Assembly (NCBI RefSeq): GCF_001434055.1
Contig: NZ_AZCZ01000012.1
Span: forward strand, 1-64,000
DNA length: 64,000 nt
Reading direction: 5' to 3'
Source of the DNA: Levilactobacillus parabrevis ATCC 53295
GTDB taxonomy: Bacteria > Bacillota > Bacilli > Lactobacillales > Lactobacillaceae
Every line of letters starts with the position of its first letter. Position 1 is the first letter of the stretch. Shown piece by piece: positions 1 through 64,000 of this stretch. Under the pieces are notes generated by a model, which worked only from the letters and a program-made list of their open reading frames with translations, ran no database searches and was not told where the DNA came from. A program made the position numbers and the translations under genes.

Positions 1-33
1 TACCAACAACAGTTGACATAGAACCTAATTAAT

Positions 34-79
34 CAGCACGTCTACCAGTTCCTATTGGTAGACGTGCTGTTTCTTTTTT
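34..79 (+). terminator. Rho-independent terminator of an upstream gene
   Basis: A 14-bp perfect stem (34-47 with 56-69) with an 8-nt loop is followed by a T-rich tract at 70-79. It ends a gene lying to the left of the window. Confidence 0.85.
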
Positions 80-104
80 CGCCAAAATTAAGGAGTGTTT
101 TCTT

Positions 105-584
105 TTGGAATTTCAACAACGATTACCACAAAACTTACGTGAGACGGTCTTATTTATGGCGGTTATCTCAGTCATTTCGGTGAACATTATTGCGCCAATC
201 ATTACCGGACTAGAGGTCGGCTTTTCTCTCAATCATTGGATCATGGTGCTACACCAAATTCCACTTCTCTGGGTCAGCGTCATCATTCTCGTCGTCTTAA
301 CACAACAGCCCGCGGGCAAGCTAGCTAGTTATTTTCTTGATCGCCAGTCGGGCTTTCGGTCAGCCATGCTGATCACGACGATGTGCAACGTCTTCTTGAT
401 GTCGCTAGTCTTGACAATCCTGGGTACCTGGATTGGGACGGGACAGATGACACTCGACCCAATCGTCCACTTCTTTGCCAAGTGGCCTCGAAACTTCACG
501 ATTGCTCTGATTGTGGAAGCCTTCATTGCCCAGCCGATTGCGCGTAGTGTGATGGCACTCGGGTCACGGTCGAGAATTAGATAG
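105..584 (+). CDS. DUF2798-family integral membrane protein
   Basis: A 159-residue protein with about four hydrophobic segments (roughly residues 13-35, 44-66, 85-110 and 128-150) arranged as two similar halves, each resembling a DUF2798 unit. The family is widespread in Firmicutes and has no established function. The start is TTG at 105, chosen because AGGAG at 91-95 lies at a good distance. The gene follows a terminator directly and appears monocistronic. The DUF2798 call rests on the two-repeat hydrophobic pattern and overall look; the membrane location is much surer than the family name. Confidence 0.7.
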   Translation: MEFQQRLPQNLRETVLFMAVISVISVNIIAPIITGLEVGFSLNHWIMVLHQIPLLWVSVIILVVLTQQPAGKLASYFLDRQSGFRSAMLITTMCNVFLMSLVLTILGTWIGTGQMTLDPIVHFFAKWPRNFTIALIVEAFIAQPIARSVMALGSRSRIR

Positions 585-812
585 TTGTGGCTTGGCGTTA
601 GGTTGCGTCCGATGGGGCTTGAATGAAGCCTTACGTTCGGAAGTTTTCTATGAAAACATTTAAAAATCTAGATTGTCAGACACAACGTCGCTTGGTCAAG
701 AAAGCGTTTCACTTGAGAAAATCTTGCTATTCCCCCAACACCCAGGTAAAATCACACTAATTGGGTCATTTTAAGCCGACCACGATTACGGGATTGAGAA
801 AGGGAGATAAGT

Positions 813-1562
813 GTGAAAGTCGTCAGACGATTACTAATAGTCGTTGTGTTAGTAGTCGCGGGGTTTGTTGCAAAGACTGGTTGGGGCCCATTTACCGGCA
901 TGCCCGGTGAAGTCGCTCAGCTACAAGCAGGTGTGACGCGTTGGGTTAGCGGTCACCAGCAACCGACGAAACGTCAAGGTAGTGGCCAGTCGTCAGTGCC
1001 TTCTGGACAATCGGAATCTACCGTCAAAGTGGAGCAGGTCAGTCACAAGCAGACGAAACAAGCCACCGGCACGCCGATCGAACCCATTGTTGTGGATCAA
1101 CAGTTGAAACGAACCTACAAATATCACTTTGCCAAGGATGTCCCGGCTAAGGAACGACATGCGTTTATCCATGCCGTTCACGTCTATAATCACACGGGAA
1201 TCGTGCATCTGAAGGCCGGCCGGGCGGCACAATCTGAAAATCAGATTACCTTTGGGGCCTATCACAAGAAGGTTGCCCGGAATCAAACTAGCGTGGAGTT
1301 GGGGCGTGGCGGTCCGCAGGTCACAGAAACGGTCAGTTTTCGGGGGATGACGATTCGCAATAAAGCGACAGCCAGCCTGAATATTACCTACGCGTTGGCC
1401 TTTAAAGACTCCGTGGCGATTCACGAACTAGGCCACGCGCTGGGGCTCGACCACAGCACGGATCGTGCCTCAGTGATGTATCCGTTAGATCAAGGAAAGA
1501 TGCACCTGTCCTCTGCAGATGTCCGGGGGTTGCGTCAGGTTTATCAGCAGACTAAAAGCTGA
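813..1562 (+). CDS. Matrixin-like zinc metalloprotease, membrane-anchored or secreted
   Basis: The 249-residue product has an N-terminal hydrophobic segment (about residues 4-22) that would act as a signal or anchor, then a polar Ser/Gln/Lys-rich linker, then a catalytic domain. The zinc site HELGHALGLDH (HExxHxxGxxH) is at about residues 204-214, followed by the Met-turn region SVMYP typical of metzincins of the matrixin/M10 group. Such proteins in lactobacilli are extracellular but mostly uncharacterised; the substrate is unknown. The start is GTG at 813, preceded by an AGGGAG-type ribosome binding site at about 801. It stands alone between intergenic DNA and a shared terminator. Confidence 0.85.
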   Translation: MKVVRRLLIVVVLVVAGFVAKTGWGPFTGMPGEVAQLQAGVTRWVSGHQQPTKRQGSGQSSVPSGQSESTVKVEQVSHKQTKQATGTPIEPIVVDQQLKRTYKYHFAKDVPAKERHAFIHAVHVYNHTGIVHLKAGRAAQSENQITFGAYHKKVARNQTSVELGRGGPQVTETVSFRGMTIRNKATASLNITYALAFKDSVAIHELGHALGLDHSTDRASVMYPLDQGKMHLSSADVRGLRQVYQQTKS

Positions 1563-1566
1563 AAAC

Positions 1567-1600
1567 AAAAGTGCGATTCCATTGTGGGATCGCACTTTTT
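1567..1600. terminator. Bidirectional terminator between the protease and arsR-type gene
   Basis: An 11-bp stem, AAAAGTGCGAT (1567-1577) with its complement at 1589-1599, has T-tracts on both strands and separates two convergent genes. Confidence 0.85.
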
Positions 1601-1608
1601 GAGTCTAA

Positions 1609-1914
1609 TTATTCTTGAATATGTTCCTTAACCAATTCGAATATTTCAAAAATATGCTCATCGGCGAGGGTGTACTTGATAAACTTGCCATCGCGGTTGC
1701 CAACGACCAGTCCCGCCTGGCGCAAGGTCTTGAGCTGGTGGGAGATGGCGGATTGCGACACGTCCATGACGGCCGTGATTTCACTGACGGTCCGACTTCC
1801 TTGGTAGAGAAGCGAGAGAATCTGGTAGCGAGTCGCATCGCCAAAGGTTTTGAAGAGGTCGACGCTTTTTTTAATTTCTGTGGTTGTGGGAAGCTGATTG
1901 TTTTGTTTTTCCAT
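1609..1914 (-). CDS. ArsR/SmtB-family metal-sensing repressor, zinc/cobalt type
   Basis: A 101-residue winged-helix protein. The recognition helix region runs at about residues 42-68 (TVSEITAVMDVSQSAISHQL). It has no cysteines, so it lacks the CadC/ArsR thiol site. The C-terminal helix carries D85-x-H87-(10)-H98-x-x-E101, the alpha-5 zinc site pattern of SmtB/CzrA-type sensors (established knowledge). This points to release from DNA by zinc or cobalt. Longer starts exist (ATG 1926, GTG 1983), but GTG 1983 has no ribosome binding site and lies within the divergent gene's -35 box; ATG 1914 has a GGTGA site at proper spacing. It is divergent from the P-type ATPase it probably represses. Confidence 0.88.
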   Translation of the reverse strand: MEKQNNQLPTTTEIKKSVDLFKTFGDATRYQILSLLYQGSRTVSEITAVMDVSQSAISHQLKTLRQAGLVVGNRDGKFIKYTLADEHIFEIFELVKEHIQE

Positions 1915-1976
1915 ATTAGTCACCATAACTTTCATTTTATCATAAAAGGCCGGGGCAAGTTTGGCCACTTTAACAG

Positions 1977-2004
1977 TTGACACGTTTTATAGATATGTTA
2001 TGAT
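1977..2004 (+). promoter_or_regulatory. Sigma-A promoter of the Zn/Cd ATPase
   Basis: TTGACA (1977-1982), a 16-nt spacer and TATGAT (1999-2004) form a near-consensus promoter directly before the metal ATPase gene. Confidence 0.8.
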
Positions 2005-2014
2005 GAACACATAC

Positions 2015-2034
2015 ATATGAGCGACCATTCATAT
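2015..2034. promoter_or_regulatory. Likely ArsR/SmtB operator
   Basis: The inverted repeat ATATGA (2015-2020) / TCATAT (2029-2034) lies just after the -10 box, between promoter and ribosome binding site. Its form resembles the ATATGAA-TTCATAT sites of CzrA/SmtB-type repressors. Binding by the divergent repressor is inferred. Confidence 0.65.
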
Positions 2035-2056
2035 CAAATTTCAGGAGGCGAGTACG

Positions 2057-3964
2057 ATGCGGGAATATTTAAAATTAGCAGAGACCAAACGTAACTTAGC
2101 CATGATCCTAGGGAGTATGCTGCTCCTTGCCATCGCAAGTTTTTCACCATTATTGAAAGCGGTTACAATTGGGCTATACCTGATGGCGTACCTGCTCGTA
2201 GGGGGTCCGATCCTCGTGGATGCCGTGAAGGATCTGTTTAACGGCAAGCTATTTGGTGAGGCCTTTTTGATGACGGTCGCCACGGTCGGAGCCCTGGCGA
2301 TTCAGCAGTACCCTGAGGCGGTTGCGGTCATGCTGTTCTACCGTATCGGGGAATTCTTCCAGGATTCCGCTGTCAGCAAGTCCAAACAGTCCATCACTTC
2401 CCTCCTGAAGATTCGGCCGGACGCCGCAAACTTAGTGGTCAACGGCCATACGCAACAGATCACGCCAGACCAGATCAAGGTAGGGGACACGCTCATTGTT
2501 CGGCCCGGAGAAAAGGTTCCTGCCGATGGGACGGTTACGAGTGGCGAGACCTACCTGGATACCAAAGCACTGACAGGTGAAACTAAGCCCAGTCTAGTAG
2601 TTGCCGGTGATCAAGCGTTGAGTGGGACGATCGTCAGCAATGGGGTCATCGAGCTCCGGGTTGAAAAGGCCTACGCGGATTCGACGGTGGCTAAGATTCT
2701 TGAGTTGGTTCAGGATGCCACTAATAAAAAGACAAAGACTGAAAACTTTATTACAAAATTTGCACGGGTCTACACGCCCGCTGTCGTTGGGATGGCAGCG
2801 TTACTCGCCATTGTGCCCCCACTGTTCTTTGCGCAACCATTCGCTGACTGGCTCTACCGGGCATTGATCTTCTTAGTGATCTCCTGTCCGTGTGCACTGG
2901 TTATCTCTGTACCGCTCAGTTACTTTGGTGGTATCGGGGCAGCGTCGCGTAGTGGGGTGCTCATCAAGGGAAGTAATTACTTGGAGGCCTTGAATCAGGT
3001 GAAGACGGTGGCCTTCGATAAGACTGGAACGCTGACCCGGGGTGAATTTGCCGTGGTCAACGTAGCACCGGTCAGCCTTAGCAAGTCGGCGTTAATTAAC
3101 CTGGCAGCGACTGCCGAAGTGGCTTCACCGCATCCGATTGCCAAGTCAATTGTGGCGATGGCTGGTCTGAACACCGATAAGCAGTCGGCCGCTGAAGAAT
3201 TAGTGGGGCTGGGTGTGAAGGCTACGCAGGGTGGACAACCGCTTTACGTGGGGAATGCAAAATTAATGCGCCAAGTTGGCGTGACGGTTGATTTGCCGGG
3301 CAGTACAACTGGGACCATGGTCTACGTGGCATTAGGTGGTCAGTACCAGGGTGCCATTGAAGTTGCTGATGCGATTAAGGAAAACACGGTACCAGCCCTG
3401 CACGCGCTGAAGCAGGATGGCGTGACTCACACGGTCATGTTGACCGGTGATAATCACCAAGTCGGTCAGGCTGTGGGCCAACAGATTGGAATTGATGCTG
3501 TTAAAGCGGAGTTGCTGCCACAGGATAAGGTTGCTGAGATGGGGGCTTTGAAGGCCCAGTTAGGTCCTAAAGAAAAGCTGGCGTTTGTCGGTGATGGGTT
3601 AAACGATACGCCGGTCTTAGCCAGCGCCGACGTGGGGATTGCTATGGGGGCGTTGGGATCCGATGCTGCCATCGAGTCGGCCGACGTTGTGCTGATGAAT
3701 GATGATCCTTTGGCAATTCCACGCACGATTGCGATTGCTAAACGGACTAAGCAGATTGTGTGGGAAAATATTGTGTTTGCTCTCGGCATCAAAATTCTCT
3801 TCTTGACACTGGCTGCTTTTGGCATTACGACCATGTGGTGGGCGGTCTTCTCCGATGTGGGTGTGACGCTGATTGCCGTCCTAAATACGCTGCGGCTGTT
3901 GCTGATTGGCCGCCAAGAGAAACCACAGAAGGTTCAGAAGACACTGGCTAAAGTTAGTGGCTAG
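2057..3964 (+). CDS. Zn2+/Cd2+/Pb2+-exporting P-type ATPase (P1B-2)
   Basis: A 635-residue heavy-metal ATPase that pumps divalent soft metals out of the cell using ATP. Visible motifs: TGET actuator loop (about residue 177), SCPCALV transmembrane metal site (about 277), phosphorylation motif DKTGTLT (about 321), HP motif in SPHPIAKS (about 356), and GDGLNDTPVL hinge (about 513). The last membrane segments contain a Lys and then SDVGVT, the TM7 Lys/TM8 Asp pattern of the Zn/Cd/Pb subgroup rather than copper pumps. There is no N-terminal HMA or Cys-rich domain, so it is shorter than typical CadA/ZntA. The SmtB-type repressor alongside supports zinc or cadmium. ATG start with an AGGAGG site. Confidence 0.92.
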   Translation: MREYLKLAETKRNLAMILGSMLLLAIASFSPLLKAVTIGLYLMAYLLVGGPILVDAVKDLFNGKLFGEAFLMTVATVGALAIQQYPEAVAVMLFYRIGEFFQDSAVSKSKQSITSLLKIRPDAANLVVNGHTQQITPDQIKVGDTLIVRPGEKVPADGTVTSGETYLDTKALTGETKPSLVVAGDQALSGTIVSNGVIELRVEKAYADSTVAKILELVQDATNKKTKTENFITKFARVYTPAVVGMAALLAIVPPLFFAQPFADWLYRALIFLVISCPCALVISVPLSYFGGIGAASRSGVLIKGSNYLEALNQVKTVAFDKTGTLTRGEFAVVNVAPVSLSKSALINLAATAEVASPHPIAKSIVAMAGLNTDKQSAAEELVGLGVKATQGGQPLYVGNAKLMRQVGVTVDLPGSTTGTMVYVALGGQYQGAIEVADAIKENTVPALHALKQDGVTHTVMLTGDNHQVGQAVGQQIGIDAVKAELLPQDKVAEMGALKAQLGPKEKLAFVGDGLNDTPVLASADVGIAMGALGSDAAIESADVVLMNDDPLAIPRTIAIAKRTKQIVWENIVFALGIKILFLTLAAFGITTMWWAVFSDVGVTLIAVLNTLRLLLIGRQEKPQKVQKTLAKVSG

Positions 3965-3982
3965 AATTAGAGCTCAAATGAG

Positions 3983-4022
3983 ACGTCATCAGGCTGATTA
4001 AAATCGGCTTGGTGGCGTTTTT
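3983..4022 (+). terminator. Terminator after the Zn/Cd ATPase
   Basis: A 16-bp stem with several G-T wobbles (3983-3998 with 4003-4018) and a TAAA loop is followed by TTTTT. Confidence 0.8.
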
Positions 4023-4213
4023 AAGTTCTCATTGTTTAGCGTGAACGTGCGATGATGGTGGGGCAACATCAATCGTAGTAAAATTCGTTAAGTTCGTGTA
4101 TCGTATATTTTTCTTGGCTTATCCGACGTAATCTGGTATAGTTCTCCATATAGAAATTGATAATTGGCTTTTATTTATTATTTAATGTTCGTATTTTATA
4201 GGAGGAATCCACC

Positions 4214-5671
4214 GTGGATAAGTTTTTCAGGCTCAAAGAGTCAGGAACCACCGTTGGTACTGAAATTGGCGCGGGAGTCACGACCTTCTTCGCCATGTCA
4301 TATATTCTCTTCGTTAACCCCCAGATCCTGGGACAGACGGGGATGCCGCAACAGGCCGTCTTTCTCGCAACGATTATTGCCTCGGTTGCCGGAACATTGG
4401 TTATGGGGTTGTTTGCGAACGTTCCGTATGCATTGGCCCCTGGGATGGGGTTGAACGCCTTCTTCACGTACACTGTGGTCATGGGATTGGGGTTCACTTG
4501 GCAACAGGCATTGGCGCTGGTTTTCTTCTGTGGCATTATTAACATCATTATTACGGTGACTAAGATTCGTAAAATGCTGATCTCTGCCATTCCAGTTAAC
4601 CTCCAACTCGCCATCAGTGGGGGGATTGGGGCATTTATCGCCTACGTTGGATTGAAGAACGGGAACTTCCTGCAGTTTACCAGCGATGCTAGCAGCATCC
4701 TGACGGTCAATGGCAAGGCATTTAACGCCACGCAAGAGACCTTCAAACACGGTATCGGTTCCGTCGTGACCAACGGGAGCATTACACCGGCATTGGAAGT
4801 GTTCAACTCCCCAGCTTTGATTCTAGCCGTTATCGGTTTGGTCGTGACCGTGATTTTCAAAGTGCGGAAGGTGCCAGGGGCCTTGCTGATTGGAATCTTA
4901 ACCACAACGATTATTGGAATCCCCATGGGGGTGACCAATCTGCACCTGGCCAGTGGCTATTCAATTGGGTCGTCCTTTCACCAATTAGGCACTACCTTCC
5001 TGGCGGCCTTTTCGTCAGAGGGGATGGGCTCACTGTTTGCCGAGCATAACCGGGTGATTCTGGTATTGATGACGATTCTGTCATTCAGTCTTTCAGATAC
5101 GTTTGACTCGCTGGGAACCTTCATCGGAACCGGTCGGCAGACGGGAATCTTTTCCGGTAAGCGGGAACTAGAGTTAGAAGCGCAACCTGGGTTTAAGTCA
5201 AAATTGGATAAGGCCCTATTCGCCGATTCCATTGCGACCGGCGTGGGCTCGATCTTTGGGACCTCCAACCTGACGACCTACGTGGAAAGTTCCGCGGGAA
5301 TCGGCGCGGGTGGCCGAACTGGGCTGACTAGTGTGGTCGTTTCCATCCTGTTCCTGTTGAGTTCGTTAGCTTCACCACTGCTGTCGATCATTCCAACAGC
5401 GGCCATCGCACCATCACTGATTCTGGTCGGAATCATGATGATGAGTGCCTTCAGTAAGATCCCGTGGCATGACTTTGGCGAGGCGATTCCAGCCTTCATG
5501 ACGTCGTTTATCATGGCGTTTGCCTACAATATTACCTACGGGATTGCCGCTGGCTTCATCTTCTACTGCCTGGTCAAGACGGTCGAAGGCAAGGCCAAAG
5601 AGGTTCATGGGTTGATCTGGATTGTGTCGGCGTTATTCGTGATTAACTTCGCGGTGCTGGCATTAGTTTAA
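4214..5671 (+). CDS. NCS2/AzgA-type purine base permease
   Basis: A 485-residue polytopic protein starting with the family pattern FRLKESGTTVGTEIGAGVTTFF and an early TFFAMSYILFVNP motif, as in adenine/guanine/hypoxanthine permeases (PbuG, PbuO, AzgA). It probably imports purine bases by proton symport at the cytoplasmic membrane. Later landmarks are the SDTFDSLGTFIGTG and ESSAGIGAGGRTGLTSV stretches that line the substrate site in this family. The start is GTG at 4214 after AGGAGG. The 190-nt leader does not contain a recognisable purine riboswitch. It is monocistronic with its own terminator. Confidence 0.92.
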   Translation: MDKFFRLKESGTTVGTEIGAGVTTFFAMSYILFVNPQILGQTGMPQQAVFLATIIASVAGTLVMGLFANVPYALAPGMGLNAFFTYTVVMGLGFTWQQALALVFFCGIINIIITVTKIRKMLISAIPVNLQLAISGGIGAFIAYVGLKNGNFLQFTSDASSILTVNGKAFNATQETFKHGIGSVVTNGSITPALEVFNSPALILAVIGLVVTVIFKVRKVPGALLIGILTTTIIGIPMGVTNLHLASGYSIGSSFHQLGTTFLAAFSSEGMGSLFAEHNRVILVLMTILSFSLSDTFDSLGTFIGTGRQTGIFSGKRELELEAQPGFKSKLDKALFADSIATGVGSIFGTSNLTTYVESSAGIGAGGRTGLTSVVVSILFLLSSLASPLLSIIPTAAIAPSLILVGIMMMSAFSKIPWHDFGEAIPAFMTSFIMAFAYNITYGIAAGFIFYCLVKTVEGKAKEVHGLIWIVSALFVINFAVLALV

Positions 5672-5687
5672 TTGGGGGAATCAGGAA

Positions 5688-5723
5688 GCACCGGGATGGT
5701 GGCGACGCCGTCCCGGTGTTTTT
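5688..5723 (+). terminator. Terminator after the purine permease
   Basis: CACCGGGATGG pairs with CCGTCCCGGTG (11 bp, one wobble), followed by TTTTT at 5719-5723. Confidence 0.88.
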
Positions 5724-5846
5724 GTGGTCTAGAGTGATGAGCGCCGGCCGTAACTGGATATTAGAATATTTGTAAGACGTGCTACCGGGGGCTGAGCTTA
5801 AGAGTGTGTTATTCTGTGGGCAAATATGACCTGGGAGGACTTAACG

Positions 5847-6035
5847 GTGCATCAACAATATGAGATTTTAGCGTATGGATCACCCGTAAAGATCAAGCGT
5901 CACGTCGCGAGCATGGTGGGCAAAAGCGTTCAGGTAATGGCAGATGTTAATTTGGAAACGGGAGAAATTAAGCTCGTCGTGGCGCCCGCGGATCTGCAGA
6001 AGTTACGAAAAGATGCGAAAATATCTGATCAATGA
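5847..6035 (+). CDS. Small uncharacterised protein, 62 residues
   Basis: A short polar protein with no membrane segment and no motif I recognise; the C-terminus is Lys/Asp rich. An upstream in-frame ATG at 5826 has no ribosome binding site. GGGAGG at 5833-5838 lies 8 nt before the GTG at 5847, so GTG 5847 is the better start. It stands alone between the purine permease and the glycoside locus. Function unknown. Confidence 0.6.
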   Translation: MHQQYEILAYGSPVKIKRHVASMVGKSVQVMADVNLETGEIKLVVAPADLQKLRKDAKISDQ

Positions 6036-6167
6036 AGCTCGTTGTTTAGTAACTATTGGTTTGCGGATGTAGTGGCTTGATACGTTAGATGGACTCATGG
6101 CCAAAGCTAGTTCACCAAATTTGGGACACAAGCTAATAACTTGAATGACGACATTATAATGAAGGAA

Positions 6168-6202
6168 CAGCGGTGCTGGTATGGCGGCCGCTGGTCTTTT
6201 TG
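6168..6202 (+). terminator. Weak terminator-like hairpin
   Basis: CAGCGG (6168-6173) pairs with CCGCTG (6188-6193), followed by a TCTTTTT tract. It may end the short 62-residue gene transcript or a short RNA starting at the TATAAT box near 6154. Confidence 0.4.
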
Positions 6203-6244
6203 TTGAAATTTTTAATGGGCCGAGAGACCCGGCCTAATAGTATA

Positions 6245-6284
6245 TTTAGTAAATAACGATTAAACTTGCTCGTGTTTTACTAAA
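6245..6284. promoter_or_regulatory. Paired LacI-family operator half-sites before the MFS gene
   Basis: TTTAGTAAA (6245-6253) and TTTACTAAA (6276-6284) are complementary 9-mers with centres 31 bp apart, near three helical turns. The same TTTACTAAA core lies in the promoter of the LacI-type gene (13163-13171). Control of the locus by that protein is inferred. Confidence 0.6.
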
Positions 6285-6305
6285 TGATAACTATACTTTA
6301 CAAAA

Positions 6306-6339
6306 TGAAAGCGTTATAATCCACTTGTAAGCGTTTTTA
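6306..6339. promoter_or_regulatory. Two cre-like catabolite-response sites
   Basis: TGAAAGCGTTATAA (6306-6319) and TGTAAGCGTTTTTA (6326-6339) each match the TGWNANCGNTNWCA cre consensus at 13 of 14 positions. They lie upstream of the sugar transporter, consistent with CcpA repression. Confidence 0.6.
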
Positions 6340-6454
6340 TTAACCGCAATTTAGTAATATTGAGAAGGCTCCCGGCGTTGGATTCAAAGGAGCCCACTAA
6401 AAGCCGCGAAAGAAAGCCCTTACAAAATCTATACATACTTAGGAGTGAGAAATA

Positions 6455-7750
6455 ATGTCGAAAGAAGATAAGACGGATCAGAAAGCTGTCAAGGCAGGTG
6501 TCGGGGTCGTTACCAACGCCAAAGTTAAAGACGAAGAACAACCCAAACTGCCTTGGATGGTTTCATCCGCTATGTTTTTGGCGCCATTATGCTGGTACGG
6601 GCCAATTGGCTCCACTAGAAGTGTTTTAATCCCGCAATTATTCGCGCAATTGGATCCTGTACATAAGGTTTGGGCCGTTGGGATCTTAGCTACGGTTGCT
6701 TCCATCACGGGGGCCGTTGCCAACCTGTTATTCGGGGCATTCTCAGATGTTACCCGGACCCGCTTTGGGAAACGGAAGCCTTACATTGTTGTCGGAACGA
6801 TTGCCATTGCAATTTCACTGGTTGTCATTGCCAACGTTAAATCGATCATGGCCATCATTCTCATTTGGATTGTTGCGGCTGCGGCCGAAAATGCCATTGC
6901 TGCGGCGATATATCCGCAAATATCGGACCGGGTCGCGCCTAAATGGCGGGGAACTGTTTCGACTTTCTACGGGGTCGGGTTTACCATCGCCCAACAAGGG
7001 TTCGCGCTGTTAGCGGCCCAATTCTTGGGTAACGTTAAGATGGGGATCTACTTCATGGCCGGCAGTACCGTTGTCTTGGCCATCATTCACTTGCTCCTGA
7101 TTCAAGAAAAAGGGAACATGGATGAACCCAAAGTTTCCCTGAACAAGGATACTTTAAAGAAGTACTTCTTCTTCCCAACGCATGATGCACGGGACTTCTA
7201 CTTAGCTTTGACAGGTAAGTTCTTCATGGTTGTTGGGTCAACCATCGTCACAACCTTCTTACTCTTCCTGTTCACCGATTACATTGGTCAAGGAACGAGT
7301 GAAGCTGGGAAATCAATTTCCATCTTCTCCTCAATTATGTTAATCATTGGTGTGATCTTCGCTTTGATTGGGGGACCACTTGCCGATAAGCTGAACCGGG
7401 TTAAGGCACCAGTTGTGATCGCAACCTTTGCCTTAGGTTTCGCCGCATTGTTCCCACTGTTTGTTCAAAAGCCATGGGCAATGTTCGTTTACGCCGTCAT
7501 CGCCGCCTTCGGGAATGGGTTATACAACTCCGTCGATGGTGCCTTGAACATGGACGTTTTGCCTTCATCTGATACTGCCGGGAAAGACTTAGGGCTGATC
7601 AACTTGGCCAACACGTTAGGCCAGATGTTGGGTGCCATGGTGGCCTCAGCTATCGTTGCTGCCTTCGGTTACGGTGCAATCTTCATCTTCGCCATCGCCA
7701 TGGAATTGGTCGGTGGTATCGCGATTGCCATGATCAAACGTGTCCGGTAA
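6455..7750 (+). CDS. MFS transporter, probable glycoside/uronide importer
   Basis: A 431-residue polytopic permease with about 12 hydrophobic segments after a polar N-terminus of about 35 residues. The loop after the second membrane segment, GAFSDVTRTRFGKRKPYI (about residues 90-107), is the MFS motif-A pattern and resembles sugar:cation symporters. It starts at ATG 6455 after AGGAG. Downstream lie a DUF2264 protein and beta-glucuronidase, and upstream are cre-like and LacI-type sites. I infer import of a glycoside such as a glucuronide; the actual substrate cannot be read from sequence. Confidence 0.82.
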   Translation: MSKEDKTDQKAVKAGVGVVTNAKVKDEEQPKLPWMVSSAMFLAPLCWYGPIGSTRSVLIPQLFAQLDPVHKVWAVGILATVASITGAVANLLFGAFSDVTRTRFGKRKPYIVVGTIAIAISLVVIANVKSIMAIILIWIVAAAAENAIAAAIYPQISDRVAPKWRGTVSTFYGVGFTIAQQGFALLAAQFLGNVKMGIYFMAGSTVVLAIIHLLLIQEKGNMDEPKVSLNKDTLKKYFFFPTHDARDFYLALTGKFFMVVGSTIVTTFLLFLFTDYIGQGTSEAGKSISIFSSIMLIIGVIFALIGGPLADKLNRVKAPVVIATFALGFAALFPLFVQKPWAMFVYAVIAAFGNGLYNSVDGALNMDVLPSSDTAGKDLGLINLANTLGQMLGAMVASAIVAAFGYGAIFIFAIAMELVGGIAIAMIKRVR

Positions 7751-7794
7751 TCTTGGTCGGTAAAAGTGACTGGTAATGGTTTTAGGAAAAGGAT

Positions 7795-7812
7795 ACGTTT
7801 ATTAGCAAACGT
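7795..7812. promoter_or_regulatory. LacI-type palindrome downstream of the MFS gene
   Basis: ACGTTTATTAGCAAACGT is an 18-bp palindrome with mismatches only at inner positions, in the style of LacI/GalR operators. It lies before the terminator at 7821, so it may serve as an auxiliary operator. Confidence 0.45.
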
Positions 7813-7820
7813 ACGGAAGA

Positions 7821-7851
7821 CTCTATGTCAATAACGGCGTAGAGCCTTTTT
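7821..7851 (+). terminator. Terminator between the MFS and DUF2264 genes
   Basis: CTCTATG (7821-7827) pairs with CGTAGAG (7838-7844, one wobble), followed by CCTTTTT. Full or partial termination here would lower expression of the downstream hydrolases relative to the transporter. Confidence 0.7.
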
Positions 7852-7866
7852 CGAAAAGTAGGTAAC

Positions 7867-7924
7867 GGGTGAATGGCTAGTTAGCGTCAGAATCTCTGGC
7901 AACCGTAGGCGGAAGTTTTCACCC
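7867..7924 (+). promoter_or_regulatory. Structured leader of the DUF2264 gene
   Basis: GGGTGAA (7867-7873) can pair with TTCACCC (7918-7924). Just inside the 3' arm lies GGCAACCGTAGGCGGAAGTT (7898-7917), matching 18 of 20 positions with a segment in the yfcC leader (25244-25263) that also ends at a closing stem. Confidence 0.4.
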
Positions 7925-7950
7925 GAAAGATAGGCAAAGGAGGACTTAAC

Positions 7951-9840
7951 TTGAAACGACAGTTATTTAACGAGCAAATCAAAGCGAACCCACTCCGTAG
8001 TAAAGCGGATGTGAAGTCGGCATTGCTAGACATTCTTAGCCCTGCAATGGACGTCTTAAGTCAACAGAAGCAAAAGGGTCGTTTCCGCATGAGTGATAGC
8101 GGGGCGGTCTACCTGCAAGACAAGACTGAAATTGAAGGCTTCATGCGCCTGTTGTGGGGCCTCGGTCCCTTCTTCAGTAACGCCGAGAACGTCAAGGCTT
8201 ACCCCGATTGGTTTGAAATGACCACGCAAGGGATTCTCGCCGGTGTTGATCCCCAATCAGACAGTTACTGGGGTGGTGACCTTGGTGACTATGATCAACT
8301 CTTCGTGGAAATGGGTGCGTTGACAGCATTCCTGTACGAGACCAAGCCTAACTTCTGGGACAGCTTGTCCACGACGCAACAAAAACAGATTGTGGATTGG
8401 ATGGATCAGGTCAATGATAAGGTTGTCCCAAAGACGAATTGGCTCTTCTTTAAGGCCATGGTTAACAAGTTTATCACGGACTCCGGGTACGCCGACCATT
8501 CACAGTTAGTCGCCGATGATTACGCCATCACCAACACCCACTACCTTGACCACGGTTGGTCTTACGATGGGTACAAGAATCAAATTGACAATTACATTCC
8601 GTTTGCTTACCAGTTCTTCACCTTACTGACGGTTGGTCTGACCGACTGGCAGGGAGACGAAGCCACCTTGCTGCGGGAACGCGCCAAGGCCTTCGTGCCG
8701 AGCTATGCCAACTGGTTTGCGGCGGACGGGGCGGCCTTGCCTTATGGGCGGAGCCTCGACTATCGGTTTGCCCAAGCGGCCTTCTGGGCGGTTGCGGCGT
8801 ATGCGCACATCGACTTGCCAGCGGGTTATGAGCTGGGGGACATCAAACATTTACTTTTAAACAATTTGCGTTGGTGGTTCCATCAAAATATCTTCACGAC
8901 AGACGGCTTGATTCCAATCGGTTACGCCTACCCGAACATGGTCTTTGCGGAAGGCTACAACGGCCCCGCTTCGGCTTACTGGGCACTCAAGACCTTTATC
9001 TTCTACGCTTTACCCGATGACGATCCGTTCTGGACCACGCCGGAAAGTGACGACTTTAAGTTTGAGCCACTCAAGAAGCAGCCGGAACCACGGATGCTGG
9101 TCGCTCACAGTAAGACGGGGATGGAAGTCCAGTCCTTTACCGCTGGCCAGCACTCCCACGAACACGCTGCCGGTGCTGCCAAATACGAAAAGTACGTGTA
9201 CTCCTCATCCTTTGGTTTCAGCACCCCCAAGGGTTCCGTCTTGCTTAAGCAGTGTGCCTTTGACAACACGCTGGCAGTCTCCGAATCCGAGAACTTCTGG
9301 CGGACGGCCTTTAAGTATGCCGACTACCAGATTCACGACGATTACGTTTATTCCGATTGGCAACCATGGGACGACGTGGATATTAAGAACTACGTGATTC
9401 CGGATATGCCATGGCACGTGCGAATTCACCAGATTGATACCGCACGGGAATTACACGTGGCCGAAGGGAGCTTCTCCGGTCCCGATAGTGGCGACCCGCG
9501 TGAACACGAAGTGGCAGTCAAGGCTAAGAACGCCGTCTTCTATCAGACACGAGTCGGTATTACCGGTTTAGTTGGCTTGTCAGACAATCTGAAAGTCGAA
9601 TTGTCCGTACCGGAGCCCAACACCAACATCTACTTCCCTAAGACGAAGATTCCGCTGCAGACGGGAGTTTTGAAGCCCGGGAAGCACACCTTGGTTTCCC
9701 TTTATCTGGGAGATCGCGAGTTGGAGAGCCTGGACGCTAACGGTGAGATTGCGATTCCAACCATTGCCTTGGTCGGGAACCGGGTTGAGATTACATTGAA
9801 CGGGCAGACCACCAAGGTCACCTTAGACGAATTTAAATAG
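7951..9840 (+). CDS. DUF2264-domain protein, putative uronide-acting glycosidase
   Basis: A 629-residue cytoplasmic protein without signal peptide. Residues about 15-370 match the DUF2264 pattern of a helical (alpha/alpha) barrel: an EGFMRLLWGL segment, a KTNWLFFKAMV motif, a DGWSYDG-like stretch and YGRSLDYRFAQAAFW. The C-terminal third is beta-rich. From memory, some DUF2264 proteins have been assigned beta-glucuronidase activity in a CAZy family; that would fit the GH2 glucuronidase 20 nt downstream, but I cannot verify it. The start is TTG at 7951, set by AAAGGAGG about 8 nt upstream. It is co-transcribed with the following gene. Confidence 0.85.
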   Translation: MKRQLFNEQIKANPLRSKADVKSALLDILSPAMDVLSQQKQKGRFRMSDSGAVYLQDKTEIEGFMRLLWGLGPFFSNAENVKAYPDWFEMTTQGILAGVDPQSDSYWGGDLGDYDQLFVEMGALTAFLYETKPNFWDSLSTTQQKQIVDWMDQVNDKVVPKTNWLFFKAMVNKFITDSGYADHSQLVADDYAITNTHYLDHGWSYDGYKNQIDNYIPFAYQFFTLLTVGLTDWQGDEATLLRERAKAFVPSYANWFAADGAALPYGRSLDYRFAQAAFWAVAAYAHIDLPAGYELGDIKHLLLNNLRWWFHQNIFTTDGLIPIGYAYPNMVFAEGYNGPASAYWALKTFIFYALPDDDPFWTTPESDDFKFEPLKKQPEPRMLVAHSKTGMEVQSFTAGQHSHEHAAGAAKYEKYVYSSSFGFSTPKGSVLLKQCAFDNTLAVSESENFWRTAFKYADYQIHDDYVYSDWQPWDDVDIKNYVIPDMPWHVRIHQIDTARELHVAEGSFSGPDSGDPREHEVAVKAKNAVFYQTRVGITGLVGLSDNLKVELSVPEPNTNIYFPKTKIPLQTGVLKPGKHTLVSLYLGDRELESLDANGEIAIPTIALVGNRVEITLNGQTTKVTLDEFK

Positions 9841-9860
9841 AGTTTGGAGGAATCAGACAC

Positions 9861-11669
9861 ATGGAGCAAGAGTTACTCTACCCACTTACGAATAAATGCC
9901 GCTTTGACCAGAAATTAGATGGTCTTTGGGACTTTAAGTTTGACCGTGAGAGCCAGGGACTGGCTGACAATTGGACCGCTAAGTTACCCGATCCCATCAA
10001 GATGCCCGTTCCAGCCAGTTTCAACGACTTCTTTACGGACAAGGATTCTCGTGAATACACCGGTGATTTCTGGTATGCCAAGCGGGTCTTCGTCCCCGGG
10101 TCACTGCGCGGTAAGCTGATTGGCCTACGGTTCGGTGCCGCAACGCACCGTGCCACGGTTTACGTCAACGGTCAGGAAATTCGGAGTCATGAGGGCGGTT
10201 TTCTCCCATTTCTCGCCGACATTACTAGTGCCGTGAAATTTGACGAGGACAACCTGGTCGTGCTCAAGATGAACAATGAGCTGCACCGTGATGCCTTACC
10301 GGCTGGCGATACGGCCGTCCTGAAGAACGGTAAGAAAATGGTTAAGCCGTTCTTTGATTTTTATAATTACTCCGGTCTGAACCGCAGCGTCCATCTCGTT
10401 GCGATGCCAGAGAATCACGTGGTGGATTACACCGCTGTCTCTTCGCTGGGTGATGATGTGGCCACGGTTCACTACACCGTGACCACCAGTCAATCGGCTG
10501 GTAGCGTCAGTGTCACGTTGCGTGATGAGAACGACCAGATTGTGGCCACCAGTAATGGCCGGTCCGGCGACCTCGTTGTGCAGCACCCGCAGTTGTGGAA
10601 CGTTCGTGACGCCCACCTTTACACGCTGACGATTCAAGTCACGGCCAACGACCAATTGCTTGATGAGTATAGCGATGAAATTGGGATTCGGACGATCACT
10701 ATCGCCGGGCACCAGATCGAAGTCAACGGCCAACCCGTTTACCTCAAGGGATTTGGCCGCCATGAAGACAGCATCTACGCCGGTCGGGCTTTCGATCTCA
10801 ACGTGGAGAAGCGGGACTTTGAACTGATGAAATGGATGGGGGCCAACTCCTTCCGGACATCCCACTATCCATACGACGAAGAGGTTTACCGCTTTGCCGA
10901 CCGCGAAGGCTTTCTCATTATCGATGAAGTCCCCGCTGTTGGGTTTAAGATGGCGGCGGCCAGCTTCCTCGGGGGCCTCGATCAGTCCTTCTTCGCTGGT
11001 GACTGGACCGAGGAACTTTACAAGAAGCATCTCGACCAAGTGACCGACATGATCCACCGGGATAAGAATCACCCGAGTGTCTTGGCTTGGAGCCTCTTCA
11101 ATGAGCCCGATACCTCTAGTAAGTCTGCGGTGCCATACTTTGAAAAAATGTTTGCGGCCACCAAAGCCTTGGACCCTGATCAACGGCCACGGACCTTTAC
11201 GTTGAATGAAGATGACACCTTTGACACTTCCTATTGCAAGCAGTTCCCTGACTTCTACCTGTTGAACCGTTACCCTGGTTGGTATCACAAGTGGGGCTAC
11301 GAAATTTCTGATGGAGAAGCCGGTCTGCGTGAGGAACTCGACAAGTGGGCAGCCTCGGATATCGACAAACCCGTTGTGTTCTCCGAATATGGCGCTGATA
11401 CTCAGCCGGGCCTGCACAAGTTGCCTTCCGTGATGTGGAGCGAAGAGTACCAGATTGAATTGCTACAGATGTTCAACCGGGTCTTCGATTCTTATGACTT
11501 CATTCGGGGGGAACAGCCTTGGAACTTGGCTGACTTCCAAACGGTTGAAGGGAACATGCGAGTTAACGGGAATAAGAAGGGCCTGTTTACGCGGGATCGT
11601 CAGCCGAAGGAAGCGGCGTTCTATCTCCGCCAGCGTTGGCTCGACATCGACAATAACTTTAAGAACTAA
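9861..11669 (+). CDS. uidA: Beta-glucuronidase, glycoside hydrolase family 2
   Basis: A 602-residue cytoplasmic GH2 enzyme that cleaves beta-D-glucuronides. Domains in order: sugar-binding jelly roll (about 1-170), immunoglobulin-like domain (about 175-270), TIM barrel (about 275-595). The acid/base Glu is in SLFNEPD (about residue 416) and the nucleophile in FSEYGADT (about 507). The C-terminal GNKKGLFTR carries the N-x-K motif that contacts the glucuronate carboxylate in E. coli GUS, so specificity for glucuronides is well supported. The last codons lie inside the 5' closing stem of a structured repeat (11663-11875). A paralogue lies at 26981-28792. Confidence 0.93.
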   Translation: MEQELLYPLTNKCRFDQKLDGLWDFKFDRESQGLADNWTAKLPDPIKMPVPASFNDFFTDKDSREYTGDFWYAKRVFVPGSLRGKLIGLRFGAATHRATVYVNGQEIRSHEGGFLPFLADITSAVKFDEDNLVVLKMNNELHRDALPAGDTAVLKNGKKMVKPFFDFYNYSGLNRSVHLVAMPENHVVDYTAVSSLGDDVATVHYTVTTSQSAGSVSVTLRDENDQIVATSNGRSGDLVVQHPQLWNVRDAHLYTLTIQVTANDQLLDEYSDEIGIRTITIAGHQIEVNGQPVYLKGFGRHEDSIYAGRAFDLNVEKRDFELMKWMGANSFRTSHYPYDEEVYRFADREGFLIIDEVPAVGFKMAAASFLGGLDQSFFAGDWTEELYKKHLDQVTDMIHRDKNHPSVLAWSLFNEPDTSSKSAVPYFEKMFAATKALDPDQRPRTFTLNEDDTFDTSYCKQFPDFYLLNRYPGWYHKWGYEISDGEAGLREELDKWAASDIDKPVVFSEYGADTQPGLHKLPSVMWSEEYQIELLQMFNRVFDSYDFIRGEQPWNLADFQTVEGNMRVNGNKKGLFTRDRQPKEAAFYLRQRWLDIDNNFKN

Positions 11670-11875
11670 CGCTTCCTTGCGCCTTGCCGGGCGGTGAAAA
11701 TCAACTGGAACGCTGAGGGCGGGCGCCTAAAGCCATAGAGCGGTCTTTAGGCTTGCTTTGAGCCTCTGAGGGACTAGTCTTAAAGGTACCAATTCCCTAA
11801 GCGGCACAGCCGCTAAGGGAATTCCCACAGCTGAGTTGATTTTCACCGCCCTCACGGCTGACGTTGCGTTAGTTC
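11663..11875. repeat. Structured intergenic repeat, copy A
   Basis: The outer stem is 10 bp (11663-11672 with 11866-11875), and the inner closing stem is a perfect 18 bp (11689-11706 with 11834-11851). Inside are hairpin 1 (11725-11732/11745-11752, loop CCATAGAGCGGT), hairpin 2 (11756-11762/11779-11785) and hairpin 3 (11793-11804/11809-11820, one mismatch). Then comes CCCACAGCTGAG. The same architecture is seen at 22310-22556 and 24928-25144. The 5' arm overlaps the uidA stop codon. No U-tract, so not a simple terminator. Family not recognised. Confidence 0.8.
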
Positions 11876-12080
11876 AAAGTTATTCGACTCTCTTAGATAT
11901 TTTATAAAATTATATAAGGGCAGTTAACAATGTCTCGTGGTGTTGAGGAAACTTTGACTAGGTTTTTGTGGAAATTTAGCGATGTAGATTTCTAAACGAT
12001 TGGACCAATTAAACAGCTAAAAACCGCAGTAAACCAGGTGTTGAGAACCTTGGATTTACTGCGGTTTTATTTTGATTGTT
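11670..12080. other. 411-nt gene-free region between uidA and the LacI-type gene
   Basis: It contains structured repeat A and, near 12020-12068, the terminator of the LacI-type gene. The AT-rich stretch 11880-12000 shows no gene. No separate terminator for uidA is seen. Confidence 0.7.
12020..12068 (-). terminator. Terminator of the LacI-type regulator gene
   Basis: AAAACCGCAGTAAA (12020-12033) pairs perfectly with 12055-12068. On the minus strand a T-run follows; on the plus strand TTTTATTTT follows, so it may work both ways. Confidence 0.85.
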
Positions 12081-13076
12081 TTATACGCTACTGTCGCGCT
12101 TGATGATGCGGGTGCTGATGACCACGGATTCCGGAATCTTGTTGGCATCTTTGATCTGTTCCTGTAGGAGATCGAAGGCCCGTTCGCCCATGATCTCCGT
12201 GTAGACGTGAACCGTCGTCAGCGCGGGGTAGGCGTATTTGGCGATTGCCACGTCGTTGAAGCTGATGATGTTCACCCGACCGGGAACGGGGATGTCGTGC
12301 TGTTTCAGGGCTTTCAGCGCCCCAATTGCCATGGAGTCGCTGCCGATAATGAAGGCGTGTGGCAAGTCATCTTTCAGCTCAGTGATGGCCCGTTCCATCA
12401 ACTGGTAGCCAGAGTCCGGACCGTAACTACCCGTGAACAGGAAGTCCGGATTGAAGAGGTCCTCGTGGACGAGTCGATTGCGGTAGGTCGTGGCGCGCGG
12501 GTCGTAGACGGCATTGTGCTCAGTCAACGTCTTTTCCTGGCCGGCAATCAGGCCAATGTCGGTGATTCCTTCGGTCAGGTAGTGGTTGATGATCCAATTG
12601 ATGGGCGTCAGGAAGTCACTTTGAACGCTGTCGAAGCCATAGAGCAGGTAGTTTTCGCCGATGAAGACCAGTGGCTTGTGGTAGCCGGCCAACCGGTGGA
12701 TTTCGGACTCGTCGTACTTGCCCACCGCGATGATGCCAGAGTAGCCGGTGAGGTCGATGTTGGCGATGTTGTTAAACGAGATGGTGTCGACGGAAACGCC
12801 GCCGCTGAGGGCCTTGGTCTCGATACCATACTGAATCTGGTAGTAGTACAGGTCATTGAGTTCTTCCTTGTCGGAGTGCCATTGCACCACGGCAATCTTG
12901 GCCCCGGACTGTTTAACCTTCTTGGGTTTCTTCTTGTACTGCAACTTTTCGGCGACTTCTAGGACCTTACGCCGGGTATCTTCGCTGACGGCGAGGGTGG
13001 CATCATAATTTAGGATACGAGAGACGGTAGATGCTGAAACGCCGGCGCTTTTCGCCACGTCCTTGATGGTTGTCAT
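12081..13076 (-). CDS. LacI/GalR-family transcriptional regulator
   Basis: A 331-residue repressor. The N-terminal LacI helix-turn-helix (TIKDVAKSAGVSASTVSRIL, about residues 2-21) is followed by a hinge and a periplasmic-binding-like effector domain (about 60-328). The start is ATG 13076 with GGAGGA upstream on the minus strand. It lies between the MFS-DUF2264-uidA group and the divergent GH59-like gene. A GTTTACTAAAC palindrome in its promoter matches half-sites before the MFS gene, so it most likely represses this locus and itself in response to a sugar released from the glycoside. The effector is not predictable. Confidence 0.9.
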   Translation of the reverse strand: MTTIKDVAKSAGVSASTVSRILNYDATLAVSEDTRRKVLEVAEKLQYKKKPKKVKQSGAKIAVVQWHSDKEELNDLYYYQIQYGIETKALSGGVSVDTISFNNIANIDLTGYSGIIAVGKYDESEIHRLAGYHKPLVFIGENYLLYGFDSVQSDFLTPINWIINHYLTEGITDIGLIAGQEKTLTEHNAVYDPRATTYRNRLVHEDLFNPDFLFTGSYGPDSGYQLMERAITELKDDLPHAFIIGSDSMAIGALKALKQHDIPVPGRVNIISFNDVAIAKYAYPALTTVHVYTEIMGERAFDLLQEQIKDANKIPESVVISTRIIKRDSSV

Positions 13077-13161
13077 CGGGTAGTCCTCCTTCGATTAGAT
13101 TTATTTATAGGCTATGTATTCCATTCCTTATAATTATTATAGCCGTAAATTTCGGAAAAAC

Positions 13162-13172
13162 GTTTACTAAAC
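13162..13172. promoter_or_regulatory. LacI-type operator between the regulator and GH59-like gene
   Basis: GTTTACTAAAC is a symmetric site centred at 13167, about 20 bp upstream of a minus-strand TATAAT (13136-13141) and about 55 bp before the GH59-like start. It could control both divergent genes. Confidence 0.65.
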
Positions 13173-13224
13173 TGGAAACTTCTAAATTTCTTCATTTTTG
13201 ATAGATTGGAGTGTGTGAGCAGTC

Positions 13225-15756
13225 ATGAATACAACACAGGTAACAATTGATGGTGATTTACTGGATACATCGGCGCAGGATGCCAATACCTTCAAGGGGT
13301 TTGGGTACTTGAGCTGCAATAATTCGTCGCGGCTCTTGCTGGATTATAAATGGGAACAGCCCGAGAGCTACCAGCAGATCTTAGCGATTCTCTTCGGCGG
13401 CCAGCACCCGCTGATGTCGATGGTCAAGCTAGAACTCGGGGATGATGCGAATACGTCTTCTGGGACCGAACCGGCGACAAAGCGCAGTGCCGATGAACCC
13501 GCTAACGTTTTGCGGGGCGCCGGCTACCAGCTGATTGCCGATGCCAAAAAGTTGAATCCGCGGTTAAAGACCAGCCTGTTGCGTTGGGGGGAACCCGGTT
13601 ATTTGCGGCCACTGTGGGCGCCGGTCAAGAGCACTGATCCCGATCACAACGTACCGGAGGCGGCGTATGAACCGATGTATCAGCTCTACAAGCAGACCAT
13701 TGTGGCAGCGTACCAGCAGTTCGGCTACCTCTTTGATTACGTGGATCCGGACAGAAATGAGACCAAACATCCGATGTATCGCTGGATCAAGTGGTTTGCC
13801 GACCGGTTACATAACGACACTGATTTCCCGGCGGGCTTTCCCGTGGCACGCTACCACCGGATCAAGTTGATTGCGGCCGACCAGAATTACGAGACTGAGT
13901 TTGGCGATACCATGCTGAAGGACCGGGAGTTACTCGAACGCGTGACGGCAGTCGGCTATCACTACAATACCGATGATGGGACGCATAATCAATACAAACG
14001 TTTAGCCGATGATCACCAGCACGAGGTCTGGTACAGTGAGGGCATTGCACCGATGACGTTTGGCAAGTATCGTGTACGAGCCAGTTCCGGCGATGGCATC
14101 GGTGGCAAGCAGAGTGGGCTGGATGTGGCGAACCGGCTGATTAAGGGTTATGTGAACTCTCGGCGGACCTTCTACATCTTCCAGCCCGCCGTTTCCGCCT
14201 ATTATCCCGGGGTCAATTACAGTCACAAGGAGTTGATCACTGCGAGTCACCCGTGGTCCGGATACTTTGAAGTTGACAACGTGGGGTTGCAGATCATGAA
14301 GCACTTCACGGACTTCGCACAAACTGGCTGGCACGAGAGCAATCCGTGGCGTTATTTACCGAGTGCCTGCGACAGTCAGATCGGTGGGACGGAAAATCTG
14401 GATAGCCACACGGATGCGCCCAGTTATTTGACGTTGGTGGCGCCGGACAAACAGGACTTTTCAACGATTTTGGTCAACGATAGCGCGAGCCCTCGTCGGT
14501 ATACGCTGGCACTCGTCAATCTACCAGCAGTTGGTAAGCCGGTCACGGTGTGGGAAAGCCGCGGTCCGGAACCGGGGCAAGTCTATGATAGCGGGCTGAA
14601 ACAGCAACGTGAAACGCTCACGGCTACGGCTGGTAAGCTGACGATTCTCGTTCAGCCACATAGCATTGTGACCGCAACGACGCTAGATTTGAGTAACGAT
14701 ACCGAGGTCGTTTATGCACGGCAGACAGCACCCGCAGCCAATACGCTGTTGGACGTGACGGATAGCCAAGACATCTTCTATCAGGATGACTTCGGCTATG
14801 CGGCGGACTACCACACGACTCGAGGTGGCACACCGCGGTACACCACGGATCAGGGTGGGGCCTTTGAAGTCGAGCAGCGTCATGGTCAGGGCGTCCTGCG
14901 CCAACAGATCACCGAGGCCCAACGTGCGCTGGACTGGGAATACTCGTATGCACCGAACCTGACGTTGGGGGACGACCGCTGGAGCAACTACACCGTGGTA
15001 GTCTCCGTAAAATTCGATGACACGACCCAGCAGAATTCGGCGACTGGCAATTACTTTGGGATCGGCCTGTATCAAGTCACGGACGTCAAGGGGCGGCTGG
15101 AAAGCGCCCCGTATGTCTTTAAGGTAGCCACGGATGGTAGCTGTCAGTTGGTGAAGAATGATCGCATCGTGGCTTTGGGTTACGTGGATGGCTTGAACTT
15201 GGCACAAATTCACCAGCTGAGCTTTGGCATCAGCGGCAATCGATTAGCGGCGGGCATCGACGGGCAGACAGTATTGACCTTTGTGGACACGGACAATCCG
15301 CACTATAGCGGTCGCGTCAAACTGGGCACCGGCTACTATCACACGGAGATTACCCAGATTGTCGTTAAGAAGAATGATGTGGCGGATGGCGTCCAGTACC
15401 AGCGGATCGATGACTTAGACGAGCGGATCACCTACCGTGGCGACTGGCAACACGTCTGCGGGTTAGGCAATACGATTTGGAACCGAACCTTGTCGACGGG
15501 GACTGCCGGACAGAAGACCCAGGTGGCGTTTGACTTCACTGGGACTGGCTTTGCATTGTACGGTCGCCAGGTTGCGGCTAGTCGCTTAACGGTCAAGGTC
15601 GATGGTCACCTGTTGGTCCCTAATTTCGAACCGCAGCAGGCTGCCGATAAGGTGGAGAACGCCGTTTTCTTGGGGTTGTCTGCGGTCAAACATCACGTCA
15701 CGACTGCGGTGACGGCCGGGACTTATACGCTGGATGCGGTTGGGTTTTACCGGTAG
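13225..15756 (+). CDS. GH59-like glycosidase (galactocerebrosidase-type)
   Basis: An 843-residue protein without signal peptide. The N-terminal part (FKGFGYLSCNNSSRLLLDYK, about 23-42; FGGQHPLMSMVKLELGDD, about 56-73; GTEPATKRS) follows the opening of family GH59 enzymes. A candidate acid/base Glu is in DPDRNET (about 178) and nucleophile Glu in VWYSEG (about 272). The C-terminal half is beta-rich with lectin/jelly-roll-like segments, as in galactocerebrosidases. The likely activity is hydrolysis of a beta-galactoside or related glycoside taken up by the cell; the natural substrate is unclear. It is divergent from the LacI-type gene. ATG 13225 has only a weak ribosome binding site. Confidence 0.72.
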   Translation: MNTTQVTIDGDLLDTSAQDANTFKGFGYLSCNNSSRLLLDYKWEQPESYQQILAILFGGQHPLMSMVKLELGDDANTSSGTEPATKRSADEPANVLRGAGYQLIADAKKLNPRLKTSLLRWGEPGYLRPLWAPVKSTDPDHNVPEAAYEPMYQLYKQTIVAAYQQFGYLFDYVDPDRNETKHPMYRWIKWFADRLHNDTDFPAGFPVARYHRIKLIAADQNYETEFGDTMLKDRELLERVTAVGYHYNTDDGTHNQYKRLADDHQHEVWYSEGIAPMTFGKYRVRASSGDGIGGKQSGLDVANRLIKGYVNSRRTFYIFQPAVSAYYPGVNYSHKELITASHPWSGYFEVDNVGLQIMKHFTDFAQTGWHESNPWRYLPSACDSQIGGTENLDSHTDAPSYLTLVAPDKQDFSTILVNDSASPRRYTLALVNLPAVGKPVTVWESRGPEPGQVYDSGLKQQRETLTATAGKLTILVQPHSIVTATTLDLSNDTEVVYARQTAPAANTLLDVTDSQDIFYQDDFGYAADYHTTRGGTPRYTTDQGGAFEVEQRHGQGVLRQQITEAQRALDWEYSYAPNLTLGDDRWSNYTVVVSVKFDDTTQQNSATGNYFGIGLYQVTDVKGRLESAPYVFKVATDGSCQLVKNDRIVALGYVDGLNLAQIHQLSFGISGNRLAAGIDGQTVLTFVDTDNPHYSGRVKLGTGYYHTEITQIVVKKNDVADGVQYQRIDDLDERITYRGDWQHVCGLGNTIWNRTLSTGTAGQKTQVAFDFTGTGFALYGRQVAASRLTVKVDGHLLVPNFEPQQAADKVENAVFLGLSAVKHHVTTAVTAGTYTLDAVGFYR

Positions 15757-15770
15757 GCTGAGGGTGTTTC

Positions 15771-15825
15771 TGAATTCTTCAAGTATACTGGAAGAAAAGT
15801 GAAAAAATTGAATTCCTTCAAGTAT
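15771..15825. repeat. Short direct repeat and palindrome downstream of the GH59-like gene
   Basis: TGAATTCTTCAAGTAT (15771-15786) and TGAATTCCTTCAAGTAT (15809-15825) are near-identical direct repeats. The first overlaps a 22-bp near-perfect palindrome centred on GTATAC (15775-15796). The role is unknown; it may be a protein-binding site. Confidence 0.5.
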
Positions 15826-15866
15826 GATTGATAAAAACAAAAAATCATTAATGTATTGAATCACTG

Positions 15867-15904
15867 TCGTCTGCATCCCTTTGCCGGGTACAGACGATTT
15901 TTTT
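15867..15904 (+). terminator. Terminator after the GH59-like gene
   Basis: TCGTCTG (15867-15873) pairs with CAGACGA (15891-15897), followed by an uninterrupted T-run. Confidence 0.85.
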
Positions 15905-16025
15905 GATGATTTCGAAAAAAGATGAGACTGAAACGGCGATTTTTACATTAGTAATAAGTATAAGGAGAATTTTTAAGGCGTTCGTGCTACACTCAAAGCA
16001 ACTGAGTACTGAAAGGATGACAACC

Positions 16026-16523
16026 ATGCCACAAGCAGATGTACTGTTAGTAATCGATGTTCAGAATGGGCTGAGCCAGGCCGCGGGGTATACCGCACTG
16101 GTGGATCGCATCAACGAGCGCCTCGATATCTATCATGACGAGGAGCGGCCGGTAATCTTTATGCAGCATACTGATGATGAAATGACTTACGGTAGCGATG
16201 CCTGGCGCCTCGACACACGACTTCACCGCCAGGCCGATGATACCGTATTCCTGAAGTACCATACGGATTCTTTTTACGAGACGGGGTTAGCGGATCGGTT
16301 GCATCATATTCTGGCTGAAAGCGTGGAAGTCTGTGGTTTACAGACGGAGTACTGCGTGGATACGGCGTTTCGGGTCGGTCACGACCGTGGCTTTGATATG
16401 ATTACGACGGCTGGCATGAGTACCACCTTTGATACGCCGGAGCTCAGTGCGGCCATGATTCGCAAGCACCATGAGGGCATCTGGAATGGTAGCTTTGCAA
16501 CGGTCTATCCGGCGGCGGAATAG
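16026..16523 (+). CDS. Isochorismatase-like cysteine hydrolase
   Basis: A 165-residue cytosolic enzyme of the isochorismatase superfamily. The catalytic triad is visible: Asp in VIDVQNG (about residue 10), Lys in FLKYHTDSF (about 78) and Cys in QTEYCVDTA (about 111). Family members hydrolyse small amides or ethers such as nicotinamide or ureido compounds. No neighbour shows the substrate. The longer upstream reading frame lacks a ribosome binding site; AAAGGA at about 16011-16016 supports ATG 16026 (ATG 16017 would overlap that site). It appears monocistronic. Confidence 0.88.
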   Translation: MPQADVLLVIDVQNGLSQAAGYTALVDRINERLDIYHDEERPVIFMQHTDDEMTYGSDAWRLDTRLHRQADDTVFLKYHTDSFYETGLADRLHHILAESVEVCGLQTEYCVDTAFRVGHDRGFDMITTAGMSTTFDTPELSAAMIRKHHEGIWNGSFATVYPAAE

Positions 16524-16591
16524 CTGTCTCTCGAAACTAGTTAGTGTATAATTGAATTATGCACAACGGTTTCGAGAAGGGAAGTTTTCTA

Positions 16592-17068
16592 ATGATAACG
16601 ATCTATGATTTTTCCGAAATTGAGATGAGTGGCCAAGCCATCAACTTCGCTGATTACCGGGGGAAGGTCGTCCTAATTGTGAATACCGCTAGCAAGTGTG
16701 GGTTAGCACCGCAACTAGTGGGTATCGAAGCGTTGTATAACCGGTATCACGATCAGGGCCTGGAAGTCCTGGGATTGCCGTCGAATCAATTTCATCAAGA
16801 ACTGGACTCCGACGAAGCGACGAGTGACTTTTGCCAGCTACATTACGGCGTGACTTTTCCGATGACCAAGCAAGTTCGCGTGAATGGTGAGGATGAAGAT
16901 CCATTATTTACCTACCTCAAAGCCACCGCCGGTCATGGTCGAATCAAGTGGAACTTCACCAAATTCTTGATTGGCCGAGACGGCCAGTTGATTGACCGCT
17001 ACGCACCGATCACGAAGCCAGAGAGTATGGAAGACGCCATCGTTCAGGCGTTGGGGACGACTGACTAA
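16592..17068 (+). CDS. Glutathione peroxidase family thiol peroxidase
   Basis: A 158-residue thioredoxin-fold peroxidase reducing hydroperoxides in the cytoplasm. The peroxidatic Cys is in NTASKCGLAPQ (about 34), Gln in LPSNQF (about 69) and Trp in WNFTKF (about 123), the conserved triad. It is the Cys rather than selenocysteine form, as usual in bacteria, and may use thioredoxin as donor. The start is ATG 16592 with GAAGGGA 9 nt upstream; a TATAAT box at 16547-16552 gives a promoter. Confidence 0.92.
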   Translation: MITIYDFSEIEMSGQAINFADYRGKVVLIVNTASKCGLAPQLVGIEALYNRYHDQGLEVLGLPSNQFHQELDSDEATSDFCQLHYGVTFPMTKQVRVNGEDEDPLFTYLKATAGHGRIKWNFTKFLIGRDGQLIDRYAPITKPESMEDAIVQALGTTD

Positions 17069-17135
17069 CGATTGCCAGTCAAGTGTACACATTATTCAGA
17101 CTGAGGAATAAATCAATAATTTTTCAAAATGAACA

Positions 17136-17188
17136 AAAAAATCGTGTTGCTTACCGGATAGGTTTACCCGCTAGGCAACACGATTTTT
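17136..17188. terminator. Bidirectional terminator between peroxidase and copper operon
   Basis: AAAAATCGTGTTGC (17137-17150) pairs with 17175-17188; poly-A on one side and poly-T on the other give termination from both directions. Confidence 0.88.
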
Positions 17189-17195
17189 GTCTAAA

Positions 17196-17297
17196 TTAAT
17201 GTGCAATTAGGGAACCAATACCAACTGCTGCAATCACGTAAACTAATGCAATTGCAATGGTGGTCCAGGTCTCTTTTTGCCAGAATTTTTCAGTCAC
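17196..17297 (-). CDS. Small membrane peptide at the end of the copper operon, 33 residues
   Basis: Reading the minus strand from GTG (17297-17295) gives a 33-residue peptide with a polar start (TEKFWQKETW) and one hydrophobic segment (about residues 12-31). AAGGAGG overlaps the copA stop codon and lies 7 nt before the GTG, an excellent start context, and the frame ends just before the terminator. It is probably a single-pass membrane peptide translated with the copper ATPase, perhaps modulating it; that role is inference. Confidence 0.7.
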   Translation of the reverse strand: MTEKFWQKETWTTIAIALVYVIAAVGIGSLIAH

Positions 17298-17309
17298 GGT
17301 TAGACCTCC

Positions 17310-19244
17310 TTAGGCTACCTTAGCGATTGGTGCAGCGGTAGACGTGAGCTTCGACTTGTTCAGAAGTAGGGAGCTGGCGACCACGGAGAATGAGCTGAAC
17401 GCCATACCCAGGCCAGCAAGCTCTGGACTGAGAACGAGTCCGAGGGCGGCGAAGAGTCCGGCAGCCACGGGAATTCCCAACGTATTGTAGATGAATGCCC
17501 AGAAGAGGTTCAACTTGATACGGCTGAACGTCTTTTGACTGAGCTCAAGTGCGCGCACCACGTCCTGCAAATCATTCTTAACCAGAACGATACCACCGGC
17601 TTCGATGGCAATGTCGGTACCAGAACCCATGGCGATACCGACATCAGCGGTCGTCAAAGCTGGTGCATCGTTGATACCGTCACCCGCGAAGGCAACGGGA
17701 CCATCTGTTTGTAATCGCGTGATGGCAGCGGCTTTGTCACCGGGAAGAACATTGGCGATGACTTCGTCGATACCGACTTGGTCAGCAATGGCCCGTGCTA
17801 CCCGGTCATTGTCACCAGTCAACATTACCGTTCGTAAGCCGCGTGCTTTGAGCGCTGCGATGGCACCTGCTGAGCTAAGTTTAGGGGCGTCCTGAATGGC
17901 AATCAGGCCAATGACCTGGTCAGCTTGGCCGACGATGACGACCGTTTTAGCGGCGTTTTGTAACTGGGTCATTTGTTGCGTCAGTTCTGGCGTAAGCGTG
18001 TAGTTATCGAGAAGTTTGTCATTACCGATAAAGGCGGATTGACCGTCGACTGTGGCTTGCACACCCTTGCCCTGAATGGCTTGGAAATCAGTTGCGGCGA
18101 CGGGGGTAAGACCAGTGTCGTGGGCCTTGTCCAGAACCGCGGTAGCCAGAGGATGTTCGGAGGCAACCTCCAGATTGGCGGCCACTTGAAGGACTTCAGG
18201 TCCCCCCACAATGTCGGTGACTTGGGGATGGCCCTCGGTGATGGTGCCGGTCTTGTCGAACACGACGGTTTTGATCTTATTGGCTGCTTCGAGGACTTCA
18301 CCGTTTTTGATGAGAATACCCATCTTAGCGCTACGACCAGTACCGACCATCAATGCCGTCGGGGTGGCGATTCCTAGTGCACAAGGGCAGGCGATAATAA
18401 TGACCGAAACGGCGAATAACATGGCATTCACGAGGCTGGCGCCCAACAGAACGTACCAGACGGTGAAGGTAAGGATGGCGGCAATCAGGACAGCGGGGAC
18501 GAAGATGTCGGCGACCCGGTCCACAGTCTTTTGAATGGGTGCGTGACTGGTCTGGGCCTTCTTGACCATTTCAACGATTTGAGCCAACAGAGTGTCGTCA
18601 CCGACTTTGCTGGCAGTAAACGTAAAGGTTCCTGTACCGTTGATGGTGGCGCCAATGACGTGGTCACCAGCTTGTTTGGTCACGGGCATACTTTCTCCAG
18701 TCACCATGGATTCATCGATGCTTGAGTGGCCATCGGCGATGGTGCCATCAACGGCGACCTTTTCACCGGGTCTTACGCGAATTGTATCGCCGACCACAAC
18801 GGCACTCAGAGGGACCTTAGTGAACTGACCGTCACGGAGCACGTCGGCACTCTTGGCTTGGAGACCGATCAACTTTTCGACGGCCCCTGAGGCGGAATGC
18901 TTCATCTTTTCCTCGAAGTATTGTCCGAGAAGGATGAAGGTGATGACGAAGGCGGCACTCTCATAGAAGACGGCTCTGCCCGTAAGCATTGCATAGACAC
19001 TATAGAGGTAGGCCGTTGCGGTACCAACAGCGACTAGTGTGTCCATGTTGGCATGATGATGACGGAAGGCAGCCCAAGCGCTTTGGATAAATGGCCGAGC
19101 GGAGACGGCCATGACCCCGGTCGTCAGGAGAAACATCGTCCAGGCGCCGCCAGGAAGCGTGAATCCAAAGGGGGCTGCCACCATTTCAATCAGCATAGGT
19201 AGAGAAAGAATCAGTGAGAAAACGAAACGATTCTTGATGCTCAT
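17310..19244 (-). CDS. copA: Copper-transporting P-type ATPase (P1B-1), HMA-less
   Basis: A 644-residue Cu(I) pump. Motifs: [13 protein letters not shown] before membrane segment 3, TGES actuator (about 201), ACPCALG membrane Cu site (about 300), DKTGTIT phosphorylation site (about 345), SEHPLA (about 381), [10 protein letters not shown] (about 545), and near the C-terminus IYNTLG and [10 protein letters not shown], the TM7 Tyr-Asn and TM8 Met-x-x-Ser-Ser pattern of Cu(I) pumps. The usual N-terminal CxxC domain is absent; the protein begins almost at the first membrane segment. It overlaps the upstream cupredoxin gene by ATGA. The two cupredoxin-like genes in front may replace the missing metal domain (inference). 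Confidence 0.93.
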
Positions 19245-19522
19245 GGTTCGATAACCACCTTTCCGCGGAACATATCCATACCGCAGGCAAACTTATAGGT
19301 GCCGGCGTGGCTGGTATCAATGGTGATTTTCTGTGGTTGGTTCAGTGGCAAATCGGCTAAGACATTGAAGTCGGGAAGCTGAACCTGATCCAGACAGCCA
19401 GCGTCGTTGATGCGGTTAAACGTGAGCGTGGCTGGCACGCCTTGTTTCAGAACGATCGTGTCGGGTTGGTAGCCACCGTCAACGGTGACGGTCGCCTTTT
19501 GTGTGGTATTTGTTTTTGTCAT
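19241..19522 (-). CDS. Cupredoxin-like copper-binding protein, soluble form
   Basis: A 93-residue protein with a Cupredoxin_1-type beta fold: [34 protein letters not shown], and the C-terminal [15 protein letters not shown]. The candidate copper ligands are Cys in AGCLDQ and Cys/Met in CGMDM. Where the membrane-anchored paralogue has His (CGMNMFHG) this has Arg, so one ligand differs. No signal peptide is seen, so it may act in the cytosol. The start is ATG 19522 with GGAGG 7 nt upstream; longer frames lack a site. The stop overlaps the copA start, implying coupled translation. Confidence 0.82.
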
Positions 19523-19563
19523 AAGATGACCTCCAATAGGGTTGTGTGCGTGATAAGTGATAG

Positions 19564-19935
19564 TTATTTGATGATGACCTTGCCGTGGAACATGTTCATT
19601 CCGCAAGCGTACTCGTATTCACCGGGGGTGCTGGTATCGATGGTAACGGCGTGATTTTCGTCCTTAGGCAAGAACTCGTTGATACCGAAGTCGGGGAAGA
19701 CGACCTGTTCCAGACAGTTCGAGGGATCCTTGCGGTTAAATGTGATTTGAGCGGGAATCCCGCGCTTGAGAACGACGGTGCTTGGGGTGTAGCCACCACT
19801 GACGGAAACGTCGACGTCCTGTTTATCGTGAGTGACCGCCGCGTCGACCATTGCGGTGGTGTGCTTACCGAAGAACCACCAAGCGATGAAGCTAATCGCA
19901 ATCACAGCGCCAATTGTAACGAAGAGTTTATCCAT
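19564..19935 (-). CDS. Membrane-anchored cupredoxin-like protein
   Basis: The 123-residue first gene of the copper operon. Residues about 4-22 form an N-terminal membrane anchor, followed by an extracytoplasmic cupredoxin domain: VSVSGGYTPSTVVLKRGIP, SNCLEQVVFPDFG, and YACGMNMFHGKVIIK with Cys, Met and His ligands. It probably binds copper at the outer face of the membrane and passes it to or from the pump. The promoter at 19989-20017 carries cop-box-like sites. The downstream soluble paralogue suggests tandem duplication. Confidence 0.84.
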   Translation of the reverse strand: MDKLFVTIGAVIAISFIAWWFFGKHTTAMVDAAVTHDKQDVDVSVSGGYTPSTVVLKRGIPAQITFNRKDPSNCLEQVVFPDFGINEFLPKDENHAVTIDTSTPGEYEYACGMNMFHGKVIIK

Positions 19936-19966
19936 ATTTAATTAGACCTGACTTTCTTTTTGTGTT

Positions 19967-20017
19967 TACAAACGTAATCGATGTAAATAGCATAAGACTA
20001 TCGTTTACATTTGTCAA
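19967..20017 (-). promoter_or_regulatory. Copper operon promoter with two cop-box-like operators
   Basis: On the minus strand TTGACA (20017-20012), a 17-nt spacer and TATGCT (19994-19989) form the promoter. CGTTTACATTTGTCAACG (20003-20020) is an imperfect palindrome containing a TACANNTGTA-like core over the -35 box; TACAAACGTA (19967-19976) lies near the start site. Both match the CopY box at 9 of 10 positions. No copY gene is in the window. Confidence 0.72.
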
Positions 20018-20060
20018 CGAAAAAATAGCTTTAGATCATATTCTGTCTTTGATGACCGCC

Positions 20061-20100
20061 AAAAAACGTCACAGCCACTTGGAAGAAGTGGGCTGTGACG
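20061..20100 (-). terminator. Terminator of the two-component operon
   Basis: CGTCACAGCC-ACTT (20067-20080) pairs with AAGTGGGCTGTGACG (20086-20100); on the minus strand TTTTTT follows. Confidence 0.85.
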
Positions 20101-20130
20101 TCAGTGTTTGAATTTGAAATGAAGCGGGCG

Positions 20131-20961
20131 TTAGATTTCTTGGACCAGACCATCGAAGAAACGTTTGAGGGAAATCTTTCCCCGGGTGCTGCGTTCGCCC
20201 TCCAGGTACAGCATTTCACTCCGGACGTTCTTATATTCATACAGCGTGTTAGCGTATTCTACGACGATCTCGTCGCCCATGTCGTCGAGGCAGAGGTGAG
20301 CGAGGTTAGTCAGGCCGGTCTTTATGGCGCGTCGAACGCGCTGAAAGACGATCTTCTTCTCGCGGTCGTCAATGTGGTAGGCCACGTTGAAATCAATCTC
20401 ACGAAAACTCAATTGTTGGTCAATCATGATCTGGGTGATAGCTAGAATGTCGGCGGAACCGGCTTCCGAGGTGATGCCCAGAAAACGCAGAATTGACAGG
20501 ATCTTAGCCTTTTGCGCCTGATGGGGGTCCACGGTCGGAGTTGCCGTGGGAATGCCGCCAACCAGCGACTGCACGGCGTTGAGCTTGGCGGCCATCTGGA
20601 TGCTTTGAGCGACCTTTTCCACGACCGTCTTGACCTCGATCAGGTTGATTGGCTTGTCGATGAAGAATTCGATGCCCGCCTGATAGGCCTCAGCTCGTAG
20701 CTCGTCGTCCTTAACCTGGGAAATCATGATGAAACGGAGATTGGGATGGAGGCGTTTAAGCTTTTCAACCAGTTCAATCCCGGACATGCCGGGCATCAAC
20801 AGGTCAACTAGGACAATATCGACGTGTTGGATCATGATATCAGCGATTGCCTTCTGAGCGTTGGCGGCGACGCCAATCACGCTGTTGTTAGCGTCCTGTT
20901 CGAGAATCCGGCGTAGCATCATTGGGATAGCGGGGTCATCGTCGACAATGTAGAATTTCAT
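20131..20961 (-). CDS. Response regulator with YcbB/GlnL-type output domain
   Basis: A 276-residue protein. The receiver domain (about 1-120) has the acidic pair DDDP, phosphoacceptor Asp in VLVDLLMPG (about 52) and Lys in FIDKPI (about 103). The C-terminal part (about 150-276) resembles the YcbB domain of B. subtilis GlnL, including LRFLGITSEAGSADIL. In B. subtilis GlnK-GlnL responds to glutamine; here the signal is unknown. Its ATG overlaps the kinase stop (ATGA). The location beside the arginine-catabolism genes makes nitrogen or amino-acid sensing plausible. Confidence 0.85.
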   Translation of the reverse strand: MKFYIVDDDPAIPMMLRRILEQDANNSVIGVAANAQKAIADIMIQHVDIVLVDLLMPGMSGIELVEKLKRLHPNLRFIMISQVKDDELRAEAYQAGIEFFIDKPINLIEVKTVVEKVAQSIQMAAKLNAVQSLVGGIPTATPTVDPHQAQKAKILSILRFLGITSEAGSADILAITQIMIDQQLSFREIDFNVAYHIDDREKKIVFQRVRRAIKTGLTNLAHLCLDDMGDEIVVEYANTLYEYKNVRSEMLYLEGERSTRGKISLKRFFDGLVQEI

Positions 20962-22256
20962 GCGGAAACCTCCTGTGCGAGTCGTTGTTTATTGAGCGTA
21001 ATTTCAAAATTAGTCCCTTTGCCGAGCTGTGAATGGACCTGAATATCGCCGTCAAATTGTTCCTGAACGATAATTTTGACGTGCGAGAGGCCGATGCCCC
21101 GGTAAACGTTCCCGGTGTTCTCGTCGAACTTAGTACTGAAGCCCGGCTGGAAAATCATGGCCTGAGTCTCTTCGTCCATGCCGGAGCCGTTATCACTGAC
21201 GGTAATGATGACGTTGGGACCGACGTCGGCGACCGTGATGCGGATGTAGCCGTTGGTCTGGTCGAGCATGGCATCGGCGCTATTGAAGATCAGATTGGAG
21301 AGAATTGAGACCACGTAGTAGTGGTTGGGGATGACGATATCGACGTGGCTGTGGGTGTCGATAACGACACCCCGTTGCTCATCTTTAAGGGCTTCGCGGA
21401 TGTAGCGAGTGGTCACACGCAGAATATCGGCCAGTTGCATGGGGGTCGCTTGATCGTTGCCAAAGGAACTACCCAGCCCGCAGATGACGTTTTGGTAGTC
21501 CTTCTTGATTTCGTGAACGTCGCGGGCGATGTCCAGGGCCATTTCACGTTGTGCGGGGGTGACATCGGCGCTTTGAAGTTGTTTGTTCAACAGGTAGGCG
21601 TTCTTCATGACGTTTTCAATCTCCGTAATATTTTTACGCATGAAGTAGACCTCACTCTTCACGACCGATGCCACCCAGATGAAGTGGTAGTACTGCTGTT
21701 CGTGGTCCTCATCGCGGACGAGAAGCGTGAAGTGGTGGTAAAGAAAGGCGAGACAGCAGCTGAGCAGGCTACGCAGGAGTGCGGTGACGAATAGCAATTG
21801 AAATAATCGGTAGTGGTAATCAGTGAACCCAGTTAAAATACTGACTTCCAGCAAGTTAGCGAGGTAGTCACAGACGATGATCGTCAGTAGAAAGGAGCTA
21901 TTGTTTCGCTGACCCTTGCGCCAATATAGCCAGTAATACAGCACACCGTAACAGACGTAGAAGGCCATGTCGGCCGCCACGTAGCGCAGATTGTCGGTAC
22001 GGCTGACATCGTTGCCAATGAATAACAGGATTCCCCGAAAGATGGGTGAGGCGCCAGCAATGGCGACCGTCAAGTGGATTGGATTCAGGTCACCGTTAAA
22101 GTAGAGAAAGATCGGCAGTAACAGCGCCGATAACGTCAGGATAAAGCCGGGGGTGTAGGCGGTGAAGTTGACCTGTGAGGCTAGGGCGATGCAGATGGCG
22201 GCAATGAGAATCCGCCGGTAACGTTCGTGACTAATGAAGCGGGATTGTTTCAACAT
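20958..22256 (-). CDS. GlnK-like sensor histidine kinase
   Basis: A 432-residue membrane kinase. About five to six hydrophobic segments fill residues 12-190. The cytoplasmic part has a coiled-coil-like linker, a histidine region near residue 245 (ARDVHEIKKDYQN; the usual H-E/D motif, weakly conserved) and an ATPase domain with NLIFNSADAM (N box, about 335), DNGSGM (G1, about 360) and GIGLSHVK (G2, about 395). This is the GlnK/YcbA-type arrangement. It is translated with the downstream response regulator. The ligand is unknown. Confidence 0.85.
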   Translation of the reverse strand: MLKQSRFISHERYRRILIAAICIALASQVNFTAYTPGFILTLSALLLPIFLYFNGDLNPIHLTVAIAGASPIFRGILLFIGNDVSRTDNLRYVAADMAFYVCYGVLYYWLYWRKGQRNNSSFLLTIIVCDYLANLLEVSILTGFTDYHYRLFQLLFVTALLRSLLSCCLAFLYHHFTLLVRDEDHEQQYYHFIWVASVVKSEVYFMRKNITEIENVMKNAYLLNKQLQSADVTPAQREMALDIARDVHEIKKDYQNVICGLGSSFGNDQATPMQLADILRVTTRYIREALKDEQRGVVIDTHSHVDIVIPNHYYVVSILSNLIFNSADAMLDQTNGYIRITVADVGPNVIITVSDNGSGMDEETQAMIFQPGFSTKFDENTGNVYRGIGLSHVKIIVQEQFDGDIQVHSQLGKGTNFEITLNKQRLAQEVSA

Positions 22257-22309
22257 CTTGAAATAACTCCTAACTTATTATGGACAATGGACGTTGCAAA
22301 TATATGTAT

Positions 22310-22556
22310 GATTGCTTTGACCTGAAAACAGTGCGGGTTCGCCTGCGGCTACCCAAAATTCCGTCTGCTATGGGGAACGGAGAAAGCCACAGTGCGGTCT
22401 TTCTCCTCGACTTGAAGCTGCAAAGTTCGTGCATCTTCAAGTGCGTCCCACGCTGTAAGGCCAGGAAAAATCGCCTGGTCTAACAGCGTCGTCACAGCTG
22501 ACTGCATTTTGGGCCTCCTCCGGCTAAAATGATTTGGCAGTCAGTACCAAGCAATC
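22310..22556. repeat. Structured intergenic repeat, copy C (most diverged)
   Basis: The far outer stem is GATTGCTT/AAGCAATC (22310-22317/22549-22556) and the inner closing stem CCCAAAAT/ATTTTGGG (22352-22359/22506-22513). Hairpin 1 is GGAGAAAG/CTTTCTCC (22379-22386/22399-22406) with loop CCACAGTGCGGT, nearly the same loop as copies A and B on a different stem. Hairpin 2 is ACTTGAAG/CTTCAAGT (22410-22417/22435-22442). Hairpin 3 is ACGCTGT/ACAGCGT (22450-22456/22483-22489) with an inner CCAGG/CCTGG stem. Then comes ACAGCTGA as in copy A. Confidence 0.72.
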
Positions 22557-22821
22557 TTTGTTCAGTGTAACGTACTTGGTTAACTTCGCAGAGGGAATCA
22601 CTTTTATAAATTTGCTGTAAGTGACGAATAGTGATGATGTTGATAATCTTTTTTATTCCTTAGCGTGATTCAAGTAAAGCGAGTGTGTGAGTTAGCTGAA
22701 GCGCAAAGGGACACTTCAGTCTGACACACTAGCATTTACAGCGGCTTGGATCGCCAATTATGGTCAGTAGCCGTGGGAGCTTCAATATAATAAAAAAAGT
22801 ATTTTCCCGACGACTTGAAGC

Positions 22822-22849
22822 TTCGTGAAGTTTCACGAAACCGATTACA
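22822..22849. promoter_or_regulatory. Operator palindrome and cre-like site at the argF promoter
   Basis: TTCGTGAAGTTTCACGAA (22822-22839) is an 18-bp palindrome with one mismatched pair, over the expected -35 region. It runs into CGAAACCGATTACA (22836-22849), a 13-of-14 cre match directly before the TATACT -10 box. Arginine-catabolic genes are often catabolite repressed, which fits. Confidence 0.6.
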
Positions 22850-22886
22850 TATACTGTCATTGTAAATAACAAAGGAGGAATTAACA

Positions 22887-23885
22887 ATGTACAATTTGCG
22901 GAATCGGAGTTTTCTCACTTTATTGGACTACACCCCTAAGGAAATGGGTTTCCTGTTACAGCTGGCTGAAGATCTCAAGAATGCCAAGTATGCGGGCACG
23001 GAACAGCAAAAGTTAAAGGGTAAGAATATCGCTTTGATTTTTGAAAAGAACTCGACTCGGACCCGTTGTGCATTTGAAGTTGGGGCCTACGATCAAGGGG
23101 CCCACGTGACTTACCTCGGCCCTTCCGGTACACAAATGGGCAAGAAGGAATCAGCCAAGGATACGGCACGCGTGTTGGGCGGGATGTTTGACGGTATCGA
23201 ATACAGGGGCTTCTCCCAACGGACCGTGGAAACGCTGGCTGAATACTCAGGCGTCCCCGTTTGGAACGGTCTGACTGATGAAGACCATCCAACGCAAGTC
23301 TTGGCGGACTTCCTAACAGCTAAGGAAATCCTCAAGAAACCATACAACCAAATCCACTTTACATACGTGGGTGACGGCCGAAACAACGTGGCTAACGCGC
23401 TGATGATCGGTGCCGCAATCATGGGGATGACCTACCATCTGGTCTGCCCACAAGAACTGAACCCTTCACCAGAACTGTTGGCTAAGGTTGAAGCCATCGC
23501 AGAAAAGACGGGCGCAACTATCTTTATCACCGACGATGTGGACCAGGGGGTTAAGGGGTCTGACGTGCTCTACACCGACGTTTGGGTATCAATGGGTGAA
23601 CCAGATGAAGTCTGGACGGAACGGATCAAGTTACTCTCACCCTACCGGATCACCAGTGAAATGATGGCAAAAACCGGCAATCCAAACTGTATCTTTGAGC
23701 ACTGCCTACCATCCTTCCACGATACGGAAACCAAGGTAGGTAAGGAGATTGCTGAGAAGTTTGGAATTACCGAAATGGAAGTTACCGATGAAGTCTTCGA
23801 AAGCGACGCATCAGTGGTCTTCCAAGAAGCCGAAAACCGGATGCACACCATCAAAGCGGTGATGGTTGCGACCTTAGGCGAATAA
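22887..23885 (+). CDS. argF: Ornithine carbamoyltransferase, probably catabolic
   Basis: A 332-residue cytosolic enzyme interconverting citrulline plus phosphate with ornithine plus carbamoyl phosphate. The carbamoyl-phosphate motif NSTRTR (about 55), [12 protein letters not shown] (about 129), ornithine loop DVWVSMG (about 232) and HCLPSFHD (about 272) are all present. The SMG loop favours ornithine over putrescine. Carbamate kinase follows 15 nt downstream and a YfcC-type transporter beyond, so it likely works in the deiminase direction to make ATP (arcB role). No arginine deiminase gene is in the window. ATG with AAAGGAGG. Confidence 0.92.
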
Positions 23886-23900
23886 ACGGGGGACGAGCAG

Positions 23901-24827
23901 ATGGCAAAAATTGTTGTGGCCCTCGGCGGAAACGCCCTGGGAAAATCACCGGAAGAACAGTTGCAATTGGTTAAACACACCGCAACGTCACTGGTTGGCC
24001 TCGTGGCGGCTGGTCACAAGGTTGTCATCAGTCACGGGAATGGTCCGCAAGTTGGGGCCATCAACCTGGGGATGAATTACGCGGCGGAACACGGTCAGAC
24101 GGCGGCGTTCCCCTTCCCTGAGTGTGGGGCGATGAGCCAAGGCTATATTGGCTATCACCTCCAGCAGAGTTTGCAGAATGAACTCCATCAACGGGGGATT
24201 GTGAAGGATGTGGCGTCGGTCGTCACCCAAGTCGAAGTTGATGAAAGTGACGCGGCGTTCCAGCACCCTACTAAGCCGGTCGGCGCGTTCTACAGCAAGG
24301 AAGATGCCGATCGCATCGTAGCCGAAAAGGGCTACACCTTCGTTGAAGACGCGGGCCGAGGGTATCGCCAAGTGGTCCCTTCACCACAGCCCCAGTCGAT
24401 CATTGAACTCAAGAGTATTAACGACTTGATTGAAAACGACAACCTCGTGATTGCCGGCGGTGGCGGCGGGGTTCCCGTGGTCAAGACCCCAGCTGGTTTG
24501 AAGGGTGTGCCAGCGGTTATCGACAAGGACCGCTCCAGTGCTTTACTAGCGGCCAACATCGCGGCGGAACAGCTGATTATCTTAACGGCGGTCGATGCCG
24601 TGTACGTCAATTACGGAAAACCGGATGAGGATGTACTCCGCGAGTTAACAGCGGCGGATGCCAAGCGCTACATTGACGAGGGCCAATTTGCACCGGGGAG
24701 TATGTTACCTAAGATCGAAGCCTGCTTAGACTTTGTCGCTTCGGGCAACAACCGAACGGCCCTGATCACGTCACTGGACCGGCTGGACGATGCATTGGCT
24801 GGAAAGGTCGGCACACTGATTAAGTAA
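23901..24827 (+). CDS. arcC: Carbamate kinase
   Basis: A 308-residue amino-acid-kinase-fold enzyme making ATP from carbamoyl phosphate and ADP. Visible features: [10 protein letters not shown] (about 5-14), SHGNGPQVG (about 44-52), GAFYSKEDA insertion, and the [10 protein letters not shown] stretch with [11 protein letters not shown] (about 215). It lies 15 nt after argF in one operon. It could also serve allantoin-derived carbamoyl phosphate from the oxamate branch; the allantoin operon may encode its own kinase past the window edge. Confidence 0.93.
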
Positions 24828-24864
24828 GTTAGAACACCACTTATAATTTGGCAGACACATAGAG

Positions 24865-24913
24865 CGCGGTCCAAGGGATGTTGGCGTAGCACCCGTTCTT
24901 GGGACCGCGTTTT
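24865..24913 (+). terminator. Terminator after arcC
   Basis: CGCGGTCCAAG (24865-24875) pairs with CTTGGGACCGCG (24898-24909) with one bulge, followed by a short TTTT. Confidence 0.7.
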
Positions 24914-24927
24914 GGTATGACGTTTGG

Positions 24928-25144
24928 TTGGAACAAAGCTTGCTATCGCCTTACCGGGCAGCGTAAATTGGCTGGAACGCGTGGGCGGACGCCTAAAGCC
25001 ATAGAGCGGTCTTTAGGCTTGGGTTTGAACCTCTGAGAAGCGAGTTTCAAACCCACCAATCACCTAAGTGGCATGCCACTTAGGTGATTCCCACGGCTGA
25101 GCCAATTTACGCCACCCTTACGGCTTACGTTGGCTTAGATCCAA
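24928..25144. repeat. Structured intergenic repeat, copy B
   Basis: The outer stem (24928-24939 with 25133-25144) pairs 10 of 12 bases; the inner closing stem GCGTAAATTGGCT (24961-24973) pairs perfectly with 25100-25112. Hairpin 1 (24991-24998/25011-25018) is identical to copy A. Hairpin 2 is GGGTTTGAA/TTCAAACCC (25021-25029/25046-25054). Hairpin 3 is a perfect 12-bp stem (25061-25072/25075-25086). Then comes CCCACGGCTGAG. The stems differ from copy A but remain paired. Confidence 0.82.
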
Positions 25145-25204
25145 TCAGACGGTGAGTACCGGTTAATACTGTGACGTAGTGGTAGTTATACGAAGTACGT
25201 GTGT

Positions 25205-25271
25205 CTGTGGGTTGGTTAAACTAGTTTCAAATTTTTTGAAAGTGGCAGCCGCAGGCGGAAGTTACGCACAG
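25205..25271 (+). promoter_or_regulatory. Structured leader of the YfcC-type gene
   Basis: CTGTG (25205-25209) can pair with CACAG (25267-25271). Within are an inverted repeat (TTTCAAA/TTTGAAA, 25225-25241) and a 20-nt motif (25244-25263) 18/20 identical to one in the DUF2264 leader. It lies 60 nt before the start codon. Confidence 0.4.
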
Positions 25272-25329
25272 TTTTCGGAATTGTTTAAAAGCAAGGACAG
25301 AAGTCAACTAAGAGCAAAGGGGTGGAAAC

Positions 25330-26883
25330 ATGGATACACCAGCACAACAACCTAAAAAGAAGTTCAAGCTGCGAATGCCCGGCGCGTTTGTGATCTTATT
25401 CATCTTAACGATCGTTGCCGTGATGGCGACCTGGATGATTCCTGCGGGGTCCTATTCCAAGCTTGCTTACGAATCGTCCAGCTCGTCATTGGTCATCACT
25501 AAGCCTTCGGGGAAGACGGAAAAGGTGGCGGCCACTCAGGAACAACTGGATAAGCTGGGTGTCAAGATTCAGATCAAGGAATTTACCTCAGGCGGGATCA
25601 CCCAGGCCGTCTCGATTCCCAATACTTATCAACGGTTGAAACAACATCCGGCGGGCTTGGGCGCCATCACCAGTAGTATGGTGCGTGGGACCATCGAAGC
25701 CGTGGATATCATGGTCTTCATCTTCGTGTTAGGAGGACTCATCGGTGTGGTTAAAGCCAGCGGGGCGTTTGAAGCCGGCCTGCTGGCGTTGACCAAGAAG
25801 ACGAAGGGTCACGAATTTATGTTGATCTTCATGGTGGCCGTCCTCATGATCTTAGGAGGAACGCTCTGTGGGATTGAAGAGGAGGCCGTGGCCTTCTACC
25901 CGATTTTGGTGCCGATCTTCATTGCGATGGGCTACGATTCCATCGTCTGTGTGGGGGCCATCTTCCTGGCGAGTTCGGTCGGGACGTCGTTCTCCACGAT
26001 TAATCCGTTCTCCGTGGTGATTGCGTCCAACGCGGCCGGCATCAACTTTACGGAGGGAATCGTTTGGCGGATCGTCGGGCTGATTGTGGCTTCCATCTTC
26101 GTCATCTGGTACCTGCACTGGTACAGTAAGAAGGTGAAGAACACGCCGGCCTTCTCCTACACCTACGAGGACCGCACGTCGTTTAACAAGATGTGGTCGG
26201 TAGCCTCCGGCGACAGTGAAGAAGGCAGCGAGTTTACCTTCCGGAAGAAATTAATCCTGATTCTGTTTGTGGTGACGTTCCCCATCATGGTCTGGGGCGT
26301 GATGTCTCAGGGCTGGTGGTTCCCAACCATGGCGTCATCCTTCCTGGCATTTGCCATTATTATCATGTTCCTGACAGCGACTGGTAAATACGGGATCGGT
26401 GAAAAGGGTGTCGTGGATGCCTTTACCAACGGGTCTGCGAGCCTGGTCGGGGTCTCGTTGATCATTGGACTTGCCCGGGGGATTAACCTGGTCATGAACG
26501 AAGGTCTCATCTCCGACACGATTCTCCAGTATTCCTCAACACTGGTGGCGCACGTGAGTGGATCGGTCTTCATTCTGATCCTGATGCTGATCTTCTTCGT
26601 GCTCGGGTTCATCGTGCCATCCTCATCTGGTTTAGCCGTGCTGGCAATGCCAATCTTCGCACCGTTAGCCGATACGGTTGATATTCCACGGTTCGCCGTG
26701 GTTACGGCCTACCAATTCGGTCAGTATGCGATGCTCTTCCTGGCGCCAACCGGGCTGGTGATGGCAACCCTGCAGATGCTGGACATGAAGTACTCGCACT
26801 GGTTCAAGTTTGTCTGGCCAGTCGTTGTCTTCGTGCTGGTCTTCGGTGGCGCCATCCTGGTCGCAGAGGTGCTGGTCAGTTGA
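25330..26883 (+). CDS. YfcC-family amino-acid transporter, probable arginine/ornithine antiporter
   Basis: A 517-residue membrane protein with about 12 hydrophobic segments after a short Lys-rich N-terminus, in the YfcC/DcuC-like group. Landmarks are MPGAFVILFILTIVAVMATWMIPAG (a YfcC opening, residues about 16-40), GGTLCGIEEEAVAFYP and IVPSSSGLAVLAMPIF. YfcC-type proteins in lactobacilli often accompany deiminase genes as arginine/ornithine exchangers (established association); here it follows argF-arcC. It has its own leader after repeat B. ATG start with AAAGGGGTGG. Confidence 0.82.
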   Translation: MDTPAQQPKKKFKLRMPGAFVILFILTIVAVMATWMIPAGSYSKLAYESSSSSLVITKPSGKTEKVAATQEQLDKLGVKIQIKEFTSGGITQAVSIPNTYQRLKQHPAGLGAITSSMVRGTIEAVDIMVFIFVLGGLIGVVKASGAFEAGLLALTKKTKGHEFMLIFMVAVLMILGGTLCGIEEEAVAFYPILVPIFIAMGYDSIVCVGAIFLASSVGTSFSTINPFSVVIASNAAGINFTEGIVWRIVGLIVASIFVIWYLHWYSKKVKNTPAFSYTYEDRTSFNKMWSVASGDSEEGSEFTFRKKLILILFVVTFPIMVWGVMSQGWWFPTMASSFLAFAIIIMFLTATGKYGIGEKGVVDAFTNGSASLVGVSLIIGLARGINLVMNEGLISDTILQYSSTLVAHVSGSVFILILMLIFFVLGFIVPSSSGLAVLAMPIFAPLADTVDIPRFAVVTAYQFGQYAMLFLAPTGLVMATLQMLDMKYSHWFKFVWPVVVFVLVFGGAILVAEVLVS

Positions 26884-26912
26884 GTTTAGTGAGTTGAAAT
26901 TGAAAAGTTAGC

Positions 26913-26963
26913 AAATAGCCGCCAGTCCCTGTCACTGAATTGCGATGGGGCTGGCGGCTATTT
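26913..26963. terminator. Bidirectional terminator between YfcC and the second glucuronidase
   Basis: A stem of about 16 bp (26913-26928 with 26948-26963) lies between convergent genes, with A/T tracts at both ends. Confidence 0.8.
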
Positions 26964-26980
26964 AGGTTGGATTAGACAAG

Positions 26981-28792
26981 TTAGTTTTTAGATTTGTAGC
27001 CAAAATCAGGAATGTTACGCCAGCGCTCAGAGAGGTAACGCACAGCCTGTTTGGGTTCGCGGGCCCGGGTGAAGATGCCCTTCTTGTTGCCTTGCACCCG
27101 CTGAATGCCGAATTTCGTTTGAAAGTCGGCGAAGTTCCAGAGCTGTTCACCCACAAAGTTCGGGATCTCATCGAAGACTTTACTGTAGGTCCGATAGTAA
27201 TCGGTCTGATATTCCTCGGAGAATGGTTCGCCGTAAGCGCTGTGGACGCCGGCAATGGTATCGGCGCCATACTCGGTGAACATGATTGGTTTGTCGGGAT
27301 ACAGTTTTTGCCACGCCTGTAATTCTGCGCGGAGGTGAGTCTCGGCGGCTGACAGGTCGCCGGTATCGAGGTACCAACCGTAGTAGCGGTTGAGAGCCAG
27401 TACGTCGACCAGGTCGGATGATTTATCGGCGGCGGGTGACGCTTGAATCTCACCCACGTAGGTTAAGGGCCGATTCTGGGGATCTAACTGGCGCGCTAGC
27501 TTGAAGAGTGGCGCGAAGTATTCGTGGGCCCCCAGCGAGTAGTTGGCGGCTTCATTGGCGATTGACCACATGACGACACAGGCGTGATTCTTATCGCGGT
27601 CGATCATTTCGTGAATGACCTGACGGTGGGCCGGTTCGGTCTTCATTTTGGTCCAGGTGCCGTCATTGAAGTCGGGCTGAACGACGGCATTCATATTGAA
27701 ATCAAAACGGGTCATTAGCCCGACCGCGGGCGTTTCGTCGATGACCACGATGCCTTCGCGGTCGCACAGCCGCATCATTTCATCCGAGTAAGGGTAGTGC
27801 GAGGTGCGAAAGGAGTTGGCACCCATCTGCTTCATGAGGTTGATGTCGAGAACGTTGTAGGCCGGGTTGAGCCCCTTGCCGTTGACGTAGGTGTCCTCGT
27901 GCTTACCGAAGCCTTTGAAGTAGAACGGTTGATTGTTAATCAGAAATTGGCCAGCTTTGACCTCGACCGTGCGGATGCCGAACGGCTCGTCGTACTGGTC
28001 AATGATCGTACCAGCAATAGTTCCGGACACATGCGCCGTATAGAGGTAGGCGTTGCCGGGTTGCCAGAGATGGGCGTGTGGGACAGTTGCCGTGTGGGTG
28101 GTTGGGTCGACGGTCGCCACGACTTGGCCGGTGGCATCGCAGATGGTCGTTGTCAGGTCGAGCCCCTCACCGGTTGAAGTGACCGTCACCGTAGCCGTTC
28201 CGGTAGTGAAATCTACCGTAGGGACGATGGTCACGTCACTGATGAAGTGCTGGGGTGTCGTGTAAATCTTAACCGGGCGGTGGATGCCGGCGTAGTTAAA
28301 GAAATCGAAGTTCTCATCGACGTGACGGGTCACCCGGCCATCGGCGTCGGTCGTTTCGTGATAGTTGCCGACGGGCAAGGTCGTGTGGTCGAGAAGGTTG
28401 CTGACTTTGACGGTCAGACGGTTCTTGCCGGGGATGAGGTGGTTATTTAAAACGACCTCAAATGGAGTGAAGCCGCCCTTGTGATGGGTAATTTCGATAC
28501 CATTGACGAAGACCCAAGCCTCGTGGGTGACGGAACCAAAGCGTAAGACGAGCCGCTGGTCTTGAAGGGCGTGCATGATGGTGAAGTCACGTTCGTACCA
28601 GAAAAAGCCATCGTGTTGGCGAATCTTGGGGTTCACCGTCTGGTCGTTGAATGAGGCCGGGACGGCCATGAGCGTGGTGGTGGCGAGGGGCTGGGTGACT
28701 TCGACCGGGTGTTGTTCGTCTTCGACCTTGAATTTCCAGGTGCCGTCGAGGTCGAGGACGGTGCGGTCAGAATTGCTGACGGGATAGAGCAT
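26981..28792 (-). CDS. uidA: Beta-glucuronidase, GH2, second paralogue
   Basis: A 603-residue GH2 enzyme of the same layout as that at 9861-11669. The acid/base Glu is in WSIANEAA (about 411), the nucleophile in FTEYGADT (about 504), and GNKKGIFTR holds the N-x-K carboxylate-binding motif. The acid/base region reads NEAA rather than NEPD, as in many GH2 glucuronidases. It appears monocistronic; ATG 28792 follows AAAGGAG on the minus strand. Sequence divergence in the outer loops suggests different aglycone preference from the first copy. Confidence 0.92.
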   Translation of the reverse strand: MLYPVSNSDRTVLDLDGTWKFKVEDEQHPVEVTQPLATTTLMAVPASFNDQTVNPKIRQHDGFFWYERDFTIMHALQDQRLVLRFGSVTHEAWVFVNGIEITHHKGGFTPFEVVLNNHLIPGKNRLTVKVSNLLDHTTLPVGNYHETTDADGRVTRHVDENFDFFNYAGIHRPVKIYTTPQHFISDVTIVPTVDFTTGTATVTVTSTGEGLDLTTTICDATGQVVATVDPTTHTATVPHAHLWQPGNAYLYTAHVSGTIAGTIIDQYDEPFGIRTVEVKAGQFLINNQPFYFKGFGKHEDTYVNGKGLNPAYNVLDINLMKQMGANSFRTSHYPYSDEMMRLCDREGIVVIDETPAVGLMTRFDFNMNAVVQPDFNDGTWTKMKTEPAHRQVIHEMIDRDKNHACVVMWSIANEAANYSLGAHEYFAPLFKLARQLDPQNRPLTYVGEIQASPAADKSSDLVDVLALNRYYGWYLDTGDLSAAETHLRAELQAWQKLYPDKPIMFTEYGADTIAGVHSAYGEPFSEEYQTDYYRTYSKVFDEIPNFVGEQLWNFADFQTKFGIQRVQGNKKGIFTRAREPKQAVRYLSERWRNIPDFGYKSKN

Positions 28793-28981
28793 AGATTGTA
28801 ATCTCCTTTGGTTATCAATGTGGGGTTAGTGAAGAGTTAGGATACTGCAAGGTTAGGATAGCACGCACCGACAGCGCTTACAACTGAGAGCCTGTTCGAA
28901 CCGTTACGGTATGCCAGCGGGGTGTGCTATACTAGCAAAATGTAAGCAATATACCGTGAAATCTTCAAGGAGGATGCCCGA

Positions 28982-29653
28982 ATGTCACTGACGACCGCAA
29001 AGAATTATCTCTTATTAACTGAAAGAATTGGCAAGAAGCCGATGCTGCGAACTCGTTTTACCACCCAAGCCTACCTGGTTCTAGCCACGTTACTGGATCT
29101 ACGTGACCAGGATGTCCTGACCGTGACCGCGGGTGAAATGAAGATTGCTGACCAAGCCAAATTGGCGGCACTCCCGCAATACTTAGACGAGCTCAAGAGC
29201 CGGCTACAAGATGACCTGCAACAGGATGTCCAGCTTAAGTCGGTATTGAAAGTCGTCACGAGCTGGAACATTGTTAATGAAATTTATGACGGTATCGGTG
29301 GTGAGCTGGAGCGGGACGGCCGGGTGGAGAAGGTCGTCTTCCAAAATAATTTGAAACCGCACATTATCTATGAACCAACGGCGGTCAGCCGGACCCACGT
29401 TGCTGACACTCTAGCTCAGGACATCGACAGTCATCAACTGACGGCGGCGGATGTAAATCTGTGGTTGTTATTGCGGCAGCAAAAGGCATTACCGTATCTC
29501 TTCAGTGATGAGGCGCGCCTGACCAAATTGACCGCCGAGTTTGATCGGCAGACGGTAACTGATACGGATGCTGCAACGACACAGGTATTGACCGAAACAG
29601 CTGGTGAGATCATTCAGATGAAGAAGTTTGAAATGGATGGTTGGTTAAGCTAA
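28982..29653 (+). CDS. Uncharacterised protein, possibly GPP34 (GOLPH3)-like
   Basis: A 223-residue soluble, helix-rich protein without signal or membrane segments. The opening (LLLTERIGKKPMLRTRF, then a hydrophobic helix and LRDQDVLTV) resembles the start of GPP34/GOLPH3-type phosphoinositide-binding folds found in some Gram-positives, but the similarity is weak and I would not rely on it. ATG 28982 follows AAGGAGG. It is monocistronic with a good terminator. Confidence 0.6.
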   Translation: MSLTTAKNYLLLTERIGKKPMLRTRFTTQAYLVLATLLDLRDQDVLTVTAGEMKIADQAKLAALPQYLDELKSRLQDDLQQDVQLKSVLKVVTSWNIVNEIYDGIGGELERDGRVEKVVFQNNLKPHIIYEPTAVSRTHVADTLAQDIDSHQLTAADVNLWLLLRQQKALPYLFSDEARLTKLTAEFDRQTVTDTDAATTQVLTETAGEIIQMKKFEMDGWLS

Positions 29654-29671
29654 ATAGGTTGTGGTAAAAAT

Positions 29672-29712
29672 AAACGGTCACCTCAGTTTGCTGGGGTGAC
29701 CGTTTGTTTTTA
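29672..29712 (+). terminator. Terminator after the 223-residue protein gene
   Basis: AAACGGTCACCTCAG (29672-29686) pairs with 29691-29705 (one wobble), followed by TGTTTTT. Confidence 0.88.
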
Positions 29713-29747
29713 GTTTTAGAAAATCTCATATTCGTCTGGATTTCTCT

Positions 29748-30464
29748 TTAAAACAGCAAGTAGTAAATCCCGCTCACCCCAATAAAGACGTAGATATACC
29801 GCTTAACGGTACCGATATTCAGGTGATTCAGCAGGTGTGCGGCAATCGCCGTTCCAATGATGGCGCCAACCATCCCGACCAGGATGTAGGGAATCACGCT
29901 GGTGGTGAGAATGCCATTGAACACCCGCAGCGTGGTGATATAGACGATGTCGATCAGAAAAAAAGTCTGGATATTCCCAATGTATTCGCCAGTGGTGTTG
30001 GCTAGCGAGAGAAAGTACAGCGCCATTAACGGGCCACCGATACCAAACAGACCATTAAAGAAGCCAGAGATAATCATGAAGATGCCGGCGACCAGCCACG
30101 GATAGGGTTTGGTCCCGGCATTTTTGTTAAATGAAAAGTAGAGGGACAGCGCAATCAATAGGCCACCGAGGAGCATGCGCAGCAGGTGGACGTCGAGCAC
30201 TCGGACCAGATGAACCGACCAGGCCGCCACACTGGCGTAGACCAGGAAGGGAATGATGATTCGCTTGATATGGATGTCGTGGCGGTAGCGCAGTACCAGC
30301 GTGAGGACACTGGCCGCCATGATCAGCGAAGCCACACCGGCGCTTTCCGCAATCGGCAGAATGCTAGGCAGAAAAATCATCATCATGATAGCCGCACCGA
30401 AGCCCGTCAATCCCTGAACCAAGCCGGCGAGAAAGCCAAATAAAATTATGAGTAGCCAGGTCAT
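29748..30464 (-). CDS. TauE/SafE-family membrane exporter
   Basis: A 238-residue protein with about seven to eight hydrophobic segments and the family pattern GFLAGLVQGLTGFGAA (about 9-24) near the N-terminus, repeated in degenerate form at FFNGLFGIGGP (about 136). TauE/SafE proteins export sulfite, sulfoacetate or related anions; many bacterial members have no known substrate. It stands alone. Confidence 0.88.
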   Translation of the reverse strand: MTWLLIILFGFLAGLVQGLTGFGAAIMMMIFLPSILPIAESAGVASLIMAASVLTLVLRYRHDIHIKRIIIPFLVYASVAAWSVHLVRVLDVHLLRMLLGGLLIALSLYFSFNKNAGTKPYPWLVAGIFMIISGFFNGLFGIGGPLMALYFLSLANTTGEYIGNIQTFFLIDIVYITTLRVFNGILTTSVIPYILVGMVGAIIGTAIAAHLLNHLNIGTVKRYIYVFIGVSGIYYLLF

Positions 30465-30577
30465 TGATCAAATCTCCTTAAAAATAACTTAGTCTCAGTG
30501 TGGCCGATTGCCGAGAAGATGTCAACGCGTGAACGGATTCAAGCATGAGGGTTGCCAGCCAGTGCCATTGATGTTAT

Positions 30578-30601
30578 AGTGTAATAGTAAAATATAACAC
30601 T
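30578..30601. promoter_or_regulatory. GntR (YtrA-type) operator
   Basis: AGTGTA (30578-30583) and AACACT (30596-30601) form an inverted repeat with a 12-nt gap just before the ribosome binding site, like the AGTGTA-N-TACACT sites of YtrA-type repressors. Autoregulation is inferred. Confidence 0.6.
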
Positions 30602-30616
30602 AGGGAGGCGGCGGAT

Positions 30617-30988
30617 ATGCATTTCGATGATAAGATTCCAATTTATTATCAAATCAAGAATCATATTTACCACGAAATCATCACGGGTACGCTACAACCA
30701 GGGGAAAAGTTGCCGTCCGTTCGGCAGCTGGCGGTGGACGTCACGGCTAATGTCAACACGGTTCAGCGGGCATTAAGCGAGATGATTGCGGCCGGAATCA
30801 TTGAATCCAAACGCGGTAGGGGGAATTTTGTCACGATGGAAACGACCAAGATCACGGCGTTAAAAACACAGCTGGTGACGACCCAGCTGGCACATGTTTA
30901 CCAGCAGTTGCACGCCTTGAATCTCAGCGATGAAGAAATTTTAGTGAGCGTGCAACAGTACATTGAACAGAGGGGGCAAAACAAATGA
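30617..30988 (+). CDS. GntR-family regulator, YtrA subgroup
   Basis: A 123-residue protein: winged helix (IPIYYQIKNHIYHEIITGTL at about 7-26, then LPSVRQLAVDVTANVNTVQRAL) and a short C-terminal dimerisation tail, the YtrA layout without a sugar-binding domain. Such regulators repress the ABC operon they begin, often induced by cell-envelope antibiotics. It overlaps the next gene by ATGA. A likely operator is at 30578-30601. Confidence 0.9.
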   Translation: MHFDDKIPIYYQIKNHIYHEIITGTLQPGEKLPSVRQLAVDVTANVNTVQRALSEMIAAGIIESKRGRGNFVTMETTKITALKTQLVTTQLAHVYQQLHALNLSDEEILVSVQQYIEQRGQNK

Positions 30989-31695
30989 CGGACAGCTTGG
31001 AAATTCAAAATGTGACCTATAAACGCGGGATGAAGACGATCTTGCACGATGCCAACCTGACGCTAGCCCCCGGGAAGATTGTTGGGCTACTTGGCGAGAA
31101 TGGTGCCGGAAAGACGACCTTGATGCGCTTGATTACGGGAAGCGCTAAGGGCGCGGGCGTTATTACCGTGAGCGGCGAGAGTGCCGAGGCTGATCGAAAA
31201 CGCAACGTCAGCTTTTCCGAACAACTCCGCGGGTTTGCGGGCAGCACGAAGTTGACCCGGATCGTTGATTTTTATGAAACGGTCTACGGTGACTTTGAAG
31301 CGGACCGCTTCACGGAGCTAGCGACATTCTTACAGATTGATACCAGCCTCAAGCTGGCGGCATTGTCCAAGGGGATGAAGGAAAAGTTAGTCATTGCCCT
31401 GACATTAGCGCGGCGGACAAACCTCTATTTATTGGATGAACCCTTCAGTGGTATCGACAGTATGAGCCGTAAGAAGATTATCAACAGTATTATCCAGTGG
31501 AAACCGGAGAACGCGACGATGGTGATTAGTGACCACTACGTTTCTGAGATTGCACCGATTCTGGATGAAATCGTAGTTGTTAAGGATCAGACCATTTACG
31601 CGCACCGACAGGCCGATGAGGTGCGGGCAGAATTCCATATTGGGATTGAGGCTTACTATGAGAGCCTGTACGAGAGGGGCAATGACAATGACTAA
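30985..31695 (+). CDS. ABC transporter ATP-binding protein
   Basis: A 236-residue ATPase with Walker A GENGAGKTT (about 36-44), a degenerate signature ALSKGMKEKL (about 130) and Walker B NLYLLDEPFSG (about 145). It pairs with the following permease and is controlled by the preceding GntR protein. The substrate is unknown; YtrA-type ABC systems often act in antibiotic resistance. Confidence 0.9.
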   Translation: MTDSLEIQNVTYKRGMKTILHDANLTLAPGKIVGLLGENGAGKTTLMRLITGSAKGAGVITVSGESAEADRKRNVSFSEQLRGFAGSTKLTRIVDFYETVYGDFEADRFTELATFLQIDTSLKLAALSKGMKEKLVIALTLARRTNLYLLDEPFSGIDSMSRKKIINSIIQWKPENATMVISDHYVSEIAPILDEIVVVKDQTIYAHRQADEVRAEFHIGIEAYYESLYERGNDND

Positions 31696-32461
31696 TTTTG
31701 GCAAATTATTTAAGGTGTTCAACCGCAGCAAGTTTTCGGCGGTTAACCAGTTAATGTTGATTGAGCTGGCGGCGATTGCAGTCAGCCTGATCTGGACGTT
31801 GGTCTCGGGCCACATGTCGCAGATGAACTTTCTGGGAGCTGTGAGCGGCTGGTCTGGCTTGGTCTACATCGTGGGATTTGTTCTGATTGCCCGACAAGCT
31901 GAGATGGCTTTCACACGGGACACGTACCGATTGATTCCGGCTAAGAACGTCACTTTTTATGTGGCAAATTTAGTGTCTTCGCTGGTCATGTTCCTGTACC
32001 TAATCCTGTTACAAGTCGGCTTGCACCTGATTGGCCTCGCGGTTGCTTGGCGTAAAATCCGCAGTGAGCTAGGGGGACTGACCATGAGTCACCCCTTGGG
32101 CATCAGTGCCGGGGATATTACGCAAATTGGGTTGACCGTGACGTTGCTGGTGCTAACGGTCTTTGTCCTCGCACTGACGACGGTCACGCTGATCCACTTG
32201 ACGGTTAGTGCCACAAATAACTTCCTGCCAGCTGCGGGTAAGCGGGTCGTGGATGCTATCCTGTATATTGTGGTGATTCTATTGGTGATGCGTGTGGGTG
32301 TCTTCTTGTTCGCCCAGCTCAATCAGGTCATGACGACCCTTAACGTCCAAGGGCTGACGAACATGGTGATTCCACTGATTGGGATGCTGGTCGTGGCCGC
32401 ATTGGAGTCCTTCATCAGCGTCTTCCTGATGAAGCGTTGGGTGGAGACGGTTGCGAACTAG
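31688..32461 (+). CDS. ABC transporter permease subunit
   Basis: A 257-residue protein with about six hydrophobic segments (starting near residues 22, 48, 95, 145, 187 and 222). It overlaps the ATPase gene by 8 nt. ATG 31688 fits the GAGAGGGG site best; ATG 31682 is too close to it. Little sequence conservation is usual for this class. Confidence 0.85.
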   Translation: MTNFGKLFKVFNRSKFSAVNQLMLIELAAIAVSLIWTLVSGHMSQMNFLGAVSGWSGLVYIVGFVLIARQAEMAFTRDTYRLIPAKNVTFYVANLVSSLVMFLYLILLQVGLHLIGLAVAWRKIRSELGGLTMSHPLGISAGDITQIGLTVTLLVLTVFVLALTTVTLIHLTVSATNNFLPAAGKRVVDAILYIVVILLVMRVGVFLFAQLNQVMTTLNVQGLTNMVIPLIGMLVVAALESFISVFLMKRWVETVAN

Positions 32462-32490
32462 GCCTATCATTTAAATCCGAAATAAAGTAA

Positions 32491-32536
32491 ACACCGAGGA
32501 ACCGTGCTTAAATTAGCACGGTTCCTCGGTGTTTTT
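32491..32536. terminator. Bidirectional terminator between ABC operon and ROK gene
   Basis: A perfect 18-bp stem (32491-32508 with 32515-32532) with flanking A and T tracts lies between convergent genes. Confidence 0.92.
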
Positions 32537-32546
32537 GTGTGTTCAT

Positions 32547-33665
32547 TTAGATGTTTTGTAAGAGTTCTTGAGTGGCTGGAATTGCCGCCCCAATAGCAAC
32601 GGCGTGGTCAACGACGGTTCCACGTTTCAGGTATCCTGGTGTTTCGGGAAAGACGGATAGTTTGCCCAATCGGTGTTTTAGAGCCGTGATATTGGCTTCG
32701 CTGAGGTACTTCGTTAACTCGCCGGCAATGACGATAGGGAGGTCAACAAACATGTGGAGATTGTAGATGGCTTCCGACAGGTAATTGAGGTAGGTTTCGA
32801 AGCGTTGTTCAATCTGCTTATCGTGATGATGGAGGTCTGCAAAGAATGTACCGAGATCCTCGTTTGCTTGGAGTAGAGAACTGACGGAACAGTAGGTTTC
32901 AATGCAGCCACGGCGACCGCAGTAGCAGATGGGGCCATCGGTGGAGTTTAACGTGATGTGTTCCATCGTGCCACTCCGACCGCTGGGGCTTTTGAAGACT
33001 TTTCCGTTAATGATGATGGCGGTCCCGATGTGCTCGCTGATCGACAGGAAAATACCGTCGGTCGGCTGATTTGCGTATTCGGCAACGGCAACACAGTCCG
33101 CGTCATGGTAGAAAGTCACTGGGAAGGGGAGGTACTGGCCGAAGTTATCGGTCTTCATCCCAGTGCAATCAAGAATCTTACCATAAAGAATCGTCGTACC
33201 ATCGTTGGAAATCAGCCCTTGAATTCCGATTCCCACGCCGCTAATCTGAGTCAAACTGAAGCCCTTGGTTCGTAGAAAAGTCAGCAGTTGTTGGCTGAGT
33301 GCCTGCGCATACTGGTCGTCATTGGCAAAGGGAAGATTAGTTGTATGAATGTCGAGAACCTCATTACGAAGGTTCAAAACGGCAATCGTTGCGTAATTTC
33401 GAAAAATCTCGACACCGACGCTCAGGCTAACATTGGGGTCGATGGCGTAGGCGGTCGCGCGCCGCCCAATTAGTGATTTTAATTGGCCACTCTTAATGAT
33501 CAGGTGCCGTTCGGTTAGTTTTTGGAGATTGGAGCTGACCGTGGGCAAGCTGAGATTCAATTGGTCCGCGATGTCCTGCTTGGAAAGCTTGTCATTGTCA
33601 TACAGCAGATGATAAATATTCGAGTAATTGGAACGTTGAATGGATTGCATATTACTTGTGCGCAT
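32547..33665 (-). CDS. ROK-family transcriptional repressor (XylR/NagC-like)
   Basis: A 372-residue regulator: N-terminal winged helix (KQDIADQLNLSLPTVSSNLQ, about 26-45) and a ROK sugar-kinase-like domain with GVGIGIQGLI (about 135) and the zinc motif CYCGRRGCIE (about 247). ATG 33665 with GAAGGGAG upstream is preferred to the longer frame. It is divergent from a GPH transporter-dehydrogenase-kinase operon, which it probably represses until the sugar is present. Repeated GTGAAA/TTTCAC half-sites lie between the two. Confidence 0.9.
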   Translation of the reverse strand: MRTSNMQSIQRSNYSNIYHLLYDNDKLSKQDIADQLNLSLPTVSSNLQKLTERHLIIKSGQLKSLIGRRATAYAIDPNVSLSVGVEIFRNYATIAVLNLRNEVLDIHTTNLPFANDDQYAQALSQQLLTFLRTKGFSLTQISGVGIGIQGLISNDGTTILYGKILDCTGMKTDNFGQYLPFPVTFYHDADCVAVAEYANQPTDGIFLSISEHIGTAIIINGKVFKSPSGRSGTMEHITLNSTDGPICYCGRRGCIETYCSVSSLLQANEDLGTFFADLHHHDKQIEQRFETYLNYLSEAIYNLHMFVDLPIVIAGELTKYLSEANITALKHRLGKLSVFPETPGYLKRGTVVDHAVAIGAAIPATQELLQNI

Positions 33666-34049
33666 GGTGGGCTCCCTTCTGAATGATTGAATGACTTTAG
33701 TGTAGCACATTTAGACGAAATAGAAAGTGACTTGCCACAATTAAGTAAGCGCTACCAAAGAAATGCAGGCAAGGCTCGTGATTAGTGGCTGGGATGGTTG
33801 TCGGCGAGGTTCCGAACTTAAGAGGATGGATAAGTGAAAATTTCACAGAAGCAAATTAGTTTCACACAATCTGTAGTGGATAAGCGCTGTATCAGTGGGA
33901 ATACTGGATACCGAACATTATGTGAAATTGATATTTAAGTGTTCAACCGGTTGCTTATGAAAACGATTGCAATTATACTAGTGCAGTAATAGATTTTATC
34001 AAATGGGTTTGCAAAACGATTTATACTAATTATTTGTGGGGTGTTGGAA
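33666..34049. other. 384-nt divergent regulatory region
   Basis: It holds GTGAAAATTTCAC (33834-33846), TTTCAC (33860-33865) and GTGAAATT (33922-33929), a cre-like site (33958-33971) and a promoter for the plus-strand operon. A weaker cre-like sequence at 33743-33757 faces the ROK gene. No coding sequence is seen. Confidence 0.65.
33951..33979 (+). promoter_or_regulatory. Promoter of the GPH-SDR-FGGY operon with internal cre site
   Basis: TTGCTT (33951-33956), a 17-nt spacer and TATACT (33974-33979). The spacer contains TGAAAACGATTGCA (33958-33971), 13 of 14 to the cre consensus, so CcpA bound here would block RNA polymerase. Confidence 0.68.
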
Positions 34050-35456
34050 TTGAAAAAGTACCTGTCCTATGCTTTAGGAACGTTTGGTCATGACGCGTTC
34101 TATAATACGTTGAGCATCTATTTCATGATGTTTCTGACGAGTCAGCTATTTACGAATAGCGGCGACGAGAAGATGGTAGGAATCGTCACGATGCTGGTTG
34201 TGGTGATTCGAGTTGGTGAGATTATCTTTGATCCCATGATTGGTGGGGTGGTTGATAATACGAATACACGCTGGGGGAAGTTCCGACCGTGGATCATGAT
34301 TGGGTCGGTCGTTGCCTCGGTTGGCTTGGTGTTCTTGTTCTCAGATTACTTTGGAATGGCTTGGAGTAGTCCCACAGTATACTTGATCTTGATTGCGGTG
34401 ACCTTCTTAGTCGTCGATGTTTTCTATTCATTTAGTGATATTGCACTGTGGTCGTTACTTCCCGCAGTCAGCCTGGATTCCAAGACGCGAACTAAATTCG
34501 GGACGGCCTCACGGATTGGGTCTACTTTGGGGGCACAAATTGTCATTGTGATTATTACGCCCGCGATTATGCTCTTTTCTCACTGGATTTCTAAGGTGCC
34601 ATTTGGTCAGCAAACACGTGCAGGCTGGACGGGTTACGTATTGATTGTGGCTGTGTTGTGTACCGGTGGGGCACTGATTACCTCACTGAACCTGAAGGAA
34701 GAACATAACGTGATTCGGTCCAACGTCAAGCACACCACGCTGTCCGATATCTTTCGGGCGATTGGCCGGAACAAGCAGTTGCTGTGGATTGCGGCGTCCT
34801 ATTTCCTATTTGCGTTCAGCTATGTGGTTACCAATTCTCTACTGATGTACTATTTCCGCTATCGTTTGGGCAATGCTGGTGCATATACCTGGGTCGGTGT
34901 GATCACCTGTGTCTTGGGGGTTGTTTCAGTTGCCCTGTACCCCGCACTGGAGGACCTGATTCGGCGGAAGGCGATTTACATTGGCGGGATTGCCTTTATG
35001 TTGATCGGTTACATCTTGTTCTTGTTTGCCGGACAAAACTTGTTGCTGGTCTTACTGGCAGTGTCATTTTACTTCTTCCCATATCCGCTGATCTTCTTGG
35101 CGACGTTAATGACGATCACCGACAGTGTTGAGTATGGGCAGCTGGTCAACGGTGTGCGGAATGAATCCGTGACGTTGTCAATCCGGCCATTAATCGACAA
35201 ACTTGCCGGTGCGGCGTCTAACGGGATTGTCGGCATCGTTGCGGTGATGGTTGGGATGACGGGGAACGCTAAGCCTAGTGATATCTCGGCTAGCGGTGTC
35301 AGTCAATTCAACATGTTTATGTTCTACATTCCAATTGTGTTGTTAGTCATTGCTGCTCTTATTTTTTGGCTCAAAGTGACCCTGACCGAAGAAAAACACG
35401 CTGAAATTGTCCGTGAATTAAAGAAACGGCTAAAGTCACAACCCGCTGAAAGCTAG
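34050..35456 (+). CDS. GPH-family sugar:cation symporter
   Basis: A 468-residue membrane protein with 12 predicted segments in the glycoside-pentoside-hexuronide (MelB/XylP-like) family. It opens KKYLSYALGTFGHDAFYNTL and has the loop DNTNTRWGKFRPWI (about 67-80), a family hallmark, and NGVRNESVTLSIRPLIDKL near residue 370. TTG 34050 is preferred because GGGG lies 8 nt upstream; GTG 34041 is too close to it. It heads an operon with a dehydrogenase, kinase and phosphatase, so it likely imports a polyol or ketose. Confidence 0.88.
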   Translation: MKKYLSYALGTFGHDAFYNTLSIYFMMFLTSQLFTNSGDEKMVGIVTMLVVVIRVGEIIFDPMIGGVVDNTNTRWGKFRPWIMIGSVVASVGLVFLFSDYFGMAWSSPTVYLILIAVTFLVVDVFYSFSDIALWSLLPAVSLDSKTRTKFGTASRIGSTLGAQIVIVIITPAIMLFSHWISKVPFGQQTRAGWTGYVLIVAVLCTGGALITSLNLKEEHNVIRSNVKHTTLSDIFRAIGRNKQLLWIAASYFLFAFSYVVTNSLLMYYFRYRLGNAGAYTWVGVITCVLGVVSVALYPALEDLIRRKAIYIGGIAFMLIGYILFLFAGQNLLLVLLAVSFYFFPYPLIFLATLMTITDSVEYGQLVNGVRNESVTLSIRPLIDKLAGAASNGIVGIVAVMVGMTGNAKPSDISASGVSQFNMFMFYIPIVLLVIAALIFWLKVTLTEEKHAEIVRELKKRLKSQPAES

Positions 35457-35615
35457 ATATGATGGGGGTTAGCTACAACGAGTAACCCAGACGAATAAAA
35501 ATATTTGAAAACGGTACCAAAAAGGATTGACTTCTAGAAATTTTGGGTTTATGCTTAATCGTGAATTAAAGAAAGTCATTTTACAAAATACATTTATCTT
35601 TTAGGAGGAATTATC

Positions 35616-36392
35616 ATGGGTATTTTAGATAAGATGCGTCTTGATGGTAAGAAAGCATACGTTACGGGTGGTGCTCAAGGTTTAGGTAAAGCCATGGCAA
35701 CTGGATTAGCAGAAGCTGGTGCCGATGTCGCAATCGTTGATATCAACATCGCCAAGGCGCAACAAACAGCTCGCGAAATTGCGGAAGCAACTGGTCAAAA
35801 GGCTATTGCAATTAAGACCGACGTCACCGATCCTGAACAAGTTCAAAACATGATCGACACGGTTGTTAAGGAATTAGGTGGTTTGGATGCCGCCTTCAAC
35901 AACGCCGGAATGTGCTTGAATGTACCAGCCGAAGAAATGACGTTTGAACAATGGCAAAAAGTTGTTAACTTAAACTTGAACGCTGTCTTCCTTTGCTCCA
36001 CGGCTGCTGGTCGTTACATGTTGAAGCAAGGTTCAGGTTCAATCGTAAACACCGCGTCAATGTCAGCACACATTGTTAACCGGCCACAACCACAATGCTC
36101 TTACAACGCCACAAAGGCTGGGGTTATTCAATTGTCCAAGTCATTAGCCATTGAATGGGCTAAGAAGGGTGTGCGGGTTAACACCATGAGTCCTGGTTAC
36201 ATGGGCACCGACTTGACCTTGAACTCACCTGACTTGAAGCCATTAATCAAGACTTGGAATGACTGGGCACCACTTGGTCGTTTAGGCAAGCCAGAAGAAT
36301 TACAAGGAATGGCCGTATACTTGGCTAGCGATACCAGCAGCTTCTCCACTGGTTCCGATTACTTAGTTGATGGTGCCTTCACGGCATGGTAA
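35616..36392 (+). CDS. Short-chain dehydrogenase, probable polyol/ketose oxidoreductase
   Basis: A 258-residue classical SDR: TGGAQGLGKA nucleotide motif (about 18-27), Asp of VDIN (about 42) suggesting NAD preference, NNAG (about 93), catalytic Ser in TASMSA (about 146) and YNATKAG (Tyr-x-x-x-Lys, about 163). The ending resembles arabinitol, xylulose and sorbose reductases. With the GPH transporter before and FGGY kinase after, it probably oxidises an imported polyol to a ketose. Its codon usage looks more optimised (few rare codons) than neighbours, suggesting strong expression. Confidence 0.85.
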   Translation: MGILDKMRLDGKKAYVTGGAQGLGKAMATGLAEAGADVAIVDINIAKAQQTAREIAEATGQKAIAIKTDVTDPEQVQNMIDTVVKELGGLDAAFNNAGMCLNVPAEEMTFEQWQKVVNLNLNAVFLCSTAAGRYMLKQGSGSIVNTASMSAHIVNRPQPQCSYNATKAGVIQLSKSLAIEWAKKGVRVNTMSPGYMGTDLTLNSPDLKPLIKTWNDWAPLGRLGKPEELQGMAVYLASDTSSFSTGSDYLVDGAFTAW

Positions 36393-36431
36393 ACCGTCGC
36401 GATTAACGTTTGATCAAAGAGGGGAATAACG

Positions 36432-37973
36432 ATGAAATACTTGATTGGTACTGATATTGGGACATCGGGGACGAAGAGTATCCTGATGGACACGAACGGC
36501 AAGTTAATTGCGCAGGACTTGGAGGAATACGATGTTCTAACACCGCGTCCACTCTGGGCTGAGCAGTGGCCAGATGTCTGGCTGAAGGGTGTTAAGGATT
36601 CCATCCGGGCGGTCGTTAATGAAAGCGGTGTCTCGCCGGATGATATCAACGGAATTGGTCTGAGTGGCCTGTATGGCGGCTCTGGTGTTCCAGTTGATGC
36701 CGACATGAATCCGGTACGGCCGGACCTGATTTGGATGGATCGGCGCGCTGCGGGTGAAACGGAATGGGTCAAGGAACACGTTGACCTGGACCGGTTATCC
36801 GAAATTACTGGTAACGATGTGGTTGATCCATACTACGGGTATACGAAGGTACTGTGGATCAAGAATCACGAACCAGAAAATTGGAAGAAGACGGCGATGT
36901 TCTTACCACCGAACAATTACGCAATCTACAAATTAACTGGTGAAGTTTCCATTGATTACTCAGCTGCTGGGAACATCGGTGGTTTCTACGATGTGAATAC
37001 GGGCACTTGGTCTAAGGAAATGATGGACGCGATGGGTGTCCCGATGAACAAGATGCCACAGAAGTTCGTTGATGCGACCGAGATTGCGGGTCGGTTGACC
37101 GCGGACGTTGCCGCTGACTTGGGATTGAATGCCGGAACGCCAGTCATCGCCGGGGGTGTCGACGTTGGTGCTGCTAACATCGGGATGGGTGTCTTTGAAC
37201 CCGGCCGGTACGTAGCTGCCATTGGATCATCCATGAACGCCGCACTTGTCAGTGAAAAACCAATCAAGGGTAAAGGACTCATCGTTTGGCCATATCCTTA
37301 TAAATCACGAGAACTGGTTTATAACTTTAGTGGATCAGCCACAGCCGGGGCCATTACGAAGTGGTTCCGCGATAACTTTGGGGATGCTGAAGTTGCTGTT
37401 CACAATCAAGGTGGACCGAACGCCTACGTTACTCTGGGTGCGGAAGCTAAAGATGTGCCAGCTGGTAGTCGGGGATTAGTAGTTCTCCCATACTTCATGG
37501 GGGAACGGGCGCCTGTCTGGAACTCTGATGCGAAGGGCATGGTCTTCGGACTATCGTTAGTTCATACGAAGGCAGATCTGTTCCACGCCTTCCAAGAAGC
37601 GGTTTGCTACGCTTTGCGGCACAGTATGGAAAGCACGGGCCGTGACTTGGGTGATTACATTGTGATTGCCGGTGGCGTGACGAACTCGCCAGACTGGGTT
37701 CAAATGTTTGCCGACGTGACGGGTTATGCCGTCCGGACACCTGTCGATGATGCGGAAGCTAACCTGGGTGATGTGATGTTGGCTGGTTTAGCAACGGACA
37801 CCTTAACGGTTGATGAAGTTCAGAAGTGGCAAGTTCTGGGCGATAAGATTGAACCCCGTGCTGAGCAGCATGCCACCTATAACGACTACTACAAGCTTTA
37901 CCGAAAGCTCTATGATGACTTGGGCGATGATATGCACACCTTGTCGTTGATTTCCGGTATCGAGGAGTCTTAA
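36432..37973 (+). CDS. FGGY-family carbohydrate kinase
   Basis: A 513-residue kinase that would phosphorylate the ketose made by the preceding dehydrogenase. The N-terminal phosphate loop is IGTDIGTSGTKS (about 4-15); DRRAAGE carries a sugar-contacting region; GGVDVGAANIGMG (about 239) and IAGGVTNSP (about 414) belong to the second domain. The length and layout match xylulokinase, but L-xylulose or ribulose kinases are alternatives. It begins 40 nt after the SDR gene with GAGGGG. Confidence 0.87.
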   Translation: MKYLIGTDIGTSGTKSILMDTNGKLIAQDLEEYDVLTPRPLWAEQWPDVWLKGVKDSIRAVVNESGVSPDDINGIGLSGLYGGSGVPVDADMNPVRPDLIWMDRRAAGETEWVKEHVDLDRLSEITGNDVVDPYYGYTKVLWIKNHEPENWKKTAMFLPPNNYAIYKLTGEVSIDYSAAGNIGGFYDVNTGTWSKEMMDAMGVPMNKMPQKFVDATEIAGRLTADVAADLGLNAGTPVIAGGVDVGAANIGMGVFEPGRYVAAIGSSMNAALVSEKPIKGKGLIVWPYPYKSRELVYNFSGSATAGAITKWFRDNFGDAEVAVHNQGGPNAYVTLGAEAKDVPAGSRGLVVLPYFMGERAPVWNSDAKGMVFGLSLVHTKADLFHAFQEAVCYALRHSMESTGRDLGDYIVIAGGVTNSPDWVQMFADVTGYAVRTPVDDAEANLGDVMLAGLATDTLTVDEVQKWQVLGDKIEPRAEQHATYNDYYKLYRKLYDDLGDDMHTLSLISGIEES

Positions 37974-38085
37974 CACGTTAGACGATCGATTTCTGACGAG
38001 AGCAGGCTCGAGAGTAAACGTGAACGATTAAATGAGGAGTTCGGGAACTATTCTCGGACTCTTCATTCGATTGGGGGAAATGAAG

Positions 38086-38898
38086 ATGTACCGAATGATA
38101 ACGAGTGATCTAGATGAGACGTTGCTTCGAGCAGATGGCAGCATTTCAGCGGCAAACATTGCAGCAATCAAACGGGCCACTCAAATGGGAATCAAATTTG
38201 TACCGAATACGGGGCGTAGCTTTCTGAGCATCCAACCGCTCTTGCGACGTCTTGGACTGTGGAACCAGCCCAATCAGTATGTGATTTCATACAATGGCGG
38301 CGCAATCGTCGAAAATTGGGAAAATCACGTTCTGCTGAGTCGTGAACTGCCCTACGAGGTGGCTGCGGCGGTCTTTAAAGTTCTGCAGCAGTTCGACGTG
38401 GCAATTCACGTGTATACGTTGCGAGGACTCGCAATTTATCATCCTGTAGCGGCTGACTTGGCTTACCTGAAGACGCGCGGCGTATCGGCCACAACTATGC
38501 GTGGTGACTTTTCGCAGTTTCAGTTGGGGCGAATCATGAAAGTAATTGCGATGAGTCCAAGCCTAGCAGTCCGACGTGCAGCAAAGGCGGCGGTAGAGCA
38601 ACAGGTTACGCAGCCGGTGACGTGCACATTTTCATCGGATCGCTACATGGAAGTGAATCCCGTTGGTGTTGACAAGGGGCAGGCCACGTTAGCTTTAGGA
38701 CAGCGCTTGGGAATTTCGCCAGCAGAAATTATGGGAATTGGGGACAATGCCAATGACCTGGCGATGCTTGAGCAAGTCGGGTGTGCGGTTGCCGTACAAA
38801 ATGCCTCGGCAGCAGCTAAGAAAGTGGCTACGCATGTCACCACCGCAAACTTTGAATCTGGGGTAAGCGAGGCAATTGATCGCTGGGTTCTGAATTAG
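38086..38898 (+). CDS. HAD-family (Cof-type) phosphatase
   Basis: A 270-residue cytosolic sugar-phosphatase-like protein. HAD motif I is SDLDETLL (about 6-13), motif II in NTGRS, motif III Lys in VDKGQA, and motif IV GDNANDLAML (about 216). Cof-type phosphatases often clear sugar phosphates. ATG 38086 is favoured by GGGGG 8 nt upstream; earlier starts lie too close or lack a site. It is likely the last gene of the polyol operon, 112 nt after the kinase. Confidence 0.88.
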   Translation: MYRMITSDLDETLLRADGSISAANIAAIKRATQMGIKFVPNTGRSFLSIQPLLRRLGLWNQPNQYVISYNGGAIVENWENHVLLSRELPYEVAAAVFKVLQQFDVAIHVYTLRGLAIYHPVAADLAYLKTRGVSATTMRGDFSQFQLGRIMKVIAMSPSLAVRRAAKAAVEQQVTQPVTCTFSSDRYMEVNPVGVDKGQATLALGQRLGISPAEIMGIGDNANDLAMLEQVGCAVAVQNASAAAKKVATHVTTANFESGVSEAIDRWVLN

Positions 38899-39334
38899 CA
38901 AGCGGGTGCGAATGAAAACCCGTGGTGATACAACTGAAAAGGTGACTCACAGAATAGAATGAAGGGTCATACCGGCCGAAAACCAGTGTGAAGGGCCATT
39001 GACTGGATTTGTGGAAATGAGGCCACGCCGGTGTGCTTGGAACGGCATGTAGAATGCTGGGGGACTAGACCAATAAGTTACATTTGAAAATAAGTCGTCA
39101 ATTTTCCTTGTGAATGTTAAAACTTGTTATCAAATCCACTTAACTAATTGATTCGAAAATTCAGTGCGTAAATGGAAAAATGTTTTGTGATTTCATTGAA
39201 CCATGGGAGCACTTACTGCCGCGTGGCACAAAGAATTGTCGCTTGTGCACAAATGGAGCTGAAAGCATTGTTTTGTGACCTGAAATGCTTTATAGTTAAC
39301 TTGTGAACAGCTTATCAAAAAGGGGATGTGTTGA
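38899..39334. other. 436-nt gene-free region before the transhydrogenase genes
   Basis: A promoter for pntA is visible: TTGTTT (39269-39274), a 16-nt spacer and TATAGT (39291-39296). A weak hairpin (CGGGT/ACCCG, 38903-38922) without T-tract follows the HAD gene. I see nothing else. Confidence 0.6.
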
Positions 39335-40543
39335 ATGGCAATTACCATTTCGGTTTTAAAAGAAGCGCCTGGTGAAAACCGGGTCGCATTGTCACCGGAC
39401 GTCGTACGTAAGCTCGTCAAGAATGACTACCAAGTACTGATTGAACAAGGTGCTGGGGAACGGTCCTTCTATCGGGATGCAGTCTACACTGAGGCCGGTG
39501 CCAAAGTCGTTGACCGCGCAGAAGCGATTACGCAAGCAACTGTAATCGCCACGATTGCCCAACCAGATGATGCAACCATTGATCAGATGAAGGCTGGACA
39601 AGCACTGATTGGTTTGTTATCGCCATTGACGGATATTGACTTTGTTAAGAAGTTAGCCGCCAAGAAGATTACTGCATTAGCGTTTGAACTCTTGCCACGG
39701 ACGGTCTCACGGGCCCAAACGATGGATGTTTTGAGTTCGCAAGCCAGTGTTGCTGGTTATAAGGTGGGCCTGATGGCCGCGGATCATTTCTCACGGTATT
39801 TCCCAATGATGATCACCGCCGCCGGGACTGCCAAGCCAGCTAAGGTGTTAGTCTTAGGGACCGGGGTTGCCGGACTACAGGCCATTGGGACCGCTAAACG
39901 GTTAGGGGCCATGGTTTCCGGTTACGATATTCGGCCAGCTTCACGGGGTGAAGTGGAATCGTTGGGGGCAACTTTCCTGACGACCTCCGTTTCTGCCACC
40001 GGTGAAGGGGGCTATGCTCGGCAATTGACCGAGGAAGAAACTGCACAACAACAAGCAGAATTGGAAGGATTCATCGCCCAAAACAACGTGATCATTACGA
40101 CCGCGCAAGTGCCTGGGCGGCGGCCACCACTGCTGGTTACCCAGAAGTCCGTGGACGAAGCCAAGACCGGGACGTTATTTATGGATTTAGCCGCTAGTGA
40201 CTTAGGCGGGAACGTTGCCGGATCAAAGCCGGGTGAAACGGTCACAACGCCAAATGGTGCTGAAATTGTGGGTGCTGGCGATATGGCTAGTCAATTGCCA
40301 GCCTCCGCTTCTGACATGTATGCCAAGAACGTGCAAGCTGTCTTAAATGATGTAAACGAGGATGGCAAGTTGGTCTTTGACATTGATGATGAAGTGGTTG
40401 GTGAACTCTTGGCAACCTATGACGGTGAGATTATTAGTAACCGACTACGGTCTGTCATGGAACTGCCGGAACGTAAATCAGCAGAACCGGAAGAACCTGA
40501 AACGCCGGCTGAAGATCAAGACGACGCGAAAGGAGCTGATTAG
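39335..40543 (+). CDS. pntA: NAD(P) transhydrogenase subunit alpha, part 1
   Basis: A 402-residue soluble NAD(H)-binding domain I of the proton-translocating transhydrogenase, moving hydride between NADH and NADP+. It shows KEAPGENRVALSPD at the start, RAQTMDVLSSQASVAGYKV (about 126-144) and the Rossmann motif VLVLGTGVAGLQAIGTAKRLG (about 170-190). The C-terminus is acidic and charged. It is the split form in which domain II is separately encoded. First of three tightly linked genes. Confidence 0.94.
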   Translation: MAITISVLKEAPGENRVALSPDVVRKLVKNDYQVLIEQGAGERSFYRDAVYTEAGAKVVDRAEAITQATVIATIAQPDDATIDQMKAGQALIGLLSPLTDIDFVKKLAAKKITALAFELLPRTVSRAQTMDVLSSQASVAGYKVGLMAADHFSRYFPMMITAAGTAKPAKVLVLGTGVAGLQAIGTAKRLGAMVSGYDIRPASRGEVESLGATFLTTSVSATGEGGYARQLTEEETAQQQAELEGFIAQNNVIITTAQVPGRRPPLLVTQKSVDEAKTGTLFMDLAASDLGGNVAGSKPGETVTTPNGAEIVGAGDMASQLPASASDMYAKNVQAVLNDVNEDGKLVFDIDDEVVGELLATYDGEIISNRLRSVMELPERKSAEPEEPETPAEDQDDAKGAD

Positions 40544-40545
40544 TG

Positions 40546-40860
40546 ATGAGTGAGGAATTATTTACGAATCTAGCAATTTTTGTTTTAAGTCTATTGGTTG
40601 GGTTTGAAGTTATGAGTAAAATTCCAGCTACCCTGCAAACCCCTATGATGTCCGGGGCCAACGCCATTCATGGTGTCGTTGTGGTTGGGGCCTTTGTCAT
40701 TGCAGCCGAAGCCAATAGCTGGGTCTTCTACATCTTGGCATTCTTTGGTGCCGTATTTGCGGCAATCAACGTGGCGGGTGGTTATACCGTTACCGACCGG
40801 ATGCTCGGGATGTTCGATCGTAAACCAAAAGCAAAATCAGAGGGGGATGATTCTAAATGA
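40546..40860 (+). CDS. pntA2: NAD(P) transhydrogenase subunit alpha, part 2
   Basis: A 104-residue membrane subunit with about three hydrophobic segments, including TPMMSGANAIHGVVVVGAF, which matches the proton-channel part of PntA. GTG 40543 and ATG 40546 are adjacent alternative starts; AAAGGAG lies upstream. It overlaps pntB by ATGA. Confidence 0.93.
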   Translation: MSEELFTNLAIFVLSLLVGFEVMSKIPATLQTPMMSGANAIHGVVVVGAFVIAAEANSWVFYILAFFGAVFAAINVAGGYTVTDRMLGMFDRKPKAKSEGDDSK

Positions 40861-42275
40861 GTACCCTACAAACGATTGCCTCTTTAATTTACTTAATTTC
40901 CGCGGTGTGCTACGTCTTGGGTGTGCACATGATGCGTTCTCCTAAGACTGCCCGCAAAGGGAATGGGCTTTCCGCCATCGGTATGTTTATGGCCGTTATT
41001 ATGATTATTATCGAAGTCGTGGCCGATGGTAAGATTACCGCTACTGGTTGGATTGTCCTCATCGCCGGCTTAGCAGTCGGAATCGCATACGGGGTCGTCA
41101 AGGCGCGCAAGGTGCCAATGACTGACGTGCCGCAACTGGTTAGTTTGTTCAACGCCGTGGGTGGTGGTGCCGCTGCCGTTATCGGGATCTTCGATTACCT
41201 GATGAAGGGTGACGGGGTCGCTTTAAGCCTTGCGTTCTCGATTCCTGTATTCCTTGATGTGATCATCGGGGGGATTACCTTCTCCGGGTCACTGATTGCG
41301 ACTGGGAAGTTGTCTGGGAAAGTTCCCGGGAAACCGATTACCTTCCCTGGTGCCAAGATTCTCAACATCATCGTTGTCTTGGGGATGCTGGTCGCTGCCT
41401 GGTTCATGATTGCAACGCCAACTAATATCTGGTTCGTGATTCTTGGTTTAGCCATGGCACTGATCTTCGGGTTACTGATGACCTTGCCAATTGGTGGGGC
41501 CGATATGCCGGTTGTCGTTTCACTCTTGAACGCCTTTACCGGTTTGGCCGTTGCCTTTGCCGGGTTCGTTATCAATAACCAAGTCTTGATCATTGCTGGT
41601 GCCTTAGTTGGGGCTGCTGGGACGATCCTGACGCTGCAAATGGCCGAAGCAATGAACCGTTCCGTTGCCAATATCTTAGCCGGTGGCTTTGGGACTGGCG
41701 ACAGTGACAGTGGTAGTGCTGGTCCAGATGTGCCAGTTGATGTTAAGGAAACTTCAGCTGATGACATTGGTCTGCAACTGGCCTACGCTCAGAACGTCAT
41801 GATTGTTCCTGGGTATGGGTTAGCCGCAGCGCAAGCCCAACACGAAGTTGCTGAATTAGCTACGGTTCTGACGGAAAAGGGTATCAATGTCAACTACGCC
41901 ATTCACCCGGTTGCCGGGCGGATGCCTGGGCACATGAACGTGCTGTTGGCTGATGTTAACGTCCCCTACGATCAGATGAAGCAGTTGGACGATGCTAACC
42001 CAATGTTTGAAAGCACCGACGTTTCCCTGGTTATCGGGGCCAACGATGTTACCAACCCACTGGCTCGTGAAAGTGGGAATGAGATTTCTGGGATGCCTAT
42101 CCTGGATGTCGACAAGTCGAAGTCCGTGGTTGTCATCAAGCGGTCAATGAGTACCGGGTACGCAGGTATCCAAAACCCACTGTTCTCGCTGGATAACACG
42201 CAGATGTTCTTCTCTGATGCCAAGGTTGGATTGCAAGACATTGTGGCTGCAACGAAGCAATACTTGGACGATTAG
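40857..42275 (+). CDS. pntB: NAD(P) transhydrogenase subunit beta
   Basis: A 472-residue protein with about eight to nine membrane segments (residues 5-265) and a C-terminal NADP(H)-binding domain III: IVPGYGLAAAQAQH (about 316-329), HPVAGRMPGHMN, GANDVTNP and SKSVVVIKRSM. It forms the proton-pumping complex with the two PntA parts and would make NADPH at the expense of the proton gradient. In a heterofermentative organism it can balance NADH and NADPH pools. Confidence 0.94.
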   Translation: MSTLQTIASLIYLISAVCYVLGVHMMRSPKTARKGNGLSAIGMFMAVIMIIIEVVADGKITATGWIVLIAGLAVGIAYGVVKARKVPMTDVPQLVSLFNAVGGGAAAVIGIFDYLMKGDGVALSLAFSIPVFLDVIIGGITFSGSLIATGKLSGKVPGKPITFPGAKILNIIVVLGMLVAAWFMIATPTNIWFVILGLAMALIFGLLMTLPIGGADMPVVVSLLNAFTGLAVAFAGFVINNQVLIIAGALVGAAGTILTLQMAEAMNRSVANILAGGFGTGDSDSGSAGPDVPVDVKETSADDIGLQLAYAQNVMIVPGYGLAAAQAQHEVAELATVLTEKGINVNYAIHPVAGRMPGHMNVLLADVNVPYDQMKQLDDANPMFESTDVSLVIGANDVTNPLARESGNEISGMPILDVDKSKSVVVIKRSMSTGYAGIQNPLFSLDNTQMFFSDAKVGLQDIVAATKQYLDD

Positions 42276-42293
42276 TCTAAAAAGATGTAACAG

Positions 42294-42342
42294 AAAGGTT
42301 CGCGAAACGTGCCGATTGGCGGGGCGTTAGCGAACCTTTTTT
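42294..42342 (+). terminator. Terminator of the pnt operon
   Basis: AAAGGTTCGC (42294-42303) pairs with GCGAACCTTT (42330-42339), followed by TTTTTT. Confidence 0.88.
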
Positions 42343-42494
42343 GATGCCGGAAAAAGGTGAGGGCTGACAGGGAAGCTTGTGATTTTCCCAGGAGAATCCG
42401 GCATAATATCGAACTGTGAATGACTCGTTAATCAGAAGTATACGGGAGTGAAATTGGGAAAGCAAGGACAACTGAAACAGCCTGGAATACGTTA

Positions 42495-42552
42495 AAAAGG
42501 TTCATGATCGGTGCCATGATTGGCGTTGATCATGAACCTTTTGTGGGTAACG
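42495..42552 (-). terminator. Terminator of the LPQTS surface protein gene
   Basis: AAAAGGTTCATGATC (42495-42509) pairs with 42538-42552 and is followed on the minus strand by a T-run. Confidence 0.85.
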
Positions 42553-42553
42553 G

Positions 42554-45442
42554 TTAGTCTTGCTTACGGTGGAAACTGATGAAGCCAAGCAAGGAAAGCG
42601 ATGCTAGGCCAAGGTAGCTTAGCCATGAATGGGCGTCGCTAGTTTGTGGCAACGTGGTTTGAGCGTTACCAGATTGGCTAGCCATTGTATTATCGGTAGA
42701 TTCATTTTGCGACGCGTGAGAAGTCGACTGAATTTTAGCAGCTTGATTATTGGAACGGTAGGCGGCTCTGATTGGCCAGCTAGTGGCAATAGCGGCCGAG
42801 TTACCAGTCGTTAACGCGGATAATCCATGCGCTTTTTTGACACTAGTTGCGGCAGAAAGTGCTGTCACTTTTCCGCGCGTAGTCGTCTTGATCGTTGGCT
42901 TTGTGACAGAGTCAACATTGCGCCATGGCTTCCCAGGCTTGCTGGACGGTTTGGTCGTTGGCGTACTTGGCTTGCTCGTGACCGGATCAGTGGCAGTGGT
43001 GGTACCAGGATCGGGAGTCGTTGACCCAGAGGTTGCTGGTGCCTTAACAGTAACGATTGATGTGGCCGTAATCGCTTGGCCATTGGAATCGGTATACGTG
43101 TAGGTTACCGTGTAAATACCAGGAACTTTAGGATCAACACTATTGCTGGCAGTCGCTGGACCACCAGCTGATTTCTGGTATGAATACGCCACTTTGATAG
43201 TGCCGTCCGCGAGTGCTTGCGCTAGTGCGGCTGCGTCAGTTACTGAATCGGTCGGTTTGCTATCCGCTGAGGTATCCGAGTAGCCGGTAAGGTTGGCTGT
43301 GGGATCCCAAGTTCCCGATGTCGTCAGTTCAGACGATGGCAATACAGAAAGTGTGCTGCTATTCGGAAGAACCGTAATAGTTGCGGGTACGATAGTCTGA
43401 GTGCCTTGAGAGTCCGTATAGGCGTAGTAGACGGTATACGTGCCGGCCTTAGTGGTATCGACCAGGTTGCTTGGGTCGCTGACCGAAACGGGGGCACCGT
43501 CCTTATCTGTCATGACAACACCGTTACCAACGGAAATGGGCTGGCCATTTTCGTCCAAAGCATCTACCAAGGTATTGTTGGGATCCCAGCGGTTGGCGGC
43601 TCCGGCGACGAACTTGGTTCCCTTTTTGGTGGATAGTTTAGTCTGGATAGGACTGACGTAAACAGTATAGGTTTGGCCAGTCATAGTAAGATCGTCTAGA
43701 TTGGTTACATTTTTTAAATCATTAGTCGATACATCAGCGACTGTGGGATTGTAAACAGCATTGGTTGGGACAGCTGTGAATGTGTCTTGGCTTAATGAGA
43801 ATTGGTAATTTTGGGGATCTTTGTAGACCGTGTTTGCCATGATCTCACTTATAGGATCGTAGTTGGATCCGGTAAGCCCAGTAGTATGAAAGGTTGAGGT
43901 CAGACCAGTGTCTTTGTTAATTACATTGTAAGTATCTTCTGCTTTAGCAGAGATATAGTTTAAAGTTTTGGCCCATTCACTGAGAATAAAGTAGGGGTTA
44001 CCTTCGGAATCAGTACGTGGAAGACCATTAGCGTATCCGGCTGTACCGACAAGATAATCGTCTGGATAGGGATTGTTTGAATCAGAGCTAAATCTTTGCC
44101 AAGAAAGCGCCTTGTAATAAGTAGGGGTGGCTGTCGTGGTATTCGACTGGCCATAAAAGAGAATATCGTTTTGCACGGCTTGCTGTAGTTGGTCTTCGCC
44201 AGTTAGCTTTGTCATTTGACCAGTGGTCGAATCAAAGTTTCTAGCGATATCTGCATTGATTGTGACCGATTTAATACTGGAGCTTGCGGGAGGCGTGGTG
44301 ATAAGTAAATGAAGCTTCGTACCATTTGGGCTGCTTTGGGAAGAAATTACTGCACCGTCATTCGGCCGGAAATAAAAGACCTCCCGCCCATTTGGTTCAG
44401 TTGTTGTTGGCGAAGTGTTTTTAAGCTGGTAAACATCTATGCTGGTCAGGTTGTTGATATATCCGTCTTTATTTAAATCTGCAAGAAAAGTACTAGCTGA
44501 GGTTTTAAAATCGGCTAGATTTGCGGTAACCCCATTAGGGAGGATAATGTAGAAGCCCCAGAGTTGCTGATCGCCAGTAATTGGGTTGGTTTTATAATTG
44601 GTTGTGCTATAGGGCTGAACAGACACACTAGCGGTTGCTCCATAAAGGGCATAGCTTGTTGCACCGTCAACGGTGACGTAGAAGTTACCAATGATAGGAG
44701 CGTAATTTAAAGTCGGTGCGGCTACGGTCGTTGCTGGGACTTTCTCGTCTGCTAACGTATCCACACTATCGTCAGAGATAGATAGATCTTCCACTGAGAA
44801 AGATTTAAAAAGGCTATCCGTCTTTATGTCATTTTGACTGACTAAAAAGTTACTACTATCGACGTCACCAGAACCTGTGCCACCGTCGATTTTTTCTGTT
44901 GACTTGTCGCCAGGCAGTGTCGAATCAGGATTGCTATTGTCAATACTATTTGTAGGAGCAGGATTCCCAGATTGATCATTGTTCTTGCTTGGCGCATCAG
45001 CGGGATCTGAGCCTTTAGGTGTGTTCGGAATCTGATTATTGTTAGTGACACTACCATCTTTGGAGGTGTCTGTATCACCGTTGTTTGATTCAGGGACTTT
45101 TTTTTCAGCCGAATCGGTAGGGTTAGACTTTGAGTCCTCGCTTGTCGTCTCTGGTGGTGTGTTACTTTTATTGTTTTCAAGTGAAGAAGTGTCACTATCT
45201 CCAGAATTGGATTTTAGCGGAACGGTGCCCTGTGTGTTTGCATTCTGACTGGATGATTCGGCTGTGGGGTCATCTGTACTTGTCGTGGCCGCGTGAACTG
45301 GCGCCATTCCAACTAAAGTTAATCCAGTTAATAACGATAGGGTGGTAACGCCACTCACTAGCCAGAGCTTCCCTGATTTATAAAGTTTAAAATGAACCTT
45401 CGTTGTGGTGCTTGATTGCTGCTGATATTGTTTTCTAGACAT
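42554..45442 (-). CDS. LPQTS-anchored surface protein with Ig-like repeats
   Basis: A 962-residue cell-wall protein. The KxYKxGKxW-type signal peptide is at about 19-52 (FKLYKSGKLWLVSG, then a hydrophobic core, cleavage near VHA-ATT). A Ser/Asp/Asn/Pro-rich spacer spans about 53-235. A unique folded region (about 240-600) follows, then two bacterial Ig-like or MBG-like domains (about 600-690 and 690-790, each ending YTV.Y.YTDS.G). A Pro/Thr/Ser/Lys-rich wall spanner precedes the sorting signal LPQTS (about 931), hydrophobic segment and FHRKQD tail. It is probably an adhesin; ligand unknown. Minus-strand leader is long and hairpin-rich. Confidence 0.9.
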   Translation of the reverse strand: MSRKQYQQQSSTTTKVHFKLYKSGKLWLVSGVTTLSLLTGLTLVGMAPVHAATTSTDDPTAESSSQNANTQGTVPLKSNSGDSDTSSLENNKSNTPPETTSEDSKSNPTDSAEKKVPESNNGDTDTSKDGSVTNNNQIPNTPKGSDPADAPSKNNDQSGNPAPTNSIDNSNPDSTLPGDKSTEKIDGGTGSGDVDSSNFLVSQNDIKTDSLFKSFSVEDLSISDDSVDTLADEKVPATTVAAPTLNYAPIIGNFYVTVDGATSYALYGATASVSVQPYSTTNYKTNPITGDQQLWGFYIILPNGVTANLADFKTSASTFLADLNKDGYINNLTSIDVYQLKNTSPTTTEPNGREVFYFRPNDGAVISSQSSPNGTKLHLLITTPPASSSIKSVTINADIARNFDSTTGQMTKLTGEDQLQQAVQNDILFYGQSNTTTATPTYYKALSWQRFSSDSNNPYPDDYLVGTAGYANGLPRTDSEGNPYFILSEWAKTLNYISAKAEDTYNVINKDTGLTSTFHTTGLTGSNYDPISEIMANTVYKDPQNYQFSLSQDTFTAVPTNAVYNPTVADVSTNDLKNVTNLDDLTMTGQTYTVYVSPIQTKLSTKKGTKFVAGAANRWDPNNTLVDALDENGQPISVGNGVVMTDKDGAPVSVSDPSNLVDTTKAGTYTVYYAYTDSQGTQTIVPATITVLPNSSTLSVLPSSELTTSGTWDPTANLTGYSDTSADSKPTDSVTDAAALAQALADGTIKVAYSYQKSAGGPATASNSVDPKVPGIYTVTYTYTDSNGQAITATSIVTVKAPATSGSTTPDPGTTTATDPVTSKPSTPTTKPSSKPGKPWRNVDSVTKPTIKTTTRGKVTALSAATSVKKAHGLSALTTGNSAAIATSWPIRAAYRSNNQAAKIQSTSHASQNESTDNTMASQSGNAQTTLPQTSDAHSWLSYLGLASLSLLGFISFHRKQD

Positions 45443-45904
45443 ACAAAAAGTCCCCCATCATAATGATGGCCACAGATAAGTCATCTTGTTGACTTATAAA
45501 GAAAATATATAGTTAAAACTGGCAAAAGGTGTGGTCAATTTAACGCTGATATAGCAGCATATCAGCCGCATTTAATGTCTTAATACTACCACAAAATAGG
45601 TTAAGTATAAATTAGTTAATTCAGTGAAATAATCTGTCAAGATTGCTTTTACAGTACCTGGGAATAACTAATGATGGGGTGCAATCAATATGAGCGCAAA
45701 AAAAAAGCCCCCATCAATCCTAGATGAGGGCACCAGTTGATCCATAGGATACATCTGGAATGTACAGAGCAACTGGACAGGCGTGGCCTGCATTACCTAG
45801 TGTACGCGATATCTGAGAGAATAGCCAGCTAAATTTGGAATTGGCAGCAAATTCTTTTCATGGTAGGATAGGCGTGATCAAATAAATCAGCGAGGTGACA
45901 GGGT
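45443..45904. other. 462-nt divergent region with hairpin-rich leader and candidate short RNA
   Basis: On the minus strand it holds a candidate short transcript ending at a strong terminator (45698-45731) and then the surface-protein leader with several inverted repeats (GCTGATAT/ATATCAGC near 45548-45571, AAGTCA/TGACTT near 45479-45496, CCATCAT/ATGATGG at 45455-45469). On the plus strand, TTGGCA (45839-45844) and TAGGAT (about 45862) may drive the VOC gene. Confidence 0.55.
45698..45800 (-). ncRNA. Candidate short RNA upstream of the surface protein gene
   Basis: Reading the minus strand: a hairpin CCAGTTG/CAACTGG (45776-45770 with 45739-45733), then a terminator stem (45731-45723 with 45715-45707, one mismatch) and a nine-T tract (45706-45698). 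No reading frame precedes the terminator and no gene on this strand ends here, so the hairpin pair may be a small RNA or a leader attenuator. The 5' end is uncertain; TACACT near 45795-45800 could be a -10 box, which would start the RNA further in. Confidence 0.4.
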
Positions 45905-46264
45905 ATGCAGAAGATGCGGACAATGTTGTATGTCGATGATGTGGAGCAGGTTGTGCAGTTCTGGCAGGATGAACTCGGTGCGGAAGTTATTGAGGTTAAC
46001 GCCATGCCTGATAGTTCTAATAATGTTGTGGTGAATATTGCGCCCAACGTGGAGTTGTCCTTCTTTGCAAAGTCGTTTATTCGTCGATATTCGCCAGAGG
46101 TCTTAGGAAACATACCATCCTTAATGTTCTATAGCAAGGACTTTAAGGCGCTACATGACCGATTGGCAACTGCGGGTAAAATTGTGGAGAATGCTGGAAC
46201 TGCGACCTTCAATTTCAGAGATCCTGAAGGTAACTACTTCGTGATTGCCCAAGCTAAATCGTAA
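45905..46264 (+). CDS. VOC-family (glyoxalase/dioxygenase fold) protein
   Basis: A 119-residue protein with two beta-alpha-beta-beta-beta halves: MLYVDDVEQVVQFWQDELGAEV at the start and FNFRDPEGNYFVIAQ at the end, the standard VOC pattern. The usual first-half metal ligand is not evident, so it may bind a ligand without catalysis. No functional hint comes from neighbours. Its start region has GAGGTGAC upstream. Confidence 0.85.
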   Translation: MQKMRTMLYVDDVEQVVQFWQDELGAEVIEVNAMPDSSNNVVVNIAPNVELSFFAKSFIRRYSPEVLGNIPSLMFYSKDFKALHDRLATAGKIVENAGTATFNFRDPEGNYFVIAQAKS

Positions 46265-46275
46265 ATTTAAGCAAG

Positions 46276-46301
46276 CGATGCGAGGAACGCATCGTTTTTT
46301 T
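46276..46301 (+). terminator. Terminator after the VOC gene
   Basis: CGATGCG (46276-46282) pairs with CGCATCG (46288-46294), followed by a T-run. Confidence 0.85.
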
Positions 46302-46393
46302 GTTGCAATTTTAAATTATTTTTATTGTGATAAACGTTGGTATCAACGGTATACGAGATGATGCGTACCGAATCAATTTGAAAATATATTAGC

Positions 46394-46429
46394 TTTTAGT
46401 TAGTTTTAGTTTACAAAAGCTAACTAAAA
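46394..46429. promoter_or_regulatory. MarR-type operator
   Basis: TTTTAGTTAG (46394-46403) and CTAACTAAAA (46420-46429) form a perfect 10-bp inverted repeat upstream of the MarR-ABC operon; AGTTAG and CTAACT repeats inside make a second nested pair. Autorepression is inferred. Confidence 0.68.
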
Positions 46430-46471
46430 TGCTAACATTATCAGCATCAAGAAAACGAGGAGGAAATTAAC

Positions 46472-47005
46472 ATGACAGATTCGAGTCGTGACTTATTAAA
46501 ATGTTTTGGAAAGCTTTTACAGAACCGGGCCTTTTTGATGGCAGTGGGGCATCAGGCAGGGATGGGCGGCCATGGTGGACCGCACAGTGGTAATCGTGGC
46601 CAGGGAAAATTATTGAAAGTTTTAGCGCAGTCACCTAATGGACTCACGAACGCTGAAATTGCTGAACTACTCGATATTCGCCCCAGCTCCGTGAGTGCGA
46701 CCATTAGTCGGTTAGTTGACGCTGGCTTCGTTGAGCGAATCCCCAGTCCAACCGACAAGCGCGCAGTCATCGTTCAGTTGAGCGAACGGGGAAATGAACT
46801 TTTTACGCAATACGACGAGCACGTTGACACGACTGCTGATGAACTGTTCGGTGGATTGACGCCAGACGAGCAGGCGCAATTGGAACACTTATTGACGAAG
46901 TTGACGCACCAAGTCGCTGACCTTGACTGGGGGGACTTTATGGGGCACCGACCAACGGACTGGCCACACCGCGGCATGGGTGGTATGGGCCGCCCAAGAT
47001 TTTAA
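46472..47005 (+). CDS. MarR-family regulator with Gly/His-rich tails
   Basis: A 177-residue protein. The central winged helix (LTNAEIAELLDIRPSSVSATISRLVDAGFVER, about 60-92, then SPTDKRAVIVQLSERG) is typical MarR. Unusually, it is flanked by an N-terminal GMGGHGGPHSGNRGQG (about 30-45) and a C-terminal MGHRPTDWPHRGMGGMGRP tail, both Gly/His/Met-rich, which could bind metal or affect oligomerisation. It starts the operon with the multidrug-type ABC exporter 28 nt downstream and probably represses it. Confidence 0.88.
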   Translation: MTDSSRDLLKCFGKLLQNRAFLMAVGHQAGMGGHGGPHSGNRGQGKLLKVLAQSPNGLTNAEIAELLDIRPSSVSATISRLVDAGFVERIPSPTDKRAVIVQLSERGNELFTQYDEHVDTTADELFGGLTPDEQAQLEHLLTKLTHQVADLDWGDFMGHRPTDWPHRGMGGMGRPRF

Positions 47006-47033
47006 ATCTTAGCAATACCGGAGGCAAAGAGAG

Positions 47034-48800
47034 ATGGAACGTAGAATGGTAGCGCCACGGACCGCCAAGCAACGGCAAACGGGCAAGTTTGATTTTAAAG
47101 GCTTCTTACATTTGATTCGGCAGACCAAACCGAAATACTGGCAACTCTGGATTGGTCTAACGCTAGGGCTAATTGCAACGGGTGCTCAACTGGCAGTTCC
47201 TAAGTTGGCGCAGTCGTTGATCAATGGCTTGGGGCATGCGCTGAACCAGCCATTACTGATTGGTGTTGTGATTTTATTTGTGGTGAGCGCCGCTGTTAGC
47301 GCCGTTTCCGGGGCCTTACTGGGGTTCTTTGGCGAGAACGTTGTTGCCCGTTTGCGGAGCAACCTCTGGCAAAAACTCGTACGGCTCCGTGTGAGTTACT
47401 TTGACAACGTGAAGACCGGCGAGATGACCTCACGGCTGGTCAACGATACCATGCAGATCAAGAATCTACTGGCAAATTCGTTTCCCCAGATGGTGACGTC
47501 ACTCTTTCAACTTGTGGGCGCACTCGTCATTATGTTACTGATGGACTGGAGGATGACAGCTATTATGTTCAGTGCCGTCCCCCTGATGATGGTTGTTATG
47601 TGGCCAATCATGCGCCAATCTGGTAAGATTGGCCATCAACGACAGGATGCCATGGCCGCCTTTAGTGGCGAGACGGACGAGACGCTCAGCGAAATCCGTT
47701 TGGTCAAGTCGTCCAACGCCGAGAATTATGAAACACAGACGGGGACCCAGCAGATTCAGGACCTTTACCGGATTGGTTTGCGCGAGGCAATTTACGATGC
47801 CATCGCTAGCCCTGTGATGACTGCGGCCATGTTGGCGGTCTTCGTGGGTGTACTGGCTTACGCTGCTGTACGGGTATCCGCTGGCACAATGAGCATGGGG
47901 ACGATGTTTTCCTTCATGATGTATTTGTTCCAAATCATTGGCCCGGCTGGTACGTTAGCCCGGTTCTTTACCGACTTGTCCAAGGCTAATGGATCAACTG
48001 AACGTGTGCGCGAGTTGCTAAGTGAACCGGAAGAAGCACTTAGTGAGGGAGCGACACAGTCCGTCAGTGATGCCACGTTAGCCATGACCCACGTTGACTT
48101 CGCTTACGAAGATGGACAACCAGTCTTACACAACGTGAATTTCGAAGCCAAACCCAACACAGTCGTTGCGTTTGCGGGACCATCTGGTGGCGGGAAATCT
48201 ACAATCTTCGGTTTACTGGAGCGCTATTATCAACCACAGAATGGGCAAGTGACCATTGGTGGATCGGATGTGCGTGACTTCAATCTCAGTGATTGGCGTT
48301 CGCAGATCGGCTACGTCAGCCAGGATTCCGCTATCATGGCTGGTACGATTCGACATAATCTGACGTATGGTGCGGACCGCAACTTTACGGATTCAGAGTT
48401 GTGGCACGTACTGAAATTGGCTTCTGCGGACGGTTTCGTAGCTAAGATGACGGATGGCCTGGACACCCAAGTGGGTGAACGGGGCGTTAAGGTCAGTGGT
48501 GGTCAACGTCAACGGTTAGCGATTGCGCGTGCCTTTCTACGTGATCCGAAGATTCTCTTGTTAGATGAAGCCACTGCTAGTCTGGATTCTGAGTCCGAAG
48601 CTATGGTGCAACGCGCTCTAACGGAGTTGATGAAGGGGCGGACAACGTTAATCATCGCTCATCGTTTGAGTACGATTGTGGATGCCGACAATATTTACTT
48701 CATTGAAAACGGCCATGTCAGCGGTCAGGGCACGCATCATGAACTGATGGCGAGCTTACCGCTGTATCGAGATTACGTTAAGATTCAATTCAAAGGCTAG
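47034..48800 (+). CDS. ABC exporter, fused permease-ATPase (multidrug type)
   Basis: A 588-residue half-transporter: six membrane segments (about 40-320) and an ATPase domain with Walker A GPSGGGKST (about 381-389), Q-loop GYVSQD, signature VSGGQRQRLAIARAFL (about 482) and Walker B ILLLDEATASLD (about 505), then the H-loop IAHRLST. It resembles BmrA/LmrA-type lipid or drug exporters working as homodimers. Control by the MarR protein in front suggests induction by a toxic compound. Confidence 0.92.
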   Translation: MERRMVAPRTAKQRQTGKFDFKGFLHLIRQTKPKYWQLWIGLTLGLIATGAQLAVPKLAQSLINGLGHALNQPLLIGVVILFVVSAAVSAVSGALLGFFGENVVARLRSNLWQKLVRLRVSYFDNVKTGEMTSRLVNDTMQIKNLLANSFPQMVTSLFQLVGALVIMLLMDWRMTAIMFSAVPLMMVVMWPIMRQSGKIGHQRQDAMAAFSGETDETLSEIRLVKSSNAENYETQTGTQQIQDLYRIGLREAIYDAIASPVMTAAMLAVFVGVLAYAAVRVSAGTMSMGTMFSFMMYLFQIIGPAGTLARFFTDLSKANGSTERVRELLSEPEEALSEGATQSVSDATLAMTHVDFAYEDGQPVLHNVNFEAKPNTVVAFAGPSGGGKSTIFGLLERYYQPQNGQVTIGGSDVRDFNLSDWRSQIGYVSQDSAIMAGTIRHNLTYGADRNFTDSELWHVLKLASADGFVAKMTDGLDTQVGERGVKVSGGQRQRLAIARAFLRDPKILLLDEATASLDSESEAMVQRALTELMKGRTTLIIAHRLSTIVDADNIYFIENGHVSGQGTHHELMASLPLYRDYVKIQFKG

Positions 48801-48896
48801 GTGCTAGCTTGCGACTTTGCCGATAGTGATGACACAGAATCGATTGGTCGGTGGTAATTCTGTGTCAAATTAGGGTAAAACGAGTGTCTCATTATG

Positions 48897-48928
48897 GCCG
48901 CTTTCAATTTGTGGAAAGCGGCTATTTT
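48897..48928 (+). terminator. Probable terminator after the ABC exporter
   Basis: GCCGCTTTC (48897-48905) pairs with GAAAGCGGC (48914-48922), followed by TATTTT. A second 10-bp hairpin without T-tract lies at 48831-48866. Confidence 0.65.
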
Positions 48929-49027
48929 GGTGTCGTTAGCCATCTTAAGAATTGATTGAGATTCAGTTACGAATATATCGTTTATCAATAAACGTGAATA
49001 TAATCGATTCTAAAAGGGGATGGCGTT

Positions 49028-49504
49028 ATGCGAAAGCAGATAGTCGTATTAAAAGGGGCTTTAGGGCTCGCGGTCGTTGCCGTACTGGCCTTAGCAGTTA
49101 TCGTAGCACCCGTGATTCTGCGAGTCTCAAGTGTAGAACTTCATCAATTAGCCGTCGCGCTTGGCCAGGGGTTATACGTGGCCATCGGTTTGATTTTGTG
49201 TGCAATTTTCGAAGCCTTTAACTTGTTACGTAGGATTGCGAGGGGAACAGCTTTTTCCACGGAATCAGTGAAAGCACTTGGCTGGATTAAATGGAGTGCG
49301 TATGGGGTCACGCTGACTTTCACAGCTGTATTACCGTTGATCTATTTGTGGGCGGACGGTGAGGATGCACCTGGCCTGTTGCTCTTTGCCTTGATCTTAA
49401 CAGCCGCTGCATTAGTTGTAGGCGTTTTTGCTAACATTCTGGAACAACTTCTGCTGAGCGTTGTCGTGATGAAACGAGAAAATGAGCTGATGGTCTGGTT
49501 GTAA
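49028..49504 (+). CDS. DUF2975-family membrane protein
   Basis: A 158-residue protein with four hydrophobic segments (about 9-31, 45-65, 90-113 and 119-145) in the DUF2975 layout, including FNLLRRIARGTAFSTESVKALGWI between segments two and three. DUF2975 genes are commonly followed by a small XRE-type regulator; none is found here, since the next gene is on the other strand. Function unknown. ATG start after AAAGGGG. Confidence 0.85.
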   Translation: MRKQIVVLKGALGLAVVAVLALAVIVAPVILRVSSVELHQLAVALGQGLYVAIGLILCAIFEAFNLLRRIARGTAFSTESVKALGWIKWSAYGVTLTFTAVLPLIYLWADGEDAPGLLLFALILTAAALVVGVFANILEQLLLSVVVMKRENELMVWL

Positions 49505-49628
49505 TTTGGGTAGGTGCGATCCTTGAGAAGAAACAATTGACGTAGGTGACCGATGGTGGTGCTGTTGCGCTGGGAAGGCTTGAGACGCTAAGGTTGCACG
49601 CACTAGCTGGTTAATATTGAAAATAAGT

Positions 49629-49669
49629 GGAACCGGACTGAATCCTAGCTGATTCAGTCCGGTTCCTTT
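49629..49669. terminator. Bidirectional terminator
   Basis: A perfect 16-bp stem (49629-49644 with 49651-49666) with short T-tracts lies between convergent genes. Confidence 0.8.
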
Positions 49670-49682
49670 GTGAATTGATAAT

Positions 49683-51437
49683 TTATTTAGCGAGTTTTAC
49701 AGCGTGCTTGGTGTAAACAATGTGCCAACCCTTAGGTAAGCCATTAACGTGTTTGAATTTACCGGTATGTTTCTTGTAGGTGATCAGTTTGGCACCCTTT
49801 TTGAGTTGCCCCTTGGTAACCTTCAAGGTCCCGTTGAACTTGGCGGTCTTCTTAATCGTTAAATGACCGGCGCGACTCATCGTCAACTTACCAGCTTTGG
49901 CTTGTTGGAATTGTCCGCGGACGGTGACCTTAGTCGTAGCTAACTTCAAGTTCCCCTTAGTCAGCTTAACGGTTCCCTTACCCAAAGCAGTGGTGTTAGC
50001 AACTTGAAGCGTTCCACCCTTAAGTTCAGTACCACCAGTGTATCGGTTGGCGCCACTCAGTGTGAGTTGACCAGTGCCGGTCTTGGTTAACTTACCAGTA
50101 CCGCCAATTTGGTTTTTCCAAGTATCTTTGGCGTTGAAGTTCCCCTTCTTGGCGTCCATGTTAACTTTGACGTTGTTTAAGAAGGAACCATAACCGTTAG
50201 CGGCAGAGAAGAGGTCCAAACGGCCCCAACCTTCGGCATCGTCCATTCCAGGGTAACCAGAAGGCATTCCGGTGGTGAAGAGGACAGCTCGGCGTTGAGT
50301 GTTGTTTAAGTAAGGAAGACGGGTTTTAAGTAATACTTCGGCACCCTTAGGGACACGCATCGTTTGAGTGGTGTCTCCAGTTTGATCGAAACCGTAAGTC
50401 ATGCGGTAACGGTAGTCTTGACGGTTCTTTTCGTAACTCTTAAAGTCGTCTTGGGCTGTAGCGTCCTTACTACCCAGTAACGCATTAGATTGAGCAGCTT
50501 CGTAGCCAGCTTTGGCAGTTTCTTGATTAGCAGGATCGTTCAGAACAGCCGCTGCGATGGCTGTACCAGTCATCCGACCACCCATGACGGCCAGTGGTGA
50601 GTGACGGCCAGCAATAATCCGGTCATAACCCACTTCGGAGGAACGGGTAATTAATTGCTGAAAACGTTGTGGTAGAGCGTAGGCAAAGGCGATACCACTA
50701 TCAAAGGCGGCAGTAGTGTGACCACTTGGCAAGTCAAAGGAGTCTGGCTTGGCGTGTGCCATGATATTCTCAACAGCTGGTAAAGGTTTGACGGCTTTAC
50801 TCAAGCGATAAGGCCGTGGCATGGCTACGTAGTGCTTAGGTGAATTAATGCCAGAGTAAGGAGAACCTTCGGCCACATCGACGAGTTTAACCAGGTCCCC
50901 TAATTGAGAATCTTGGGTCGCCCATTTGGGATTCTTCGGACTGTAGTTGGCAGGTAGTGGGGTGCTAGGCATGGACAGGTAATTCGTTTGGGCGTTAGCG
51001 TTTTTAATGAATGCTGGTGCGTAAGGTCCCAATCCTGAAATTAAATTGTAACGCAGGTCACGGCGGTCGCTGAAGTAGGCCCGTTCCATCTCACTATAAG
51101 AGCGTTCTTCGGTAACCTTAGCGGACTTGGCGAGGTTAAGATCAATCATGTCCTTGTCGATCACTTTCCCTTTATCCCAATACTTAGTAAATCCTGTGAT
51201 GACACCAATTACGGGGTCGCTGTTTGGCGTCATGTAGGTCATGTTATCTAAATTTTGGTGATACTCGTCTACCAAGTAGCCATAGTTCGCCTCATGGGGC
51301 TTCAACAAAGCCGCCACGTTAGGTTGTTTTGCCTTAGCGCTGGCGGTTGTCACGTTGGTCACCATGGGAAGGGTGACGGCAACCAGGGAGAGTACGGCTG
51401 CTGCCCGTTTGGTCCAAGTCCGTTGTCTAGTTTTCAT
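49683..51437 (-). CDS. Secreted PAP2/class A acid phosphatase with beta-strand repeat tail
   Basis: A 584-residue secreted enzyme. The Sec signal peptide (about 1-34) has KRAAAVLSLVAVTLPMV and ASAKA near the cleavage site. The PAP2 catalytic region shows KHYVAMPRPYR (about 202), PSGHTT (about 239) and GYDRIIAGRHSP (about 272), the three phosphatase motifs of class A non-specific acid phosphatases. Residues about 450-500 carry GTGKLTKTGTGQLTLSGAN and RYTGGTELKGGTLQV, the autotransporter-associated beta-strand repeat usually seen in Gram-negative surface proteins. The remaining tail to 584 is Lys/Thr/Gly-rich and may bind the wall. The substrate is probably a phosphomonoester outside the cell. 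Confidence 0.88.
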   Translation of the reverse strand: MKTRQRTWTKRAAAVLSLVAVTLPMVTNVTTASAKAKQPNVAALLKPHEANYGYLVDEYHQNLDNMTYMTPNSDPVIGVITGFTKYWDKGKVIDKDMIDLNLAKSAKVTEERSYSEMERAYFSDRRDLRYNLISGLGPYAPAFIKNANAQTNYLSMPSTPLPANYSPKNPKWATQDSQLGDLVKLVDVAEGSPYSGINSPKHYVAMPRPYRLSKAVKPLPAVENIMAHAKPDSFDLPSGHTTAAFDSGIAFAYALPQRFQQLITRSSEVGYDRIIAGRHSPLAVMGGRMTGTAIAAAVLNDPANQETAKAGYEAAQSNALLGSKDATAQDDFKSYEKNRQDYRYRMTYGFDQTGDTTQTMRVPKGAEVLLKTRLPYLNNTQRRAVLFTTGMPSGYPGMDDAEGWGRLDLFSAANGYGSFLNNVKVNMDAKKGNFNAKDTWKNQIGGTGKLTKTGTGQLTLSGANRYTGGTELKGGTLQVANTTALGKGTVKLTKGNLKLATTKVTVRGQFQQAKAGKLTMSRAGHLTIKKTAKFNGTLKVTKGQLKKGAKLITYKKHTGKFKHVNGLPKGWHIVYTKHAVKLAK

Positions 51438-51548
51438 GAAAATACCTGCCTTTCAAAATTGAGGGTGCGTTTTCATTTTTTATTACAAAGCCAGCATACC
51501 TGATTGTCATCTCTTTGTCAGCAGGCTTAGGCAAACCAATACAGGAAC

Positions 51549-51595
51549 CATACTAAATTGATACATGGTGTTCGGGTAGACACTATTTTAGTATG
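51549..51595. promoter_or_regulatory. Inverted repeat upstream of the phosphatase gene
   Basis: CATACTAAA (51549-51557) and TTTAGTATG (51587-51595) are perfect complements 29 nt apart, with a GTGT/ACAC pair inside. They lie about 110 nt before the phosphatase start and may be an operator or leader structure. Confidence 0.5.
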
Positions 51596-51634
51596 ATTAT
51601 CCTTATAATGGCGCGTTTTCACAATCAAACTAAT

Positions 51635-51665
51635 AAAAAACGGCGGTCCAGTAAAGCGGACCGTC
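51635..51665 (-). terminator. Terminator of the PucR-HxlR operon
   Basis: GACGGTCC/GGACCGCCG hairpin (51665-51658 with 51649-51641) is followed on the minus strand by TTTTTT. Confidence 0.8.
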
Positions 51666-51672
51666 ATTTTAA

Positions 51673-51987
51673 TTAAATAGATAAATTATTTTCTAAAGTA
51701 TCATTGCCCCAGTCTTCCAATTCACGCAAGATCTGGTGAAACATCTCACCAGTCTGGGTTAACCGGTAGCTGTAATCGTCCTCGGGGAGCGTTTCAATCA
51801 GCCCCCATTTTTGCAAGTGCTTGAGCCGCAGTAGGAGGTTGAAAGTTGAGATACCGCGCACCGTGACGCGCAAATCCATGAAATCCGTGGGAACTGGATC
51901 GAGTTGATACAAAATCAATGCGTACCAGCGCTGATGAAGAATTTCTAGGCCGAGTTCGCTGCCTAGATTGAGTTGGGTTAGAGCCAT
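51673..51987 (-). CDS. HxlR-family winged-helix regulator
   Basis: A 104-residue protein in the HxlR/MarR-like group: LGLEILHQRWYALILYQL at the start (the position of the usual GGKWT...L segment), then RVTVRGISTFNLLLRLKHLQKWGLIE (about 40-65) and YRLTQTGEMF wing. The cysteine found in many redox-sensing HxlR proteins is absent. It is 22 nt after a PucR-like gene in the same orientation, so the two regulators are likely co-transcribed. Targets unknown. Confidence 0.82.
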   Translation of the reverse strand: MALTQLNLGSELGLEILHQRWYALILYQLDPVPTDFMDLRVTVRGISTFNLLLRLKHLQKWGLIETLPEDDYSYRLTQTGEMFHQILRELEDWGNDTLENNLSI

Positions 51988-52008
51988 TTGAAACCGATCC
52001 TTTCATTG

Positions 52009-53085
52009 TCAAAGTTGTAAAAAGTTAAACAGCCGGTAGCTGAGCCGGAGGCCAAAGGTTTTGTCGGGGTCATCAAAGTTGATTTCGATTAGGTCTTGGA
52101 TTTTTTGCAACCGCTTGGTTAGGCTGTTTCGGTGCAGGTGAAGCTGATCGGCTGTCACGCTGATTTTGCAGTCGTTTTCCAGAAATTCGAAGAGCGTTTT
52201 AAACAATTCGCCGTGATGTTGTCGGTCGTATTTTTTTAGGAATAGGAGCTGTGAGCACATGGTATTCTTTAGCAGGGAGGCGTTGTCCACTTGAGAAAGA
52301 ATCACGTAGATATTGTATTTCTGTGTGGCGTTGACCACCGTCAGCGTCCCCAGCCGTTGCGCAATTTGGGCGGCTTGTTCACAAATATTTCGGAATTCGG
52401 CCGTCTTGCTGACATCACCGTAAGCTTCTGAGATAAAGAAGTAGTGGTGAAAGAAAGTCCCTAACTGTTTTAATTGCGGTTGTAGCTGGGACAGGTCATC
52501 CGCGTTCAGTAAAAAAGTTAGGCGTTGGTGATCCTCGGCCAACGGCATCGGTGCGATAAGATCGCGAAGCTGCTGAATAAAGGCCGTTTGGTTAGTAGCT
52601 CCCGCTTCAGGTGTGGCGGTCACACAGACCATCTTGTCCCCAAGTAGTGGTTGCAGGAGAGTCGTATCCGTTTGTGCTGGTTGAGTCAGCAACTGGCTAA
52701 AGAGACTGTTGACCTCGCTCTGGTTGGGATTTAGTGCGTATCGGTCGATGAAACTGTTAATGGCTCGGATGGCAAGTTGGACTTTATCGTGGACGACTGG
52801 GTGACGCTTGGTGTGTGACGTGAAGAGGTACCACGTGTTCAATGCCAGGGGATTAATGATGTTACGAATGAATTCCAGCTGGCCGTGGCGATACAGGGAG
52901 ACGTTAGCGGCAGGAGTCAGCCAATCTGAGGGAATCTGGATGAGTGTGGTGTGACTGTTGCTGATGATGCGACCAGATTGATCGGTCAAGATAAGCGGTT
53001 GGTCGAGATAGGCTGCAACTAGATCCGTTAGCTCGTCGAGGGTTGAACATTGAATTGATTTTAGAAGAAAATCCTCCGTATTCAT
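52009..53085 (-). CDS. PucR/CdaR-type transcriptional regulator
   Basis: A 358-residue protein with a C-terminal helix-turn-helix of the PucR/CdaR type (ISVTADQLHLHRNSLTKRLQKIQDLI, about 310-335) and a long N-terminal sensory region without a clear domain. ATG 53085 with AAAGGA upstream on the minus strand is preferred to a longer frame. PucR-like proteins activate purine and allantoin catabolism in Bacillus; the allantoin operon about 3.3 kb away makes that role attractive, though unproven. GTGCAATATGCAC (53104-53116), a 13-bp palindrome just before the start, may be its operator. Confidence 0.82.
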   Translation of the reverse strand: MNTEDFLLKSIQCSTLDELTDLVAAYLDQPLILTDQSGRIISNSHTTLIQIPSDWLTPAANVSLYRHGQLEFIRNIINPLALNTWYLFTSHTKRHPVVHDKVQLAIRAINSFIDRYALNPNQSEVNSLFSQLLTQPAQTDTTLLQPLLGDKMVCVTATPEAGATNQTAFIQQLRDLIAPMPLAEDHQRLTFLLNADDLSQLQPQLKQLGTFFHHYFFISEAYGDVSKTAEFRNICEQAAQIAQRLGTLTVVNATQKYNIYVILSQVDNASLLKNTMCSQLLFLKKYDRQHHGELFKTLFEFLENDCKISVTADQLHLHRNSLTKRLQKIQDLIEINFDDPDKTFGLRLSYRLFNFLQL

Positions 53086-53103
53086 CTGGCAGGTCCTTTC
53101 GGT

Positions 53104-53116
53104 GTGCAATATGCAC
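53104..53116. promoter_or_regulatory. Palindrome before the PucR-like gene
   Basis: GTGCAATATGCAC is symmetric apart from its centre and lies 19 nt upstream of the start codon. Autoregulation is inferred. Confidence 0.4.
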
Positions 53117-53363
53117 ATTTATTTGATTGATTAATGGGCAATATCTACTATGTAGGTCTATTTATGCTGATGATACAGCTGTTAAACGATGAAAGTATCA
53201 TAGCAGTTAGTGGGCAGATTGTCTATAGAAGATAGCTGTAAACGAATTTTTCTTGTCGATTCGGTCTGTCAACCAAGCGAGAGGTAAACCAATTTCTGAT
53301 GAGTCGTCGTTTTGATGGCAAGAGCAGTATAATTGAAAATAAACTATTCGGGAGGTCACCTAA

Positions 53364-53969
53364 ATGAAAATATTAGTCACGGGTTTTGACCCATTTGGCG
53401 GTGAGACAACCAACCCAGCCATCGAAGCGGTCAAGCAGTTGCCAGATAAGATTGCCGGAGCTGACATTGTTAAACTGGAGGTTCCCACGGAGTTCAACCG
53501 CTGTGCCGAGGTCGTTCGGGCGGCTATTCTCGCGGAACAGCCGAATGTCGTCCTGAGCATTGGCCAGGCAGGCAGACGGGCGGCGCTCACACCAGAGTTG
53601 GTTGCCATTAATCTGAATGATGGTCGGATTCCAGATAACGCTGGTCAACAGCCCGTGGATCAACCAATTCAACCGGCGGGAGCTGCCGCCTATTTCACAC
53701 AACTGCCAATTAAGGCGATGGTTAGGGCCATTCAGACAGCCGGGTTACCGGGTCAGGTCTCGACGACGGCGGGAACTTACGTCTGCAATCATCTAATGTA
53801 TCAAGTCCAATACCTGCGGGCGACCGAGTTCCCTGCGTTACGGGCGGGGTTCATGCACATTCCGTTTTTGCCCAGTCAGGTCACAGATAAGCCGAATATG
53901 CCATCCCTATCGCTGGTGGATGATGTCCGTGGTATCACAGCAGCTATTGCGGCAATTGTTGCGGAATAG
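53364..53969 (+). CDS. pcp: Pyroglutamyl peptidase I (peptidase C15)
   Basis: A 201-residue cytosolic cysteine peptidase that removes N-terminal pyroglutamate. It starts [17 protein letters not shown], has the Glu in [10 protein letters not shown] (about 77), the nucleophile Cys in TYVCNHLMY (about 141) and the catalytic His in GFMHIPFLP (about 164). The length is typical. It stands alone with GGGAGGTCACC as ribosome binding site. Confidence 0.93.
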
Positions 53970-54097
53970 GTATGAACATTGACAAAGCACGTGTTAACTA
54001 GCGGATGCGTTAAGTAATTTGCGTATTGGGAGCGTTCCCGAAATATTTATATTATAATAATGTTAGTTCGACAGAGAATTGGATTGGAGGAATTAAC

Positions 54098-54748
54098 ATG
54101 CAGAAATATACTGCAGAGTTTTTGGGCACCTTTATGTTGGTGTTCTTAGGGACCGGTGCCGTGACCGTGGCAGCCGGAAGCACGTTAACGATTGGGCTGG
54201 CGTTTGGTCTAGCCATTACGGTGTCAGCCTACGCCTTTGGCGGCATTTCCGGCGGGCATTTTAATCCAGCCGTTACCACGGCAATGCTGATCAACCGGCG
54301 AATCTCTGGGCGCGATGCCATCTGGTATATCGTTGCGCAAGTCTTAGGTGCCACCGCAGCATCAGCTATTATGAAATTATTTGTCGGCGGTCTGGGCTTG
54401 GCAACGAATCAATTGGGTCAGACGGACTTTCCCAAGATTTCAACGGGGTTGGCTTTCCTAGTTGAAGCACTCGTGACCTTCCTGTTCCTGCTGGTCATCT
54501 TAAATGTGACGAGCGACCGTCACGGTAACGGCGACTTTGCGGGGCTTACGATTGGGGTGACGTTAGCCTTCTTGATCATTGTGGCGTTGAACCTGACTGG
54601 TGGGTCGTTGAACCCAGCACGGTCGTTTGGGCCCGCAGTGTTCGCTGGTGGTAGTGCGTTGTCTCACCTATGGTTGTACATTGTTGCCCCAGAGGTTGGG
54701 GCCATCCTGGCAGCGTTTGTCGGCCGGATGATGGGCAGTGAAGACTAG
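54098..54748 (+). CDS. Aquaporin / MIP-family channel
   Basis: A 216-residue channel with six membrane segments and the two half-helix motifs HFNPAVT (about 64) and SLNPARSFGPA (about 171). The second motif, with Arg-Ser-Phe-Gly-Pro, is the aquaporin (AqpZ-like) rather than the glycerol-facilitator type (NPARD). ATG 54098 with GGAGG is chosen; the longer frame lacks a site. It may carry water or small neutral solutes such as urea or lactic acid. Confidence 0.92.
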   Translation: MQKYTAEFLGTFMLVFLGTGAVTVAAGSTLTIGLAFGLAITVSAYAFGGISGGHFNPAVTTAMLINRRISGRDAIWYIVAQVLGATAASAIMKLFVGGLGLATNQLGQTDFPKISTGLAFLVEALVTFLFLLVILNVTSDRHGNGDFAGLTIGVTLAFLIIVALNLTGGSLNPARSFGPAVFAGGSALSHLWLYIVAPEVGAILAAFVGRMMGSED

Positions 54749-54763
54749 GTTAAACGCAAATGA

Positions 54764-54800
54764 AAAATGGCCGACTCCATAGAGGAATCGACCATTTTGT
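54764..54800. terminator. Bidirectional terminator after the aquaporin gene
   Basis: AAAATGGCCGACTCC (54764-54778) pairs with 54784-54798 with wobbles; A and T tracts flank it. Confidence 0.78.
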
Positions 54801-55145
54801 TTATCTATGCTGAATCTCGTCTAGCTTAAACTGAACTATTTTCGTAATTAAGTCTTCGGGTAATGGCTTGTTGTAATCGAATTGAATAGCACCCTTGGAG
54901 TATTTGTAGCGGCCTTCCAAGTCATCTTCAAACTGAATGATCGGGGTGCTCGTGGGATAGAATCCCAAGTGATTCTTCATCGCCGCAAAGTAAACGATGT
55001 CCTTGTCTTGGTGAAAGGCGGGCATCCCGTAACTCATCTTTTCAGTGGCTTCGGGTAGTAACTTCTTGAGAATCTGGTACATGGCGGTTAACTGGGGCTG
55101 TTGCTTAACATCTGCCTCTTCGATATAATCGGTAATGACGGTCAT
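54801..55145 (-). CDS. DUF1801 / YdhG-like protein
   Basis: A 114-residue protein with the motif KMSYGMPAFHQ (about 37-47) and HLGFYP (about 60), features of the DUF1801/iron-chaperone-like family including B. subtilis YdhG. The biochemical role is unclear. ATG 55145 with TAGGAGG is preferred to the longer frame. It stands alone. Confidence 0.82.
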   Translation of the reverse strand: MTVITDYIEEADVKQQPQLTAMYQILKKLLPEATEKMSYGMPAFHQDKDIVYFAAMKNHLGFYPTSTPIIQFEDDLEGRYKYSKGAIQFDYNKPLPEDLITKIVQFKLDEIQHR

Positions 55146-55240
55146 GAAAGCGCCTCCTATTTGGTGATAAACACCTTGTCTTGATAGTACCATAGATGGG
55201 GTAGTTTCCGTTTGGTAAAACGATTTACTCGTGAATCTTT

Positions 55241-55274
55241 AACAGCACGTATGACCTAGAGCAAACGTGCTGTT
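55241..55274 (-). terminator. Weak hairpin after the esterase gene
   Basis: AACAGCACGT (55241-55250) pairs with ACGTGCTGTT (55265-55274). The following T-content is low, so termination strength is uncertain. Confidence 0.5.
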
Positions 55275-55284
55275 AGAAATCATT

Positions 55285-56130
55285 TCAGGCTGATGCGCGG
55301 ACACCAACCGGGATGGCTGTAATAAAGGCAACGATTTGGTCGTAAATGGCCAAACTCTCGGGAGTCGCTTCGCGGTCAAAGTCGTGCTCATGATGGTCGA
55401 TGGGTAACAGGGTTGCCTCCGGCAGGTACTTCACCGCGTATTCTGAGGTGGCAAAGGGGACGTCGGGGTCGTTGGTGCTGTGGATCATAAGCGTCCGCGG
55501 CAGGCGACCTAGCTCGTCTGGCGCCAGTGAGTAGGCTGCCACGTCACGCATGCTTGGTAGAAATTGGCTGAGCCAGGTGCCAAATTGTCGGCCGGAAACG
55601 TATAGCGGATAACGATCCTTCATTTCGCCAGCGACTAAGGGCTGCCGCTGAATCAGTGCTTGTGCATTCATTGGCAGGACTTTTGGAAAGCTGTCGTAAA
55701 ATTCAGCGGGCATCCGGAATTCGGGGTAATCCAAGCCGGAGTAACCATACAGGTCAACGAAACCGTCTGCCGCGAAGCCGTCCCGTAACAGGAGGTAGGC
55801 GAGGTAGGAGCCGGCTGAACGTCCCATCAGGATGACACGGGTGGCGTGAGGTGTTTTGTCCAACATGACCCGAATGGATTCGCGTAGGACGGGTAAAATC
55901 GTGTCAATTTTAACCTCTGGTGCGAGGAGGTAGTCAAATGTAAATAGCTGAATACCCGCGGCCGTAAATTTTTTGAGGTAGGCCGTGGGAAGATCGTCCC
56001 GTTGGCCAAACTCTAGTCCGCCACCGTGAAGATAGAGAATGGTGGCCGTTGGCGTCGTGTCGGGGGCGTAACTGGTTGCCATCAGCGAAATGTCTTGGTA
56101 GGTATTTAATTGTACTTGGGTTGTCTTCAA
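55285..56130 (-). CDS. Alpha/beta hydrolase, HSL-type esterase
   Basis: A 281-residue cytosolic hydrolase. The oxyanion motif is LYLHGGG (about 32-38), the nucleophile Ser in MGRSAGSY (about 104), Asp in STNDPDVP (about 222) and His in DHHEHDFD (about 253). The HGGG motif places it in the hormone-sensitive-lipase group. GTG 56139 is only 1 nt from AGGAG, so TTG 56130 is the more workable start. It is divergent from the allantoin operon and has its own cre-like site at 56155-56168. Confidence 0.85.
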   Translation of the reverse strand: MKTTQVQLNTYQDISLMATSYAPDTTPTATILYLHGGGLEFGQRDDLPTAYLKKFTAAGIQLFTFDYLLAPEVKIDTILPVLRESIRVMLDKTPHATRVILMGRSAGSYLAYLLLRDGFAADGFVDLYGYSGLDYPEFRMPAEFYDSFPKVLPMNAQALIQRQPLVAGEMKDRYPLYVSGRQFGTWLSQFLPSMRDVAAYSLAPDELGRLPRTLMIHSTNDPDVPFATSEYAVKYLPEATLLPIDHHEHDFDREATPESLAIYDQIVAFITAIPVGVRASA

Positions 56131-56154
56131 AACCGCCACACTCCTTCTAATATT

Positions 56155-56168
56155 GTAATCGGTTTCAT
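56155..56168 (-). promoter_or_regulatory. cre-like site before the esterase gene
   Basis: On the minus strand TGAAACCGATTACA matches TGWNANCGNTNWCA fully. It overlaps a TACAAT-like -10 of the esterase gene. Confidence 0.65.
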
Positions 56169-56244
56169 TTTACCAAATTTTCAGCCGTTAAGGTGACAAA
56201 TGAAAATGTTTTTCTAGTCATTTTGGACAATGCTCCCAAGAAAG

Positions 56245-56258
56245 AAACCGCTTACAAT
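56245..56258 (+). promoter_or_regulatory. cre-like site before the allantoin operon
   Basis: AGAAACCGCTTACA matches the cre consensus at 13 of 14 positions and overlaps TACAAT, a likely -10 box. The same GAAACCG[A/C]TTACA core is found at the argF promoter. Confidence 0.6.
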
Positions 56259-56271
56259 GGGCAGTGATAAA

Positions 56272-56420
56272 TAGTTAGCTCCTAACTGGCAGGCCACCAA
56301 GCCTGCGACTGATCGGAATCCTTGCCCGTTCGCGCGAACATCATCTTCTGAGGACTTTAGGGCGCGGCCGTTTATCGAGACTATTCTGCAACGAAGGTGG
56401 TTAAAGATTACATTCTAAGG
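56272..56420 (+). promoter_or_regulatory. Hairpin-rich leader of the allantoin permease operon
   Basis: The leader holds AGTTA/TAACT (56272-56276/56283-56287), GCAGGC/GCCTGC (56289-56294/56301-56306) and the perfect palindrome GTTCGCGCGAAC (56328-56339). CGCGC in that palindrome could alternatively pair with GCGCG near 56361. A regulated leader or a repressor site is possible; no known riboswitch is recognised. Confidence 0.4.
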
Positions 56421-56430
56421 GGTTTTGAAG

Positions 56431-57936
56431 GTGAAAACGAACGAGTATGAAGTAACTGAGCAGCAAATTGCAACGTTCAAAGAGCGCGGCTACAACGATG
56501 ATTTACTTCCTAAGACCGGCGATAAGCGGAACATGGGAATTGGTAACTTCTTTACCTTGTGGATGGGGTCCATCCATAACATTCCTAATTACGCGGCCGT
56601 CGGTGGCTTCCTGTTCTTAGGCTTATCACCGCTTAACGTCATGATCGCCATATTCCTGAGTGCATTCTTCGTCTCCGCATTCATGGCCATCAACGGTATC
56701 GTCGGATCCAAGTATGGAATTCCCTTTGCAATGCACCTTCGTTCGGCCTACGGCAACCTCGGTGCTAAGCTACCAGGATTCTTGCGTGGCTGTGTCGCGG
56801 CAATTGCCTGGTTTGGGTTACAGACGTATACGGGTTCTCTAGCTTTACTGATTATGATCGGTAAGATTTGGCCAGGCTTCCTCGAAATTGGGGGCTCGAC
56901 CAAAATTCTAGGAATCAGTATCCCGGGCTTAATCTCATTCACGATCTTCTGGGTCTTAAACGTCCTGGTTGGATTTGGTGGCGGGAGTATTTTAAATAAA
57001 TTTACCGCAATTTTAAGCCCACTGATTTATGTCGTATTTGGCGGGATGGCAATCTGGGCAATCTGGGGTGCTGGCGGGTTAGGACCGATTCTGTCCTACC
57101 ACATTACCGCAACCTCCCATGCCAACCCACTTCTGGTTTACTTTATTATCTTCAACTCTGTAATTGCCGTTTGGGCAGCACCCGGGACCAGTATCGCGGA
57201 CTTTACGCAAAATGCCAAGTCCACGAAGGCCCAGGCGATTGGCCAGACGTTAGGCTTATCAGTTGGTTACCTGATCTTTGCCTTCACCAGTGTGGTGATC
57301 CTGATCGGGGGCTCGATTCATTACAACATCCAGGAATGGAACGTTTTGAACATTATCGAACGGTGGGATAGCCTGCCCGCAATCTTGATTTCAATGGCCG
57401 TCTTCCTACTGACCACGATTTCAACGAATGCGACCGGGAACATTATTCCAGCCGGTTACCAATTGACAGCTTTATTCCCTAAGAAGTTGAACTACAAGAG
57501 TGGTGTAATCATTGCTAGTATCATTAGTTTCCTGATTATGCCGTGGAAGTTGATGGAAAACTCAGACAGTATCTTCATTTTCTTAAATGGAATCGGTGCT
57601 GTCCTGGGACCAGTTGCTGGGGTCATGATTGCTAACTACTTCTTCATTCACTACCGGCATGAAAATCTGGATACCCTGTATATGGATCTGAATACCGGGA
57701 ATAAAGAGATTCGTTATCATGGCATCAATAAAGAGGCCTACATCGCGACAATCTTAGCTCTCGTATTGTCACTTAGTGGTCAATTTATTCCAGCCGTCAA
57801 AGTGATTTCTGATTTATCATGGTTTGTTGGATTTATCTCTGCGTTCCTGATTTACCTAGGGTTAAAGAAAATGGTGTCGAAAAAAGAACCGGCAACAGTT
57901 AACCAAAGTTTAAACCAAGATATAAAGGAGGAATAA
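56431..57936 (+). CDS. pucI: NCS1-family permease, probable allantoin transporter
   Basis: A 501-residue transporter with about 12 membrane segments. The opening NMGIGNFFTLWMGSIHNIPNY (about 36-56) and GIPFAMHLRSAYGNLGAKLP (about 100-119) are NCS1 (Mhp1/PucI-like) features. It directly precedes allantoinase with only 2 nt between, so allantoin is the likely substrate, carried with Na+ or H+. GTG 56431 is 8 nt after AGGGG and preferred to TTG 56425. Confidence 0.88.
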   Translation: MKTNEYEVTEQQIATFKERGYNDDLLPKTGDKRNMGIGNFFTLWMGSIHNIPNYAAVGGFLFLGLSPLNVMIAIFLSAFFVSAFMAINGIVGSKYGIPFAMHLRSAYGNLGAKLPGFLRGCVAAIAWFGLQTYTGSLALLIMIGKIWPGFLEIGGSTKILGISIPGLISFTIFWVLNVLVGFGGGSILNKFTAILSPLIYVVFGGMAIWAIWGAGGLGPILSYHITATSHANPLLVYFIIFNSVIAVWAAPGTSIADFTQNAKSTKAQAIGQTLGLSVGYLIFAFTSVVILIGGSIHYNIQEWNVLNIIERWDSLPAILISMAVFLLTTISTNATGNIIPAGYQLTALFPKKLNYKSGVIIASIISFLIMPWKLMENSDSIFIFLNGIGAVLGPVAGVMIANYFFIHYRHENLDTLYMDLNTGNKEIRYHGINKEAYIATILALVLSLSGQFIPAVKVISDLSWFVGFISAFLIYLGLKKMVSKKEPATVNQSLNQDIKEE

Positions 57937-57938
57937 AC

Positions 57939-59327
57939 ATGAGTCATGAATTAGTTATTAAAAATGGATTGGTCATCCTTGAGGGTGGCGCGGTTCACAC
58001 TGATGTGGTAGTCGATAATGGCAAGATTACCGCCATTGGAGAAAATCTGGACGGTAGTAAGATTGTTGACGCCAAAGGCTTAGTTGTTAGTCCTGGGATG
58101 GTTGATGCCCATGTACATATTACCCCAATGGGTGGTGGCTACCGGGATCAATGGGAAGGCTATGTTACTGGAACGGCTTCTTGTGCTAAAGGTGGGGTTA
58201 CATCCTTTATGGAAATGCCTTTGAACCAAGTGCCCGCTACGGTTGATGGCAAGACCCTTGAAGAAAAGTACTCACACAAAGATGAATTAAAAGTGGATGT
58301 TGGCTCATTTGGTGGGTTAGTACCCTCAAACTTAAAGGGCGGCATTCAAGAATTAGATGAAGGCGGCGTCGCAGGTTACAAGTGTTTCTTAGCAACCTGT
58401 GGAGACCGGTCAATCGACGGTGACTTTGAAAACGTTGATGACTACTCCCTCTACGAAGGTATGAAGCAGATTGCCAAGACGGGGAAAGTCTTAGCTATTC
58501 ATGCCGAAGACGCAGCGATTACCGACCGCTTGGGTGAAATTGCTAAGGCGGAAGGTAAGACCACGTTGGCAGACTACGTCGACACCCGTCCAGCCTTTAC
58601 TGAAGTTATGGCCATCAAGAAGGCCATCTTTATGGCTAAGCAAACGGGCTGCCGGATTCACATCTGCCACGTTGCCTGCCAAGAAGGGGTTGACGCAGTT
58701 ATCCAAGGTCGCGCTGAAGGTGTCGACGTTACCTGTGAAACCTGTGTTCACTACCTGTACTTTGCCAAGGATGAGTTGGATGCAATTGGTGCCATCGTTA
58801 AGTGTTCACCACCAATCCGGGAACAAGCCCAACAAGATGCTTTGTGGAAGCGGGTTGAATCAGGTGCGATTAGCTTCGTAACGTCCGACCACTCACCATG
58901 TACCCCTGATTTGAAGGATACTGACAATGCATTCGATGCATGGGGCGGTATCCCAGGTGTTCAAAACGATGTTGACGTTATGTACGATGAAGCCGTTCAA
59001 AAGCGCGGTATGTCATTGACGCAATTCGCCAAGATTACTGCTTCGAACCCTGCCGATCGTTACAACTTGGATGACAAGGGTCGGATCAGTGTTGGTAAGG
59101 ATGCCGACTTCGTTCTGATCAAGCCAAACGCCCCATACACTTTGAAGGCGGAAGACTTGGAATACCGGAACCAAATCAGCCCATACATTGGCCGTGAAAT
59201 CGGTGCGCAAGTTATGCAAACCATCTTACGTGGCCAAACGATCTACAGCAAGGAAGCCGGCGTAACGTCAAGCTTCCCAGGCAAGTTCATCGAAAAGGCG
59301 TCAAAACAAGTTGCTGAAACAGTTTAG
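57939..59327 (+). CDS. allB: Allantoinase
   Basis: A 462-residue amidohydrolase that opens allantoin to allantoate. Zinc ligands are seen in DAHVHI (about 57-62), the carbamylated Lys in GYKCFLA (about 147), His in HAEDA (about 187), HICHVAC (about 243) and Asp in TSDHSP (about 316). The length matches AllB of Bacillus and E. coli. It is 2 nt after the permease, in one operon, with AAGGAGG. High-expression codons are used. Confidence 0.94.
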   Translation: MSHELVIKNGLVILEGGAVHTDVVVDNGKITAIGENLDGSKIVDAKGLVVSPGMVDAHVHITPMGGGYRDQWEGYVTGTASCAKGGVTSFMEMPLNQVPATVDGKTLEEKYSHKDELKVDVGSFGGLVPSNLKGGIQELDEGGVAGYKCFLATCGDRSIDGDFENVDDYSLYEGMKQIAKTGKVLAIHAEDAAITDRLGEIAKAEGKTTLADYVDTRPAFTEVMAIKKAIFMAKQTGCRIHICHVACQEGVDAVIQGRAEGVDVTCETCVHYLYFAKDELDAIGAIVKCSPPIREQAQQDALWKRVESGAISFVTSDHSPCTPDLKDTDNAFDAWGGIPGVQNDVDVMYDEAVQKRGMSLTQFAKITASNPADRYNLDDKGRISVGKDADFVLIKPNAPYTLKAEDLEYRNQISPYIGREIGAQVMQTILRGQTIYSKEAGVTSSFPGKFIEKASKQVAETV

Positions 59328-59351
59328 TTTAACGTCCAAATAACAATGAAG

Positions 59352-59394
59352 AACAATCCATCTTCGGTAGAGATATTGGAGGGGATTGTTTTTT
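59352..59394 (+). terminator. Terminator after allB
   Basis: AACAATCC (59352-59359) pairs with GGATTGTT (59383-59390), followed by TTTTT. It splits the allantoin genes into two transcription units. Confidence 0.75.
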
Positions 59395-59544
59395 GTGTAA
59401 AGAGTGCGGAACAAGGCGGTTAGACTCTGAGCATTAACGTCATTAGGTGGAAAATCCCCGGGTCTGGATTTTTTGCCTAATGGGGTTAAGCGCAGCTGGC
59501 TGCTTGTTGGAACACGTTTCGGCAATGTAAAAGGGAAGTGAGGA

Positions 59545-59583
59545 CCAAACCAAACCAAACCAAACCAAACCAAACCAAACCAA
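59545..59583. repeat. (CCAAA)7 pentanucleotide microsatellite
   Basis: Seven uninterrupted CCAAA units plus CCAA run from 59545 to 59583, in the region before allC. No coding frame with a ribosome binding site crosses it. Repeat number could vary by slippage. Confidence 0.9.
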
Positions 59584-59700
59584 TGTCTAATCCGCACAAT
59601 CTCCCACTAACAAAATGTGAAAATCTATGACAGTCCCAAAGAAAACGCCAATTGATTTAGCCAATACATGAAAATTAGAAAACGCGTGGTTGTCGAGGGT

Positions 59701-59988
59701 TCAAGCCGCAATCCTAATAGGAAGCGACGTCGCGTAGTTTAAACCTAAGAGGGTCGTTGAATCCCAGCGTATCAGGGCTTTAAGCGTACGTGTAGTAGCG
59801 ACAGCTTCGAGCAACATCCCCCACCGTAAAGCAGTCACGACAAATTCGCAGATCAATTCTGCCACCAAGTTAGTAAAATCTCGGCCCCAACAATTGGTGC
59901 TTTTGGCTAAATCTAGTAGGAATGCAACAATTTCACGATTGAATTTGGCCAAAGTGACTAATGATGATAGTAATGAAAGCGCATACAA
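59701..59988 (-). other. Open frame of 95 codons without start signals, possible relic
   Basis: The minus strand has an uninterrupted frame with protein-like composition (for example LLDLAKSTNCWGRDFTNLV). No ribosome binding site precedes the ATG and it overlaps the allC promoter zone. It may be a relic of a mobile element or another gene; I do not recognise it. Confidence 0.3.
59974..59987 (+). promoter_or_regulatory. cre-like site before allC
   Basis: TGAAAGCGCATACA matches the cre consensus at 13 of 14 positions and overlaps a TACAAT box (59984-59989). Confidence 0.58.
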
Positions 59989-60023
59989 TAAGCTTGTAAC
60001 ATAATATGAAGGAGGTTCAAATT

Positions 60024-61247
60024 ATGGAACTCGAAAAAGTTGTTGATGAACGACTTAAGAAATTGTCATCAATCGGTAGCGATCCAACAGGTGGGATGAC
60101 ACGGTTGCTTTACTCCGATTCATGGTTGGAAGCCCAGAAGTACGTTAAAGCACAGATGGAATCAACCGGGATGGCAACCAAGTTCGATGATGTTGGTAAC
60201 TTGTTTGGGCGGATCGAAGGTTCCGAGACGCCAGAAGAAACCATCATGACGGGTTCACATATTGACACGGTGGTTAACGGTGGGACACTCGATGGCCAAT
60301 TCGGGGTCGTTGCTTCACTGACTGCCGTCCAGTTCCTGCAAGAAAAGTACGGCGCACCAAAGCGGTCACTGGAAGTTATCTCCATGGCTGAAGAGGAAGG
60401 TAGCCGGTTCCCAACAGTATTCTGGGGCAGCAAGAACTTTGTCGGGATTGCAAACAACGATGAAGTCAAGGACGTTGCCGATGCTAACGGGAAGAAGTTC
60501 GCTGATGAAATGCACCGCCAAGGCTTTGACTTTAGTGCCAAGCAAACGCGGCGTGATGACATCAAGGCCTTCGTTGAAGAACATATTGAACAAGGGAGCA
60601 TCCTCGAAAGAGAACACGAACAAATCGGGGTTGTGAACAGCATTGCCGGCCAACGGCGTTACGACATTACCTTGAAGGGTGAAGCCAATCATGCCGGGAC
60701 GACGCCACTGAGTTACCGTCACGATGCCGTCTACGGGATGGCTAAGATCGTAAACATCGCTTTGGACAAGGCTCACGAGATTGGCGATCCACTGGTCTTA
60801 ACGTTTGGGAAAGTTGTTCCAAAGCCTAACACGGTTAACGTGGTTCCTGGGGAAGTCCTCTTCACGATGGATTGCCGTCACACCGATGCCGATTACTTAG
60901 TTAAATTCACCACTGAGATTGAAAACATGATGCGCGACGTTGCCAAGGAAATGGGCTTAGACATCAACATCGACCTCTGGATGGATGAAAAACCAGTGCC
61001 AATGAGTCAAAAGATCGTTGATACCATCGAAAGCCAAGCCAAGGCTGGAAAATACAAGTACCGCGTGATGCATAGTGGTGCCGGGCACGATTCTCAAATC
61101 ATTGCGCCAGTTTATCCAACGGCGATGATCTTCGTGCCAAGTATTAATGGGGTCAGCCATAACCCAGCCGAAAACACCAAGTTTGAAGACCTGGTCGAAG
61201 GTGTGAAGTTGATGGCAGACACACTTTACCAATTGGCTTACAAATAA
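60024..61247 (+). CDS. allC: Allantoate amidohydrolase
   Basis: A 407-residue M20-type metallo-enzyme converting allantoate to ureidoglycine, ammonia and CO2. Metal and substrate motifs: GSHIDTVVNGGTLDGQFG (about 73-90), EEEGSRFP (about 120), HIEQGSILE (about 187) and SGAGHDSQ (about 350). ATG 60024 with AAGGAGG is chosen over ATG 60006. It begins the second part of the allantoin pathway, followed 52 nt later by allE. Confidence 0.93.
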   Translation: MELEKVVDERLKKLSSIGSDPTGGMTRLLYSDSWLEAQKYVKAQMESTGMATKFDDVGNLFGRIEGSETPEETIMTGSHIDTVVNGGTLDGQFGVVASLTAVQFLQEKYGAPKRSLEVISMAEEEGSRFPTVFWGSKNFVGIANNDEVKDVADANGKKFADEMHRQGFDFSAKQTRRDDIKAFVEEHIEQGSILEREHEQIGVVNSIAGQRRYDITLKGEANHAGTTPLSYRHDAVYGMAKIVNIALDKAHEIGDPLVLTFGKVVPKPNTVNVVPGEVLFTMDCRHTDADYLVKFTTEIENMMRDVAKEMGLDINIDLWMDEKPVPMSQKIVDTIESQAKAGKYKYRVMHSGAGHDSQIIAPVYPTAMIFVPSINGVSHNPAENTKFEDLVEGVKLMADTLYQLAYK

Positions 61248-61299
61248 CTTACTTAGCTAAAACCACACAAAACTAGTCAATAAAAAGGGAGACTTGATC

Positions 61300-62085
61300 A
61301 TGAGTTACAAAAACAATCGTACCGGTTACCAAAAGCAATTATTAGGTTCACGTTCCGTCGTTAAGGCAGGCAACTTTGCGTTGATTCCAAACGATGGCTT
61401 GGTTAAAAACAATGTACCTGGTTTTGAAAATGTTGACGTTTCCATCATGGGGACCCCACGTTTAGGCGCCCACTTCGTTGATTACATTGCCAGCTTCCAA
61501 AAGGGTGGTAAGCACACCGGATTTGGTGGCGAAGGCATCGAAACGGTGGCTTACGTTGTTTCCGGTAAGTTGAAGGTTTCCGATGGTAAGGAAGAAAATA
61601 TCCTGACCGACGGTGGCTACGCTTACTTCCCAGAAAGTGTCATTATGACCATGGAAAACGCTCAAGACGAACCAACTGAAGTCTTCCTGTACAAGAAGCG
61701 TTACCAACCAATCGCTGGCCATAAGGCATACAAGATCGTTGGGAACACGCACGACCGGGCACCACAAGACTACGAAGGTATGACCGATGTTCATCTGTGG
61801 GACTTCTTACCAACCGATGACTTGGGCTTCGACATGAACATGCATATCTTGGCTTTCGAACCAGGTGCTAGCCACGCTTATATCGAAACACACTACCAAG
61901 AACACGGGGCATACTTAATCAGTGGTTCTGGGATGTACAACCTGGACAATGGTTGGTACCCAGTTGAAAAGGGTGACTACCTCTACATGGGTTCTTACTC
62001 ACCACAAGCTGCTTACGCCGTTGGCCGTGGCGAACCACTAGCTTACGTATACTCTAAGGATGCTAACCGCGATCCAGAAATCTAA
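61300..62085 (+). CDS. allE: (S)-Ureidoglycine aminohydrolase
   Basis: A 261-residue bicupin that hydrolyses ureidoglycine to (S)-ureidoglycolate and ammonia. The start [19 protein letters not shown] and the middle [25 protein letters not shown] (metal-binding cupin region with His and Glu near 188-200) match AllE/YlbA. ATG 61300 with AGGGAG. Same operon as allC and allD. Confidence 0.93.
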
Positions 62086-62126
62086 CACACGACGACACAC
62101 CCACACTAGACTTGGAGGGACAGCAT

Positions 62127-63194
62127 ATGTCAGATTCAGAAATTACGCTCGTTGATCCGCAAGAGTTACAAGATTTAATGATGAACAAATTTATCGCCGC
62201 CGGGTTACCAAAGGTTCCTGCCGAAGAGACGGCACGCCACCTAACATATGCCGACGCCTGTGGGATTCACTCCCATGGGACAGTACGGGTAGCCTACTAC
62301 GCCGAACGGATCGCTAAGGGTGGGGTTAACCTCGCACCTAACATCCAGTTTGAAAAGACGGGGACTTCTACCGGGGTCGTTCACTGTGACAACGGGATGG
62401 GTCAATACGTCTGCAATGAAGCACTGACTTACGCAATCGGTATGGCCAAGGAAACTGGGACTGCCGTTGTTGGTGTGGAAAAGACCGGTCACAGTGGGAT
62501 GCTTTCCTACTACGTGAAGCGCGCTGCTGAAGAAGGGTTAGTGGCCATCGCCATGTGCCAATCTGACCCAATGGTCGTGCCTTACGGTGGGAGTGGTAAC
62601 TACTTTGGAACCAACCCAATCGCTTTCTCTGCACCACGTTCAAGCGGTGACCCTCTGGTGTTCGATATGGCCACCACGGTTCAAGCTTGGGGGAAAGTTC
62701 TGGATGCACGGTCAAAGAACCGGTCAATTCCAGATACCTGGGCGGTTGACGGTAACGGAGACCCAACCACGAATCCACACGACGTTCGTGGCTTGCTCCC
62801 AATTGCTGGACCTAAGGGTTACGGCTTGATGATGTTAGTCGACGTGGTAGCCGGTTCCTTACTCGGCTTGCCATTTGGGAAGCACGTCTCCTCAATGTAC
62901 GCCGACCTGACTGAAAAGCGGAACTTGGGGCAATTCTACATCTTGATCGATCCAAAGAAGTTCACGGATCCAGATGCCTTTGCTAAACAAGTCCAACAAA
63001 TGACTGAAGAATTACACGAAATGAAGCCAGCTAAAGGCTTCGATCAAGTTTACCTGCCAGGTGAACGGAGCCAGATTCGTCGGAAGAAAGCGATGAAAGA
63101 TGGTATCGAAGTCGCCACTGAAATTTACGATTACTTGAAGAGCGATACGGTTCACTTTGATAAGTACAATGGGCAAGGTGCCTTCGCCGAATAA
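62127..63194 (+). CDS. allD: Ureidoglycolate dehydrogenase
   Basis: A 355-residue NAD-dependent enzyme of the LDH2/MDH2 oxidoreductase family, oxidising ureidoglycolate to oxalurate. It shows the family signature CGIHSHGTVRV (about 43-53), KTGHSGMLSYYV (about 118) and GPKGYGLMMLVD (about 225). ATG 62127 with GGAGGG is preferred. With FdrA following, the pathway proceeds to oxamate plus carbamoyl phosphate rather than glyoxylate plus urea. Confidence 0.93.
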   Translation: MSDSEITLVDPQELQDLMMNKFIAAGLPKVPAEETARHLTYADACGIHSHGTVRVAYYAERIAKGGVNLAPNIQFEKTGTSTGVVHCDNGMGQYVCNEALTYAIGMAKETGTAVVGVEKTGHSGMLSYYVKRAAEEGLVAIAMCQSDPMVVPYGGSGNYFGTNPIAFSAPRSSGDPLVFDMATTVQAWGKVLDARSKNRSIPDTWAVDGNGDPTTNPHDVRGLLPIAGPKGYGLMMLVDVVAGSLLGLPFGKHVSSMYADLTEKRNLGQFYILIDPKKFTDPDAFAKQVQQMTEELHEMKPAKGFDQVYLPGERSQIRRKKAMKDGIEVATEIYDYLKSDTVHFDKYNGQGAFAE

Positions 63195-63221
63195 ACTAAA
63201 CGAAAGAGAGTTGATAACTAT

Positions 63222-64000
63222 ATGCTGCACACAGTGATTGAAAAGAATAGTTATCAGGACTCCATCGTGCTCATGCTGTTGACCAACTATCTGGAAACGC
63301 TGGATGGCGTCAACAACGTACAAGTCATGATGGGAACCCCTGCTAACAAAGATATCTTTAAGACCGGTGGCTTGGCTACCGATGAACTGGAGGCCGCAAC
63401 CCCTAACGATATGGTGGTTGTCCTCGATGTTGATAACGAAGATTTAATCGACGACGTGGTCAAGAAGGCCAAGGTTTACCTGGATGAACAATCCAACGGG
63501 AGCGACGATGAGAACAGTGGCGAGGAACGGGTGAAGACCTGGGACAAGGCCTTAGAAGTTGCCAAGGACGCGCCAGTTGCACTGATCTCCGTACCCGGGG
63601 TTTACGCCGCAGGTGAAGTTGAAAAGGCTTTGGATGCTGGCAAAAATGTTTTCTGCTTTAGTGACAACGTGACGATTGAAGACGAAGCTCGTCTGAAGCA
63701 GATGGCTCACGAAAAAGGCCTGCTGCTGATGGGCCCCGACTGTGGGACTGGGATTGCGAATGGGTTACCATTAGCCTTCGCTAACCGGGTGCGCAAGGGC
63801 AGCATCGGGATCGTTGGAGCCTCTGGAACTGGGATTCAAGAAGTGACGGCCATCATCCATAAGATGGGTGAAGGGGTCACCAACGCCATCGGGACTGGTG
63901 GTCGTGACTTGAAGGCCCAGGTTCAAGGGATTACCTTCAAGGACAGCATTGCCTTACTGGATCAAGATCCAGATGTTAAGGTGATCGTTGCCATCTCGAA
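63222..64000 (+). CDS. fdrA: FdrA/AllF, subunit of the oxamate carbamoyltransferase complex (partial)
   Basis: The reading frame starts at ATG 63222 and runs off the window at residue 259. It resembles FdrA (succinyl-CoA synthetase alpha-like): SVPGVYAAGEVEKALDAG, GLLLMGPDCGTGIANG (about 167-182) and IGIVGASGTGIQEV (about 196-209). In E. coli FdrA is AllF of the AllFGH complex that converts oxalurate and phosphate to oxamate and carbamoyl phosphate. It lies 27 nt after allD with a GAGAG ribosome binding site. Confidence 0.9.
   Translation, partial: MLHTVIEKNSYQDSIVLMLLTNYLETLDGVNNVQVMMGTPANKDIFKTGGLATDELEAATPNDMVVVLDVDNEDLIDDVVKKAKVYLDEQSNGSDDENSGEERVKTWDKALEVAKDAPVALISVPGVYAAGEVEKALDAGKNVFCFSDNVTIEDEARLKQMAHEKGLLLMGPDCGTGIANGLPLAFANRVRKGSIGIVGASGTGIQEVTAIIHKMGEGVTNAIGTGGRDLKAQVQGITFKDSIALLDQDPDVKVIVAIS

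Follow-up and report, generated by a model that had tools for sequence, protein, structure and literature searches.

Oxamic transcarbamylase is classically known as an activity in Streptococcus allantoicus, a Gram-positive coccus whose allantoin fermentation was described by Barker (1943) and Bojanowski (1964), as cited in PMC11326118. The oxamate route was tied to genes in Escherichia coli only in 2022–2024 (PMC9843812, PMC11326118). In these reports, the E. coli genes allFGH were shown to encode oxamic transcarbamylase, and the product of allK (ybcF) was shown to be a carbamate kinase that works in catabolism. An annotated gene row, allC-allE-allD-fdrA-DUF1116-DUF2877-arcC, is also present in Enterococcus gilvus CR1 on the 919-kb replicon pCR1A (NZ_CP030933), where it is followed by a PucR regulator gene and an MFS gene, and where the permease gene and allB form a separate pair. 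Among the titles and abstract openings covered by our literature search, none described such a cluster in lactobacilli.

The window analyzed here is the whole stretch of 64,000 nucleotides from Levilactobacillus parabrevis ATCC 53295. It lies on a contig of 70288 bases (C24), of which 6288 bases continue past the window. The features of the locus are as follows, with positions beyond 64000 given on the contig.

55285–56139, minus strand: alpha/beta hydrolase gene (Pfam Abhydrolase_3), divergent from the permease gene
56154–56167, plus strand: putative cre site, an exact match to TGWNANCGNTNWCA, between the alpha/beta hydrolase and permease genes
56190–56209, plus strand: candidate operator AAGGTGACAAATGAAAATGT, resembling 59951–59970
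56243–56256, plus strand: conserved cre-like site before the permease gene
56425–57936, plus strand: allantoin permease gene, NCS1 family (NF008476, 792 bits, cut-off 620)
57939–59327, plus strand: allB, allantoinase (TIGR03178, 589 bits, cut-off 358)
59345–59395, plus strand: terminator-like hairpin after allB, before a T run
59389–59520, plus strand: dispersed palindromic repeat of 132 bases between allB and allC
59951–59970, plus strand: candidate operator AAAGTGACTAATGATGATAG before allC
59974–59987, plus strand: cre-like site TGAAAGCGCATACA before allC
60024–61247, plus strand: allC, allantoate deiminase (TIGR03176, 711 bits, cut-off 598)
61294–62085, plus strand: allE, (S)-ureidoglycine aminohydrolase (TIGR03214, 323 bits, cut-off 200)
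62112–63194, plus strand: allD, ureidoglycolate dehydrogenase (TIGR03175, 574 bits, cut-off 496)
63222–64000 in the window, ending at contig position 64988, plus strand: allF (fdrA), oxamic transcarbamylase subunit (NF004760; whole AllF, 681 bits, cut-off 433)
64992–66254, plus strand: allG (Pfam AllG, PF06545, 330 bits, cut-off 27)
66255–67109, plus strand: allH (Pfam AllH, PF11392, 83 bits, cut-off 25)
67134–68075, plus strand: allK, carbamate kinase (TIGR00746, 413 bits, cut-off 358)
68342–69100, plus strand: R-ADH, an LbADH-type alcohol dehydrogenase (NF052562)
69167–70135, plus strand: D-2-hydroxyacid dehydrogenase gene

The initial annotation had named the permease gene, allB, allC, allE, allD, and the start of allF, and all of these occur where it had placed them, with scores above the NCBIfam curated cut-offs, which were used for these six proteins. 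It had also predicted allG, allH, and allK to the right of position 64000, and all three are present on the same contig, together with the rest of allF; the downstream DNA, whose lack of transcarbamylase subunits it had named as evidence against the route, encodes AllG and AllH. The three adjacent genes for the subunits of oxamic transcarbamylase all score over their cut-offs, and the set permease-AllB-AllC-AllE-AllD-AllF-AllG-AllH-AllK is complete. The longest frame of the permease gene opens at 56425 (TTG), and the GTG at 56431 is a plausible alternative start. For allC, the start is most likely 60024 and not the 60006 of the mechanical reading frame, because an AAGGAGG ribosome-binding site precedes 60024 and 60006 lies before that site. 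The start of allD is probably the ATG at 62127, which is preceded by GGAGG. A homologue of the alpha/beta hydrolase gene adjoins all seven lactobacillus clusters (eight in total) whose contig extends that far, and is also found beside 8/8 loci with a fused AllF-AllG.

Every step has an orthologue in E. coli K-12 (allW/allB, allDCE, and allFGHK, the last being fdrA-ylbE-ylbF-ybcF), and the identities over the aligned parts are 57% for the permease, 52% for AllB, 58% for AllC, 58% for AllE, 53% for AllD, 40% for AllF, 58% for AllG, 27% for AllH, and 44% for AllK. The order of allFGHK is the same in both. Unlike in E. coli K-12, allCED and allFGHK are co-directional and form one likely unit in L. 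parabrevis, the genes allA, gcl, hyi, glxR, and glxK are absent from the cluster, a PucR-type regulator occurs nearby instead of AllR/AllS, and the R-ADH and D-2-hydroxyacid dehydrogenase genes come after it. The row of E. gilvus CR1 has nearly the same order, its AllG is 80% identical, and its PucR and MFS genes are placed as in relatives of the cluster. In E. gilvus CR1, allD occurs twice and a gene for an alanine-glyoxylate aminotransferase is also present, and R-ADH and the 2-hydroxyacid dehydrogenase are not among the features listed for its 29-kb stretch, for which the gene table is described as incomplete. The pathway is a known one of the E. coli type, and the host is new.

Based on these matches, we consider it very probable that the locus encodes all steps of anaerobic allantoin breakdown along the oxamate route, as in E. 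coli and enterococci. The gene content is observed, whereas the activities, yields, and regulation described here are predictions from sequence. The NCS1 permease would take up allantoin, and AllB would open its ring to give allantoate. AllC and AllE would then release two ammonia and one CO2, leaving (S)-ureidoglycolate, which AllD would oxidize to oxalurate with NAD(P)+. AllFGH would convert oxalurate and phosphate to oxamate and carbamoyl phosphate, and AllK would transfer the phosphate of the latter to ADP. From the known reactions, approximately 3 NH3, 2 CO2, 1 ATP, 1 NAD(P)H, and 1 oxamate are predicted per allantoin. Ureidoglycolate lyase (AllA, PF04115) was detected in the E. coli control and in none of 14 genomes, including that of L. 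parabrevis itself, in which no urease was found either, so the only exit recognized is the one to oxamate and carbamoyl phosphate. Oxamate hydrolase HpxW presumably belongs to PF01019, and a search for this family found no member in six genomes. Because AllA, urease, and PF01019 members were all absent from these searches, oxamate is the likely end product, and since no glyoxylate branch was found, it should accumulate or leave the cell.

As AllH is only 27% identical to its E. coli counterpart, the assignment of a three-subunit enzyme draws on family membership and gene order. Solved relatives exist for AllG (3clq) and AllF (3dmy), and phmmer found none for AllH. An AlphaFold2 model was made for a close AllH homologue (L039), 98% identical to that of L. 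parabrevis, and had a mean pLDDT of 84.9; Foldseek returned no PDB match at E 0.001 or better, and the best hit in a second structure comparison (Z 6.0 over 73 residues) was little informative. AllF was compared with succinyl-CoA synthetase alpha at what we take to be the position of its catalytic (phospho)histidine. In all 13 AllF/YahF rows histidine was absent from this column, in a loosely aligned stretch, and a G-[RK]-[PA]-HPMID motif was conserved in 13/13. This is suggestive only of an AllF that may lack a phosphohistidine of the succinyl-CoA synthetase type.

The initial annotation had described an allantoin operon. The genes of that description are present, but a single operon is rejected at least for allB/allC: a 678-base gap separates the two genes, terminator-like hairpins follow allB, and a conserved promoter region lies between them, so the cluster probably comprises two or three transcription units, with the permease gene likely to be the first gene of one unit and allC likely to be the first of the next. 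The hairpin and T run after allB appeared in the folds of 6/6 Levilactobacillus loci; a terminator scan did not list it (10 sites vs. 15.3 in shuffles). The promoter region before allC is conserved as far as L. rapi and L. farraginis. The dispersed repeat is probably not part of the function of the cluster, and an Rfam scan of the locus gave no match at the gathering thresholds.

Expression would probably be under carbon catabolite control, since cre-like sites precede both the permease gene and allC. Sequences like the site at 56154–56167 occur in 5/5 Levilactobacillus slices that reach it, the site at 56243–56256 is conserved with one mismatch in the seven loci extending that far, and TGAAAGCGCATACA is identical in 8/8 loci, with one mismatch to the published consensus (PMC3146418). 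The window held 19 matches at ≤ 1 mismatch vs. 7.74 expected, so the statistics of any single site are weak. The two candidate operators are the only matches in the window at ≤ 3 mismatches to a motif that was derived from both; AAAGTGACTAATGATGATAG has 0–3 mismatches in six Levilactobacillus loci and 5–6 in L. rapi and L. farraginis. A PucR-type regulator encoded past the cluster would probably also act on it. In relatives, a PucR of 561–596 residues and an MFS gene lie 3′ of the cluster; both genes were found near the end of contig C42, with an 85%-identical PucR counterpart, and synteny with relatives suggests that C42 adjoins the end of C24. The PucR-type gene at 52009–53118, in which only the C-terminal HTH domain matched, was set aside as the cluster regulator because relatives keep the full-length PucR beyond the cluster and its counterpart is on C42.

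The initial annotation held complete sets to be uncommon in lactobacilli, and our counts agree: AllC exceeded the curated cut-off in 6 of 397 Lactobacillaceae genomes, and the same six have the cluster. The gene order is common to eight distinct lactobacillus genomes or MAGs. This patchiness could indicate a cluster that is decaying or silent in L. parabrevis, and one of the six genomes does have broken frames and no permease gene on the contig; in L. farraginis (G372), neither the AllB nor the AllG frame is intact, and in L. parabrevis the dispersed repeat lies between allB and allC. However, every cluster frame is intact in L. parabrevis ATCC 53295 and the repeat sits between the likely terminator and the conserved promoter region, and we regard decay or silence as very unlikely. 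AllG is more widespread (14/397 genomes), and in 8 of these 14 it is fused to AllF, without AllE over the cut-off; E. coli, moreover, has a second AllFGH-type cluster, yahEFG-yahI-yahJ, away from allE, and no literature was found on yahF/yahG with carbamate kinase. The family is thus wider than allantoin, and AllFGH might act on another N-carbamoyl compound, the allantoin genes being mere co-members of a wider ureide cluster. This is extremely unlikely, given that the genes are clustered, that the predicted AllD product, oxalurate, is the AllFGH substrate, and that, in the AllG tree, the six lactobacillus sequences accompanied by AllE group in a single starred clade, itself within a starred clade whose other members come from clusters with AllE and from one fused Anaerostipes row. 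The fused AllF-AllG of lactobacilli without adjoining allantoin genes, whose clusters include a linked amidohydrolase, points to another, unassigned pathway yielding carbamoyl phosphate.

A more serious, though still unlikely, alternative is that the cluster serves nitrogen supply and not energy, with ammonia from AllC, AllE, and carbamate passing to amino acids, carbamoyl phosphate to arginine and pyrimidines, and AllK being minor. In the E. coli study, deletion of ybcF (allK) hardly altered allantoin use (PMC9843812), and its authors suggest that carbamoyl phosphate goes to biosynthesis (PMC9843812); PucR regulators are also tied to purine catabolism by their Pfam name. Nevertheless, allK begins 24 bases after allH and is retained in 8/8 lactobacillus clusters, the cre-like sites favor catabolic control, and OTC and carbamate kinase, with which no arginine deiminase was recognized, make up another carbamoyl-phosphate module elsewhere in this genome.

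An LbADH-type R-ADH follows allK in all eight lactobacillus clusters. The L. parabrevis protein matched the equivalog NF052562 at 460 bits (cut-off 400) and PDB 1nxq at 4.9e-147 by phmmer. In a tree of 40 rows, comprising some of the matches (found in 64/397 genomes) and two named loci, the eight cluster copies formed one group in 0/200 bootstrap trees, with 12 of the 35 inner branches open (weak). Acquisition of R-ADH and the cluster as one block is thus not supported, and either independent recruitment or gene conversion may account for the pattern. A Rex-like TTGTGAAnnnnTTCACAA operator match with two mismatches occurs in 6/6 Levilactobacillus clusters, and 34/200 locus shuffles hold such a match. 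Oxamate is an inhibitor of lactate dehydrogenase. R-ADH, a second and NADPH-dependent copy, and, in Levilactobacillus, the glyoxylate-reductase-like D-2-hydroxyacid dehydrogenase might form a redox outlet under the Rex-like operator, disposing of the reducing equivalents from AllD while oxamate, made as an inevitable end product, inhibits lactate dehydrogenase; R-ADH would have been put beside allK repeatedly or overwritten from a resident copy. We consider this explanation rather improbable; if true, it would give a natural role to R-ADH, an industrial enzyme.

A small number of Levilactobacillus and Lentilactobacillus genomes thus encode the entire gene set of the oxamate route, which is predicted to yield ATP; the type strains L. 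hammesii DSM 16381 and L. tujiorum HBUAS51241 carry the cluster. Because no other exit from ureidoglycolate was recognized, these species would be simple hosts in which to test the three-subunit transcarbamylase. The predicted route also raises a physiological question, namely how a lactic acid bacterium may cope with oxamate of its own making.

The permease gene, allB, allC, allE, allD and the start of allF, named in the initial annotation, are all present with intact frames and score above the curated cut-offs. The annotation had also predicted further transcarbamylase subunits, and perhaps a carbamate kinase, to the right of the window. The window is part of a contig of 70,288 bases, and the 6,288 bases past its edge were found to contain the rest of allF, allG and allH, followed by the carbamate kinase gene (allK). 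These genes run in this order on the same strand, separated by 3, 0 and 24 bases. Two more genes lie 3' of the carbamate kinase gene before the contig ends.

63222–64988, + strand: allF, crossing the window edge
68342–69100: R-specific alcohol dehydrogenase gene of the LbADH type (R-ADH)
69167–70135: D-2-hydroxyacid dehydrogenase gene

The R-ADH scored above the cut-off of the equivalog model for LbADH and matched PDB 1nxq by phmmer (4.9e-147). The D-2-hydroxyacid dehydrogenase was closest to glyoxylate reductases, yet fell under the cut-off of that model (320 bits vs. 455).

The expectation that complete sets are uncommon in lactobacilli was borne out. AllG (PF06545) was detected in 14 of 397 Lactobacillaceae genomes, and AllC (TIGR03176) exceeded its cut-off in six, with weaker matches below the cut-off in 20 more. 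Of the 14 AllG genomes, six had AllE above the cut-off, and there was a single additional match under it. The full cluster occurs in the same six genomes, four of Levilactobacillus and two of Lentilactobacillus (L. rapi and L. farraginis). The L. farraginis copy has broken frames for AllB and AllG, and its contig stops short of the permease gene. The pathway proteins are 92–100% identical to those of Levilactobacillus tujiorum, L. hammesii and “Lactobacillus sp.” HBUAS51381, and 98–100% identical to those of a metagenome-assembled genome, and on this basis the genome is assigned to Levilactobacillus. In the relatives, an MFS gene and a gene for a PucR regulator (561–596 residues) come after the cluster, and in this genome both lie near the end of another contig, C42. 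Because the ends of the two contigs map approximately 130–190 bases apart on two relatives' loci (L025 and L039), the contigs are probably neighbors.

Within the cluster, allB and allC are separated by 678 bases. A terminator-like hairpin folds 3' of allB in all six Levilactobacillus loci (the L. rapi slice is incomplete here); a mechanical terminator scan did not include this hairpin among its sites, and reported fewer sites overall than in shuffled sequences. Upstream of allC, the sequence TGAAAGCGCATACA (59974–59987), identical in 8/8 loci including both of Lentilactobacillus, differs by one mismatch from the cre consensus TGWNANCGNTNWCA, as given in PMC3146418. A cre-like site upstream of the permease gene, also with one mismatch, is kept in all seven loci that reach that far, and an exact consensus match occurs at 56154. 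Matches with ≤ 1 mismatch are common by chance (19 in the window vs. 7.74 expected), so the evidence for cre control is conservation, not count. The motif AAAGTGAC(A/T)AATGA, a candidate operator at 56190–56209 and 59951–59970, lies just upstream of both cre-like sites. This motif, derived from these two places, has no other match in the window at ≤ 3 mismatches, and in the Lentilactobacillus loci it differs at five or six positions.

The allB–allC gap also contains a dispersed palindromic repeat of approximately 130 bases (59389–59520), adjoined by a (CCAAA)n tract and with at least 32 matches in this genome. The eight copies folded each formed a single long hairpin with varying stem sequence, and the repeat was matched in 33 of 35 Levilactobacillus genomes (highest count per genome, at least 34). 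Since the gaps of L. tujiorum, L. hammesii and HBUAS51381 (L026, L027 and L038) hold different sequence, palindromic by eye, this gap seems to collect various repeats. Elsewhere on the contig, positions 20131–26883 encode a two-component system, an ornithine carbamoyltransferase, a carbamate kinase and a DcuC/YfcC-type carrier, and the arginine deiminase family TIGR01078 was not found in the genome. This is perhaps a second carbamoyl-phosphate module, leading from citrulline to ATP. A beta-glucuronidase gene (26981–28792; NF007538, 842 bits, cut-off 544) adjoins it.

The other eight AllG genomes, none with AllE above the cut-off, carry AllF and AllG in a single frame of 1,017–1,073 residues (1,192 in one locus read across masked stretches). 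In 19-kb stretches around these loci, AllH, a PucR regulator and an alpha/beta hydrolase were each found in 8/8, carbamate kinase in 7/8, and an Amidohydro_3 protein, a DUF1097 protein and an MFS gene of one same kind in 6/8 each. Their content resembles E. coli yahC–yahJ. An AllG tree was built from 36 sequences, leaving out L. farraginis (AllG broken), L038, L060, L065, L067 and also second records of genomes already included; all 13 fused sequences in it lack AllE in the stretch examined. One starred clade contains twelve of them and a Lachnospiraceae row whose contig is cut; the remaining fused sequence, from Anaerostipes, sits among AllE-bearing clusters, and its locus carries distant AllB-, AllC- and permease-like genes. 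The fused clusters are likely to be a ureide pathway of their own, probably releasing carbamoyl phosphate from another ureide.

Fused AllF–AllG without AllE was seen in the eight Lactobacillaceae loci (L029–L036) and in L047, L052 and L131, many with Amidohydro_3, PucR and MFS genes. In enterococci, clusters of the AllFGH type also occur on very large replicons that are recorded as plasmids: a 919 kb replicon of E. gilvus (L130; split AllF/AllG, with allantoin genes) and a 748 kb replicon of E. faecalis (L131; fused). An alpha/beta hydrolase gene lies at 55285–56139 of the window, and its homologues adjoin AllG clusters of both kinds, including those of staphylococci, Jeotgalibaca and enterococci.

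R-ADH lies immediately 3' of allK in 8/8 distinct clusters, and an additional copy was found elsewhere in five of the six genomes searched; no R-ADH was among the features listed in the E. gilvus stretch. The D-2-hydroxyacid dehydrogenase is present in six of the eight clusters, all Levilactobacillus. In a tree of 40 R-ADH sequences (12 of 35 inner branches weak), the cluster copies formed one clade in 0/200 bootstrap trees, and well-supported branches force at least two changes. Because the cluster copies group by genus, Levilactobacillus with Levilactobacillus and Lentilactobacillus with Lentilactobacillus, the tree suggests that R-ADH was recruited repeatedly or was overwritten by a resident copy. 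A sequence ≤ 2 mismatches from the Rex-type operator TTGTGAAnnnnTTCACAA starts 47–48 bases 5' of the R-ADH start codon in 6/6 Levilactobacillus clusters; when the locus was shuffled, 34 of 200 shuffles contained at least one such match. In L. rapi and L. farraginis, the closest sequence differs at three and six positions, respectively. Similar palindromes also precede many non-cluster copies, and Rex-like motifs upstream of radh and adhE are reported in L. oligofermentans (PMC4972977); R-ADH is thus probably a separate unit under redox control.

As far as gene content goes, the initial reading of a route from allantoin to carbamoyl phosphate is supported. By analogy with the E. coli reactions (PMC11326118; PMC9843812; PMC8550087), the cluster would convert allantoin to oxalurate, which would be split into oxamate and carbamoyl phosphate, giving ATP. 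In itself, the cluster is not a new kind of system, as E. coli already has the genes and E. gilvus carries an annotated cluster with an almost matching gene order. The ureidoglycolate lyase AllA was found in 0/14 AllG genomes, urease was not found in this genome, and PF01019, the family of the oxamate hydrolase HpxW, was not found in the six full-cluster genomes; each search detected its family in some control genomes. With none of the three found, oxamate has no recognised further fate among the families searched. In E. coli, inhibition of lactate dehydrogenase by allantoin-derived oxamate has been proposed (PMC8550087), and such inhibition would be more awkward for a lactic acid bacterium.
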